A stretch of 40,249 nt of DNA. Source: Nitrospira sp. GTDB lineage: Bacteria > Nitrospirota > Nitrospiria > Nitrospirales > UBA8639. The notes beneath the pieces were generated by a model. That model was not told the origin of the DNA. It searched no databases and saw nothing but the letters and a program-made list of their open reading frames with translations. This document shows, in pieces, positions 1 through 40,249 of this stretch. Location of the stretch: positions 1 to 40,249 of the forward strand of contig JAPPLK010000071.1 of the NCBI GenBank assembly GCA_028819435.1, written 5' to 3'. The translations under genes and the position numbers were made by a program. Position 1 is the stretch's first letter. The number at the start of each line of letters is the position of its first letter.

Positions 1-131
1 TCACGAAACTCCTGAAGCCCTACGGGGTCACGGTTTCACGCATCGCGTACGGGATTCCCGTGGGCATGGATATCGAATACGCCGACGACGTGACACTGAC
101 CAAATCCATCGAAGGCCGCCGTGAATTGTAG
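1..131 (+). CDS. recR: Recombination protein RecR, C-terminal fragment
   Basis: The 5' part lies outside the window. Reading codons from base 3 gives about 42 residues ending in a TAG stop. The tail contains [15 protein letters not shown] followed by EGRREL, which is the conserved end of the Toprim/C-terminal region of RecR. RecR works with RecO (and RecF) to load RecA at single-strand gaps. No partner gene is visible. The identification rests on a short but characteristic stretch. Confidence 0.85.
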
Positions 132-190
132 TTGACAATTTCCCTGCCTTTTCCGTCATTTGTATGTTGCTCCCGACATTTCCCCTATCT

Positions 191-286
191 GTCATTCCCG
201 ACATTTTTAATCGGGAATCCAGGGTCTTTCTCTTCACAAAGGGAGAAAGAAAAGCCTCTGGATCCTCGATCGGGGTCGGGGATGAC
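191..286. repeat. Intergenic imperfect palindrome (REP/MITE-like)
   Basis: The outer arms are GTCATTCCCGAC (191-202) and GTCGGGGATGAC (275-286). Inner arms TCTTTCTC (225-232) and GAGAAAGA (243-250) close a hairpin. The 132-388 gap holds no gene. The organisation is typical of dispersed REP-type elements, but no second copy occurs in this window. Confidence 0.6.
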
Positions 287-412
287 GGAGAGAGGCAACG
301 AAAGATTGTCGCGTTTTACTCCTTCGTCTAACCCGACCCACGGGTGTTTTAGAGGCTTCAGTTTGATCGCAGTTTTTCTGATTGAATCGTGGCCAGGAAA
401 AGCCGCACCCCC

Positions 413-1180
413 ATGAAAGTGTTCATGAAATTTCTCGTGCTCGTTGGAGTCATCGGACTCTTGGCATTGGCTTTTGTCGGTCTGTCGTTGAATGCCCTGG
501 TCAAGGGCGGCATCGAGACCATGGGGCCTCGAATTCTGGGTGTCCCGGTCACGCTGGAGGACGTGGACGTGACCCTGCTGTCCGGCACCAGCATGCAGGC
601 CGGGTTGACCCAACTCGTCGTCAAGAACCCCGAAGGGTATAAGACGGCGCATGCCGTATCCCTTCCGGAAATTCAGATAAAGGTCGATTGGAACTCGCTG
701 TTGACGGATACCGTGATCGTCGAGGAGGTGCTGATCGTCAAACCGGCCGTGACCTTCGAATGGTCGTTACAGGGCAGCAACCTCAGCACGATCCATGAGA
801 ACGTCAAGCAAAATACGGGATCCGGTTCCAGCGACGATCAGGAAAGGGACGCAGAAACTGAGGAAAGACAGGAATTTGATAAGTCCGTTCACGTCAAGAA
901 AGTGACGGTCAAAGACGCGATCATCAACGTGAGTTTCGTCGGCGGACAAAACGAGGTCACGCAATTGCCGTTACCCGATCTCGAATTGCGTGACATCGGG
1001 AACCCGTCAGGCGGCACCACGTTCTCACAAGCGTCAGCCCTCATCTTCGAGCAGATCTACGACGCCATTGATAAGGCCGTCATGAAACCGGGGATACTCC
1101 TGCCCCAGGGCGTCAAGCAACTCGGCAAGTCCATCGGCAGGATGGGCAAGGAATTGTTGCAGGGATTGTTTGGCAAGTAA
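413..1180 (+). CDS. AsmA-like membrane-anchored protein
   Basis: Protein of about 255 aa. One hydrophobic segment near the N-terminus (FLVLVGVIGLLALAFVGLSL) is followed by a soluble part that starts with a region like the N-terminal module of AsmA/DUF748 proteins (pattern ETMGPRILGVPVTLEDV, then a VDWNSLLTDTVIVEEV stretch). Family members are usually anchored in the inner membrane with a periplasmic domain linked to outer-membrane homeostasis. This one is much shorter than AsmA/TamB and has an acidic low-complexity linker (SDDQERDAETEER). A GTG at 389 in the same frame is possible; ATG 413 is preferred because AGGAA lies upstream. The specific role is unknown. Confidence 0.6.
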   Translation: MKVFMKFLVLVGVIGLLALAFVGLSLNALVKGGIETMGPRILGVPVTLEDVDVTLLSGTSMQAGLTQLVVKNPEGYKTAHAVSLPEIQIKVDWNSLLTDTVIVEEVLIVKPAVTFEWSLQGSNLSTIHENVKQNTGSGSSDDQERDAETEERQEFDKSVHVKKVTVKDAIINVSFVGGQNEVTQLPLPDLELRDIGNPSGGTTFSQASALIFEQIYDAIDKAVMKPGILLPQGVKQLGKSIGRMGKELLQGLFGK

Positions 1181-1302
1181 GCATCTCGGGCCATAACCGG
1201 GCCTCAATCCTTCACAGTTGAATGTTCGAACAAAGACCACCTCTTTCCTCTGCAAGCCAAACCTTTTCGTAACGGACAAACTGATAAAGAAGCAAATCAC
1301 TC

Positions 1303-1350
1303 TTGACAAGCACACAAGAGAAATGGAGATATTACCTTATATAAGGTAAT
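1303..1350 (+). promoter_or_regulatory. Candidate promoter with a 20-bp perfect palindrome
   Basis: A TTGACA hexamer (1303-1308) is followed by a perfect 20-bp palindrome, ATTACCTTATATAAGGTAAT (1331-1350), where a -10 region and operator would sit. It lies about 130 bp upstream of the orphan gene at 1478. No good -10 hexamer is evident, so the promoter is tentative. The palindrome is certain. Confidence 0.45.
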
Positions 1351-1477
1351 AATGGTTATATTGCCATACAGAAAAAACCTAGATATAACGGAGAAATTAA
1401 TTTGATTTACGCATTGTTGTGAGGAGCAATTCCGTTCTTGCTAACGGTAGGGTAACTATCAGAAAGGAACCATTACA

Positions 1478-2152
1478 GTGACAAAGTTAAAGGACATAAA
1501 ATTACATTTGTTCAATCAGATCTCTTCTGCAGCCTCAAATCGCGACATTGCCAAAGTTGACGAACTTAGTAGCCTCGCCAAAGAATGCGATATGCTAGAG
1601 ACTAAGAGCAAGACTCTGGAGACTGCAATTACAGCATTCAATCGCCGTGTCATCGAAGCAGTTAATGGCTCTGCGTCGTTATCAAGGGTCTCCGCAAAAC
1701 CTACTTATTCCGATTCCACCGAAGCTGCTACTCCCTCTCGTAAAGCGGTTGCTGCACAGGTACGCAACGAATGGGTGGCGAAACTCCAAACGAAGGAAGG
1801 CATCTCTTTGCACGGGCACGGCAAGCAGTATCAAACAGCAAGCGGGCAGTCTGTGGCAGTGGCATTCAGTCACGAACGCCTTGGAGATCCTTGGCCTTGG
1901 TTTCTAGGTCTTCGTAATGAGCTTCCAGATGTTGCCGTGCTTTTGTGCAAGTCCCATGATGGCAGGCTCTACGATATTGTACTGCCGGCCCAAGATTTGC
2001 GCAAAGTGTGGGATGCCCTCAAAAAGGACCGTAAACATATCCAGGTGAAATTCAATGTCGATAAAAAGGTCGACCGATTCTTCCTACGCGTTCCTGATGA
2101 TAATCCTCTAGACATCACTGGGTACATAGGCAATTATGATCCACTCCGATAA
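1478..2152 (+). CDS. Hypothetical protein, two-part (helical N-terminus, mixed C-terminus)
   Basis: Protein of 224 aa starting at GTG, with AGAAAGGAA about 8 nt upstream. I do not recognise a named family. Residues 1-65 are predicted helical or coiled (many K/E/A/L). Residues 70-95 are a Ser/Thr/Ala-rich linker. The C-terminal part contains aromatic and hydrophobic patches (WPWFLGLRNELPDVAVLLC and DIVLPAQDLRKVWDAL). The composition is AT-richer than the pump genes, and the gene sits between housekeeping DNA and a toxin-antitoxin cluster with its own palindromic upstream region, suggesting acquired DNA. Confidence 0.6.
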   Translation: MTKLKDIKLHLFNQISSAASNRDIAKVDELSSLAKECDMLETKSKTLETAITAFNRRVIEAVNGSASLSRVSAKPTYSDSTEAATPSRKAVAAQVRNEWVAKLQTKEGISLHGHGKQYQTASGQSVAVAFSHERLGDPWPWFLGLRNELPDVAVLLCKSHDGRLYDIVLPAQDLRKVWDALKKDRKHIQVKFNVDKKVDRFFLRVPDDNPLDITGYIGNYDPLR

Positions 2153-2216
2153 TGTGTGCCTAACTCTTGCGCTCTCAATGCTCTCAAGTCACCGATGCGA
2201 TCCGCTGAAATTCAAA

Positions 2217-2238
2217 GGACCGGCACAGGGGCCGGTCC
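2217..2238. repeat. GC-rich hairpin
   Basis: Perfect 8-bp arms GGACCGGC / GCCGGTCC enclose a 6-nt loop downstream of the 1478 gene. A short T-run (ATTTTT) comes about 7 nt later. It could be a weak terminator or a dispersed GGCCGGTCCCTACG-type repeat. Confidence 0.45.
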
Positions 2239-2276
2239 CTACGATTTTTCCATATGAGCCAAATCCGTACGTTTTA

Positions 2277-2324
2277 TTGTACATATTCTGTGTTTTGGAT
2301 ATACTTGTTCAATAATATGTACAA
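2277..2324. promoter_or_regulatory. yefM-yoeB operator with two TGTACA cores
   Basis: Eleven-bp inverted arms TTGTACATATT (2277-2287) and AATATGTACAA (2314-2324) each contain TGTACA. They lie immediately upstream of yefM. YefM/YefM-YoeB complexes are known to recognise palindromes with a TGTACA core and autorepress their operon. Placement and motif fit that role. Confidence 0.7.
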
Positions 2325-2342
2325 CCAAGAATGGAGTTTATT

Positions 2343-2597
2343 ATGCGTATTGTCTCATTTACCGAAGCTAGGAATCGGCTGAAATCAGTACTTGATGGAG
2401 TTGCGAACGATGCCGACTGTGCGGTCATCACGCGTCGGGATGCAAAAGATGCCGTTGTGATGTCCATGGATTATTACAACAGTTTGATGGAAACCGTCCA
2501 TTTGCTGAAATCACCGGCCAATGCTGCCCATCTGGCTCAATCCATCGAGCAATTTAAGACAGGGCAGGTCACTGAACGAGCCACGATTGATGAGTAG
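2343..2597 (+). CDS. yefM: Antitoxin YefM (Phd/YefM family)
   Basis: About 84 aa from ATG 2343; an in-frame ATG at 2331 adds four residues. The N-terminus (MRIVSFTEARNRLKSVLDGV) and the following VITRRDAKDAVVMSMDYYNSLMET block are classic for the Phd/YefM DNA-binding antitoxin fold. The C-terminal tail neutralises YoeB. The gene overlaps yoeB by 8 nt and is preceded by a TGTACA-bearing inverted repeat, so autoregulation by the complex is likely. Confidence 0.9.
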   Translation: MRIVSFTEARNRLKSVLDGVANDADCAVITRRDAKDAVVMSMDYYNSLMETVHLLKSPANAAHLAQSIEQFKTGQVTERATIDE

Positions 2598-2850
2598 GAT
2601 ATTAGCGTGGACCGACAAGGCTTGGGATGATTATCTGTATTGGCAGGAACACGATAAGAAAGCACTTAAACGAATCAATAAATTGATAGCAGAGACAAAG
2701 CGTTCACCGTTTGAAGGGGTCGGTAAACCAGAGGCATTGAAAGAGAATCTGTCAGGTTTTTGGTCAAGACGTATCGATGAGTCTCATCGTCTGGTGTATG
2801 CCGTAGACGAGTTACGTATTACGGTCATTTCTTGTCGTTATCATTATTGA
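2590..2850 (+). CDS. yoeB: mRNA interferase toxin YoeB
   Basis: 86 aa from ATG 2590 and close in sequence to E. coli YoeB: the blocks WDDYLYWQE, NLSGFWSRRI, HRLVYAV and the C-terminal CRYHY are all present. The catalytic trio known from E. coli (Glu46, Arg65, His83) maps to E48, R67 and H85 with a two-residue offset, so the toxin looks intact. YoeB cleaves mRNA in the ribosomal A-site. The start is fixed by overlap with yefM and by full-length agreement with the family. Confidence 0.93.
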   Translation: MSRILAWTDKAWDDYLYWQEHDKKALKRINKLIAETKRSPFEGVGKPEALKENLSGFWSRRIDESHRLVYAVDELRITVISCRYHY

Positions 2851-2955
2851 TCGTCAAAGATCATGGAATTTAGTCAGATTTGGAACAGAAGGCAGTAGCA
2901 CAAGCGATAGAAACGGGAAACTCGGTTCAAGTCAATCAAGTAAAGGGCTAAAACA

Positions 2956-3147
2956 ATGCAAACGCAAAAGTACGTCTATTGGCAAGATGGGAACATGTGG
3001 CTTGGATTCTTTGCAGAGTATCCCAACTACTGGACACAAGGCGAAACGAGAGAAGAATTAGAAGAAAATCTGACGGACATTTACAACGAGCTGACAAGTG
3101 GAAACATTCCCTGCGTCCGAAGAGTTGGGGAATTACAGGTCTCATGA
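2956..3147 (+). CDS. hicB: HicB-family antitoxin, short form
   Basis: 63 aa. The N-terminus (YVYWQDGNMWLGFFAEYPNY) and the GETREELEENL helix match the small HicB partial-RNase-H-fold domain. No C-terminal DNA-binding extension is present. It overlaps a truncated hicA by ATGA (3144-3147). With its toxin reduced to 14 codons, the module is probably defunct, or the antitoxin is solitary. Confidence 0.7.
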   Translation: MQTQKYVYWQDGNMWLGFFAEYPNYWTQGETREELEENLTDIYNELTSGNIPCVRRVGELQVS

Positions 3148-3188
3148 AAAGACGAGACTTGATGCGTGAAACAGATATGAGAACATGA
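3144..3188 (+). pseudogene. hicA: hicA remnant (first ~14 codons)
   Basis: An ATG overlapping the hicB stop opens MKRRDLMRETDMRT and then hits TGA. MKRRDL is a typical HicA beginning. The rest, including the catalytic GSH region, is missing. It is best read as a decayed toxin; chance resemblance is possible because the piece is short. Confidence 0.45.
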
Positions 3189-3208
3189 CTGTGCAAATGC
3201 AGGGCTAG

Positions 3209-3394
3209 ATGAAAGTCAAAGAACTTATTAGTCTTATTGAATCAGATGGCTGGTTTCAGGTTAGAATACGAGGTAGTCACAGACAGTTTAAACACCCGAT
3301 CAAAGCAGGCACAGTAACCGTTTCTGGAAAATTAAATGTAGATATACCCCCAGGAACCTTGAGCAGTGCGTTAAAGCAGGCCGGTCTCAAATAG
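3209..3394 (+). CDS. hicA: HicA-family mRNA interferase toxin
   Basis: 61 aa. It has the double-stranded-RNA-binding-like HicA pattern: VKELISLIESDGW, then IRGSHRQFKHP with the conserved catalytic His, then a terminal LSSALKQAGL helix. HicA cleaves mRNA independently of or on ribosomes. It is followed after 12 nt by its antitoxin hicB. The length is typical for the family. Confidence 0.88.
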   Translation: MKVKELISLIESDGWFQVRIRGSHRQFKHPIKAGTVTVSGKLNVDIPPGTLSSALKQAGLK

Positions 3395-3406
3395 CGAGGT
3401 GTAGCC

Positions 3407-3616
3407 ATGAAATACATGGTCGTTGTTGAAGAAGGTGCGACAAGTTACGGTGCGTTTGTGCCGGATCTTCCGGGTTGTATCGCAGCGGCAGAAAACAGGG
3501 AAGAAGTGCTTCAATTAATTCGGGAAGCCATAGATTTTCATTTGACGGGCCTAAAAGAAGATGGAGAAGCCATACCAAAACCCCATTGTGAATTTACGCA
3601 GGTGGAGGTTCAGTAG
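3407..3616 (+). CDS. hicB: HicB-family antitoxin
   Basis: 69 aa. The core KYMVVVEEGATSYGAFVPDL followed by PGCIAAAENREEV is the diagnostic HicB motif (Y-x-A-x-x-P-D-L-P-G-C). It lies 12 nt after hicA, in the usual hicA-hicB order. It has no C-terminal HTH or RHH domain, so repression of the operon by HicB alone is uncertain. Confidence 0.88.
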   Translation: MKYMVVVEEGATSYGAFVPDLPGCIAAAENREEVLQLIREAIDFHLTGLKEDGEAIPKPHCEFTQVEVQ

Positions 3617-3657
3617 GTCGGGTTAGTCCTGAGCGTAGTCGAAGGGCGTAACCCGAC
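3617..3657. repeat. Inverted repeat GTCGGGTTA / TAACCCGAC
   Basis: Nine-bp perfect arms at 3617-3625 and 3649-3657, followed by a related stretch to about 3700 (GTCGGATTACGCTTCGCTAA). It resembles the dispersed GTCGGGTTACGC-type intergenic repeats common in environmental proteobacterial and Nitrospira-like genomes. It separates hicB from the convergent VOC gene. Confidence 0.55.
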
Positions 3658-3696
3658 AATCGGCCAAGTCGTCGGATTACGCTTCGCTAATACGCC

Positions 3697-4101
3697 CTAC
3701 ATCTTAATTACCGTGTCCTGCACTTCGCGGTAGGGGAGCAGCCAGACGAGTGACTCATCGTGGATGTCCACGACCTGGATGCGGTTGCCCCAGGGGTCGC
3801 GGAAGTCGCACCGGAACGGCGGCTGCAACGTCAGGCCGTATTTGTTGACGAGTTTGTCCCGCACTTCATTGACCTGCGCTTCGTCCCGGACCATGAGGCC
3901 GAAGTGTTTCGTCCGGTCGGGTTGCAGGGTGTCGACTTCGAAGATGGCCAGAAACTGATGCTCTCCGAGTTTGCACCAGGCGGCTCCCTCTCCTCCCCGC
4001 AGCATTTCCAGGTTGAACACGTCTGAATAAAATTCCACGGCTTTTTGCGCGTTGTCCACTTCGATGACCACGTGGTTGCATCCATAGACTTGAACGGCCA
4101 T
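3697..4101 (-). CDS. VOC-superfamily (glyoxalase/dioxygenase-like) protein
   Basis: 134 aa. It shows two beta-alpha-beta-beta-beta halves: an N-terminal NHVVIEVDNAQKAVEFYSDVF, and a C-terminal block with FRDPWGNRIQVVDIHDES. The early His and a late Glu/Asp-type ligand position are consistent with a metal-binding VOC fold. Substrate cannot be inferred; members include glyoxalase I, dioxygenases and resistance proteins. It is convergent with hicB and apparently monocistronic. Confidence 0.75.
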   Translation of the reverse strand: MAVQVYGCNHVVIEVDNAQKAVEFYSDVFNLEMLRGGEGAAWCKLGEHQFLAIFEVDTLQPDRTKHFGLMVRDEAQVNEVRDKLVNKYGLTLQPPFRCDFRDPWGNRIQVVDIHDESLVWLLPYREVQDTVIKM

Positions 4102-4213
4102 GATCCATCTCCTTTGTCATGAGTCAGCAGCAGCGTCTTCGATGCATCCATCATAACAGATTACGGGAACACATCAGTAGGGACCGCCCCACGTGCCTGT
4201 GAAGAAATCCGGG

Positions 4214-4543
4214 TTATGGAGCAAAGGTTTCAGACAAAACCGAAAGAACCTTTTGCGCGGTGGAAGGGGAAATTCTTCCCAGGCGTCGAACTAATCGCTT
4301 TTTGTCCACGGTTCGAACCTGATCCAGGACGATGTACCCTTTCTTCCCTTGAAACGTCACGGGCACACGGGTCGGATAGGCACGCCCTTTTGTCGTCATT
4401 GGGGCGATGATAATCGTTTCGATGGTGTGGTTCATTTCATCAGGAGAGATGACGAGGCCGGGCCGGGTTTTGCGAATTTCCCGTCCGACCGTAGGATCCA
4501 AATTGACCAGGTAAACTTCAAATCTCGAAACTACCACGTCCAT
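4214..4543 (-). CDS. mazF: MazF/PemK-family endoribonuclease toxin
   Basis: About 110 aa from the ATG that opens MDVVVSRFEVYLVNLDPTVG; an upstream ATG at 4558 adds five residues. The family signature is complete: a VYLVNLDPTVG strand, EIRKTRPGLVIS with the conserved Arg and Pro, then APMTTKGRAYPTRVP and LDQVRTVDKKRL. MazF cuts single-stranded mRNA at short sequences. It overlaps the end of the upstream mazE gene, the standard arrangement. Confidence 0.92.
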   Translation of the reverse strand: MDVVVSRFEVYLVNLDPTVGREIRKTRPGLVISPDEMNHTIETIIIAPMTTKGRAYPTRVPVTFQGKKGYIVLDQVRTVDKKRLVRRLGRISPSTAQKVLSVLSETFAP

Positions 4544-4785
4544 TCCGTTCTCTCCCACTCGGAGCCTGGCGAGAGAGAGGGATCAAGAAGCCGGTCTTCT
4601 TTCTTCGACGCCATTTCCCTGAATGCCTGTGTCCAGCCCGCTCTCGGTTTTATCAGTGAACGGATGACCAGTTCTCCGTTTTTTGCTTCCAGTTCGACGG
4701 AGTCTTCCAACTGGCATTGTTTTAAGAGAGCTTGTGGAATCCGAACGCCACGGGAATTTCCGATAGCGACAATTTTGGCTTTCAT
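4531..4785 (-). CDS. mazE: MazE/AbrB-type antitoxin
   Basis: About 84 aa. The N-terminal swapped-hairpin AbrB motif is clear (KIVAIGNSRGVRIPQALLKQ and LEAKNGELVIRSL). The acidic, unstructured C-terminus is what binds MazF. In-frame ATG 4794 is an alternative start. The 3' end overlaps mazF by about 13 nt. An inverted repeat lies just upstream and suits autorepression. Confidence 0.88.
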   Translation of the reverse strand: MKAKIVAIGNSRGVRIPQALLKQCQLEDSVELEAKNGELVIRSLIKPRAGWTQAFREMASKKEDRLLDPSLSPGSEWERTEWTW

Positions 4786-4804
4786 GGTCTTCACCGATAG
4801 GGAT

Positions 4805-4845
4805 GTAATTACTTTATAATTACCCTAGGAAGTCTTGGATGTCAA
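4805..4845 (-). promoter_or_regulatory. mazEF promoter/operator
   Basis: On the minus strand a perfect TTGACA (4840-4845) is followed, at a -10-like distance, by the inverted repeat GTAATTA-N5-TAATTAC (4805-4823). The palindrome covers the expected -10 region and ends about 20 bp before the mazE start, as expected for an AbrB-fold operator. Confidence 0.55.
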
Positions 4846-4868
4846 GGCCGGCAACGGGGACAAGTTGG

Positions 4869-6476
4869 CTATCCCATCTCCAGCAGGTCGTGGTCGGGGT
4901 TGCGTTCTTTCGTGAAGGTTTTAGACCAGGGAGAGCGGAAGAGCACGATGGGACGATCCCGGTCATCTTTGACGAGCATCGCGTCGCTCGGGGCGCGGAG
5001 GGTGTCGAGGTTTCCGATCACCCAGGCACTGCACGTATAGCTCAACGGTTCGAGCCGGGTCTCCACCCGGTATTCGTTCCGCAGACGAAATTGCAAGACG
5101 TCGAACTGGAGGCGCCCCACCGCGGCCACGAGGAAATCCAGGTCATCGAGGCTCCGCAGAATCTGGACCGTGCCTTCGGCGGCCATTTGCTCCATGCCTT
5201 TGTCAAAGGCTTTGCGTTTGCCCACGTCAGTGGGTTGAATCCGGGCGAACACTTCCGGTTGAAACTGGGGAAGCGGTTGATAATTGAATCCGTCACTCAA
5301 TGAAATGGTATCGCCGATGGCAAACTGTCCCGGGTTGATGACCCCGATGATGTCTCCGGGATACGCCTCGTCCACGGTGTGGCGGCCCTTGGCGATGAGA
5401 CTGTGCGGCCGCGACAGGCGCACGTCGTGCCCCAGGCGGTGATGTTTGACCACCATGTCGCGCTCGAACCGGCCGGAGCAGACTCGCAGGAAGGCGGTGC
5501 TGTCGCGATGCCGGGGATTCATGTTCGCCTGGATTTTGAAAATGTAGGCACTGAACGGTCGTTCCACCGGATCCACGACGATTTGCGTGCCGTCGTGTTG
5601 ATCGGCAGTGCGTGGAATAGCCGCGGGTGCCATCTCCACGAAGGCGTCGAAGAAATTTTCAATGCCGAAGTTCGTCAGCGCGGAGGCAAAAAACACGGGC
5701 GTCACTTCACCCTTGAGAAAGGCTTCCTGCGAATACGGGTTTCCGGCTACGTCCAACAATTCCAAATCGTGGCAGACTTCCTGCAGGACGTCTTCCTCGA
5801 TCAGGACCGTGGCTTCGGGGCCGTCCAAAGAAATTTCCGTACGGCCGGCTTTGACGGAGCCCTGTGCCGCCATCTTTTTGAACAGCGAAACCCGGCGGGA
5901 GGCACGGTCCACGACGCCCGTGAATTGTTGGCCCGACCCCACGGGCCAATTGACCGGGTTGGCGTGAATGCGCAGGACATCTTCCACCTCGGCCATGAGA
6001 TCCAGTGGTGGGCGTCCCGGCAGGTCCATCTTATTGATCAACGTCAGGACGGGGATGTTGCGCAACCGGCACACCTCGAACAATTTCCGGGTTTGGGCTT
6101 CGACGCCCTTTGCCGCGTCGATGACCATCACGGCACTGTCCGCCGCGGTCAGCGTCCGGTAGGTATCTTCACAGAAATCTTCGTGGCCCGGCGTATCGAG
6201 GACGTTGATGACGGCCTGTTTGTACTGGAACTGCATGGCCGACGCGGTGATCGAGATCCCGCGTTCCTGTTCCATGTCCATCCAATCGGAGGTCGCCGTT
6301 TTGACGCTTTTCCGGCTGCCCACCATGCCTGCCGTACGGACCATCCCCGAATAAAGCAGCAGTTTTTCCGTAACGGTGGTTTTCCCCGCGTCGGGATGAC
6401 TGATGATGGCGAAGGTCCGGCGCTTTTGGGCCTGGGCCCGAACGTCGTTCTGTATGTGTGGGTCGGACGTGAGCAT
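4869..6476 (-). CDS. prfC: Peptide chain release factor 3 (RF3)
   Basis: 535 aa, the full usual length. It is a translational GTPase: P-loop HPDAGKTT at 27-34, an effector region with QERGISIT, DTPGH at 94-98 and NKMD at 148-151, followed by EF-G-like domains II and III. RF3 removes RF1/RF2 from the ribosome after termination. The gene begins 17 nt after the stop of the TolC-like gene on the same strand, so it may be read through from the efflux operon. The distinctive RF3 sequence VGSRKSVKTATSDWM separates it from EF-G and LepA. Confidence 0.96.
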   Translation of the reverse strand: MLTSDPHIQNDVRAQAQKRRTFAIISHPDAGKTTVTEKLLLYSGMVRTAGMVGSRKSVKTATSDWMDMEQERGISITASAMQFQYKQAVINVLDTPGHEDFCEDTYRTLTAADSAVMVIDAAKGVEAQTRKLFEVCRLRNIPVLTLINKMDLPGRPPLDLMAEVEDVLRIHANPVNWPVGSGQQFTGVVDRASRRVSLFKKMAAQGSVKAGRTEISLDGPEATVLIEEDVLQEVCHDLELLDVAGNPYSQEAFLKGEVTPVFFASALTNFGIENFFDAFVEMAPAAIPRTADQHDGTQIVVDPVERPFSAYIFKIQANMNPRHRDSTAFLRVCSGRFERDMVVKHHRLGHDVRLSRPHSLIAKGRHTVDEAYPGDIIGVINPGQFAIGDTISLSDGFNYQPLPQFQPEVFARIQPTDVGKRKAFDKGMEQMAAEGTVQILRSLDDLDFLVAAVGRLQFDVLQFRLRNEYRVETRLEPLSYTCSAWVIGNLDTLRAPSDAMLVKDDRDRPIVLFRSPWSKTFTKERNPDHDLLEMG

Positions 6477-6493
6477 GGGTCATGCCGGGCGGG

Positions 6494-7810
6494 CTAGAGG
6501 TCTTCGAGTCGCCCCTGGGCCCTGGCGAGATCGACGCGGGACGCATTAAAATTGAACAGCGCTTCAATGAGGTTGTCCCGGGCTTGGGCCACCCGGGTTT
6601 GAGCGTCCGTGACTTCGATATTGGTCGCCAGGCCGACCGAAAAACGCTGCTTGGCGAGATAGAGTTCCTGAAACGACAAACGAAGTCCTTGCTTACCCAC
6701 GGCGACCTGTTGTTGGGTCGATTTCAGGGTCAACAGGGCGTCCCGGACTTCCAACCCGATTTGTTTTTCGACGCCTTTTGTCCTGAGGGCTTCCAGGCGA
6801 ACCAGACTGCGCTGTTCGGAAATGCGGCCTTCACGCTGGCCTCCGTCAAACAGGGGAACGGAGAGCATGACCTGGACGTTGTTGGTGGTTAACGCATTGC
6901 CGGGTTGATTCCCGATGACGCCCACGTCTCCGGTACCCGAGAGCGAGGGCACCCTTTCCATCACCACCGAACTCAACGTCAGTTCAGCCAATCGTTCCCG
7001 TTTCTTCTGAGCTTTGAGTTCGACCCTGTGTCCCCTGGCGACCTGCAAGGCTTCGTCCACGGACTGATGGGTGACCGGAACGAGTTTCAGTTTGTCCGTG
7101 AGGATCAGCTTGACGTCGAAGGAGAACCCGATGCCGCGGGTCAGGTTGAGTTTCGCGCTGCCGAAGTCGTTCTTCGCGACGAGCAGGCGTTGTTTTGCAT
7201 TTTCGAGCTGGACCTTCGCCCGGGTGACGTCCAATTGAGTGGCCATGCCGACCGACTTGCGTTCCATGGCCAAGCGCAACAGTTCGTTATTGAGCTTGAC
7301 GTCGGCCAAGCGGGCTTTGACGGATTTTTTCACCCGTAAGGCTTCCAGGTAGGCCAAGGCCACTAACGCCATCGTGTCCATTTTCCGGGTTTCCGAGTCC
7401 AGGCCGGCCACTTCGATGTTCGTTCGGGCCGCGCGCCATCTCTGGATCAAGCTGAGGCTGAACAGGTTCTGGTTTAACGTGACGCGGCTTTCGTAAAAAT
7501 CTCTGGGAGCTGCCACGGTGGCACGCCCGCCAAATGCGCCGAGAAAGAATCGCCGTCTTGCGCCGCTGACCCGGGCGGACAGGTTCGGCAGCAAGGCGCC
7601 ACGCCGGGTAAAGGCCTGTTCTTCCGCCTGGGTCACGCGCTCTTTGAAGATCTGCACCGCGGGGTTCTTCTCGACCGCCGCTTGCATGGCATCACGCATG
7701 CTCAACCGGAGTTCGGGCGGGTGTTGACGGAACGCGGGCTCATCCTGAGCCCAGGAGAAATTCGCGGGTCCTGTTACCCAAACGATGACGGCGAACAAGA
7801 TGCAAATCAT
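6494..7810 (-). CDS. TolC-family outer-membrane efflux protein
   Basis: 438 aa. It has an N-terminal signal peptide (ILFAVIVWVTGPANFSWA then QDEP). Two repeats of the long alpha-helical TolC module follow, with AlaAsnIle-type turns (KSVGMATQLDVTRAKVQLE and FSVGLATNIEVTDAQTRVA). It forms the outer-membrane channel of the tripartite pump. Its start overlaps the RND stop by ATGA (7807-7810), giving translational coupling with the pump. Confidence 0.93.
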   Translation of the reverse strand: MICILFAVIVWVTGPANFSWAQDEPAFRQHPPELRLSMRDAMQAAVEKNPAVQIFKERVTQAEEQAFTRRGALLPNLSARVSGARRRFFLGAFGGRATVAAPRDFYESRVTLNQNLFSLSLIQRWRAARTNIEVAGLDSETRKMDTMALVALAYLEALRVKKSVKARLADVKLNNELLRLAMERKSVGMATQLDVTRAKVQLENAKQRLLVAKNDFGSAKLNLTRGIGFSFDVKLILTDKLKLVPVTHQSVDEALQVARGHRVELKAQKKRERLAELTLSSVVMERVPSLSGTGDVGVIGNQPGNALTTNNVQVMLSVPLFDGGQREGRISEQRSLVRLEALRTKGVEKQIGLEVRDALLTLKSTQQQVAVGKQGLRLSFQELYLAKQRFSVGLATNIEVTDAQTRVAQARDNLIEALFNFNASRVDLARAQGRLEDL

Positions 7811-10800
7811 AACGACCGGCTCCGTCTGTTGAGTTTCCAGCCCATCATGAGGCTGAAGATTGCCGGGACCAGGAGGAGCGTAAACATGGTCGAGAGCATG
7901 AGCCCGCCGAGCACGACGCTCCCGATGCCCCGGTACAATTCCGATCCGGCGCCCGAAGCCAGGACCAGCGGTAGGAGGCCGAAGGTCGTGGTCAGCATGC
8001 TCATCATGATGGGCCTGACCCGGGACCGCACGGATTCGGCAATGGCTTGACGGGCCGGCATGCCGCTCGTGGCCCGGTCTTCAGTCCACAGGTTGAGCCG
8101 TTGCGGGTCCATGAAATTCAGGGCCTGGTGCACGACCAGGATGGCATTGTTGACCACCACGCCGATCAGGATGATAAAGCCCAACATGGTCAGGACGTCC
8201 AAGGGTTGAGGGGCAATAAAGCGGTTGACGACGGACAGCCCGAGAATGCCGCCGGCTGCGGCCAACGGCACGCTGAAGATAATCACAAACGGATACAGGA
8301 AACTTTCAAACAGGGCGGCCATGAGCAAATAGGTAATGATCAAGGCCATGAGCAGGTTGTATTTCAGGGCGTCGTAGGTTTTTGTGAGGTCGTCAGCCGT
8401 GCCCGCCAGGTGAATCTGATAGAGCCGCCCAAGGGTGCCCGCCTGTGCGATCGGGTTGACGACTTGCTGTTGGATCAGGTCCATGGCCGTCTCCAACGGT
8501 ATAGCGCTTGGCGGAATGACCTGGATGGTGATGGCCCGTTCCCGTTCGATGTGGTTGATCTGTTCGGGGCCTGCCATGAGCGTAATATTAGCAATGTCAC
8601 CCACCGTGGTGAGGCGGCCGCCTGGGGTAAAGATGGGCAGGTTCCCCAGGTCCTGCGTGCGATCGGCATACTGGTCGATGCCCCGGATTGTGAGATCGAT
8701 CTCGTCCCCTTCAAATTGATAGTCACTCGCCTTGGCTCCATCCACCAGGGCGTCGATCGTAAAACCGAGTTCCTGGTTCGTCATCTGCACGTCAGCCGCC
8801 CGGTCCCGTTTCAGGTGGACTCGCACTTCGGGACTTCCCAGGTCGAGACTGGGCTTCGGTCGAACCTGCGCGCCGGGGAGAATGGCTCGAACCCGTCCGA
8901 AGACCTGCCCGCCCAAGGCGAGAAGTTTGTCGAGATCCGGTCCGGTAATTTCAATGTCAATGTTTCGCCCTCCACCCAACCCGCGTTGAAATAAACTGCT
9001 TTGAGTCACGATTCCGATGATCCCGGGAATATCGGCCATGGCCCGGCGAAACACCGGGATCAGGTCCCGGATGTAAGCGTCGTCATTGGTGCGGCCGCCC
9101 ATGAACACGGAACGTCCGCGCGCCACGTAGAAGAAATTGCGGATACTGGGACCATCCAGTGCGGCTTCCTCCGGGGACCCGGGTTCGGCTTCCCAATGCG
9201 GAGTGAGAACGTGCTCGATGGATTCGCCCACGTGAATGAACTTCTCCGTGTTATAGCCGGGCGGTGGCAGGACAATGCCGAAGATCAGGTTTCGATTCCC
9301 GCTGGGCAGGTATTCGGCTTTCGGCAACAACTGCGCGATGGTGCCGATGGCAAACGCCGTGAGTCCGAAGACAATCACCATGCGCCAACCGATACTGCCG
9401 CACATCCGGTACACGAACTTGCCGATCCGGTCGGAAACGTTCCTCTTCCGGCCGGCCGGCCGGGCCTCTTGACCAGCCGCATCTTCGGGGTGTTTCGCAT
9501 GGGAGACGGAACGCCGCCGGCCGGTTTTACGGTTCGTCGTCAACAGGCGAGCGGACAGACATGGAATCACGGTAATGGAAACCAGGAGGCTCAGCCCGAC
9601 GCCGGCGCTGATGGCAATGGCAATGTCCCGAAAGAGTTGTCCGGCCTGTTCCTCGATGAATACGATGGGCACGAAAACGGCGATGGTCGTAAGCGTGCTG
9701 GCCAGCACTGCGCCCCAGACTTCCGTGGTGCCGTCATAGGCGGCTTGCCGCAACGGTTTGCCCGACTCCCGGTGACGGTAGATGTTTTCCAGGACGACGA
9801 TGGAATTGTCGACCAGCATGCCCCCGGCCAGCGTCATCCCGGCGAGACTGATCACGTTCACGTTTCGGCCCAGTACCCACAGGGCGATGAAGGTGCCCAT
9901 GATGCTGATGGGAATGGCCAAACCGACGACGAAGGTCGTGCTCGCCGTGCGCAGGAACAGGAAGAGGACCGTCACGGCAAGGATGCCGCCGATGACCAGG
10001 TTTGTTTGCACCAGGTCGATGGAACTGTAGATGTAGTCCGTTTCGTCATAGACCTGAAACAGTTTGAAGCCGCGTCGTTGGAGGATCTCGTCGTTCAATT
10101 CCCGAACGGCTGTTCGAAGCTGCTCCATAGTGTTCAGGGTATTGGCACCCGTCTCGCGGATGGCATTGACGGCAATGGAGTTCCGTCCCATTTCCCGGAC
10201 AACGTGCGAAGGCTCCTGATACGCGACGCTGACGGTCGCCACGTCTCGGACGTACACCGGCGCGCCGTCCCGTCTGGCAATAATGACGGTCGCCACGTCT
10301 TCGGGGCTTTGGTATTCGCCGGTGGTTCTGACGACGTATGATCGTTTGCCTTCATCGAAGTCCCCCGCGCTGTAGTCACGGTTTTCCTGGTCCAGCGCGC
10401 GCGCCAGGTCCAGGACCGTCAGGGATCGGGTGGCCAGTTTCAAGGGATCCACGAGTACGCGCAGTTCCCGCTTGCGGCCGCCATAGACGTTCGATGCGGC
10501 CACGCCAGGAATGCGCTCGAACCGGGCCTTGATCACGTCTTCCGCAAAATCCCGCAGGGTGTCGATGGCGACGGGGTTGCCCGCCAATGGTTCGAAAATG
10601 AACCACCCCATGGCCATGCCGCGCGTGTCGGCGCTGCTGATTACGGGTTCGTCGACTTCATCGGGATATTCCTTGACCTGGTTGAGCCGGTTGGAGACGC
10701 GAAGTAACGCCGTGTCGGTGTTGGTTCCGGCGGGAAACCGGAGGATGATTTCCCCGGAGTCGTAGGCACTTTCGCCGAACATCTTCTCCAGCCCCTCGAC

Positions 10801-11019
10801 CCCTTTCAGTTGCTCTTCCTGTTTGTCCACGATTTCGCGTTCCACTTCCTTGGGGCTGGCCCCCTGCCATCGGGTTGAGACCGTGATCTCGGGTTTGGAG
10901 ACGTCGGGCGTGAGCTGGATGGGAAGCTGCATGAGCGACACGAGCCCGAAGAGGACTACGAGAATCACGGCCACGCTCGTGGTGACCGGATATCGGATGG
11001 AGAATTGGATGACGTTCAT
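7807..11019 (-). CDS. RND-family efflux transporter, inner-membrane pump subunit
   Basis: 1070 aa, standard RND length. Twelve membrane segments are laid out as 1+5+1+5 around two large periplasmic loops. The N-terminus (FSIRYPVTTSVAVILVVLFGL) and the TM4 motif GGMLVDNSIVVLENIYRHRE are diagnostic of HAE-type RND pumps. A charged cytoplasmic insertion of about 40 residues after TM6 (RKTGRRRSVSHAKHPEDAAG) is longer than usual. It overlaps the adaptor gene and the TolC-like gene by ATGA. It is a proton-driven exporter of unknown substrate; no regulator gene is next to it. Confidence 0.95.
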   Translation of the reverse strand: MNVIQFSIRYPVTTSVAVILVVLFGLVSLMQLPIQLTPDVSKPEITVSTRWQGASPKEVEREIVDKQEEQLKGVEGLEKMFGESAYDSGEIILRFPAGTNTDTALLRVSNRLNQVKEYPDEVDEPVISSADTRGMAMGWFIFEPLAGNPVAIDTLRDFAEDVIKARFERIPGVAASNVYGGRKRELRVLVDPLKLATRSLTVLDLARALDQENRDYSAGDFDEGKRSYVVRTTGEYQSPEDVATVIIARRDGAPVYVRDVATVSVAYQEPSHVVREMGRNSIAVNAIRETGANTLNTMEQLRTAVRELNDEILQRRGFKLFQVYDETDYIYSSIDLVQTNLVIGGILAVTVLFLFLRTASTTFVVGLAIPISIMGTFIALWVLGRNVNVISLAGMTLAGGMLVDNSIVVLENIYRHRESGKPLRQAAYDGTTEVWGAVLASTLTTIAVFVPIVFIEEQAGQLFRDIAIAISAGVGLSLLVSITVIPCLSARLLTTNRKTGRRRSVSHAKHPEDAAGQEARPAGRKRNVSDRIGKFVYRMCGSIGWRMVIVFGLTAFAIGTIAQLLPKAEYLPSGNRNLIFGIVLPPPGYNTEKFIHVGESIEHVLTPHWEAEPGSPEEAALDGPSIRNFFYVARGRSVFMGGRTNDDAYIRDLIPVFRRAMADIPGIIGIVTQSSLFQRGLGGGRNIDIEITGPDLDKLLALGGQVFGRVRAILPGAQVRPKPSLDLGSPEVRVHLKRDRAADVQMTNQELGFTIDALVDGAKASDYQFEGDEIDLTIRGIDQYADRTQDLGNLPIFTPGGRLTTVGDIANITLMAGPEQINHIERERAITIQVIPPSAIPLETAMDLIQQQVVNPIAQAGTLGRLYQIHLAGTADDLTKTYDALKYNLLMALIITYLLMAALFESFLYPFVIIFSVPLAAAGGILGLSVVNRFIAPQPLDVLTMLGFIILIGVVVNNAILVVHQALNFMDPQRLNLWTEDRATSGMPARQAIAESVRSRVRPIMMSMLTTTFGLLPLVLASGAGSELYRGIGSVVLGGLMLSTMFTLLLVPAIFSLMMGWKLNRRSRSL

Positions 11020-12155
11020 GGGGTGTTGCCGGGAGCCTCTCCGGGGGACTCCAGGATACGCACGGATTGGCCGGGGAACAGGCGTTCGTTTCCTTCCACT
11101 ACGACGTCCATCCCCGCTTGGACCGGTCCTTCGATTTCCACGAGGTCTTCGACGTGCAGGATGGCGGTCACCGGGATTTGGTCGACGACCGTCCCTTCGT
11201 TCACGCGAAACACGAACGCTTTGCCTCCCCGGAGGACCAGGGCGTCCTTCGGGACCACGAGCCCTTGATGGGGCCGGTCGATCCGGAGCGTGACGCGGGA
11301 CACCATACCGCTTTTGATTGCCAGGGCGGGATTCGGAATCTCCACCTTGACCGGAAAAGTTCTTGCGGTTCGATCGGCCTGGGCCACAAGGGAGAACACT
11401 CGGCCCTGAGCCTCGAACGCCGGCAGGCCGTCGAAGGTGGCGGTGACGGGATCATGGATTTGAATATGGCTCACGTAGCGTTCCGGAAGGGGAACTTCGA
11501 CTTGCACGTGCGACAGGTCAACCATTTCGACGACCGGCCCGCCTTCTTCCACCCACTGCCCGATCTCCGTAAATTCCTGCGTGATCCACCCATCGAACGG
11601 CGCGACGACCGTCGACTTGTTCAGGGAGTCTCTGACCTGCCGGATTTCGGCATCCAATTGCGACAGGCGTTCTTTCAGCGCCGCTTCCTCGGCCACGGCG
11701 TCGTCGAAGTCTTTCTGGGTCACGAGTTCCCGTTTAAAGAGAGCGCGGACTCGTTTCAGGTTCCGTTTGGCCCGTTCGTAGCGGGCACCGGACTCTCGAT
11801 AGATGGCCACGGCTGAATCGAGCCGGATCCGCAAGGTCCTGGTGCGCAACCGGGCCAGCAGGTCCCCGCGTTTGACCTTCATGCCTTCTTCAGCCGTAAA
11901 GGCCTGGACCAACCCTTCGACTTCGCTGGCCACGACGCTTCGTTTCCATGGCTCGACGGTCCCGACCAGGGTGACGGTTCGCTTCACTTCCCGTTGCAGA
12001 ACCGGGGCGACGCGGACCGGCGACGGCGGAGGAGCAGGGGGTGGAGACGCGGCTTGTTGTTCGTCACAGGCCGGGAGGTTGAGCAGGCAGAGGATCAGGG
12101 AAAGGGGAATGCAGGTCCTGCGAAATACTTGCTGACATGGGTATGGGATCATCAT
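11016..12155 (-). CDS. RND efflux periplasmic adaptor (membrane fusion protein)
   Basis: About 379 aa from ATG 12155; an in-frame TTG at 12170 is possible. An N-terminal lipoprotein signal ends in LNLPAC, so Cys lipidation to the inner membrane is likely. Lipoyl-like halves (ASEVEGLVQAFTAEEGMKVKRGD and NKSTVVAPFDGWI) flank a coiled hairpin. It links the RND pump to the TolC-like channel. First gene of the operon, with a good promoter about 60 bp upstream. Confidence 0.93.
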   Translation of the reverse strand: MMIPYPCQQVFRRTCIPLSLILCLLNLPACDEQQAASPPPAPPPSPVRVAPVLQREVKRTVTLVGTVEPWKRSVVASEVEGLVQAFTAEEGMKVKRGDLLARLRTRTLRIRLDSAVAIYRESGARYERAKRNLKRVRALFKRELVTQKDFDDAVAEEAALKERLSQLDAEIRQVRDSLNKSTVVAPFDGWITQEFTEIGQWVEEGGPVVEMVDLSHVQVEVPLPERYVSHIQIHDPVTATFDGLPAFEAQGRVFSLVAQADRTARTFPVKVEIPNPALAIKSGMVSRVTLRIDRPHQGLVVPKDALVLRGGKAFVFRVNEGTVVDQIPVTAILHVEDLVEIEGPVQAGMDVVVEGNERLFPGQSVRILESPGEAPGNTP

Positions 12156-12209
12156 AACGAAAACGATCAATGAAGCTGAGAATCATGTCTCTCCGTCAAT
12201 AATAAGGAT

Positions 12210-12237
12210 ATTCTACTATATGAAAACCCCGCGTCAA
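12210..12237 (-). promoter_or_regulatory. Sigma70-type promoter of the RND operon
   Basis: Minus strand: TTGACG (12232-12237), a 16-bp spacer, then TAGAAT (12210-12215). Each hexamer matches consensus at five of six positions. It sits directly upstream of the adaptor gene. Confidence 0.6.
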
Positions 12238-12299
12238 AATTAGAACACGCAGTCAGGTCTTTGCAACTCCCGTCACAAAGAAATGCGCCACGGCATCGG

Positions 12300-13001
12300 T
12301 TATTGAAACGAATCGGGAGATTTTTTAGACTCGACCGGAGATGGTAACGCCGGGGTGCCGCTCTGGGGCGTTTTCCCGGTTTTCCCATTGGCCGTACCAC
12401 CCGAAACTCCGCCCGAGACGATAAAAGTCATGATGTCCGCGCTGTCGGCGTGGAGCGGGCGGATCTGGCTGCGAGGCACGACCAGCAGGTTGCCGGCAAA
12501 GTTGTAGGATTGCGGAAAGTAGACGGCGACCCGGTCTTCCAGCCCCAACAGGTCCAGGTTCTGGCGCGTGACGAACCCGATCGCTTCCGCGTGACCACCC
12601 GGGATCAACGTGACGAGAACAGGTTGATCGAAACGCTTTTTTTCACCCATGAAGGCTTCGATGAGATCCTTGAGCGACGTATAGACCAATTTGATAAAGG
12701 GCGTGCGGGTCAGGACTTTTTCCAGGGAACCCATGGCCCCGCGAAAGAACACGTTCGAGGCCAGGCGGCCGACCACCACCAGCATGGCGATGGTCAGGAT
12801 GAACCCGATCCCCGGGATGGGGATATTCAGCCAGCCGTCAATGAACTTGAAGACGATGAAGACGACGTAGACGGTGACGGCCACGGGGACTACGAGAAAC
12901 AGGCCATTAAAGAAATTTTGGACGAATTCCTGCATGTCCCAGCGTTTGGGAATGGCTTCTTCCTTGAGGGATTTGAGAACTTCTTTCCAGTCGACACTCA
13001 T
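12300..13001 (-). CDS. DUF502 family membrane protein
   Basis: 233 aa with two transmembrane helices (FFNGLFLVVPVAVTVYVVFIVF, and a second in the GIGFILTIAMLVVVGRLA region). The conserved DUF502 blocks follow: KLVYTSLKDLIEAFMG and VAVYFPQSYNFAGNLLVVP. The family is widespread in Gram-negative bacteria and its biochemical role is unestablished. The Pro/Ser/Lys-rich C-terminal tail is low complexity. It has its own spacer on both sides and an AAAGG upstream of the start. Confidence 0.88.
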   Translation of the reverse strand: MSVDWKEVLKSLKEEAIPKRWDMQEFVQNFFNGLFLVVPVAVTVYVVFIVFKFIDGWLNIPIPGIGFILTIAMLVVVGRLASNVFFRGAMGSLEKVLTRTPFIKLVYTSLKDLIEAFMGEKKRFDQPVLVTLIPGGHAEAIGFVTRQNLDLLGLEDRVAVYFPQSYNFAGNLLVVPRSQIRPLHADSADIMTFIVSGGVSGGTANGKTGKTPQSGTPALPSPVESKKSPDSFQ

Positions 13002-13194
13002 TGGAACGGCCTTTGGATAAAGACGTGAAGCGGCGGCACTTTATTGCGGAGCATCGCTCAGTTTCTTGACTCTAACCGGAGAGAAGACCTTAAGACAAGG
13101 GCTTGCAAGGGGACCATTTGACACTCGGCCTCACAACCCGTCACAGTAAGACGCGTTCCGTGATTCATTGACTTCATGCAGAAAGGTGCACATT

Positions 13195-13455
13195 GTGGCA
13201 GGCGAAACCTCATCGCGGAAACCGTCCTCCAAATCAAAAGGTCCTCTCGACACCGAAATCCTGACGGTTCACGTCGAGCGTGAAGGTCAACAGGTCAGTG
13301 CCAAATGGGGACTCAATCCGAGACTGAAAGAAGAATTGACTCCCGAGGAATGGAAAGAGGTGACGGACATTATGGGAAAAGTCACCGACATCGTGGGGAA
13401 ACGGTTTTCGGAAATGTTGGCGCAGGACCCGACGGAAGCCGGGGGCACCGCGTAA
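13195..13455 (+). CDS. Small conserved hypothetical protein
   Basis: About 86 aa from GTG 13195, with AAAGG 9 nt upstream; an in-frame TTG at 13168 has no ribosome site. A basic Ser/Lys N-terminal tail is followed by a strand-rich block (EILTVHVEREGQQVSAKWGL) and a helical C-terminus (EEWKEVTDIMGKVTDIVGKRF). No family recognised. It is divergent from DUF502 and convergent with the radical SAM gene. Confidence 0.6.
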   Translation: MAGETSSRKPSSKSKGPLDTEILTVHVEREGQQVSAKWGLNPRLKEELTPEEWKEVTDIMGKVTDIVGKRFSEMLAQDPTEAGGTA

Positions 13456-13510
13456 GCAAGCTGGTCAGCCCTGCTGTATGGTTCAGGAATTCGTTGATAA
13501 TTTTCGCTTG

Positions 13511-13616
13511 TTTTTCCCCTCCTTTGTAAGGAGGGGTTAGGGGAGGTAGAGGCAACGACAAACGAAAATAGGACTCTACCCCACCTATCCTCCCCTTACA
13601 AAGGGGAGGGAAAGAA
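13511..13616. repeat. Long inverted repeat between convergent genes
   Basis: Arms of about 40 bp: 13511-13551 reads CCCCTCCTTTGTAAGGAGGG and continues to GGTAGAG; 13573-13616 returns the complement (CTCTACC to CAAAGGGGAGGG). The transcript would form a strong hairpin in either direction. It may act as a bidirectional terminator, and it resembles a dispersed miniature element found in many genomes. The 13456-13699 gap has no gene. Confidence 0.65.
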
Positions 13617-13699
13617 CACGGCAGCCCTCGCTCAGGCTGATTATTCTTTCAACCCATTCCTGAACCTTTACCCCCGGCGCTCGCACCGAACCTTCGCTC

Positions 13700-15628
13700 C
13701 TACAGATGCGGATTGACCGGCAGGGCCAGGGTAAAGTAACGGCCCTTGTCTTCCACCAGAATACGTTTGGCCGTGAGCGCGGCGACTGCGTCTTCGATGG
13801 AAGTCGCCGGGGTTGCCGCACCCGGATCGTCAACTGAAGCCCGCCTGATCTGCTCCAGCGTTTTTGGGGTTTCATTGCAAAATTCGATGACACGTGAAAG
13901 CGGCCAATCAAACCGTTCGCTCGTAGGCTGATCGGTTCGGCCGTCGTAGACGGTCACGTAACTCATGGCCTTGGCATAGAACAGGAACGGGCGGTCCTGC
14001 GAGAAATATCGCGCCCACCATTCCTGCACCAGGCTGCACAACTGGTCGTAGAGGGCCGGGTCCACGTTCCAGTCGATCTCATATTCAAAATCGTACGCAA
14101 TCTTGTTCAGGTCCACTTTCCTCGCGTCGTACACGTATTCATACGCCGCGCCCGGTCCGGTAATGCGCACGCCGTACTCTTCGGGGCGCATGAAATATGG
14201 GCTGAACCGTTCCAGCCACAGTTTGCCGGTGCTTTCCGGCGGTTGCAGGTGAAACAGTGAAGGGATAAGCGCAATCTGGCGTTGATAATCCTCGTTGGTT
14301 TCCTGCGGGAACCCCAGCAGAATGTTCCAGTTGATATCCAGGTTGTAATACCGGCTCCATTTCAGGCACTGGACGTTCTGGAGCGGGCTGACGCCCTTGT
14401 CCATTTCCTTGAGTTGCGCGGCGCTCAGGCTTTCGATGCCAGGCTGCATGCATTTCACCCCGCCTTGGGCCAGGGTCTGAATCTGTTGCTTGGTCAGGTT
14501 GGCCTTGGTCTCCATGAATACGTCCAGGTCATAGTGCCCCGCGGCGAACCGGCCGAACAGATTGTCGATGTACTTCAGGTCGATGATGTTATCGACCAGC
14601 CGGAAGCGCGTGGTGTTATAGCGATTGGAGAGGCCGTCCATTTCCCGCGCCACCTGGTCGGACGACTTGGCGCGAAACTGCATGGACTGCGCGTTCAGTC
14701 CGCAAAACGTGCAGTGATGTTTTTCACCCCACCAGCACCCGCGCGACCCCTCATAGAGCAGAATCCGGTTGAGCCCTGTCGAGCCTTGTCCCTCCAGTTC
14801 TCGGACCATGTCAAAATAGTCATCGTAATCCGGCGGCCCCACTTCAGGAAAATCGGAAAAGAGCGTCGCGTTGGGTTGAAACTGAATTTCCCCGTCTTGA
14901 CGGTAAGCCACCCCGGAAGGGAATGCGCCTTCCTGTCCGCGCAGCACGTTCTTCACCAGACCGGGAAAAACCTCTTCGCCTTCGCCGACCACCACGTAGT
15001 CGATCCACGGAAACGCCCGGAAATGTTCCAGGCCCATCTCCCCGTCGAAGTTGGCCCCGCCGAAGACGATGCGAACGTCGGGATACAGGTCCTTGATCAA
15101 TTTGGCCAGGGTCAGGCTGGCTACGTTCTGGTCGAACGTGGACGTGAACCCCACGACCTTGAATTGCCCCCAGTCGTACGAGGTCAACATCTCGGTGAGA
15201 AATTGCGGGGCGATGGTGTGGGCGATTTCTTCCAGGTAGCCCGTGGAACATCCGGCCTCCTGTGCCGTGCTCTCGAACACGGGCTTGAAGACGTCGGGAT
15301 ATTGGGCGTGCTTCGGGTTGTCGCGGAAGAGAATCGACGAGAACAACCACTCGCCGATCATGCCGCGTTTCTCGCATAGCACTTCGTAGAGTTGGACTCC
15401 GATGCGGTGGGCAAACAGCAGGTTGAAGTGATAACTCCTGGAGCCGACGCCGTGGTTCTTCAAGACCCGGGACAACGTGCCCAGTTGAATGGACGGGAAT
15501 TTGGAATACCCGAACGGCATGGTGACCAGGGCCACCTGCGGTATGCCGTCCGGGTCGGCCCAGGGTTCTTCCGCCAACGCGGTGCCGGCTTGAGCCGACG
15601 GCTCAATCGTGATGAGGGACTCAGCCAT
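13700..15628 (-). CDS. RiPP maturation radical SAM protein 1 (B12-binding type)
   Basis: About 642 aa from the ATG opening MAESLITIEP. Residues about 30-260 form a cobalamin-binding-like Rossmann part (PQVALVTMPFGYSKFPSIQL; VGFTSTFDQN; VVVGEGEEVFPGLV). The radical SAM core has a C-x7-C-x2-C iron-sulfur motif (GCWWGEKHHCTFCGLN, cysteines near 296, 304, 307). The C-terminal part ends in a winged-helix-like tail. This architecture matches the radical SAM enzymes next to natural-product precursor peptides. No precursor is visible here. It overlaps the dehydratase gene by 8 nt, so the two are probably co-transcribed. Confidence 0.85.
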   Translation of the reverse strand: MAESLITIEPSAQAGTALAEEPWADPDGIPQVALVTMPFGYSKFPSIQLGTLSRVLKNHGVGSRSYHFNLLFAHRIGVQLYEVLCEKRGMIGEWLFSSILFRDNPKHAQYPDVFKPVFESTAQEAGCSTGYLEEIAHTIAPQFLTEMLTSYDWGQFKVVGFTSTFDQNVASLTLAKLIKDLYPDVRIVFGGANFDGEMGLEHFRAFPWIDYVVVGEGEEVFPGLVKNVLRGQEGAFPSGVAYRQDGEIQFQPNATLFSDFPEVGPPDYDDYFDMVRELEGQGSTGLNRILLYEGSRGCWWGEKHHCTFCGLNAQSMQFRAKSSDQVAREMDGLSNRYNTTRFRLVDNIIDLKYIDNLFGRFAAGHYDLDVFMETKANLTKQQIQTLAQGGVKCMQPGIESLSAAQLKEMDKGVSPLQNVQCLKWSRYYNLDINWNILLGFPQETNEDYQRQIALIPSLFHLQPPESTGKLWLERFSPYFMRPEEYGVRITGPGAAYEYVYDARKVDLNKIAYDFEYEIDWNVDPALYDQLCSLVQEWWARYFSQDRPFLFYAKAMSYVTVYDGRTDQPTSERFDWPLSRVIEFCNETPKTLEQIRRASVDDPGAATPATSIEDAVAALTAKRILVEDKGRYFTLALPVNPHL

Positions 15629-15959
15629 GGCCCGTGAAAACCCGGTCGGCCTTGGCCGCCAGGTAAAAATCGCTTTCCGTGAGTCCGCGGATCTTATGGG
15701 TCCAGATTTCCACTTTGCACCGGCCCCATGCCAAATACAGGTCGGGATGATGCCCCTCCTGCTCGGCAATCGCGCCGACCTTGTTCACAAAGTCTAGGGC
15801 CTCCGCAAAGTCCTTGAATTCGTACAGGCGCTCGATATGCCCGTCGCCATTCAACGCCCACCCCGGCTCCAATTGCCCCAACAACTCCTGCGCCTTCGCC
15901 GATTCCAGCGGCGGCACCCCCCCGCGGCACGGCACGCATTGCTTATCCGCCAAACTCAT
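15621..15959 (-). CDS. phhB: Pterin-4a-carbinolamine dehydratase
   Basis: 112 aa. The signature EGHHPDLYLAWGRCKVEIWTH, with the paired histidines of the active site, and the closing GLTESDFYLAAKAD helix are typical of the PCD/DCoH family. The enzyme dehydrates 4a-hydroxytetrahydropterin. In bacteria without a phenylalanine hydroxylase nearby it may serve other pterins. The start ATG gives a family-standard length with a Cys-rich N-terminus (CVPCRGG). It is upstream of, and overlaps, the radical SAM gene. Confidence 0.9.
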   Translation of the reverse strand: MSLADKQCVPCRGGVPPLESAKAQELLGQLEPGWALNGDGHIERLYEFKDFAEALDFVNKVGAIAEQEGHHPDLYLAWGRCKVEIWTHKIRGLTESDFYLAAKADRVFTGHG

Positions 15960-15977
15960 AAACGTCCTCCTGTATAC

Positions 15978-16159
15978 TTTCCTCTCCCTTGATGGGAGAG
16001 GATTAAGCCTGCCCCTGCGAAAGCAGGGGGTGAGGGTGAAAACCAAAAAGAATTATAGACTCCCACATGGCAAGGCACAAATGGAGTAGCCGCAAAGATT
16101 GTCTTGGCGGCCCTTACCTTCACCCTCGATTTCCTCTCCCTTGATGGGAGAGGATTAAG
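15978..16159. repeat. Two 30-bp direct repeats, each a small hairpin
   Basis: Identical copies at 15978-16007 and 16130-16159 contain CTCTCCC-TTGAT-GGGAGAG, and both are followed by GTGAGGGTGA-like sequence within about 20 bp. A diverged relative lies near 26980-27020, upstream of the permease. The 15960-16254 gap otherwise holds nothing I can identify. Confidence 0.65.
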
Positions 16160-16254
16160 GTGAGGGTGAGGAAGTTGAGCCTTTCTTTTTCATTCTCAAA
16201 CACGGATAATCTGCTGAACATATATGTAACCCCTCGGCTCTTAGAGGAGGATCC

Positions 16255-16413
16255 ATGAAACCTAAGAAGGCCACAAAAGAGACCCAAGCGTTTGCGCGTA
16301 GTGTTGGTCGAGCGTTACGTCGGGCTGCCAAAGCCGCTCGGAAAACCGCGCGTATGCATAACACACCGATCTATATTTGGAAGGACGGCAAGGTCGTAGC
16401 CATAAAGCCCTGA
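16255..16413 (+). CDS. Small basic hypothetical protein (52 aa)
   Basis: ATG follows a near-perfect ribosome site (GAGGAGG, 4 nt spacing). The protein is very basic (AFARSVGRALRRAAKAARKT) with a conserved-looking end (TPIYIWKDGKVVAIKP) resembling small proteins often found alone or beside toxin-like genes. Function unknown. The strong ribosome site and non-random composition argue that it is real. Confidence 0.6.
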   Translation: MKPKKATKETQAFARSVGRALRRAAKAARKTARMHNTPIYIWKDGKVVAIKP

Positions 16414-16455
16414 TCATTGCTTTACTCCAAGGAGGTGTCACCGACCAAGCCATTT

Positions 16456-16590
16456 ATGAAGGATGGAACCATCTATGACGCCAAGACCGGGAAGTTGTTC
16501 AATTACCACGGACATGCGTGGTCCGTTGATTTCACAGAGTTTTGTGAATATGAACTGATGGTTCTTCGATGTCCTGATGTTGGAACTTAG
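16456..16590 (+). CDS. Short ORF after the 52-aa gene
   Basis: 44 codons starting MKDGTIYDAKTGKLFNYHG; a GTG at 16435 would add seven. AAGGAGG at about 16429-16435 is too far from the ATG for ideal spacing and overlaps the GTG. It lies 40 nt after the small basic gene on the same strand and could be its partner or a truncated gene. Weakly supported. Confidence 0.35.
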   Translation: MKDGTIYDAKTGKLFNYHGHAWSVDFTEFCEYELMVLRCPDVGT

Positions 16591-16703
16591 ATCCTCATTG
16601 GTTGAGAAGGCATGGATGGCGGCACTTGACGCCAATGTTTGCCTATCCAGTTTCCAAAGCTCCACCTCCGACCTAATAGCCAAGTTCGGTGCAAAGGTTC
16701 ATC

Positions 16704-17267
16704 ATGGTTGACTGGCAGTTCCTCGCGACGGTAGCAGTGCCTATACTGACGCTGTTCATCGGCGTTTGGATCAATCAGAGGTTAGAGAAGCGCCCCAGAT
16801 TGTTGTCTCACTGGGGGCATGTATCCTCATTCAACTACCAAAAGGGAGACGGCACCACCGGAATCGTAAATACCCATTCGGTTGTCATCATGAACGTAGG
16901 CAGGCGAGCGGCGACGAACGTGCGGCTAAGTCACACTTTTTTGCCGGATTTCAATATCTGGCCCCCAGTTGAATATCAACTCAAGGAAGTGCCGAACTCA
17001 GGCAAAGACATCGTAATCCCTACCGTAGTCCCAAACCAGCAGTTGACCATCTCCTATCTCTATTTTCCGCCGGTCACTTACGCTAATGTCAATGCGGGTG
17101 TGCAGTGCGATGAGGGTTTTGCGACTCCAATACCCGTCTTGCTGCAACGACAGTATCCAAATTGGTTTAATTACTCTGTAGTCGTGCTCATGATTGTGGG
17201 AATGGCCACGCTGGCATACGGTTTGTTTGAACTAGGCTCATTGATCCTCGCTGCAGCATCGAACTGA
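16704..17267 (+). CDS. Hypothetical membrane protein with N- and C-terminal helices
   Basis: About 187 aa from ATG 16704 (AAAGG 6 nt upstream; GTG 16689 also in frame). One transmembrane segment lies at the N-terminus (FLATVAVPILTLFIGVWI) and another near the C-terminus (VVVLMIVGMATLAYGLFELG). Between them is a beta-rich domain of about 120 residues (VVIMNVGRRAATNVRLSHTF) with immunoglobulin-like character. No family assigned. AT-richer than the pump operon. Confidence 0.6.
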   Translation: MVDWQFLATVAVPILTLFIGVWINQRLEKRPRLLSHWGHVSSFNYQKGDGTTGIVNTHSVVIMNVGRRAATNVRLSHTFLPDFNIWPPVEYQLKEVPNSGKDIVIPTVVPNQQLTISYLYFPPVTYANVNAGVQCDEGFATPIPVLLQRQYPNWFNYSVVVLMIVGMATLAYGLFELGSLILAAASN

Positions 17268-17299
17268 AACTGCCCAATTTAGGGCCAGCATCACTGTGA

Positions 17300-17431
17300 T
17301 CTCGCGCAGTTTTCTTAGCCAACGATCTTCACTTGGGCGTTGATGACCCGCGGACCTTCTATTCCTTACGGGGCACACGGTACGAAAAACTCAAAAACGA
17401 GGTCCTGCACCTGACGCGCGCTTGGAAATGA
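17300..17431 (+). pseudogene. Orphan C-terminal coding remnant
   Basis: The 17268-17786 gap has no complete gene. One frame without a start codon reads LHLGVDDPRTFYSLRGTRYE and continues for about 15 residues to TGA at 17429-17431. Its composition is protein-like, suggesting the tail of a lost gene of unknown identity. The remaining bases to 17786 are AT-rich with no convincing feature. Confidence 0.3.
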
Positions 17432-17786
17432 TGGAGGGCTAGGTTTCTTCAGCGGGTGGCATGACAATAATTTGGATTCTTTTTGGGAAACTGCTTTGTA
17501 GTAAACTGCCGCTTGTCAGGCCTCATATTGCGTCCCTGCGCGCCTAGTTCCCCTAAGCCAATCTTGCTTCTGACAACATTACTCTAAGTCTTAGTTGACA
17601 GATTTATTGGCCTTCGCTAGGGCAATGGATGGTTTTATACCCTGATCCTTTGGGCCAATCTTTTCCCAGAAATTTATCTATGCCGACTTCAGGCGGAACA
17701 AAAGTTTTGATTGACTTCAAGTTGCCCATATTCTATGTTTTTATAGTATTTTTTATGATTAATTAGTTATTATTGGACATTATCAT

Positions 17787-17975
17787 ATGACCGACAAATG
17801 GCTCACTGTAAAAGAAGTCGCTGAATATCTCAAAATAAGCACTGACCTTGTCTACAAGTTTGCCCAACGGGGAAAGATCCCGGTTTCTAAGGTAGGAAAT
17901 CAGTGGAGATTTGATCGAGAAGAAATTGATGCCTGGGTTAAGGCCCAGCGTCCTCGGACACGTTCAAAAACATGA
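17787..17975 (+). CDS. Excisionase-type helix-turn-helix protein
   Basis: 62 aa consisting almost entirely of the MerR-like HTH_17 fold: WLTVKEVAEYLKIS, then VYKFAQRGKIPVSKVGNQWR and FDREEIDAWVK. Such proteins act as excisionases or small regulators on islands and plasmids. The stop overlaps the radC start by ATGA (17972-17975). It may be the regulator of the downstream defence-like operon. Confidence 0.85.
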   Translation: MTDKWLTVKEVAEYLKISTDLVYKFAQRGKIPVSKVGNQWRFDREEIDAWVKAQRPRTRSKT

Positions 17976-18724
17976 ACATATCAAAGAGCGGGAAGAGAAA
18001 GAAAAGTTCACACACGATAGTGGACTGGCCCGTTGAAGACCGGCCACGTGAGAAGTTACTTTTGAAGGGACCAGAGTCCCTCACGAATACCGAACTTCTG
18101 GCAATCTTTCTTCGTTCGGGCGTGAAAGGGAAAAGCGCTGTTAGCTTAGCACAGGAACTCCTTTCTCAATTCGGTTCTTTACGAGAACTCTACGCAGCAC
18201 CTTTGGAAGAAGTGGAGGCGGTGCTTGGCCTGGGTAAAGCCAAAATTGCTCAGTTTAAAGCAGTAACCGAACTGAGCAAGCGTTACCTTGCTGAAGGATT
18301 CCAGAATCGCTCCTTCGTGGAGTCTTCGGATGATATTCTTAACCTCTTATATCAAGAAATGCGAGATCTAGATCAAGAGATCTTAAAAGTCGTTCTTCTA
18401 AACGGGCAAAATCATGTCTTGAAAATCGAGACAATTTCTAAAGGAACGCTGACAACGGCTCAAATTTATCCGAGAGAAGTGATCAAGTCTGCCCTTAGGC
18501 ATTCCACCGCTGCAATTGTGTTCGTTCACAATCATCCATCGGGAGTTGCACGACCAAGCGAGGATGATAAAAAGATCACACGGAACCTTGTCTTTGCATG
18601 CCGTTTTATGAGGATAAAGGTCCACGACCACATCATTATTGGAGATAATGACAAGTTCAGCTTTGCTGACAAAGGAATGATTGAGCAGTACGAAAAGGAC
18701 TTTGATTCGAGGAACGTTTTGTAG
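17972..18724 (+). CDS. radC: RadC-family JAB-domain protein
   Basis: 250 aa. N-terminal HhH/UPF0758 part (DRPREKLLLKGPESLTNTEL and a VLGLGKAKIAQFKA hairpin) plus a C-terminal JAB metalloprotease-like domain with VHNHPSG and a downstream Asp in RPSEDD. RadC-like genes are frequent on mobile islands; the role in repair is disputed. It overlaps the HTH gene and lies 2 nt before the methylase gene, so it belongs to the same transcript. Confidence 0.92.
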   Translation: MNISKSGKRKKSSHTIVDWPVEDRPREKLLLKGPESLTNTELLAIFLRSGVKGKSAVSLAQELLSQFGSLRELYAAPLEEVEAVLGLGKAKIAQFKAVTELSKRYLAEGFQNRSFVESSDDILNLLYQEMRDLDQEILKVVLLNGQNHVLKIETISKGTLTTAQIYPREVIKSALRHSTAAIVFVHNHPSGVARPSEDDKKITRNLVFACRFMRIKVHDHIIIGDNDKFSFADKGMIEQYEKDFDSRNVL

Positions 18725-18726
18725 GG

Positions 18727-21294
18727 ATGATCAAGAAGTTTAAGAAAGCCGAAGAGACCGAAAAGCCGGAAGGACAGATCCAGGATTTTGTCTCTGGTCA
18801 CTGGGTAAAGGCTACTCCTGAAGAGATCGATGCTGTTCAAATCTTTTCACGACGCCTGATTGAAGATTATGACTACCCAAAATCGAATATTCAGACTCGA
18901 CCCCAGTGCCGTGTCCGTAAACGTCCATCGGATAAAGAGAAGTCTTATCCTGTGGATATTGCCGTCTTCAAGGGCAGCCGTCGGATTGAAGACGACCTAT
19001 TCATGGTTGTTGAGTGTAAAAAGAAAAACCGGCAGGACGGTCTTGCACAATTAAAACTCTACTTGGATATGTCAGCAGCAGAAATCGGAGTCTGGTTTAA
19101 CGGTCTCGAACACACATACTTAAGAAAGATCTACCACAAAGATGGACGACGCACCTACCAAGATCTCCCTAGCATTCCACGTTATGGTCAGCGTATTGAG
19201 GATATTGGCCTTTTCAAGAGAAAAGATCTCAAGGTTCCTTCGGACCTGAGAGCCGTCTTCCGTGACCTTCGTAACCACCTTGCTGGCAATGTCACAGGCA
19301 TTACACGCGACGAAGCCCTGGCCCAACAGATTATCAACCTCCTTTTCTGCAAGATCTATGATGAGATCAATACTGGAGCCAATGATATTGTCACTTTCCG
19401 TTCTGGAATCGACGAGCCACCACGTGATGTCAGAAAACGGATACTTGCTCTTTTTGATGAAAAAGTGAAAGGGGATTTTAACGATGTCTTTGATAAGACC
19501 GACGCCATCATCATAGACCCTGAAAGTCTTGTCTATGTTGTCGGTGAACTAGAAAATTATTGTATCACCGAAGCACCAAGAGACGCGGTGGGAGATGCTT
19601 TTGAAGTCTTCATTGGCCCCGCCCTTCGCGGTGGTGAAGGCCAGTTCTTTACTCCCCGAAATGTTGTCAAGATGATGATCAATATTCTGGACCCAAAGCC
19701 AGGAGATATGATCCTTGATCCTGCATCTGGGTCCGGTGGTTTCCTGATCATGGCATTGGAGCATGTCTGGAAGAAAATGGAGGATCAAGCCAAATCGAAA
19801 GGTTGGAGCGCAGTGCAACTTGATCGGAAGAAGCGTGATATTGCTAGTAAGTGTTTTCGCGGTATTGACAAAGACTCTTTTCTGGCAAAGGTTACCAAGG
19901 CCTATATGGCAATCATCGGGGATGGTCGCGGTGGGATTTTCTGTGAGAACAGCTTGGTTTTATCTAAGGATTGGCACTATGCGACACGAGACAGCGTCGA
20001 TGTCGGGGCTTTTAATGTAGTGCTAACGAACCCTCCCTTTGGAACAAAAATTCGGATCAAGGGAGAGCGCATACTTACTCAATACGAGTTGGGATACAAG
20101 TGGAAAAAGAACAAGAAGACCGGTAAAGTTGAAAAGACAGGCACGCTTCACGACGAACGACCGCCCCAAGTCCTCTTCTTGGAACGCTGTCTTCAGTTCC
20201 TTAAGTCAGGTGGTCGTTTGGGTATTGTCTTACCAGAGAGCATTCTAGGCAATCCTTCTTATGAATATCTAGTTACTTATATATTGGAGAAGACAAAAAT
20301 TATCGGTGTCGTAACTATGCCTGAGCACCTTTTTAAGACTAGCGGCAAAGGCGGCACCCATTGCAAGGTATGCGCACTCTTTTTAGAAAAAAACACGGTA
20401 GAACAGCCCTACGACATTTTCATGGCCGACGTTAAATGGTGTGGCCATGATTCAAGAGGTAACCCAACGATCAGGAAAACGAAATTAGGTGAAGATGTTT
20501 TAATAGATGAAGTGCCTGATGTAGCTCCACATTTCCATCTTTTGCAAAAAGCTGTATCCCGTCGAGGAGATCATCGAGGTTTTCTTCTCAAGTCTGATCA
20601 GATCAAGAATAAGATTCTTGTCCCAAAATATTACGCTCCGGAACTAGATGCTTATCTCTTGAGTCTCTCCCGAACCCATGATCTTGTGACGATAAAGTCG
20701 CTTTTTGAAAGTGAAGTTTTATCAGTTCAAACAGGAATTGAAATTGGGAAAATGGCCTATGGGACTGGTCATATACCATTTGTGCGCAGTTCAGATCTTT
20801 CAAACTGGGAGATCAAAGCCGATTTTAAGCACGGTGTCAGTCGAGCGATCTATGAAGAACTGAGAAGTGGCATAGATGTTCAGGCTGGGGACATTCTTCT
20901 GGTAAGAGATGGAACCTACCTAATCGGGACAACTGCGATTGTTACAGAGAGCGATGTGCCAATGCTCTTCCAGAGCCATATATATCGCTTTCGGGTTTTA
21001 AAGTCAGATAACATCGATCCATGGTTGTTTTTTGCTTGTCTCAACACCTCAGTTGTAAAGAAGCAGATTCGAGCAAAGCAATTTACTCAAGACATCATTG
21101 ATACATTGGGCAAGCGCATCTTCGAGGTGATCTTGCCTATTCCAAAAGACAAAGAATTTCGAGAAAAGATTGCTAGGCAAACGCGGGAAACCGTACTGTT
21201 ACGGGTGTCTCTTAGGAACAAAGCCAAACAGATCTCTCTTGAGGTTGAAGGTATCACCGAACCTGGAGAAGAAGACAGCTATGAACTGGCCTGA
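18727..21294 (+). CDS. Single-chain nuclease-methylase-specificity protein (type I-like, no translocase)
   Basis: 855 aa. Residues about 30-180 are a type I R-subunit N-terminal-like nuclease (VDIAVF near 75, VVECKKK near 95, i.e. D...ExK). Residues about 220-570 are an HsdM-like N6-adenine methylase: SAM motif DPASGSGG near 331 and catalytic NPPF near 434. Residues about 660-850 resemble an HsdS target-recognition half (IPFVRSSDLSNW; GDILLVRDGT). No DEAD-box translocase is encoded, unlike true type I systems, so it resembles a type IIG-style fused enzyme. Tightly packed with the upstream radC and the downstream ATPase gene. Confidence 0.85.
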   Translation: MIKKFKKAEETEKPEGQIQDFVSGHWVKATPEEIDAVQIFSRRLIEDYDYPKSNIQTRPQCRVRKRPSDKEKSYPVDIAVFKGSRRIEDDLFMVVECKKKNRQDGLAQLKLYLDMSAAEIGVWFNGLEHTYLRKIYHKDGRRTYQDLPSIPRYGQRIEDIGLFKRKDLKVPSDLRAVFRDLRNHLAGNVTGITRDEALAQQIINLLFCKIYDEINTGANDIVTFRSGIDEPPRDVRKRILALFDEKVKGDFNDVFDKTDAIIIDPESLVYVVGELENYCITEAPRDAVGDAFEVFIGPALRGGEGQFFTPRNVVKMMINILDPKPGDMILDPASGSGGFLIMALEHVWKKMEDQAKSKGWSAVQLDRKKRDIASKCFRGIDKDSFLAKVTKAYMAIIGDGRGGIFCENSLVLSKDWHYATRDSVDVGAFNVVLTNPPFGTKIRIKGERILTQYELGYKWKKNKKTGKVEKTGTLHDERPPQVLFLERCLQFLKSGGRLGIVLPESILGNPSYEYLVTYILEKTKIIGVVTMPEHLFKTSGKGGTHCKVCALFLEKNTVEQPYDIFMADVKWCGHDSRGNPTIRKTKLGEDVLIDEVPDVAPHFHLLQKAVSRRGDHRGFLLKSDQIKNKILVPKYYAPELDAYLLSLSRTHDLVTIKSLFESEVLSVQTGIEIGKMAYGTGHIPFVRSSDLSNWEIKADFKHGVSRAIYEELRSGIDVQAGDILLVRDGTYLIGTTAIVTESDVPMLFQSHIYRFRVLKSDNIDPWLFFACLNTSVVKKQIRAKQFTQDIIDTLGKRIFEVILPIPKDKEFREKIARQTRETVLLRVSLRNKAKQISLEVEGITEPGEEDSYELA

Positions 21295-23956
21295 ACCAAT
21301 TTCCGAAGCACTGAGACTACCTAGCGGCGCCTGTTTCTACAAATGTGCCCTGCAGGTGAACCCTTACGATTATGTGAAGCGCCATAGCAGGTCTACGCGT
21401 GCGAAGGACGAGAGTGAATACAACCAGCTTGTGATTGATGCCTGCAAAACGAATGGGATCCAAGTGATTGCCGTCACCGATCATTACAGGGTCAAAACAT
21501 CGGAAACACTCCGTGAGCAAGCCAGAAAGTCAGATATTTGTGTGTTTCCAGGATTCGAGGCAGTGACCAAAGAAGGGGTGCATCTGCTTTGCTTGTTTTC
21601 TCCTGATACACCACTTGTTAAGCTCGAGCGCTACCTTGGAGACTGTGGTGTCCATGATGAATCAACGGTATCACCCACGGGCAAATATGATGTTACGGAA
21701 TTATTGGAAGAGGCCCAAAAGTGGGGATCGGTGTGTATTGCAGCTCATGTCGCAGGCGAGGGAGGCCTTTTGAGGGAGCTTGACGGTCAGACACGAATGA
21801 ACGTCTGGAGGCATCCCTATCTACTTGCGTGCTCCCTTCCAGGGCCTGTGCAGGATGCTCCTGAGGGTCTTCGACATATTCTCAAAAATAAGGATGCTCA
21901 ACATTGCAGGGAACGACCTGTTGCTATTCTTAATGCGAATGATGTCAGCAAACCAGAAGATTTGGCGAAACCTTCGGTTTTTTGCTGGATCAAAATGTCG
22001 GAGATTTCGATTGATGGTCTTAGACAAGCATTTATTGATCCTCGTTCCCGCATCCGGCTTGCTCATGACCCGATACCAGAGGATCATACCGAGTTTGTTA
22101 CCATATCTTGGCAGGGTGGGTTTCTTGACGGAAGTGCTATCCACTTCAATGAGAATTTGAACGTTCTCATTGGTGGGCGGGGCACCGGCAAGTCAACCGT
22201 AGTTGAGAGTGTTCGATATGTGCTGGGCTTGGAGCCACTGGGCGAGGAGGCGCGCAAGGTTCACGACGGCATTATCCGGCAAGTTCTTCGCGGTGGCACA
22301 AAGGTTTCTCTCCTTGTCCGTTCTCATCGGCCAGCAATGCATGACTATCTGATTGAGAGAACCATTCCCAACCCACCGGTGGTGAGAGATGACACGGGGA
22401 GGGTGATTTCCTTGTCTCCAACTGACATCGCTCCACAGGCAGAGGTGTACGGCCAGCACGAAATCTCAGAATTGACGAAAAGTCCTGAGAAGCTCACGCG
22501 CCTTCTGGAGCGCTTCGTGGATCGCGACCCAAGCATCACACAGCGTAAGGGGTCTCTTACGCAAACGCTGGAACGATCCAGAGTTCGTATACTTGAAGTG
22601 AAGAGGGAACTACGTCAGATTGTCGAGCGGCTGGCATCTCTTCCTACGCTGGAGGAAACGCTGAAGCGATTCCAGCAAGCAGGCCTTGAGGACAAACTTA
22701 AGGAACAGAGTCTCTTGCTTCGAGAAGAGAGAATTTTGCGTACGGCAGGTGAACGCATTGTTCCTTTCCGCGAGATCCTAGGGCAACTCCGTCGGGCCAT
22801 ACCAATCGATCGTGCGTTCATATCAGTGAAGGCGTTGGAAGGATTACCGGGGAAAGAGATTCTAACAGAGTTAGATGCGGTCCTTGATCAGCTTGATCGA
22901 AATATCAAGGCTATTGTCAGCCAAATGGCCGAGGCACTTGAGGATGCTGATGGAGGCCATAGGGCAGTCAGCCAGCACTGGGAGTCTAGAAAGAAGGGTG
23001 TTCAAGCTGCCTATGAAAAGATCCTTCGTGAACTTCAGAAATCCAAAGTCGATGGAGAAGAATTCATACGGCTTCGACGTCAGATCGAAGAGCTCCGCCC
23101 ACTCAAGGACAGGCAGAACGCGCTTCAGCGTGATCTGAATGAGCTAGAAGACCAGCGGCGCAATTTACTAGCAGAATGGGAGGATATTAAAGCCTCTGAA
23201 TATCAGCAGCTTGAGAGGGCGGCAAAAAAAGTAAATAAGGCCCTTGCTGACCGAGTTCGAGTTCAAGTAACAGCAGCGGGAAATCGAGAGTCGTTATATC
23301 AGCTCCTACGTGAGCATGTTGGCGGACGTCTGAGTGAAACTCTTGAGATACTCAAGAAACGAGATTCGCTCTCGCTCAGGGAGTTTGCTGATTCCTGTCG
23401 TACTGGGCGTGAGGTTCTCACGGAGAGCTTTTTAATTCCACCAGCCCAGGCAGAACGCCTTGCTCAAGCCCCACTCGAAACGTTTATGGAGATGGAGGAG
23501 TTGGATCTTCCTCCAACAACCGCTATAAAGTTAAATGTGGCTGGAGAGGGGCAAACGGCTACTTGGCAGGCCTTGGATGACCTTTCCACAGGTCAGAAAG
23601 CAACGGCGGTTTTGTTGCTACTCTTGCTTGAGTCCGAGGCTACACTAGTCGTAGATCAACCTGAAGACGATCTCGACAACCGCTTCATCACGGAAGGGGT
23701 AGTTCCCAAAATGCGTGAGGAAAAATGCCGTCGTCAGTTCCTATTCGCTACCCATAATGCCAACATCCCTGTCCTTGGCGACGCAGAACTGATTGTGGGT
23801 CTTAGGGCAGCAGGTGAAGCTAGTGAGGGAAGAGCTGAAATACCAGTCAAACACATGGGATCTATTGATGCTCGGCCAGTACGGGAGCTTGTCGAAGAAG
23901 TGCTCGAAGGCGGCAGGGAGGCTTTCGAGACGAGACGCCTGAAGTACGGCTTTTAG
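21281..23956 (+). CDS. PHP-domain SMC-like ATPase (TrlF-type)
   Basis: 891 aa from ATG 21281, overlapping the methylase by 14 nt; an upstream in-frame ATG at 21170 lies deep in the methylase and is unlikely. The N-terminal 250 residues are PHP-like (AVTDHYR near 64, a later AAHVAGEGG). Walker A GGRGTGKST lies near 297, then about 350 residues of coiled coil, signature LSTGQ near 767, Walker B VVDQPEDDLD near 790 and THN switch His. It resembles Rad50/SMC-type ATPases with a phosphoesterase domain. Likely the DNA-sensing or effector partner of the methylase-nuclease. Confidence 0.85.
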   Translation: MNWPEPISEALRLPSGACFYKCALQVNPYDYVKRHSRSTRAKDESEYNQLVIDACKTNGIQVIAVTDHYRVKTSETLREQARKSDICVFPGFEAVTKEGVHLLCLFSPDTPLVKLERYLGDCGVHDESTVSPTGKYDVTELLEEAQKWGSVCIAAHVAGEGGLLRELDGQTRMNVWRHPYLLACSLPGPVQDAPEGLRHILKNKDAQHCRERPVAILNANDVSKPEDLAKPSVFCWIKMSEISIDGLRQAFIDPRSRIRLAHDPIPEDHTEFVTISWQGGFLDGSAIHFNENLNVLIGGRGTGKSTVVESVRYVLGLEPLGEEARKVHDGIIRQVLRGGTKVSLLVRSHRPAMHDYLIERTIPNPPVVRDDTGRVISLSPTDIAPQAEVYGQHEISELTKSPEKLTRLLERFVDRDPSITQRKGSLTQTLERSRVRILEVKRELRQIVERLASLPTLEETLKRFQQAGLEDKLKEQSLLLREERILRTAGERIVPFREILGQLRRAIPIDRAFISVKALEGLPGKEILTELDAVLDQLDRNIKAIVSQMAEALEDADGGHRAVSQHWESRKKGVQAAYEKILRELQKSKVDGEEFIRLRRQIEELRPLKDRQNALQRDLNELEDQRRNLLAEWEDIKASEYQQLERAAKKVNKALADRVRVQVTAAGNRESLYQLLREHVGGRLSETLEILKKRDSLSLREFADSCRTGREVLTESFLIPPAQAERLAQAPLETFMEMEELDLPPTTAIKLNVAGEGQTATWQALDDLSTGQKATAVLLLLLLESEATLVVDQPEDDLDNRFITEGVVPKMREEKCRRQFLFATHNANIPVLGDAELIVGLRAAGEASEGRAEIPVKHMGSIDARPVRELVEEVLEGGREAFETRRLKYGF

Positions 23957-23965
23957 AGATTACCC

Positions 23966-25198
23966 ATGACCAAGACGGAACTGATAGAGCTTATTCGAAA
24001 TGATGAGAACTCTGGTGTGGAGTTTAAACGAGATACTATTGAGAATCGCGACCTTGCAAAGGAATTGGTGGCTTTTGCCAATTTGCAAGGGGGATATGTG
24101 CTACTTGGAGTCGAGAAAGATAAAACCATTTTAGGCATTACTCGAGAGAAGTTAGAAGAGTGGGTAATGACAGCATGCAGAGATAAGATTCGGCCAGAAC
24201 TGATCCCTTACTTTGAAATCCATCGTGATTTCGAGCCAGGGAGACATGTTGCTATTGTACGCGTGGAGCGCGGGTGGACCGTGCACCATGTGTGGCACAA
24301 CAAGCACCGAACGTATTTTATTCGCGTTGGGACGCAAAGCCGCGAAGCTAGCCAGGAAGAACTGGAGCGTTTGTTTCAACAGCGAGGTGCGTTTCGACTG
24401 GAACTTCGACCAGTCTCTGGATCGACTATGAAGGACCTTGATCGCAGACGACTTGTTGATTACTTTGCACGTGTACGACAGCAGGAGGTTCCACTAGAAG
24501 AAAACGAAGCGGCTTGGCGTATGCTTCTCATCAACACGGAGGTTTTGTCAGAAGACGGAGGCAATTCTCCTACAACAGTCGCTGGCCTTCTCTTATTTGG
24601 ACGGAACCCAAACCGTTTTCTTCCCCATGCAGGCATAGATGCTGTCGCATACTCAAGCTTAGAAAAGGATTACGCGGCAAAGGAACGCAGTCCGCTACGA
24701 GGCCCGATCATGCCGCTTCGTAATGGGCAAGGGGAAGTTGTTGAGAATGGTCTTGTTGATCAGGCAATCGACTTTATACGCCGTAATACGGTAGTTGAAG
24801 CGCTCATTGATGGAAAAGGTCAGCGTCAAGAACACTGGAAAGACTATCCCTTGGAAGTGATTCGTGAGACCGTTGTGAATGCGATAACTCACCGTGATTA
24901 CTCACTCTCGGCAACCGATATAGAAGTAAGTCTTTATGCGGATCGCCTTGAAGTTATCTCTCCTGGAAGACTGCCGAATGGGATCACGCCCGCGCGCATG
25001 CGTACTGGCTGCCGTGCAGCCAGAAATCAGCTTATTAAGGACGTAATGCGTGATTACGGCTACATGGAACACATGGGAATGGGTGTTCCCCGGAAAATAA
25101 TACGTGGAATGCTTGACCACAATGGAACCAACCCGGATTTTATAGAAGATGGGGAGCGCTTTATAGTACGCCTTTGGAAAGAACCACGGAAACCATGA
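23966..25198 (+). CDS. AlbA_2 (Schlafen-like) domain / HATPase_c_4 protein
   Basis: 410 aa, 9 nt after the ATPase gene. N-terminal AlbA_2 domain: GVEFKRD at 17-23 and FANLQGGYVLLGVEKD. The C-terminal half has ETVVNAITHRDYS near 300 and a late HMGMGVPRKIIRGM block typical of HATPase_c_4. Such proteins are annotated as putative transcriptional regulators or RNA-binding proteins and recur in defence islands. The third member of the operon could sense nucleic acid or regulate. It converges on the permease gene with only 3 nt between stops. Confidence 0.85.
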   Translation: MTKTELIELIRNDENSGVEFKRDTIENRDLAKELVAFANLQGGYVLLGVEKDKTILGITREKLEEWVMTACRDKIRPELIPYFEIHRDFEPGRHVAIVRVERGWTVHHVWHNKHRTYFIRVGTQSREASQEELERLFQQRGAFRLELRPVSGSTMKDLDRRRLVDYFARVRQQEVPLEENEAAWRMLLINTEVLSEDGGNSPTTVAGLLLFGRNPNRFLPHAGIDAVAYSSLEKDYAAKERSPLRGPIMPLRNGQGEVVENGLVDQAIDFIRRNTVVEALIDGKGQRQEHWKDYPLEVIRETVVNAITHRDYSLSATDIEVSLYADRLEVISPGRLPNGITPARMRTGCRAARNQLIKDVMRDYGYMEHMGMGVPRKIIRGMLDHNGTNPDFIEDGERFIVRLWKEPRKP

Positions 25199-25201
25199 GG
25201 C

Positions 25202-26974
25202 CTATTCTAGCTTTGCCGGTGAGTGCCAAGGCGGCCGGTCCACGCGGACGGTTACGATGTCCGTGTCATGGTATTGCTGGTGGCGGACCGAGGATGCGAG
25301 GTGTCGTAGCAGCCGGAGAGACACTTCCTGTTCGATCTCGACGAAATCCCCCGTGGCCCGCGTGCTGAGCAGGGCAAGCCGGTCCTGAATGTTGTCCTCG
25401 CCGGTCGCGGCAATGAACTCGATGTGCGCCCCGCCGTCTTCCTCGTATGCGACCAGCAGCAGGCGCCGTTGTCCGCGTTCGGCTTCGTTCTTATCCTGGA
25501 GCAGCGTCAGTAACCCCTCCTCGCCCACGGCGTCAAGGCGGTCGGCCATTGCCGTGTCCCATCCCATACGTGAGGCGAACGCACGTAGAAACTCGCTGAT
25601 CTGCGGCAGGGCCGACGGGTCGAACGCCACCTCGATCCGGCTGCGCCGGTGTCCCGTCAACTCCACGAACAGGGTCATCAGGATGGCCGTAAGCCCGCCC
25701 GCGGTCATGCCGTTCTCGAGCAGCCCGCCCGCGAACTCCGAGAAATATTCGGGGAAAATCACGCCGTTCTGGAAGCCGACGCCGATCCAGAACGCGACGC
25801 CGCAGACCAGCCCCTTGCGATAATCAATCCCGTCCTGGAAGACCACTCGCATGCCGACGACAAACAGCATGGACAGCAACACGGTAAGATAGGCCGAGGC
25901 CACCGGACCCGGGATCGCCAGGATCACGGCAAGGCCCTTCGGGAAAAACGCCAGTGCGAGGAACAGGACCCCCACGGCCACCCCCACGCGACGGGCACCG
26001 ACGCCGGTGAGTTCGGCCACGGCCACGCTCGTGGAATAGGTCGTATTCGGCACGGTTCCCGCCAGACCGGACAGCAGGTTCCCCAAGCCGTCCGCGGCCA
26101 CGGCGCCCTGCACCGCCCGAAAATCCACGGCCCGGGGACGCCGCCAAGCTATGCGCTGAATGGCGACGGCATCGCCGACGGTTTCAATGGCGCCCACCAG
26201 CGTCACGAACACGAACGCCGGCAGAAGCCCCCAGAACACCGGCCCGAAGTTCAGGTCAAAGCCCGGCCATACGCCGTCCAGGAGTCCGATCCATGACGCC
26301 TCGGCCACGCGGTCCACGTCGTACAGGCCGAAAAACGCGGCTACTACCGAACCCACGGCCACGCCGATGACCGGCGCCCAGAGACGCAACGTGCCGGTCG
26401 CCTTCAATGCGATCACCACAATGACGAGGATCGTGGTGAGGGCGCTGACCGGCGCGGCCGGTGCAGGGACGCCGTCCGGCACATGCGCCAGCATGTCGAA
26501 GATAATCGGCATCACCGTGACCGCCACCAGCATGATGACCGTGCCGGCGACGGCTGGCGTCAGAATACGTCTGAGCAGCGACAGCCACGTGGAAAAGATG
26601 AACTGGAAGAGCGAGGAGATGACAACAAGGGTGGCCAGCATCGCCGGCCCGCCCTCGGCAAGCGCCGCGACGCAGACCGCGATGAAAGCCCCGGAGGTAC
26701 CCATCAGCAGGACGTACCCCGCGCCGAACCGGCCGAACCGGATTGCCTGGACCAGCGTGGTCACGCCGCTGACCAGGATCGCGGCAAACACGGCCCATGA
26801 CAGAAAATCTTCGCTCCCACCGCCAGCCCGGATGACGACCGCCGGGGTCAGGACAATCCCCGCGATGCAGAGCACCACCAATTGCAGCCCAAGCCCGAAG
26901 GCGAGCGGCATCGGCGGCGTTTCATCAGGCTGGTAGCGAACGCCCTTGCGCAGTCCGGGTTCGTTTGCTGTCAT
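25202..26974 (-). CDS. NCS2 (xanthine/uracil permease-like) transporter with C-terminal HATPase-like domain
   Basis: 590 aa. About 430 residues of multi-spanning permease are followed by about 140 soluble residues. The permease part has family landmarks (LMGTSGAFIAVCVAAL; a TM8-like LVGAIETVGDAVAIQRI; NTTYSTSVAVAELTGVGARR). Substrate residues are not assignable by eye, so purine versus uracil is open. The soluble tail (ADRLDAVGEEGLLTLL, then VAYEEDGGAHIEFIA) resembles an anti-sigma or kinase-type HATPase, without a clear DxGxG box. GC-rich, like the backbone. Confidence 0.85.
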   Translation of the reverse strand: MTANEPGLRKGVRYQPDETPPMPLAFGLGLQLVVLCIAGIVLTPAVVIRAGGGSEDFLSWAVFAAILVSGVTTLVQAIRFGRFGAGYVLLMGTSGAFIAVCVAALAEGGPAMLATLVVISSLFQFIFSTWLSLLRRILTPAVAGTVIMLVAVTVMPIIFDMLAHVPDGVPAPAAPVSALTTILVIVVIALKATGTLRLWAPVIGVAVGSVVAAFFGLYDVDRVAEASWIGLLDGVWPGFDLNFGPVFWGLLPAFVFVTLVGAIETVGDAVAIQRIAWRRPRAVDFRAVQGAVAADGLGNLLSGLAGTVPNTTYSTSVAVAELTGVGARRVGVAVGVLFLALAFFPKGLAVILAIPGPVASAYLTVLLSMLFVVGMRVVFQDGIDYRKGLVCGVAFWIGVGFQNGVIFPEYFSEFAGGLLENGMTAGGLTAILMTLFVELTGHRRSRIEVAFDPSALPQISEFLRAFASRMGWDTAMADRLDAVGEEGLLTLLQDKNEAERGQRRLLLVAYEEDGGAHIEFIAATGEDNIQDRLALLSTRATGDFVEIEQEVSLRLLRHLASSVRHQQYHDTDIVTVRVDRPPWHSPAKLE

Positions 26975-27050
26975 CGCATTTCTCCCTCTCCCTGTGGGAA
27001 AGGGCCGGGGTGAGGGGGCATTGCCAACAAATGAGTGAACACATGCATAT

Positions 27051-27503
27051 CTAATTCAGTGTTGCTTGTGTTACCGGCCTGATGCCAAAAAATCGCTCAA
27101 TAAACAGTTCTCGTTTAGCCAGTTGCTCTGTTGAGTAACGGCCATTTCGAGGAGTCAAAAGAAGATAGTCTTTTAGGACCAAGTGAGCGCGCGCGGCTTT
27201 GTGAGATCTGAGATATTCAACAATTTGTCCCAAAATGTCGAGAGCCTGTCGGTTGGATACTTGGTAGGTGAAGCTGGGAGTGTGTGTTGATTTGACGGTC
27301 CTTTTGTTTGTGATTTTCCCAACTCCAGTTACTGCTTGAACGTATTGAAGAATGCCCATCTCTGTGTTACTCACTGTCACGACCAGCGCGCGGTATTTAT
27401 TTCGATTTATTCTGGAAAGAGTGATGGTGCCTTCCCCATCGATCAATCCTGCGAGATAAGCTGCATCGGTGAGTGCCAGCTTTTTTGTTTTCCGGTAATT
27501 CAT
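27051..27503 (-). CDS. Stand-alone LAGLIDADG homing endonuclease-like protein
   Basis: 150 aa with a single dodecapeptide motif, YLAGLIDGEGTI (about 16-27), so it would act as a homodimer. The mid-region (VVTVSNTEMGILQYVQAVTG) and the later basic helix region match the compact single-motif family. AAGGAGAAGTTC precedes the ATG. It lies on the same strand as ssrA, 76 nt beyond its 3' end and past a terminator hairpin, and outside the intron in ssrA. Whether it cuts the intronless T-loop site is unproven. Other roles (recombination accessory, decayed homing enzyme) remain possible. Confidence 0.85.
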   Translation of the reverse strand: MNYRKTKKLALTDAAYLAGLIDGEGTITLSRINRNKYRALVVTVSNTEMGILQYVQAVTGVGKITNKRTVKSTHTPSFTYQVSNRQALDILGQIVEYLRSHKAARAHLVLKDYLLLTPRNGRYSTEQLAKRELFIERFFGIRPVTQATLN

Positions 27504-27540
27504 GAACTTCTCCTTGGGATTGTGCCGGCAGAGCTTTCAA

Positions 27541-27579
27541 CAAAAAGGGCCTCCGGATTTCAGAATCCAGAGGCCCTTA
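27541..27579 (-). terminator. Rho-independent terminator of ssrA
   Basis: Directly after the CCA end, the minus strand forms a 15-bp stem (AAGGGCCTCTGGATT paired with AATCCGGAGGCCCTT, one G-U) with a CTGA loop and a following T-run. It lies between ssrA and the LAGLIDADG gene. Confidence 0.85.
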
Positions 27580-28188
27580 TGGTGGAGGTGAGGGGACGGA
27601 TGTTCCATGCTTTTCAGCGTGGTCCGGACTATGCCTTCATCCACGTGGGACGCGGGGCGTATTAGCATCTGCGGATGCTCCGAGTGCCCGCTCATCTCTC
27701 GACCAGCGGGTCTCTGAGTCTCTACAGGGCCGGACGAGTTGGCCTCCTCCGACCCCTCGGCGTTGCCATGGCCCATCGTTGAATGGGTGTTAGGGTTCAC
27801 CGAATGAGCCCCGTTCTTCACCCGGGGATTGCTCCCCGGGGCGACCATTTTTAATCGAACCCCTGTCCGAAGATATTCAGCACAACGGTCCTACGTGCGT
27901 AGTCAATGTTTTAAGATTCGCAACCGTCCACGCCCACTGACCGGCTTAGAACGTTCGCTAGCCCAGAAAAATCTCATCCGCCGTTGCTGAGCACCAACAT
28001 TGGACCAGCCTGCTGAAGTAGCGCCTCATCCATGCCCGCAGACAAAGAATGGGGAGACGTCGCAGTCAATTAAGCTGCGAGAGCCAATTCTTCGTTGGCA
28101 ATTATAAGGTTCCCGAAGGTTTAACGAGACTCCGAGAGCTCGACACGCACCGTTGACCTCCTGATCCCCGTCGAAGCCAGTCACCCCC
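27580..28188 (-). ncRNA. ssrA: tmRNA gene interrupted by a group I intron
   Basis: Minus strand. The 5' end GGGGGTGACTGGCTTCGACG and the 3' end CACCTCCACCA pair as a 7-bp acceptor with the G3-U identity pair. The encoded tag is ANEELALAA then TAA (28070-28099), matching canonical tmRNA tags. A T-arm begins GGACAGGGGTTCGAT, then is broken and resumes TCCCCTCACC. Exons are 27854-28188 (335 nt) and 27580-27596 (17 nt), so the spliced RNA would be about 352 nt, normal for tmRNA. tmRNA rescues stalled ribosomes with SmpB. CCA is encoded. Confidence 0.95.
27597..27853 (-). ncRNA. Group I intron in the tmRNA T-loop (no internal ORF)
   Basis: About 257 nt between the two ssrA exons. The 5' exon ends CGAT; intron GTCG about 8 nt in pairs with it as P1 and gives the required U-G at the splice site. 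A perfect P2-like hairpin follows (CCCGGGGA-GCAA-TCCCCGGG). Near the 3' part are CATAGTCC (P7-like) and a CCCGCT/AGCGGG P8-like stem. The last intron base is G, just before TCCCCT. Group I introns at this T-loop position are documented in other tmRNA genes. Splicing is predicted, not shown. Confidence 0.88.
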
Positions 28189-28355
28189 TTTGTGTAGAGT
28201 TGGTATATTCTCTCTCTGTGTTTCTTACTATAGCCGAACTGTGGTTCGATTGCTAGGCGAAGAGCGTGGTGAAAAAGCGGAAAAGCCCTCGTGATGTATA
28301 GGAAAATGGGGAAAAATTAAGGTATCAGGATTTGGAGTCCTAAGTATCTTGACAA

Positions 28356-28985
28356 TCAGCGACGAATTGACGCTAATTGTTGTCTCAGTAATTCTCCAAT
28401 GAATTGACCTAAGGACGTTAAGCTTGCATTATAGGCGCGTTCAGTATGAATTGCTGCTTCATCAACGCTTTCAAGTAGAGTTATATATTCGTCACGATTG
28501 CTGTGAATTAACTCAGGGAGAATAGGTCTACCGTGCAACCACACCCCCAATTTAGCACAAACAACAAAGTAGCAAAGGGCGCGAGCCGTTCGACCGTTCC
28601 CATTGACGAATGGGTGGATATGATTTAATCGCCAAAGGCAGTAAGCGGATAACATGAGATAATCCGTAGAATCCCAATGACGATTAACGACATTGATAAA
28701 ATCATTCATCAGTTCCGGCACTTGATAGTGTTCTGGAAATTGACGGCTACTCCCGCGAACGCCTATAGAACTAGGCCGATATTCCCCTGCATTGATATGA
28801 AGACAGGCAATGGCATGATAGTTTAATGCCTTGATAATCGCCGTTGAAATCATTGGGCGTTTCACGGCGAGCGCAACGTGGACAATCGCTTCTAAGAAAT
28901 CATATTGCCTGTTTATATTGCTGGCATGTAGTTTTTGATAGGCTGGATGTCCCTCGTTATACCCCACCAAATCAAAGAGAATCAT
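28356..28985 (-). CDS. Fic-domain protein (AMP/nucleotidyl transferase)
   Basis: 209 aa. The Fic active-site motif HPFVNGNGRTAR is intact at residues 124-135, with the catalytic His and the phosphate-binding Gly/Asn/Gly/Arg. Fic enzymes transfer AMP or other nucleotide parts to target proteins. No inhibitory S/T-x-x-x-E-G/N helix is evident in the protein itself, so inhibition might come from the small upstream gene whose stop it overlaps by ATGA (28982-28985). A toxin-antitoxin role is plausible but not proven. Confidence 0.9.
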   Translation of the reverse strand: MILFDLVGYNEGHPAYQKLHASNINRQYDFLEAIVHVALAVKRPMISTAIIKALNYHAIACLHINAGEYRPSSIGVRGSSRQFPEHYQVPELMNDFINVVNRHWDSTDYLMLSAYCLWRLNHIHPFVNGNGRTARALCYFVVCAKLGVWLHGRPILPELIHSNRDEYITLLESVDEAAIHTERAYNASLTSLGQFIGELLRQQLASIRR

Positions 28986-29173
28986 ACTAGCCCTTGTTCA
29001 CGAAGAGATTTCTCTATTTCTTCTTTTGTTCGTCCATCTTTGTGCGCGATCTGACCATATACGAATGAAATACGCTGTTCTGTCCGCTCCTTTTTTGTCA
29101 TGGGCTTGCTAGAGGCTTTCTTGAGCTCTTTCCCAAGTCCTTTATCATTTATTTGCTTACCTCCCGGAAACAT
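28982..29173 (-). CDS. Small protein partnered with Fic (putative antitoxin)
   Basis: 63 aa, upstream of and overlapping fic by 4 nt. It is highly charged, with a basic N-terminal half (KELKKASSKPMTKKERTEQR) and a C-terminal helix (KEEIEKSLREQGL). I do not see the canonical inhibitory motif of VbhA-type antitoxins. Translation coupling and size suggest it is the Fic regulator. AGGAGGGGG lies upstream of its ATG (about 29178-29190). Confidence 0.6.
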   Translation of the reverse strand: MFPGGKQINDKGLGKELKKASSKPMTKKERTEQRISFVYGQIAHKDGRTKEEIEKSLREQGLV

Positions 29174-29509
29174 TTTGGCCCCCTCCTTTTAGGATTAAAA
29201 ATAAAGAATATAGAACAACATCACTTGCGATTCTTCAGATACCCCAACTCGTGGTCCTGCTTTGGTGGTTTACCCAAGATCGGTGCGGCGACGTTCTCAA
29301 GCATACATATATAATAGGGACCGGACCCGGAAAGGTTTTCGCGGTGGAATGTTCTTTCTGGGTTGGCTTACATAGTTTTTCGTTTCGATATTGACATTTT
29401 TGGTAAACCCAAGCATCCCATACCACCGCAATTTTTGTGCTATGAGAGATCCTCAATTTTACAGCAGGTTGACTTTTATGCAAGTGTGTCAAAAAGACAT
29501 GTGTAGAGA

Positions 29510-29817
29510 GCACATAATCTGTCCGGTTTTCATCAGATGTGGAAGGAGGCATCTGATGAGGCGCACCGAATGGCTACAGGAGATACGGATAACCCGGTTT
29601 GAGGAAGCATTTTTCGGGTGGACGGAGAGTCGGCTGACCCAAGAAGAGGCGGCGCGGGTGCTGGGGGTTTGTACGCGGACGTTTCGGCGCTGGAGCGATT
29701 GGTATGAGGAGGAGGGGCTGGAGGGGTTGCGCGACAAGCGGCTGCCCCAGGCTTCGAAGCAGGGGCGCCGGTGGATGAGGTCTTGGCGCAGCATTCACAA
29801 TCGGACAGATTATGTGC
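29510..29817. mobile_element. IS-derived mini-element with 16-bp perfect terminal inverted repeats
   Basis: GCACATAATCTGTCCG (29510-29525) and its exact complement (29802-29817) bound a 308-bp piece with a truncated transposase start inside. No clear target duplication is seen (flanks TAGA versus TACA). It is an internally deleted insertion sequence and could be moved in trans by a full copy elsewhere. The 29174-29509 stretch beside it holds no gene I can support. Confidence 0.7.
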
Positions 29818-29864
29818 TACAGAACCGGATAGTTCTATTTGCTATTAACAAGAAGAATTATTGA
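29556..29864 (+). pseudogene. Truncated, frameshifted ISNCY-type transposase N-terminus
   Basis: ATG with AAGGAGG 9 nt upstream. Residues 1-70 carry the helix-turn-helix of ISNCY-like transposases (LTQEEAARVLGVCTRTFRRW, then EEEGLEGLRDKRL). After about codon 68 the frame is wrong; another frame continues APVDEVLAQHS before homology stops. The DDE catalytic domain is missing, so the protein is inactive. It reads out past the right inverted repeat to a stop at 29864. Confidence 0.75.
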
Positions 29865-30009
29865 CCTATCAGTCAGTTTCCGATAGTGCCGACCGTAATC
29901 TTTTGAAAAAAGTCTTCTATCGTGCTATACTTGTCTCCATCAGTTTCTCGGTCTACATCCTGACCAATCGTGGCGCTCCACTTTCTCCAAGGACCATGCA
30001 TCGAACTCG

Positions 30010-31008
30010 ATGCTGACGGTCTGCTTGATGCCTACTCAATATCCTCAAAATAGCGCTTCACCGAAACAGGGAAAAGCTTATCGGATTTCAGGGCATGAGT
30101 CGTTCCCGTGCCGCTATGCATGGCTACCCAAAGCAGTGCGCGGCCTACAAGAAGATCCGAAATTTTTTGGAGATGAAGAAAGCGCAATGGTCAAGTTGGG
30201 CGTTGGTAAAAACATGGTTCGTTCCATTCGCTTTTGGTCGCAAGTGATGGGCATGGTGCAAATTGAGACGAGAGGGCAAAGCCTTTCGGTCACCGACCAG
30301 GGAAGAATCTTGCTTGCCGAAAAAGGACTCGATCCATTTCTGGAAGACATTCAGACGCTTTGGCTTCTTCACTGGAACCTAGCCACCAACGTAGCGAATC
30401 CACTCTTGGCGTGGGACTTCCTGCTGAACCGCTGGCAGGAACCTGAACTTATGCCAAGTGTTGCCCTTAAAGCACTTCAAAAGGAGGCGGAGAAGCAAGA
30501 GAATCGGCTTTCGATGGTCACGTTGCAACAACACTTTAATACGTTTCTTCACACCTACTATCCGACTCGGGGCCGGAAAGGAGAAGTTCAGGAAGACAAC
30601 CTGGATTGTCCACTCGTCGAACTGGAACTCATCATTAAAATAGGGGAGCGTGAACTTGATCGCCGATCCGGCAAACAGGAGACGATCTACGGTTTCAATC
30701 GTGAAGAAAAACCTGACATCAGTTCTGAACTCTTTGTGTATTGCTTAAATGACTTCTGGCAAAAACGTCACGAGGTAGAATCGACCCTGACGTTGCGGGA
30801 GATTGCCCATGGTCATGGCAGTCCCGGTCAGATATTCAAGCTTCCGGAGGAAAATGTCCGTGCGCGGGTTGAGGATTTGGCACGTCAGACTGATGGATTC
30901 TTGGAATACATGGAATCGGCGAACCTACAACAAGTCCAAAAAATCCGAGACCGGAACAGCATGGATTTACTCAAGAAAATCTATTCGGGTGCGGTGCATG
31001 ATGGTTAG
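30010..31008 (+). CDS. sspB: DUF4007 protein, SspB-like (DNA phosphorothioation)
   Basis: 332 aa; ATG 30028 is an equally possible start, as neither has a clear ribosome site. The DUF4007 signature is strong: SGHESFPCRYAWLPKAV (near 26-42) and VKLGVGKNMVRSIRFW (near 60-75). In Ssp systems SspB is a nicking enzyme for single-strand phosphorothioation at short motifs. It opens an array with a large ATPase and a DndC-like protein, the known SspB-C-D order. The assignment relies on this context plus domain identity. It overlaps the ATPase gene by about 11 nt. Confidence 0.75.
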   Translation: MLTVCLMPTQYPQNSASPKQGKAYRISGHESFPCRYAWLPKAVRGLQEDPKFFGDEESAMVKLGVGKNMVRSIRFWSQVMGMVQIETRGQSLSVTDQGRILLAEKGLDPFLEDIQTLWLLHWNLATNVANPLLAWDFLLNRWQEPELMPSVALKALQKEAEKQENRLSMVTLQQHFNTFLHTYYPTRGRKGEVQEDNLDCPLVELELIIKIGERELDRRSGKQETIYGFNREEKPDISSELFVYCLNDFWQKRHEVESTLTLREIAHGHGSPGQIFKLPEENVRARVEDLARQTDGFLEYMESANLQQVQKIRDRNSMDLLKKIYSGAVHDG

Positions 31009-34000
31009 AAAAAGAATCCGCGATCTTTTCCAAGTCAAAAGCCGCTTCCTTCGTTCTGCGCATCTTGAAAGGGATTTCCACGATCCGACCTGTTTGTCCG
31101 GGTACGTTGCAACGGATTTCGCCCGTTCCTGCTTGGGACACGTGGCGAATGGACTGCACGCAAGTTCCGGGCAACGTGCATGGCGGATGACAGGTGATTA
31201 TGGTAGCGGTAAGTCTAGTTTCGCGTTATTGCTTGCACACTGGTTCGCTGGCCGTGAAAAGACTTTCCCTCCTGAGCTAAGTAAAGTCGTTGGCTATCGT
31301 CAGATCGGTGTGCGGCGAAGGCCAAATTTCGTTCCCATCTTGGTGACCTGCTCGCGGCAGGCTTTGGGAACTTCGATCCTAAACTCGCTACAACAAACCT
31401 TGACTCAGCTTTATGAGCGTAGGACCAAGAGAAGCCTTGTGCGTGAAGTCGAAAGCCTGCTCGATACAGGATTGGATCCCACTGACGATCAGATCTTCCG
31501 ACTCATTCTCGAAGTGAATTCCCGAATCATTGCAGACTCGAAGGGCAATGGGCTGATTTTAATTCTGGATGAACTCGGAAAGTTCTTAGAGTTTGCCGCT
31601 CTGAATCCACAACGGCAGGATATTTTCCTCTTACAACGTCTGGCTGAAGCAGCCTCACGTAGCGGCGATCAACCATTGTTTGTCGTTTGTCTCCTGCATC
31701 AAGGATTCAATGCCTACTCGGACTTGCTTAGCCAGTCGGCCCAACGGGAATGGGAAAAAATCGCAGGGCGGTTTGAAGAAATTGTCTTCAATCAACCTAT
31801 CGATCAAGCCGCCAACGTCATCGCTTCATCTATAAATGTCCAAACAAAGGGAATCCCAAAAACGGAGTTTCTAGAGTTGAAACAAGCCATGAAACAAGTT
31901 GTGGCGCAAGGTTGGTTCGGCTCTAGTTCAACAAAGTCTCTGCTGGTTGTTGCAAACCGGCTTTACCCACTCCACCCGACTGTCTTACCGATTCTCATTC
32001 GCACGTTCCGACGTTTCGGTCAGAACGAGCGTTCGCTCTTCAGCTTCCTGATGTCGAATGAACCGTTTGGCTTGCAAGCCTTTTCAGAGAAGAACCTGCA
32101 GGAAGGAAACCTGTATCGCTTGCATAACTTCTATGATTATGTACGGACAAACTTCGGTCATCGTCTTGCCGTCCAGAGCTACCGCAGCCACTGGAATCTC
32201 ATTGATTCCATAGTCGAAAGTTTCGCCACGGAAGACGAACTCCAAGTTAAAATTCTAAAAACAGTGGGGATCCTCAACCTGATCAACGATGGTGATCTCG
32301 TGCCGACCGAGGAATCGGTCGTGATGGCGTTGGCGCGATTTCACCACACGGAACGAAGACAGGTTCCAAACGCTTTAAAAAAACTCCACAAGGACAGAGG
32401 GGTCATTTACAACCGCGGTCGTGCGCGTGGCCTCTGCCTCTGGCCACACACGTCTGTCGATCTGGAAAAAGCATACGAGGATGCAAGCCGAGTTGTTGAT
32501 GCCCCGCAGCACGTCGGCAACTTTATCAAGGATTCCCTGGAATCCCGGCCTATCGTCGCACGGCGGCATTACATAGAGACGGGTAACCTCCGTCACTTTG
32601 ATGTCCGCTATTGCTCAGTGAACGAATTGTCCGGTCTGTTTGAATGGCACCCAACTGTCGCCGATGGACTCATCATCGTGCCGTTGTGCGAAACGCCAAC
32701 TGAGTGTGAGACAGCATTGGAGTTCGTAAAAGATTCAAAGGTCAAGCAACGCTCGAACTGGCTTGTGGCAGTTCCTTCTCCACTGAATCATCTAGCAAAC
32801 TTGGTTCAAGAGGTTCAACGATGGGAGTGGATTTCTACGAATACACCTGAACTGAACGCAGACAAGTTCGCCCGAGAAGAAGTCTCACGTCAGAAAGCCG
32901 TAGCACGCTTACAGTTGGACAAAAGAATTCAGAGCTACGTTGGGTTCAAACAGTTCACGGGCCGAATGATGCTCGAATGGTTTCACGAAGGGCGTCCGCT
33001 CAAAATGAAAGATGGTCGCGAGCTTTTGTCTAGGCTGTCTCGAATATGCGACGAAGTATACAACTGTGCTCCACGCATTCAAAATGAACTCGTAAATCGG
33101 CGCAATCTGAGTTCGGCAGCGGCAGCGGCGCGAATGCGGTTGATCGAACGGATGTTCACGGAGCCAGGAACCAAGTTCTTAGGCATGATTCCTGAAAAAA
33201 AACCACCGGAGATGAGCATGTATCTCTCGGTGTTCAAAAGTACAGGGTTACACCATGTGCAAGAGGATCGTTGGCGCATTGGCGCACCCAACGACGAGAT
33301 TGATGAGAAATGTAACGTTCTTCCAACGTTGCAACGGATTCGTGAGCTTGTGATGGACAAGGCGGACAGCCGCGTCAATATGGCATTGTTGTTTGCTGAA
33401 TTGAGGAGACCACCCTACGGTGTTCGCGACGGCCTCATTCCGCTCCTCCTGACGGTATTTGCCATCGCCTATGAAAAAGACGTGGCCTTTTACAAAGACG
33501 GCACCTTTCTCCGCGAACTGAATGGCGGAGCGATGCTTTTGCTGACGAAAGCTCCGGAACGGTTTGACATTCAATATTGCAAGATGGAAGGAGTTCGGGC
33601 TGAACTCTTTCAACGGCTCCTGAATGTGTTGGACATCAAAGGGTCGGCACAGCGAGAATTCGAACTTCTCGACGTGGTAAAACAACTATGTGTTTTTGTT
33701 GCTCAACTTCCGACCTATGTATTGAATACGAAGAAACTCTCCGGCAAAACGTTGGCTGTGAGAGACGCCATCCTGAACGCGCGCGAACCTGCAAAGTTGT
33801 TGTTCACAGAATTGCCGAAGGCATGTGGCTTTGAACCAATTCAGGCTGAAACCTTAACCAGTAAACCGGTATCAGTTTTTGTGAAAACATTAAAAGCCGC
33901 CTTGGACGACTTAAAGGTGGCTTTTCCGGAATTGCGGGAACGGTTGCGCCATGAATTTCGTGCCGCGTTTGACTTACCCGGCACTTTTGAACAGTTTCGG

Positions 34001-34468
34001 ACAGCGCTTGCAGCTAGATCTGAACAAATTCTACTCACGATAACCGAACCGAAGCTTCGAGCCTTCTGTCTGCGGTTGATGGATGACAGCTTGCCGGAAT
34101 TAGATTGGCTCGAATCTGTCGCGAGCTATCTTGCACTCAAACCACCATCTAAATGGCATGACGCGGAAGAAGAGGTCTTCAGCTACGAGCTTAGCCAATA
34201 TTCTGCAAGATTTCATCGCGTGGAGAGTGTTGCGTTCGCTGAAGGTAGATTGCCCAAGAATTCCGTTGGCATTCGATTGGCAATAACTCAAGCCGACGGG
34301 GTCGAGCATGAGCAAGTGGTTCACTACGCACCAAATGAAGAGGATCAACTCCAAGATCTGCAAAGGCAATTTGAAGGCTTATTGACCAAAGGCAAACGTC
34401 TTGGTCTCGTAGCAGCATCGCGGGCAATTAGGGCAAATTCGGAAGACGGAGAAAAAGGAAAGGCATGA
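30998..34468 (+). CDS. sspC: Large P-loop ATPase, SspC-like
   Basis: 1156 aa from ATG 30998 (or adjacent ATG 31001). An in-frame ATG at 30803 lies inside sspB and is rejected. Walker A GDYGSGKSS is near 65 and Walker B LILILDELGKF near 186; the family-like FARSCLGHVANGLHA block precedes them. The rest is a long helical body with no catalytic motif I can name. SspC ATPases power SspB/SspD-dependent sulfur insertion. BREX BrxC is an alternative relative, but no PglZ or BrxL is nearby. It overlaps sspD by ATGA (34465-34468). Confidence 0.72.
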   Translation: MMVRKRIRDLFQVKSRFLRSAHLERDFHDPTCLSGYVATDFARSCLGHVANGLHASSGQRAWRMTGDYGSGKSSFALLLAHWFAGREKTFPPELSKVVGYRQIGVRRRPNFVPILVTCSRQALGTSILNSLQQTLTQLYERRTKRSLVREVESLLDTGLDPTDDQIFRLILEVNSRIIADSKGNGLILILDELGKFLEFAALNPQRQDIFLLQRLAEAASRSGDQPLFVVCLLHQGFNAYSDLLSQSAQREWEKIAGRFEEIVFNQPIDQAANVIASSINVQTKGIPKTEFLELKQAMKQVVAQGWFGSSSTKSLLVVANRLYPLHPTVLPILIRTFRRFGQNERSLFSFLMSNEPFGLQAFSEKNLQEGNLYRLHNFYDYVRTNFGHRLAVQSYRSHWNLIDSIVESFATEDELQVKILKTVGILNLINDGDLVPTEESVVMALARFHHTERRQVPNALKKLHKDRGVIYNRGRARGLCLWPHTSVDLEKAYEDASRVVDAPQHVGNFIKDSLESRPIVARRHYIETGNLRHFDVRYCSVNELSGLFEWHPTVADGLIIVPLCETPTECETALEFVKDSKVKQRSNWLVAVPSPLNHLANLVQEVQRWEWISTNTPELNADKFAREEVSRQKAVARLQLDKRIQSYVGFKQFTGRMMLEWFHEGRPLKMKDGRELLSRLSRICDEVYNCAPRIQNELVNRRNLSSAAAAARMRLIERMFTEPGTKFLGMIPEKKPPEMSMYLSVFKSTGLHHVQEDRWRIGAPNDEIDEKCNVLPTLQRIRELVMDKADSRVNMALLFAELRRPPYGVRDGLIPLLLTVFAIAYEKDVAFYKDGTFLRELNGGAMLLLTKAPERFDIQYCKMEGVRAELFQRLLNVLDIKGSAQREFELLDVVKQLCVFVAQLPTYVLNTKKLSGKTLAVRDAILNAREPAKLLFTELPKACGFEPIQAETLTSKPVSVFVKTLKAALDDLKVAFPELRERLRHEFRAAFDLPGTFEQFRTALAARSEQILLTITEPKLRAFCLRLMDDSLPELDWLESVASYLALKPPSKWHDAEEEVFSYELSQYSARFHRVESVAFAEGRLPKNSVGIRLAITQADGVEHEQVVHYAPNEEDQLQDLQRQFEGLLTKGKRLGLVAASRAIRANSEDGEKGKA

Positions 34469-35274
34469 GTCAATCAACACGGCATATCCTCTGCATGTCG
34501 GGAGGGAAGGATAGTACCGCACTCGCACTTTATATGCGTGACCGTGTGAAGGACATGGAATATGTCTTCTGCGATACCGACAAAGAATTGACCGAAACGT
34601 ATGAGTACTTGAATCGCGTTGAAGCCTTCCTGGGCAAAAAAATTGTGCGTCTGAACGCTAGAGCAGGATTCGACCACTGGCTTGAGGTGTTTGGCGGGTA
34701 TCTTCCCTCACCGAATATGCGATGGTGTACGAAGTTGCTTAAATTGAAACCGTTTGAGGAATACGTGGGTGAAGATTCTGTGGTCAGCTATGTTGGTCTT
34801 CGCGCCGACGAAGACCGCGTTGGCTACATCAGCACGAAGCCGAATATAAAAGCTGTGTTTCCCTTCAAAGAAGATGGGATTGACTATGCAGGCGTCATGA
34901 AGATCCTGCGGGATAGTGGCATTGGGATGCCACCCTATCTCACATGGGGCAGGACCCATTCAGGATGCTACTTCTGCTTTTTTCAGCGCCCGATTGAATG
35001 GGTGCGGCTACTCGAAACCCATCCCGACCAATTCGAGGAAGCCCAGAAATACGAGAAGATCACGGATAATCCTGGTAAAACTTTCACCTGGATTCAAGGA
35101 ATGCCCTTGAGCGAACTCCGAAAACCTGAAAATATTACGAGAATCAAAGTTCGCTATGCTGAGTCCGAGGAACGAAAAAAAACGAACCGAGGCAACAAGA
35201 AACTTATCGAAGTCTTAGGGGGACTGGAAGACGACGACGATGAACAGAGGGCATGCCTGATTTGCCAATTATGA
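34465..35274 (+). CDS. sspD: PAPS-reductase-family protein, SspD/DndC-like
   Basis: 269 aa. ATP-pyrophosphatase P-loop CMSGGKDSTALALYM (near 9-23), then RWCTKLLKLKPFE near 85 and a cysteine pair in GCYFCFFQRP near 167, plus a C-terminal C-x2-C (RACLICQL), consistent with an iron-sulfur/thiol-handling enzyme. DndC/SspD activates the DNA backbone for sulfur insertion with ATP. Placement directly after the ATPase supports SspD. The sulfur donor SspA (cysteine desulfurase) is not in the window; a host IscS-type enzyme could supply it. Confidence 0.8.
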   Translation: MSQSTRHILCMSGGKDSTALALYMRDRVKDMEYVFCDTDKELTETYEYLNRVEAFLGKKIVRLNARAGFDHWLEVFGGYLPSPNMRWCTKLLKLKPFEEYVGEDSVVSYVGLRADEDRVGYISTKPNIKAVFPFKEDGIDYAGVMKILRDSGIGMPPYLTWGRTHSGCYFCFFQRPIEWVRLLETHPDQFEEAQKYEKITDNPGKTFTWIQGMPLSELRKPENITRIKVRYAESEERKKTNRGNKKLIEVLGGLEDDDDEQRACLICQL

Positions 35275-35284
35275 GGATACTGCT

Positions 35285-36127
35285 ATGAATCGAGATATAA
35301 CGAAAACGCAAGAGCGTTCTCTAGAAAAGATATACAGCATTCCTCTCACGGATATCACAATTAGTACTGACAATGTGAGAGTGACCGATGTGACGAAAGA
35401 TCTGGACGAATTAATTGCCAGCATCAAGAAGCACGGTTTGCTTCAGCCTATAGTCTTGATGGGTCGGCATGGAGATACTCCATATAAACTCATTTCAGGC
35501 CAGCGTCGGTTTCTCGCTCATCAGAAACTTGGAAAAGGCGATATTCGAGCCGTTTTCGTGGGGACCCTCTCAGAAACCGAGGCAGTTGTAAAATCTCTTA
35601 TTGAGAATATGCAGCGCCGTGATTTGGATTACCATGACACTGCCAAGGCGATTACATATCTGTATAAGGAGTACAACAAAGATGAACGGCAAGTTCAGAA
35701 AGAAACGGGTCTTTCGATTAGAAAAATTCGAGATTTAATTCTCATCGAAGAGAGAGCAACGCCAAAGATGAAGACCTTAATGGAAAAAGGCAAAGTATCA
35801 CCCGCCGATGTTAAGAGGGCGATTCGTGCTGCCCAAGGCAACTTAGGGAAAGCCGAAACGCTGGTGGATCTCATCATAACGCATAACCCTACAACACATC
35901 AGAAGAGGCGGCTGGCGATGTATGGCGAGAGGGGAAAGCGTGCCACGGCAGAAAATATATTAGAGAAGGCGATGAAGCCCCATGTTGAACAAAGCATACT
36001 TATCAGTTTGCCAGACGAGGTACGACAAGGTCTCATTACTGCAACCGAGGCCATGTCAATAGAAGCTGGGGAGCTTGCCTCCAAGGTTCTTGCAGACTGG
36101 TTGCGTAATCAGGGGTTTTTGGCGTGA
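35285..36127 (+). CDS. ParB-like nuclease/DNA-binding protein
   Basis: 280 aa, 10 nt after sspD. The N-terminal ParB/Srx domain has LDELIASIKKHGLLQPIVL, GQRRFLAHQKLG (near 72) and ENMQRRDLD (near 107), followed by an HTH (VQKETGLSIRKIRDLI). The C-terminus (SILISLPDEVRQGLITATEA) looks ribbon-helix-like. In plasmids ParB segregates DNA; next to a modification cassette a sensing or DNA-targeting role is more likely. Not recognised as a standard SspE (no DUF262 motif). Its end overlaps the next gene by 4 nt. Confidence 0.75.
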   Translation: MNRDITKTQERSLEKIYSIPLTDITISTDNVRVTDVTKDLDELIASIKKHGLLQPIVLMGRHGDTPYKLISGQRRFLAHQKLGKGDIRAVFVGTLSETEAVVKSLIENMQRRDLDYHDTAKAITYLYKEYNKDERQVQKETGLSIRKIRDLILIEERATPKMKTLMEKGKVSPADVKRAIRAAQGNLGKAETLVDLIITHNPTTHQKRRLAMYGERGKRATAENILEKAMKPHVEQSILISLPDEVRQGLITATEAMSIEAGELASKVLADWLRNQGFLA

Positions 36128-36801
36128 CAAGAACTCAAAACACCATCCGCACGTTGAAGAACGAGCAACTGGAGCAAGCCCTAGCAATCTTAATCTCTTG
36201 CACACGCAGGAAAACTCGACCGTTATCACTGACAGAAATTGCCAAATGGCTCGATATTGCGGTTGGGAAAATGGGGAGTATTAGGGCTGTGGCAGATCGT
36301 ATCGGCGTGTCTGCGAAAATGTTGACTCAGTTTTCCCACGTCAAAAAGTTATCGCAGGATGTCCAGACCCTTTTTGAAAAACGAAAACTGGACAGCGTTG
36401 ATGCTACTACTCAGTTAGCGATGTTACCTGAACACGAACAGAAAGTTGTAGCCAATGCCTTGGCCTCACAGGCTATTGATACGATTGATCTCCGGGCTGT
36501 TGTTGAACTCAGACGTACAGGAGACAGCAGGTCGATAACTGTTTTGTTACAAAAAGTCTCTGCAAGCAAGACCCAAAAGGAGTATGTGGCTGAGTTTGTC
36601 ATTCGAGGGAACCCTAATCCCGCAGATATTCGCAAACAGTTCACTAGGTATATTCCTGCTTCCGAAATTCTTTCCTTTCAAGTAAAGGGGGCGCTTGGAC
36701 AAATGGTGCTTTCTGCTAAAGGAAAAAGTGCTTTGACAAACACTGCAAAAAAATTACGGACTCCACTGAAGCATGTGATCCCTGCGATTCTGGATTACTG
36801 A
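36124..36801 (+). CDS. ParB-HTH-like companion protein
   Basis: 225 aa starting at GTG inside the previous stop (GTGA). Residues about 50-110 (VADRIGVSAKMLTQFSHVKK, then LPEHEQKVVANALAS) resemble the central helix-turn-helix of ParB/KorB without the N-terminal ParB domain. Beyond residue 150 is an unassigned domain (EYVAEFVIRGNPNPADIRKQ). A split or paired ParB arrangement is suggested. No family name can be given with confidence. Confidence 0.6.
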   Translation: MTRTQNTIRTLKNEQLEQALAILISCTRRKTRPLSLTEIAKWLDIAVGKMGSIRAVADRIGVSAKMLTQFSHVKKLSQDVQTLFEKRKLDSVDATTQLAMLPEHEQKVVANALASQAIDTIDLRAVVELRRTGDSRSITVLLQKVSASKTQKEYVAEFVIRGNPNPADIRKQFTRYIPASEILSFQVKGALGQMVLSAKGKSALTNTAKKLRTPLKHVIPAILDY

Positions 36802-36809
36802 GTATTTCT

Positions 36810-37472
36810 GTGTCACGAAAAGCGAAGGAACAGGCAGATCAGTTGCCGGTAGGAGTAAGTCTAGCCATCGGGCAGCTTGTTGGGCTTTCGTCTGAATTAC
36901 AGCTTCTGCGGGATCATCCTCCGCTCGTCAAACGGTCAGACGGGAAATATGAGGGTGACATTTTGGGATTTGTTAAGGGGTTACACCTTTCCGCTCGCGT
37001 GATTTATTTTCTTCGAGAACGACTTTCGTCGGCTGACCTTGAAGTAAGCTGGGGACACATCTTAGATCAAAACGGTCAATCATGTTCGCCTGAATGCGAT
37101 GTGGTAATCCACAAAAAGGGCTGGATCTGTCGTTGGAACGGTAGCAGTAGACCGATTATGGAATTCACATTCGTCGAGGCCAGTTCTGTCTTGGCTGTCA
37201 TCAGTTGTAAATCCAAACTAACAACCATTGATAAAAAGTATCCCTCTTCACTGAAAAAGTATGGGGTCAATAAAGTTTTTCTGCTTGCTGAGTGTTGTGT
37301 TGAATCTAGAAAAGAATCGCTCAAAAAGAGGGCTCGAGAAGCTGGGTATAAAGGACTCTGGTTCCTGTACAGCGTTGATACATCAACAGGATTTGTGAAA
37401 ACTGATGAATCGGCACTCAAGAGCTTTGTCGACGAAATTTTGAAAAGTGTTTCCAGTCGAATGCTTAGTTGA
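36810..37472 (+). CDS. DUF6602-like protein, possible PD-(D/E)xK relative
   Basis: 220 aa from GTG 36810, 8 nt after the preceding gene. Pattern: YFLRERLSSADLEVSWGHIL, then ECDVVIHKKG, then VEASSVLAVISCKSKLTT. In related nuclease-like families the last block is usually E-x-K (VIEVK). Here the Glu position is Ser (SCK), so catalytic capacity is uncertain. No membrane segment. It sits inside the Ssp-linked cluster and is probably part of the effector arm. Confidence 0.6.
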   Translation: MSRKAKEQADQLPVGVSLAIGQLVGLSSELQLLRDHPPLVKRSDGKYEGDILGFVKGLHLSARVIYFLRERLSSADLEVSWGHILDQNGQSCSPECDVVIHKKGWICRWNGSSRPIMEFTFVEASSVLAVISCKSKLTTIDKKYPSSLKKYGVNKVFLLAECCVESRKESLKKRAREAGYKGLWFLYSVDTSTGFVKTDESALKSFVDEILKSVSSRMLS

Positions 37473-37531
37473 AATTCCTGGGCGGTGTATCGGATATTGC
37501 CGATGGGATACAGCATGAATAACTGAATTGT

Positions 37532-38884
37532 ATGGCCTCTATCAATACCCAAACTTTATTTGAAGAACTTTTCTTCGCTCCGACTGAAGATATGGTTCGG
37601 GAGATTATTGACGAACACCAAGAGATTTTCCGTGATGAACATTGGCACCCTTTAGGCGGTGACGAAAATTTCTTTGGCATCGTTAGAGGACAGCAGTCGA
37701 ACCCTATTGCGGCCATTGTCGAGAAAGTGACGAATTCTATCGACGCTCTTTTGATGAAAAAATGTTATGAAGTTGGAATAGACCCAAAAGCGTTTGATGC
37801 TCCACGTAATATGGAGGAAGCTTTACAGAAATTTTTCGTCGATCACAAAAAATGGGATCTTCAGTCCACAAGGCGAAAACAGGCCGAAGAAATTCAGATT
37901 ATCGCTGACGGCCCACCGAAAAACACCTCAGTCATTATATATGACAACGGTGAAGGCCAGCGCCCTGAAGATTTTGAAAATACTTTTCTCTCGCTCGTTC
38001 GCGGCAACAAGATTGACATCCATTTTGTACAAGGCAAGTACAATATGGGTGGCAGTGGTGCCTTGTTGTTTTGTGGCAAGGAACGTTACCAACTCATTGG
38101 ATCGAAACGGTTTGATAACTTGGGTCCGTTTGGCTTTACGCTTGTGCGGCAGAGAAAAATAGGGAGTTCGCAAGATGCCAAGAGACACAGCCATTTCGAG
38201 TATTTGAAAATTGATGGAGACGTTCCCTCGTTTGAGTCTGCCGATATGGATTTAAAGTTGTTTGGACGGAAGTTCAAAACTGGCACGATTATAAAGATGT
38301 ATTCTTATCAATTTCCTCCTGGCTATGCGGGTTTTGCTCAAGATCTGAATCAAAGCCTAAACGAGTTCCTGTTTGAGCCGGTTCTGCCTATTCTGACGGT
38401 TGATAAGAAGGAGCGTTATCCAAACAACAAGGTTTTGGAACTAGATTTGTTTGGTCTCAAGAGACGTTTGGAGGAAGACAAAAATGACTACGTCGATTCA
38501 TCTTTTTCCGAAGAATACGAGGACGAACTCTTTAGCAAGGCAAAAATTAGCTGTTATGTGTTCAAGCCAAAGCTGTCAGGGAGAGATGCCAAGAAGACCA
38601 AGGATATAATTCGGGAAAGATTCTTCAAGAATGATATGTCTGTGATGTTTTCTGTCAATGGACAAATTCATGGGCATTTCACGTCGGAATTCATTACGCG
38701 TACCTTAAAATTTAACCTGCTCAAAGACTCTCTCCTGATTCACGTAGATTGTACTGGGATGAAGCCTGATTTCCGTGAAGAGTTATTTATGTCAGACCGG
38801 GACGCCTTAAGAAAGGTGATGAGGCAATGCAATTGCGAAGGTTTTTGGGAGAAAAGCTTCGCAAGAGTCGTCTTGAGGAAATAA
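37532..38884 (+). CDS. GHKL (HSP90/MORC-like) ATPase, N-terminal part
   Basis: 450 aa. The Bergerat ATP-binding fold is well marked: IVEKVTNSIDALLMKK (N-box, near 61), DNGEGQRPEDFENTFLSL (near 137) and KYNMGGSGALLFCG (near 168). The reading frame then enters a short tail after MSDRDALRK that looks unlike protein of this family. The next ORF in the -1 frame supplies the natural continuation. It is probably one gene of about 818 codons split by a frame change. GHKL ATPases act as nucleotide-gated clamps; here a DNA-surveillance role is inferred. Confidence 0.75.
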   Translation: MASINTQTLFEELFFAPTEDMVREIIDEHQEIFRDEHWHPLGGDENFFGIVRGQQSNPIAAIVEKVTNSIDALLMKKCYEVGIDPKAFDAPRNMEEALQKFFVDHKKWDLQSTRRKQAEEIQIIADGPPKNTSVIIYDNGEGQRPEDFENTFLSLVRGNKIDIHFVQGKYNMGGSGALLFCGKERYQLIGSKRFDNLGPFGFTLVRQRKIGSSQDAKRHSHFEYLKIDGDVPSFESADMDLKLFGRKFKTGTIIKMYSYQFPPGYAGFAQDLNQSLNEFLFEPVLPILTVDKKERYPNNKVLELDLFGLKRRLEEDKNDYVDSSFSEEYEDELFSKAKISCYVFKPKLSGRDAKKTKDIIRERFFKNDMSVMFSVNGQIHGHFTSEFITRTLKFNLLKDSLLIHVDCTGMKPDFREELFMSDRDALRKVMRQCNCEGFWEKSFARVVLRK

Positions 38885-39933
38885 ACCGTAGACGCAAAGA
38901 GTCGATTGGCCTGGAAAGCGAAGATACTTCTGATCTGGTCAAATCGTTTGCCAAGAATTTACCTAAAAATAGTGAACTGTTCAGGCTTTTAGAGCAGACT
39001 CTCAAATTAGAAGAACACAAAGAGAAAAAGAAAGGACCGGAGAAGAATAAACCAAAAGAGAGAAAAGAAGAAAACCTTTTTCAGCCCAAACGTTTTCCGT
39101 CTATGTTTAAATTCCAAAAAAAGAAAGACGGTGTAAGTGTTGTTTCTGTCCCTTTGAACGGGGAAAAGACTCTATTGTTCGATACCGACGTCGAAAACGA
39201 CTATTTTGATAGGGTTGAAGAGCCGGGGAATTTGCAACTCGGGTTATTGCAGATTAAGTATTCCGAGCCAGAGGGTGGTGACATTCCAGGCGATAAGAAA
39301 GAGATTTCACAGTTGCTGAATATTGTAAAAAGCAGTCCTGAAAATGGCACCATTAAAGTCAGCATCACCCCAACCAAGGAGGTTCAGGTTGGAGATGAAC
39401 TCGAAGTTAAAGCTTCTCTAGATGGTTGTGGAGAGGCGCTTGAAGAAATCATTTTGGTCAAAATATCCGAGGGAAAAGGGTCAAAAGAACCTATCCCCAA
39501 GGAAGAGGAAGACAGTGACCCTATAGGTCTTCCGGAACTCAAGCGCGTACAGAAAAATGATTGGGATAATCTTGAGCAACAAGGTATTCCAATGAATCAC
39601 GATACTGTGATGTGGTCTGTAGGAGAAGGAGATAAGCTGGAAACGATCTATATCAATTTGGACAGTAGCGTGTTTTTAAGCCATCGCTCAAAACTAAAGA
39701 ACGAAGAACAAATTGTTGCGGCACAGAAGAGGTATCTCGCCTCTGTATATTTTCATGCGCTCTTCCTTTACGTAATCACAAAGAAAAAGAATTATAGTTT
39801 ACAGATCAACAAAGAAGGAAAACCGGAAGACATTTTAGTAGATGAATATATACGCGACGTCTTTGACAGTTACTATAGTGACTTTCTCTTAAACTTTGGC
39901 GCGGAATCGTTGATGAATGTCTTGGAAGACTAA
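38827..39933 (+). CDS. Continuation of the GHKL ATPase, C-terminal part (-1 frame)
   Basis: 368 aa when counted from the internal ATG. It overlaps the preceding ORF by 58 nt, and its first residues (LRRFLGEKLRKSRLEEINRR) read like the helix following the GHKL transducer region. A charged Lys/Glu linker (near 60-90) leads to a beta-rich domain and a C-terminal helical part (FHALFLYVITKKKNYSLQI). No ribosome site precedes the ATG. It may be translated through a frameshift at A-AAG (38812-38815) or be a separate subunit. Confidence 0.65.
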   Translation: MQLRRFLGEKLRKSRLEEINRRRKESIGLESEDTSDLVKSFAKNLPKNSELFRLLEQTLKLEEHKEKKKGPEKNKPKERKEENLFQPKRFPSMFKFQKKKDGVSVVSVPLNGEKTLLFDTDVENDYFDRVEEPGNLQLGLLQIKYSEPEGGDIPGDKKEISQLLNIVKSSPENGTIKVSITPTKEVQVGDELEVKASLDGCGEALEEIILVKISEGKGSKEPIPKEEEDSDPIGLPELKRVQKNDWDNLEQQGIPMNHDTVMWSVGEGDKLETIYINLDSSVFLSHRSKLKNEEQIVAAQKRYLASVYFHALFLYVITKKKNYSLQINKEGKPEDILVDEYIRDVFDSYYSDFLLNFGAESLMNVLED

Positions 39934-39952
39934 TGAGCAATCATGCTTGCAA

Positions 39953-40168
39953 TTAGGAATTTCTACAGCGAAGTGCTTCGAGAGCCGAGATGGGAACGGC
40001 GGTGACGGCGACTGTTTCGCCTACAGTGTTGAAGACTTCTATGGAGTAGCCTTCTGTATCATCAGGGGCAATGTGGTGGTCCACTAGTTTTACAACATCA
40101 CCCTTCCGGAGGTGATGCTTTGGCAGATCACACGCCAGCTTCATTTCCTTGAACAGATTCAAGGTCAT
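39953..40168 (-). CDS. DUF4926 family protein
   Basis: 71 aa. The pattern DLPKHHLRKGDVVKLVDHHI, then TEGYSIEVFNTVGETVAV and a closing VPISALEALR, matches DUF4926, a small beta-barrel-like family often paired with toxin-like genes. The start codon overlaps the stop of the upstream gene by ATGA. Function is unknown; a partner role in a toxin-antitoxin-like pair is possible. Confidence 0.8.
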   Translation of the reverse strand: MTLNLFKEMKLACDLPKHHLRKGDVVKLVDHHIAPDDTEGYSIEVFNTVGETVAVTAVPISALEALRCRNS

Positions 40169-40249
40169 CGGAAGTCAGCCCATGGGGAGCGGGTGGGGGG
40201 GGCCTGTTCAACCAGTTCTTCGGCATAGTTGATGGCGGCCTGTACGTCT
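40165..40249 (-). CDS. DUF433-like protein, C-terminal fragment
   Basis: The gene enters from the window edge. The last 27 residues read DVQAAINYAEELVEQAPPTR and continue to TGA. The V-x-A-A-x-x-Y-A-x-E-L helix is characteristic of the DUF433 (VapB-like antitoxin) end. It overlaps the DUF4926 start by 4 nt, so the two are co-translated. Confidence 0.6.
   Translation of the reverse strand, partial: DVQAAINYAEELVEQAPPTRSPWADFR

Follow-up and report, generated by a model that had tools for sequence, protein, structure and literature searches.

The window, the whole 40,249-nt stretch of DNA analysed here, belongs to a 2.62-Mb genome in 114 contigs, of which it is on contig 32, and carries on its plus strand an Ssp locus, a bacterial anti-phage system that tags DNA with sulfur by phosphorothioation. 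In this locus sspB (30010-31008; PADLOC SspB, E=2.4e-109; Pfam DUF4007) is followed by sspC (listed as 30803-34468; PADLOC SspC, E=0 over residues 82-1145) and by the PAPS-reductase-like sspD (34465-35274; PADLOC SspD, E=4.3e-112). The true start of sspC is probably near 31010, judging from homology that begins at about codon 82 of the listed frame. All three reading frames are intact, and all three PADLOC matches cover nearly the full profile length. Downstream, on the same strand, are genes for a protein with a ParB-N domain (35285-36127; Pfam ParB_N), a 225-aa protein (36124-36801) and a putative nuclease with PD-(D/E)xK-like and DUF6602 profile matches (36810-37472). The last gene of the locus encodes a GHKL ATPase and is divided between two plus-strand frames, ORF1 (37532-38884) and ORF2 (38827-39933).

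Outside the window genome, the nearest relatives of the ATPase gene are at locus L005 (88% identity; genome G006, 'Nitrospira sp. bin75') and locus L006 (86%; genome G010, the chromosome of an 'uncultured Nitrospirales bacterium'). L006 comes from the same genus and from a one-contig genome, and its ATPase gene is a single uninterrupted frame of 800 codons. The ParB-N domain protein is 74% identical in L006, and the L006 counterpart of the 225-aa protein has a weak ParB-like match. Between sspD and the GHKL gene, L005 has three genes (L005:2913-5918) that show no recognisable relationship to their positional counterparts in the window (35285-37472), as if cassettes had been exchanged between conserved flanking genes.

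As in described Ssp systems (SspABCD with SspE or SspFGH), full-length sspB, sspC and sspD frames lie directly upstream; the downstream genes of the window differ, being those for the ParB-like protein, the 225-aa protein, the DUF6602 putative nuclease and the GHKL ATPase. No SspE match was found among the downstream proteins, and no PADLOC effector model matched the GHKL protein. SspFGH of V. anguillarum, which includes a Walker A protein and the FtsK-like SspH, was rejected as the identity of the downstream module since its domains are unlike those in the window (PMC8092258). PbeABCD was likewise rejected as a relative, since it consists of an SF2 helicase/PLD protein, an AAA ATPase and two small proteins. 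A gene for a Fic-domain protein (minus strand, 28356-28985) adjoins the Ssp locus. The rest of the defence island (17972-25198) contains RadC, a fusion of HSDR_N with an N6-methylase, a large SMC/Ppl-like ATPase with a listed ORF that runs into that of the fusion, and an AlbA_2 (Schlafen-like) protein that has PADLOC matches to Argonaute-associated models.

We modelled the intact L006 ATPase with AlphaFold2 (mean pLDDT 73.7; 36 sequences). Residues 43-462 of the model match the ATPase-transducer modules of Hsp90, MORC and MutL (VIA-align Z 14-19.6; rmsd 4.1 over 303 residues), and a Foldseek search gave an E of 4.6e-8. The predicted fold is that of a Bergerat-type ATPase with a transducer, which places the protein in the GHKL superfamily. 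In Hsp90 the catalytic arginine sits in an S-R-E sequence in the corresponding region; the similar SDRE of the ATPase is a candidate equivalent. By sequence, the Pfam HATPase_c_3 match to ORF1 falls just under the cut-off, a profile search with the family returned no PDB match, and no PADLOC or NCBIfam model matched it.

Position of the frame break

ORF1 encodes the N-terminal half of the ATPase, with the GHKL domain and transducer. Its 450-aa product matches L006 residues 1-423 and then continues with 27 aberrant residues to a stop, ending in DALRKVMRQCNCEGFWEKSFARVVLRK; in a tblastn search with the L006 protein the identity is 86% over residues 1-428. The -1 frame reads GDEAMQLRRFLGEKLRKSRL and runs on to 39933. 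Read from 38803 to 39933, it encodes the remainder of the ATPase, with 76% identity to L006 residues 425-800, and the conserved RLKKGDEA is already in this frame from 38803, as in L006. Counted from its ATG at 38827, ORF2 covers the C-terminal half (residues about 433-800) and overlaps ORF1 by 58 nt (38827-38884); the two open frames as such overlap by 106 nt (38779-38884). These data bear out two statements of the first-pass annotation, namely that the first frame reads DALRK and then an atypical tail to a stop 58 nt into the next ORF, and that the -1 frame is its natural continuation.

That annotation also placed the join exactly on an A_AAG tetramer, which proved incorrect. When aligned by MAFFT with the nucleotide sequences of L005 and L006, the window lacks one base at 38800-38803, where the homology passes from frame 0 to frame -1, with the single one-base gap at about 38801. 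This is the only single-base gap in the shared coding part, which is otherwise collinear; the remaining gaps are multiples of three or lie at the 3′ end, where the L005 contig stops. The frame change thus sits 10-13 nt upstream of A_AAG, at a site without a long homopolymer. We conclude that the frame break is real in the sequence. It follows residue 423, near the end of the module at residues 43-462, such that the truncated product lacks the last helices of the module and the whole C-terminal half.

The same gene is generally continuous elsewhere. In 68 of the 80 homologous loci the frame stays open for 780 codons or more, L006 being among them with its 800 codons, and three more are cut merely by contig ends; the comparison that the first-pass annotation proposed thus did show homologues with one continuous ORF of about 800 codons. 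None of the 80 loci is split at the same place as the window. A second copy of the broken allele was not found in a genus-wide search of 14 genomes, the exact junction sequence had no match in viral contigs, and no other genome of the same species was found.

The A_AAG tetramer and the second reading frame

The A_AAG tetramer (plus strand, 38812-38815) is in the phase of ORF1 (AGA_AAG) and had been put forward as the slippery site of a programmed -1 frameshift. The first-pass annotation rightly described A_AAG as permitting slippage in bacteria: it is a documented -1 site, first noted as compensating for a nearby frameshift mutation, and is used at A_CGA_AAG and G_CGA_AAG (PMC5009743). The window resembles the cases of Bacillus cytidine deaminase and IS1222 (PMC5009743) in having the same tetramer after a purine-rich Arg codon, AGA here and CGA there; however, its frame discrepancy originates before the tetramer and is confined to a single assembly. 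In neighbouring genes, 27% of overlaps of this length contain an in-phase A_AAG by chance and 90% some Z_ZZN tetramer, so the tetramer by itself is no evidence of frameshifting. L006 reads the same A/G run in another phase (CTT AAG AAA GGC), indicating that the tetramer is what remains of normal lysine codons once they are read in the wrong phase. Given that the frame changes upstream of the slip site, and by one base, we interpret the break as a single-base difference and not as an evolved site.

A hairpin is predicted downstream of the tetramer (plus strand, 38821-38874; MFE -21.4 kcal/mol). Folding of 38816-38876 gives -21.4 kcal/mol, with z of -3.16 and -3.8 in two estimates, the latter from shuffles, and is equalled in 0.46% of GC-matched genome windows. 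The best fold at the same place among 59 homologues is -15.7, and the hairpin is absent from them at the strength seen in the window; 160 of 5000 synonymous recodings of the same peptide (3.2%) fold as well. All of these statistics are to be read generously because several stretches were tried. A weak outer stem follows A_AAG after 5 nt and the strong stem of 8 bp after 17 nt; only the former is at the usual distance from a slip site.

If the hairpin aided functional -1 frameshifting at A_AAG, the locus would be either a programmed two-product gene or one in which a fixed indel is rescued, with a fraction of the product full-length. The known use of the tetramer in bacteria, the unusual stability of the hairpin and the selection that persists on both halves (see below) are consistent with this. 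However, a slip at A_AAG would give SDRDALRK-GDEA, with DALR where the family has (E/D)RLK, and would not restore R425, an arginine shared by all 36 aligned homologues. In addition, A_AAG does not lie at the homologous frame change, the two-frame organisation is not kept in relatives, the strong stem is too far from the slip site for the usual spacing, A_AGA_AAG is not a tandem heptamer, and chance gives such a tetramer in 27% of overlaps and synonymous recoding a fold as stable in 3.2% of cases. We consider functional slippage improbable, and the programmed frameshifting proposed in the first-pass annotation is not upheld. A variant in which a chance indel has been captured by A_AAG together with the lineage-specific hairpin, leaving the effector at a low level set by frameshifting beside a full dose of truncated ATPase, seems to us more improbable again. 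Gene fission, in which the halves would be translated separately, ORF2 from the ATG at 38827, and act as two subunits, is the reading to which we give least credence. Both halves are conserved, and this ATG is specific to the window (L005 and L006 have serine codons there) and follows the Shine-Dalgarno-like AGGTGATGAGG. However, the Shine-Dalgarno strength is moderate (energy -4.6), a level that 20% of all ATGs reach, none of the homologues is divided here, and the break falls inside the ATPase-transducer module instead of between domains. Overall, the break looks like an ordinary mutation or an assembly slip and not a programmed ribosomal frameshift.

Mutation or assembly error

We compared the ratio of nonsynonymous to synonymous unique changes (N/S) on the window branch with those on the branches of the intact L006 and of L005. 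For the window, N/S was 16/39 before the break and 32/43 after it (total 48/82); the corresponding values were 47/81 and 68/80 (total 115/161) for L006, and 35/42 and 46/26 (total 81/68) for L005. The window did not differ from L006 (p=0.40 and 0.67), whereas overall it differed from L005 (p=0.004). In L005 itself, codon 197 of the ATPase gene is an in-frame TAG (L005:6001-8292; also in L002), an independent lesion accompanied by a raised nonsynonymous share. We conclude from these substitution counts that both halves were under purifying selection for most of the window branch, which indicates that the lesion is recent or is an assembly error. Such persisting selection would be expected of a recent mutation, of an assembly error and of a gene whose product is still made through slippage.

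An assembly or consensus error would mean that the gene is continuous over 800 codons in the cell, the base being missing only from the assembly. Undiminished selection in both halves and the division of the window genome into 114 contigs are compatible with this, as is the distribution of interruptions among homologues: 9 of 48 metagenome-type assemblies have an interrupted copy, against 0 of 29 isolates (Fisher p=0.012; classes set from record titles, with two records that bore no MAG label taken as metagenomic). Confinement to metagenomes is the pattern that artefacts would give. Among the nine interrupted copies, four carry a point lesion beyond which homologous sequence goes on; in the other five the C-terminus is missing close to a contig end or has left no detectable remnant. 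As a qualitative control for disruption, SspD has no internal stops in 42 copies; its 30 partial alignments are mostly due to an insertion in Bacteroidota. Against an assembly error, when ORFs from 2.0 Mb of the closed L006 genome were compared with 338 kb of the window genome, frame breaks were found in only 1 or 2 of 92 testable genes (107 kb), namely the ATPase gene and possibly L138 at about 5890, which has a diverged N-terminus; the other flagged stops lay close to the ends of genes, except for one on the opposite strand to an efflux gene. Indels are thus not widespread in this fairly clean assembly, and the lesion site lacks the long homopolymer at which indel errors cluster. We regard an assembly error as a serious but rather unlikely explanation, and lean towards a real mutation.

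On balance, we favour, with modest confidence, a recent loss of one base near 38801 that has broken the ATPase gene of the Ssp locus and yields a truncated product. In such a mutant, the 800-codon gene for an ATPase of Hsp90/MORC/MutL fold, last in the phosphorothioation locus, would have lost its base recently enough for the signature of purifying selection to be still present in both halves. Ribosomes running out of frame would add 27 unrelated residues and stop, producing an ATPase that lacks the C-terminal half, and A_AAG just downstream could return a small fraction of them to the original frame. We infer that a loss occurring in the cell would inactivate the protein, and that the effector arm would be gone while tagging by SspBCD persists. 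As its alternative to programmed frameshifting, the first-pass annotation had offered inactivation of the effector by a mutation or an assembly error; the long open frames of most homologues make this alternative the better supported one, with inactivation itself a presumed consequence of the truncation.

In SspFGH systems, loss of modification is harmful since the restriction arm attacks the cell's own unmodified DNA (PMC8092258), and the effector arm is therefore the one expected to be dispensable. The window locus may, by analogy, behave like SspFGH in that respect. The frameshift as such carries little weight, because restriction-type systems can lose effector genes harmlessly as long as they keep the modification arm. 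Should the lesion be genuine, the modification genes are open and one effector gene is broken, and the cell may carry solitary phosphorothioation, which has already been inferred for most sspBCD loci (PMC8092258).

The ATPase and sspBCD across phyla

The association of the ATPase with sspBCD is a more interesting by-product of this analysis than the frameshift, and the family is absent from PADLOC. The deeply conserved GHKL ATPase of about 800 aa is repeatedly linked to sspBCD among the loci L005-L084, in Nitrospirota, Bacteroidota, Poribacteria and others. Within 6-kb flanks of the ATPase gene in the 80 homologous loci and the window, SspC was found at 50 loci, SspD at 48 and SspB at 18, together with a DndB-family protein at 24 and a GmrSD_N protein at 19; with regard to sspA, the cysteine desulfurase gene of Ssp systems, a desulfurase-like cluster, named by sequence only, was present in 15 homologous loci. 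Our paper search found no literature linking SspBCD with a GHKL ATPase. Further restriction partners have been postulated for sspBCD (PMC8092258), and the GHKL ATPase is a candidate for them. It is plausible that the ATPase is an undescribed effector part of Ssp systems, and it may act in restricting phage.

GHKL ATPases have been linked to restriction-modification before. Prokaryotic MORC and paraMORC proteins, for which a MORC-specific S5 motif has been reported, share with the window ATPase an N-terminal GHKL fold and a transducer/S5-type module, and likewise occur in operons with DNA modification and predicted nuclease genes; the paper describing them mentions neither phosphorothioation nor Dnd genes (PMC2292703). 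Shedu VcSduA, with GHKL and DUF4263 nuclease domains, is also a GHKL ATPase in an anti-phage setting, but by Pfam the window ATPase is without a PD-(D/E)xK/DUF4263 domain, and the putative nuclease is a separate gene here (PMC12137116). In the poribacterial locus L034, the gene before that of the GHKL ATPase (L034:4091-6007) encodes another HATPase_c protein, distinct from it and 638 aa long.
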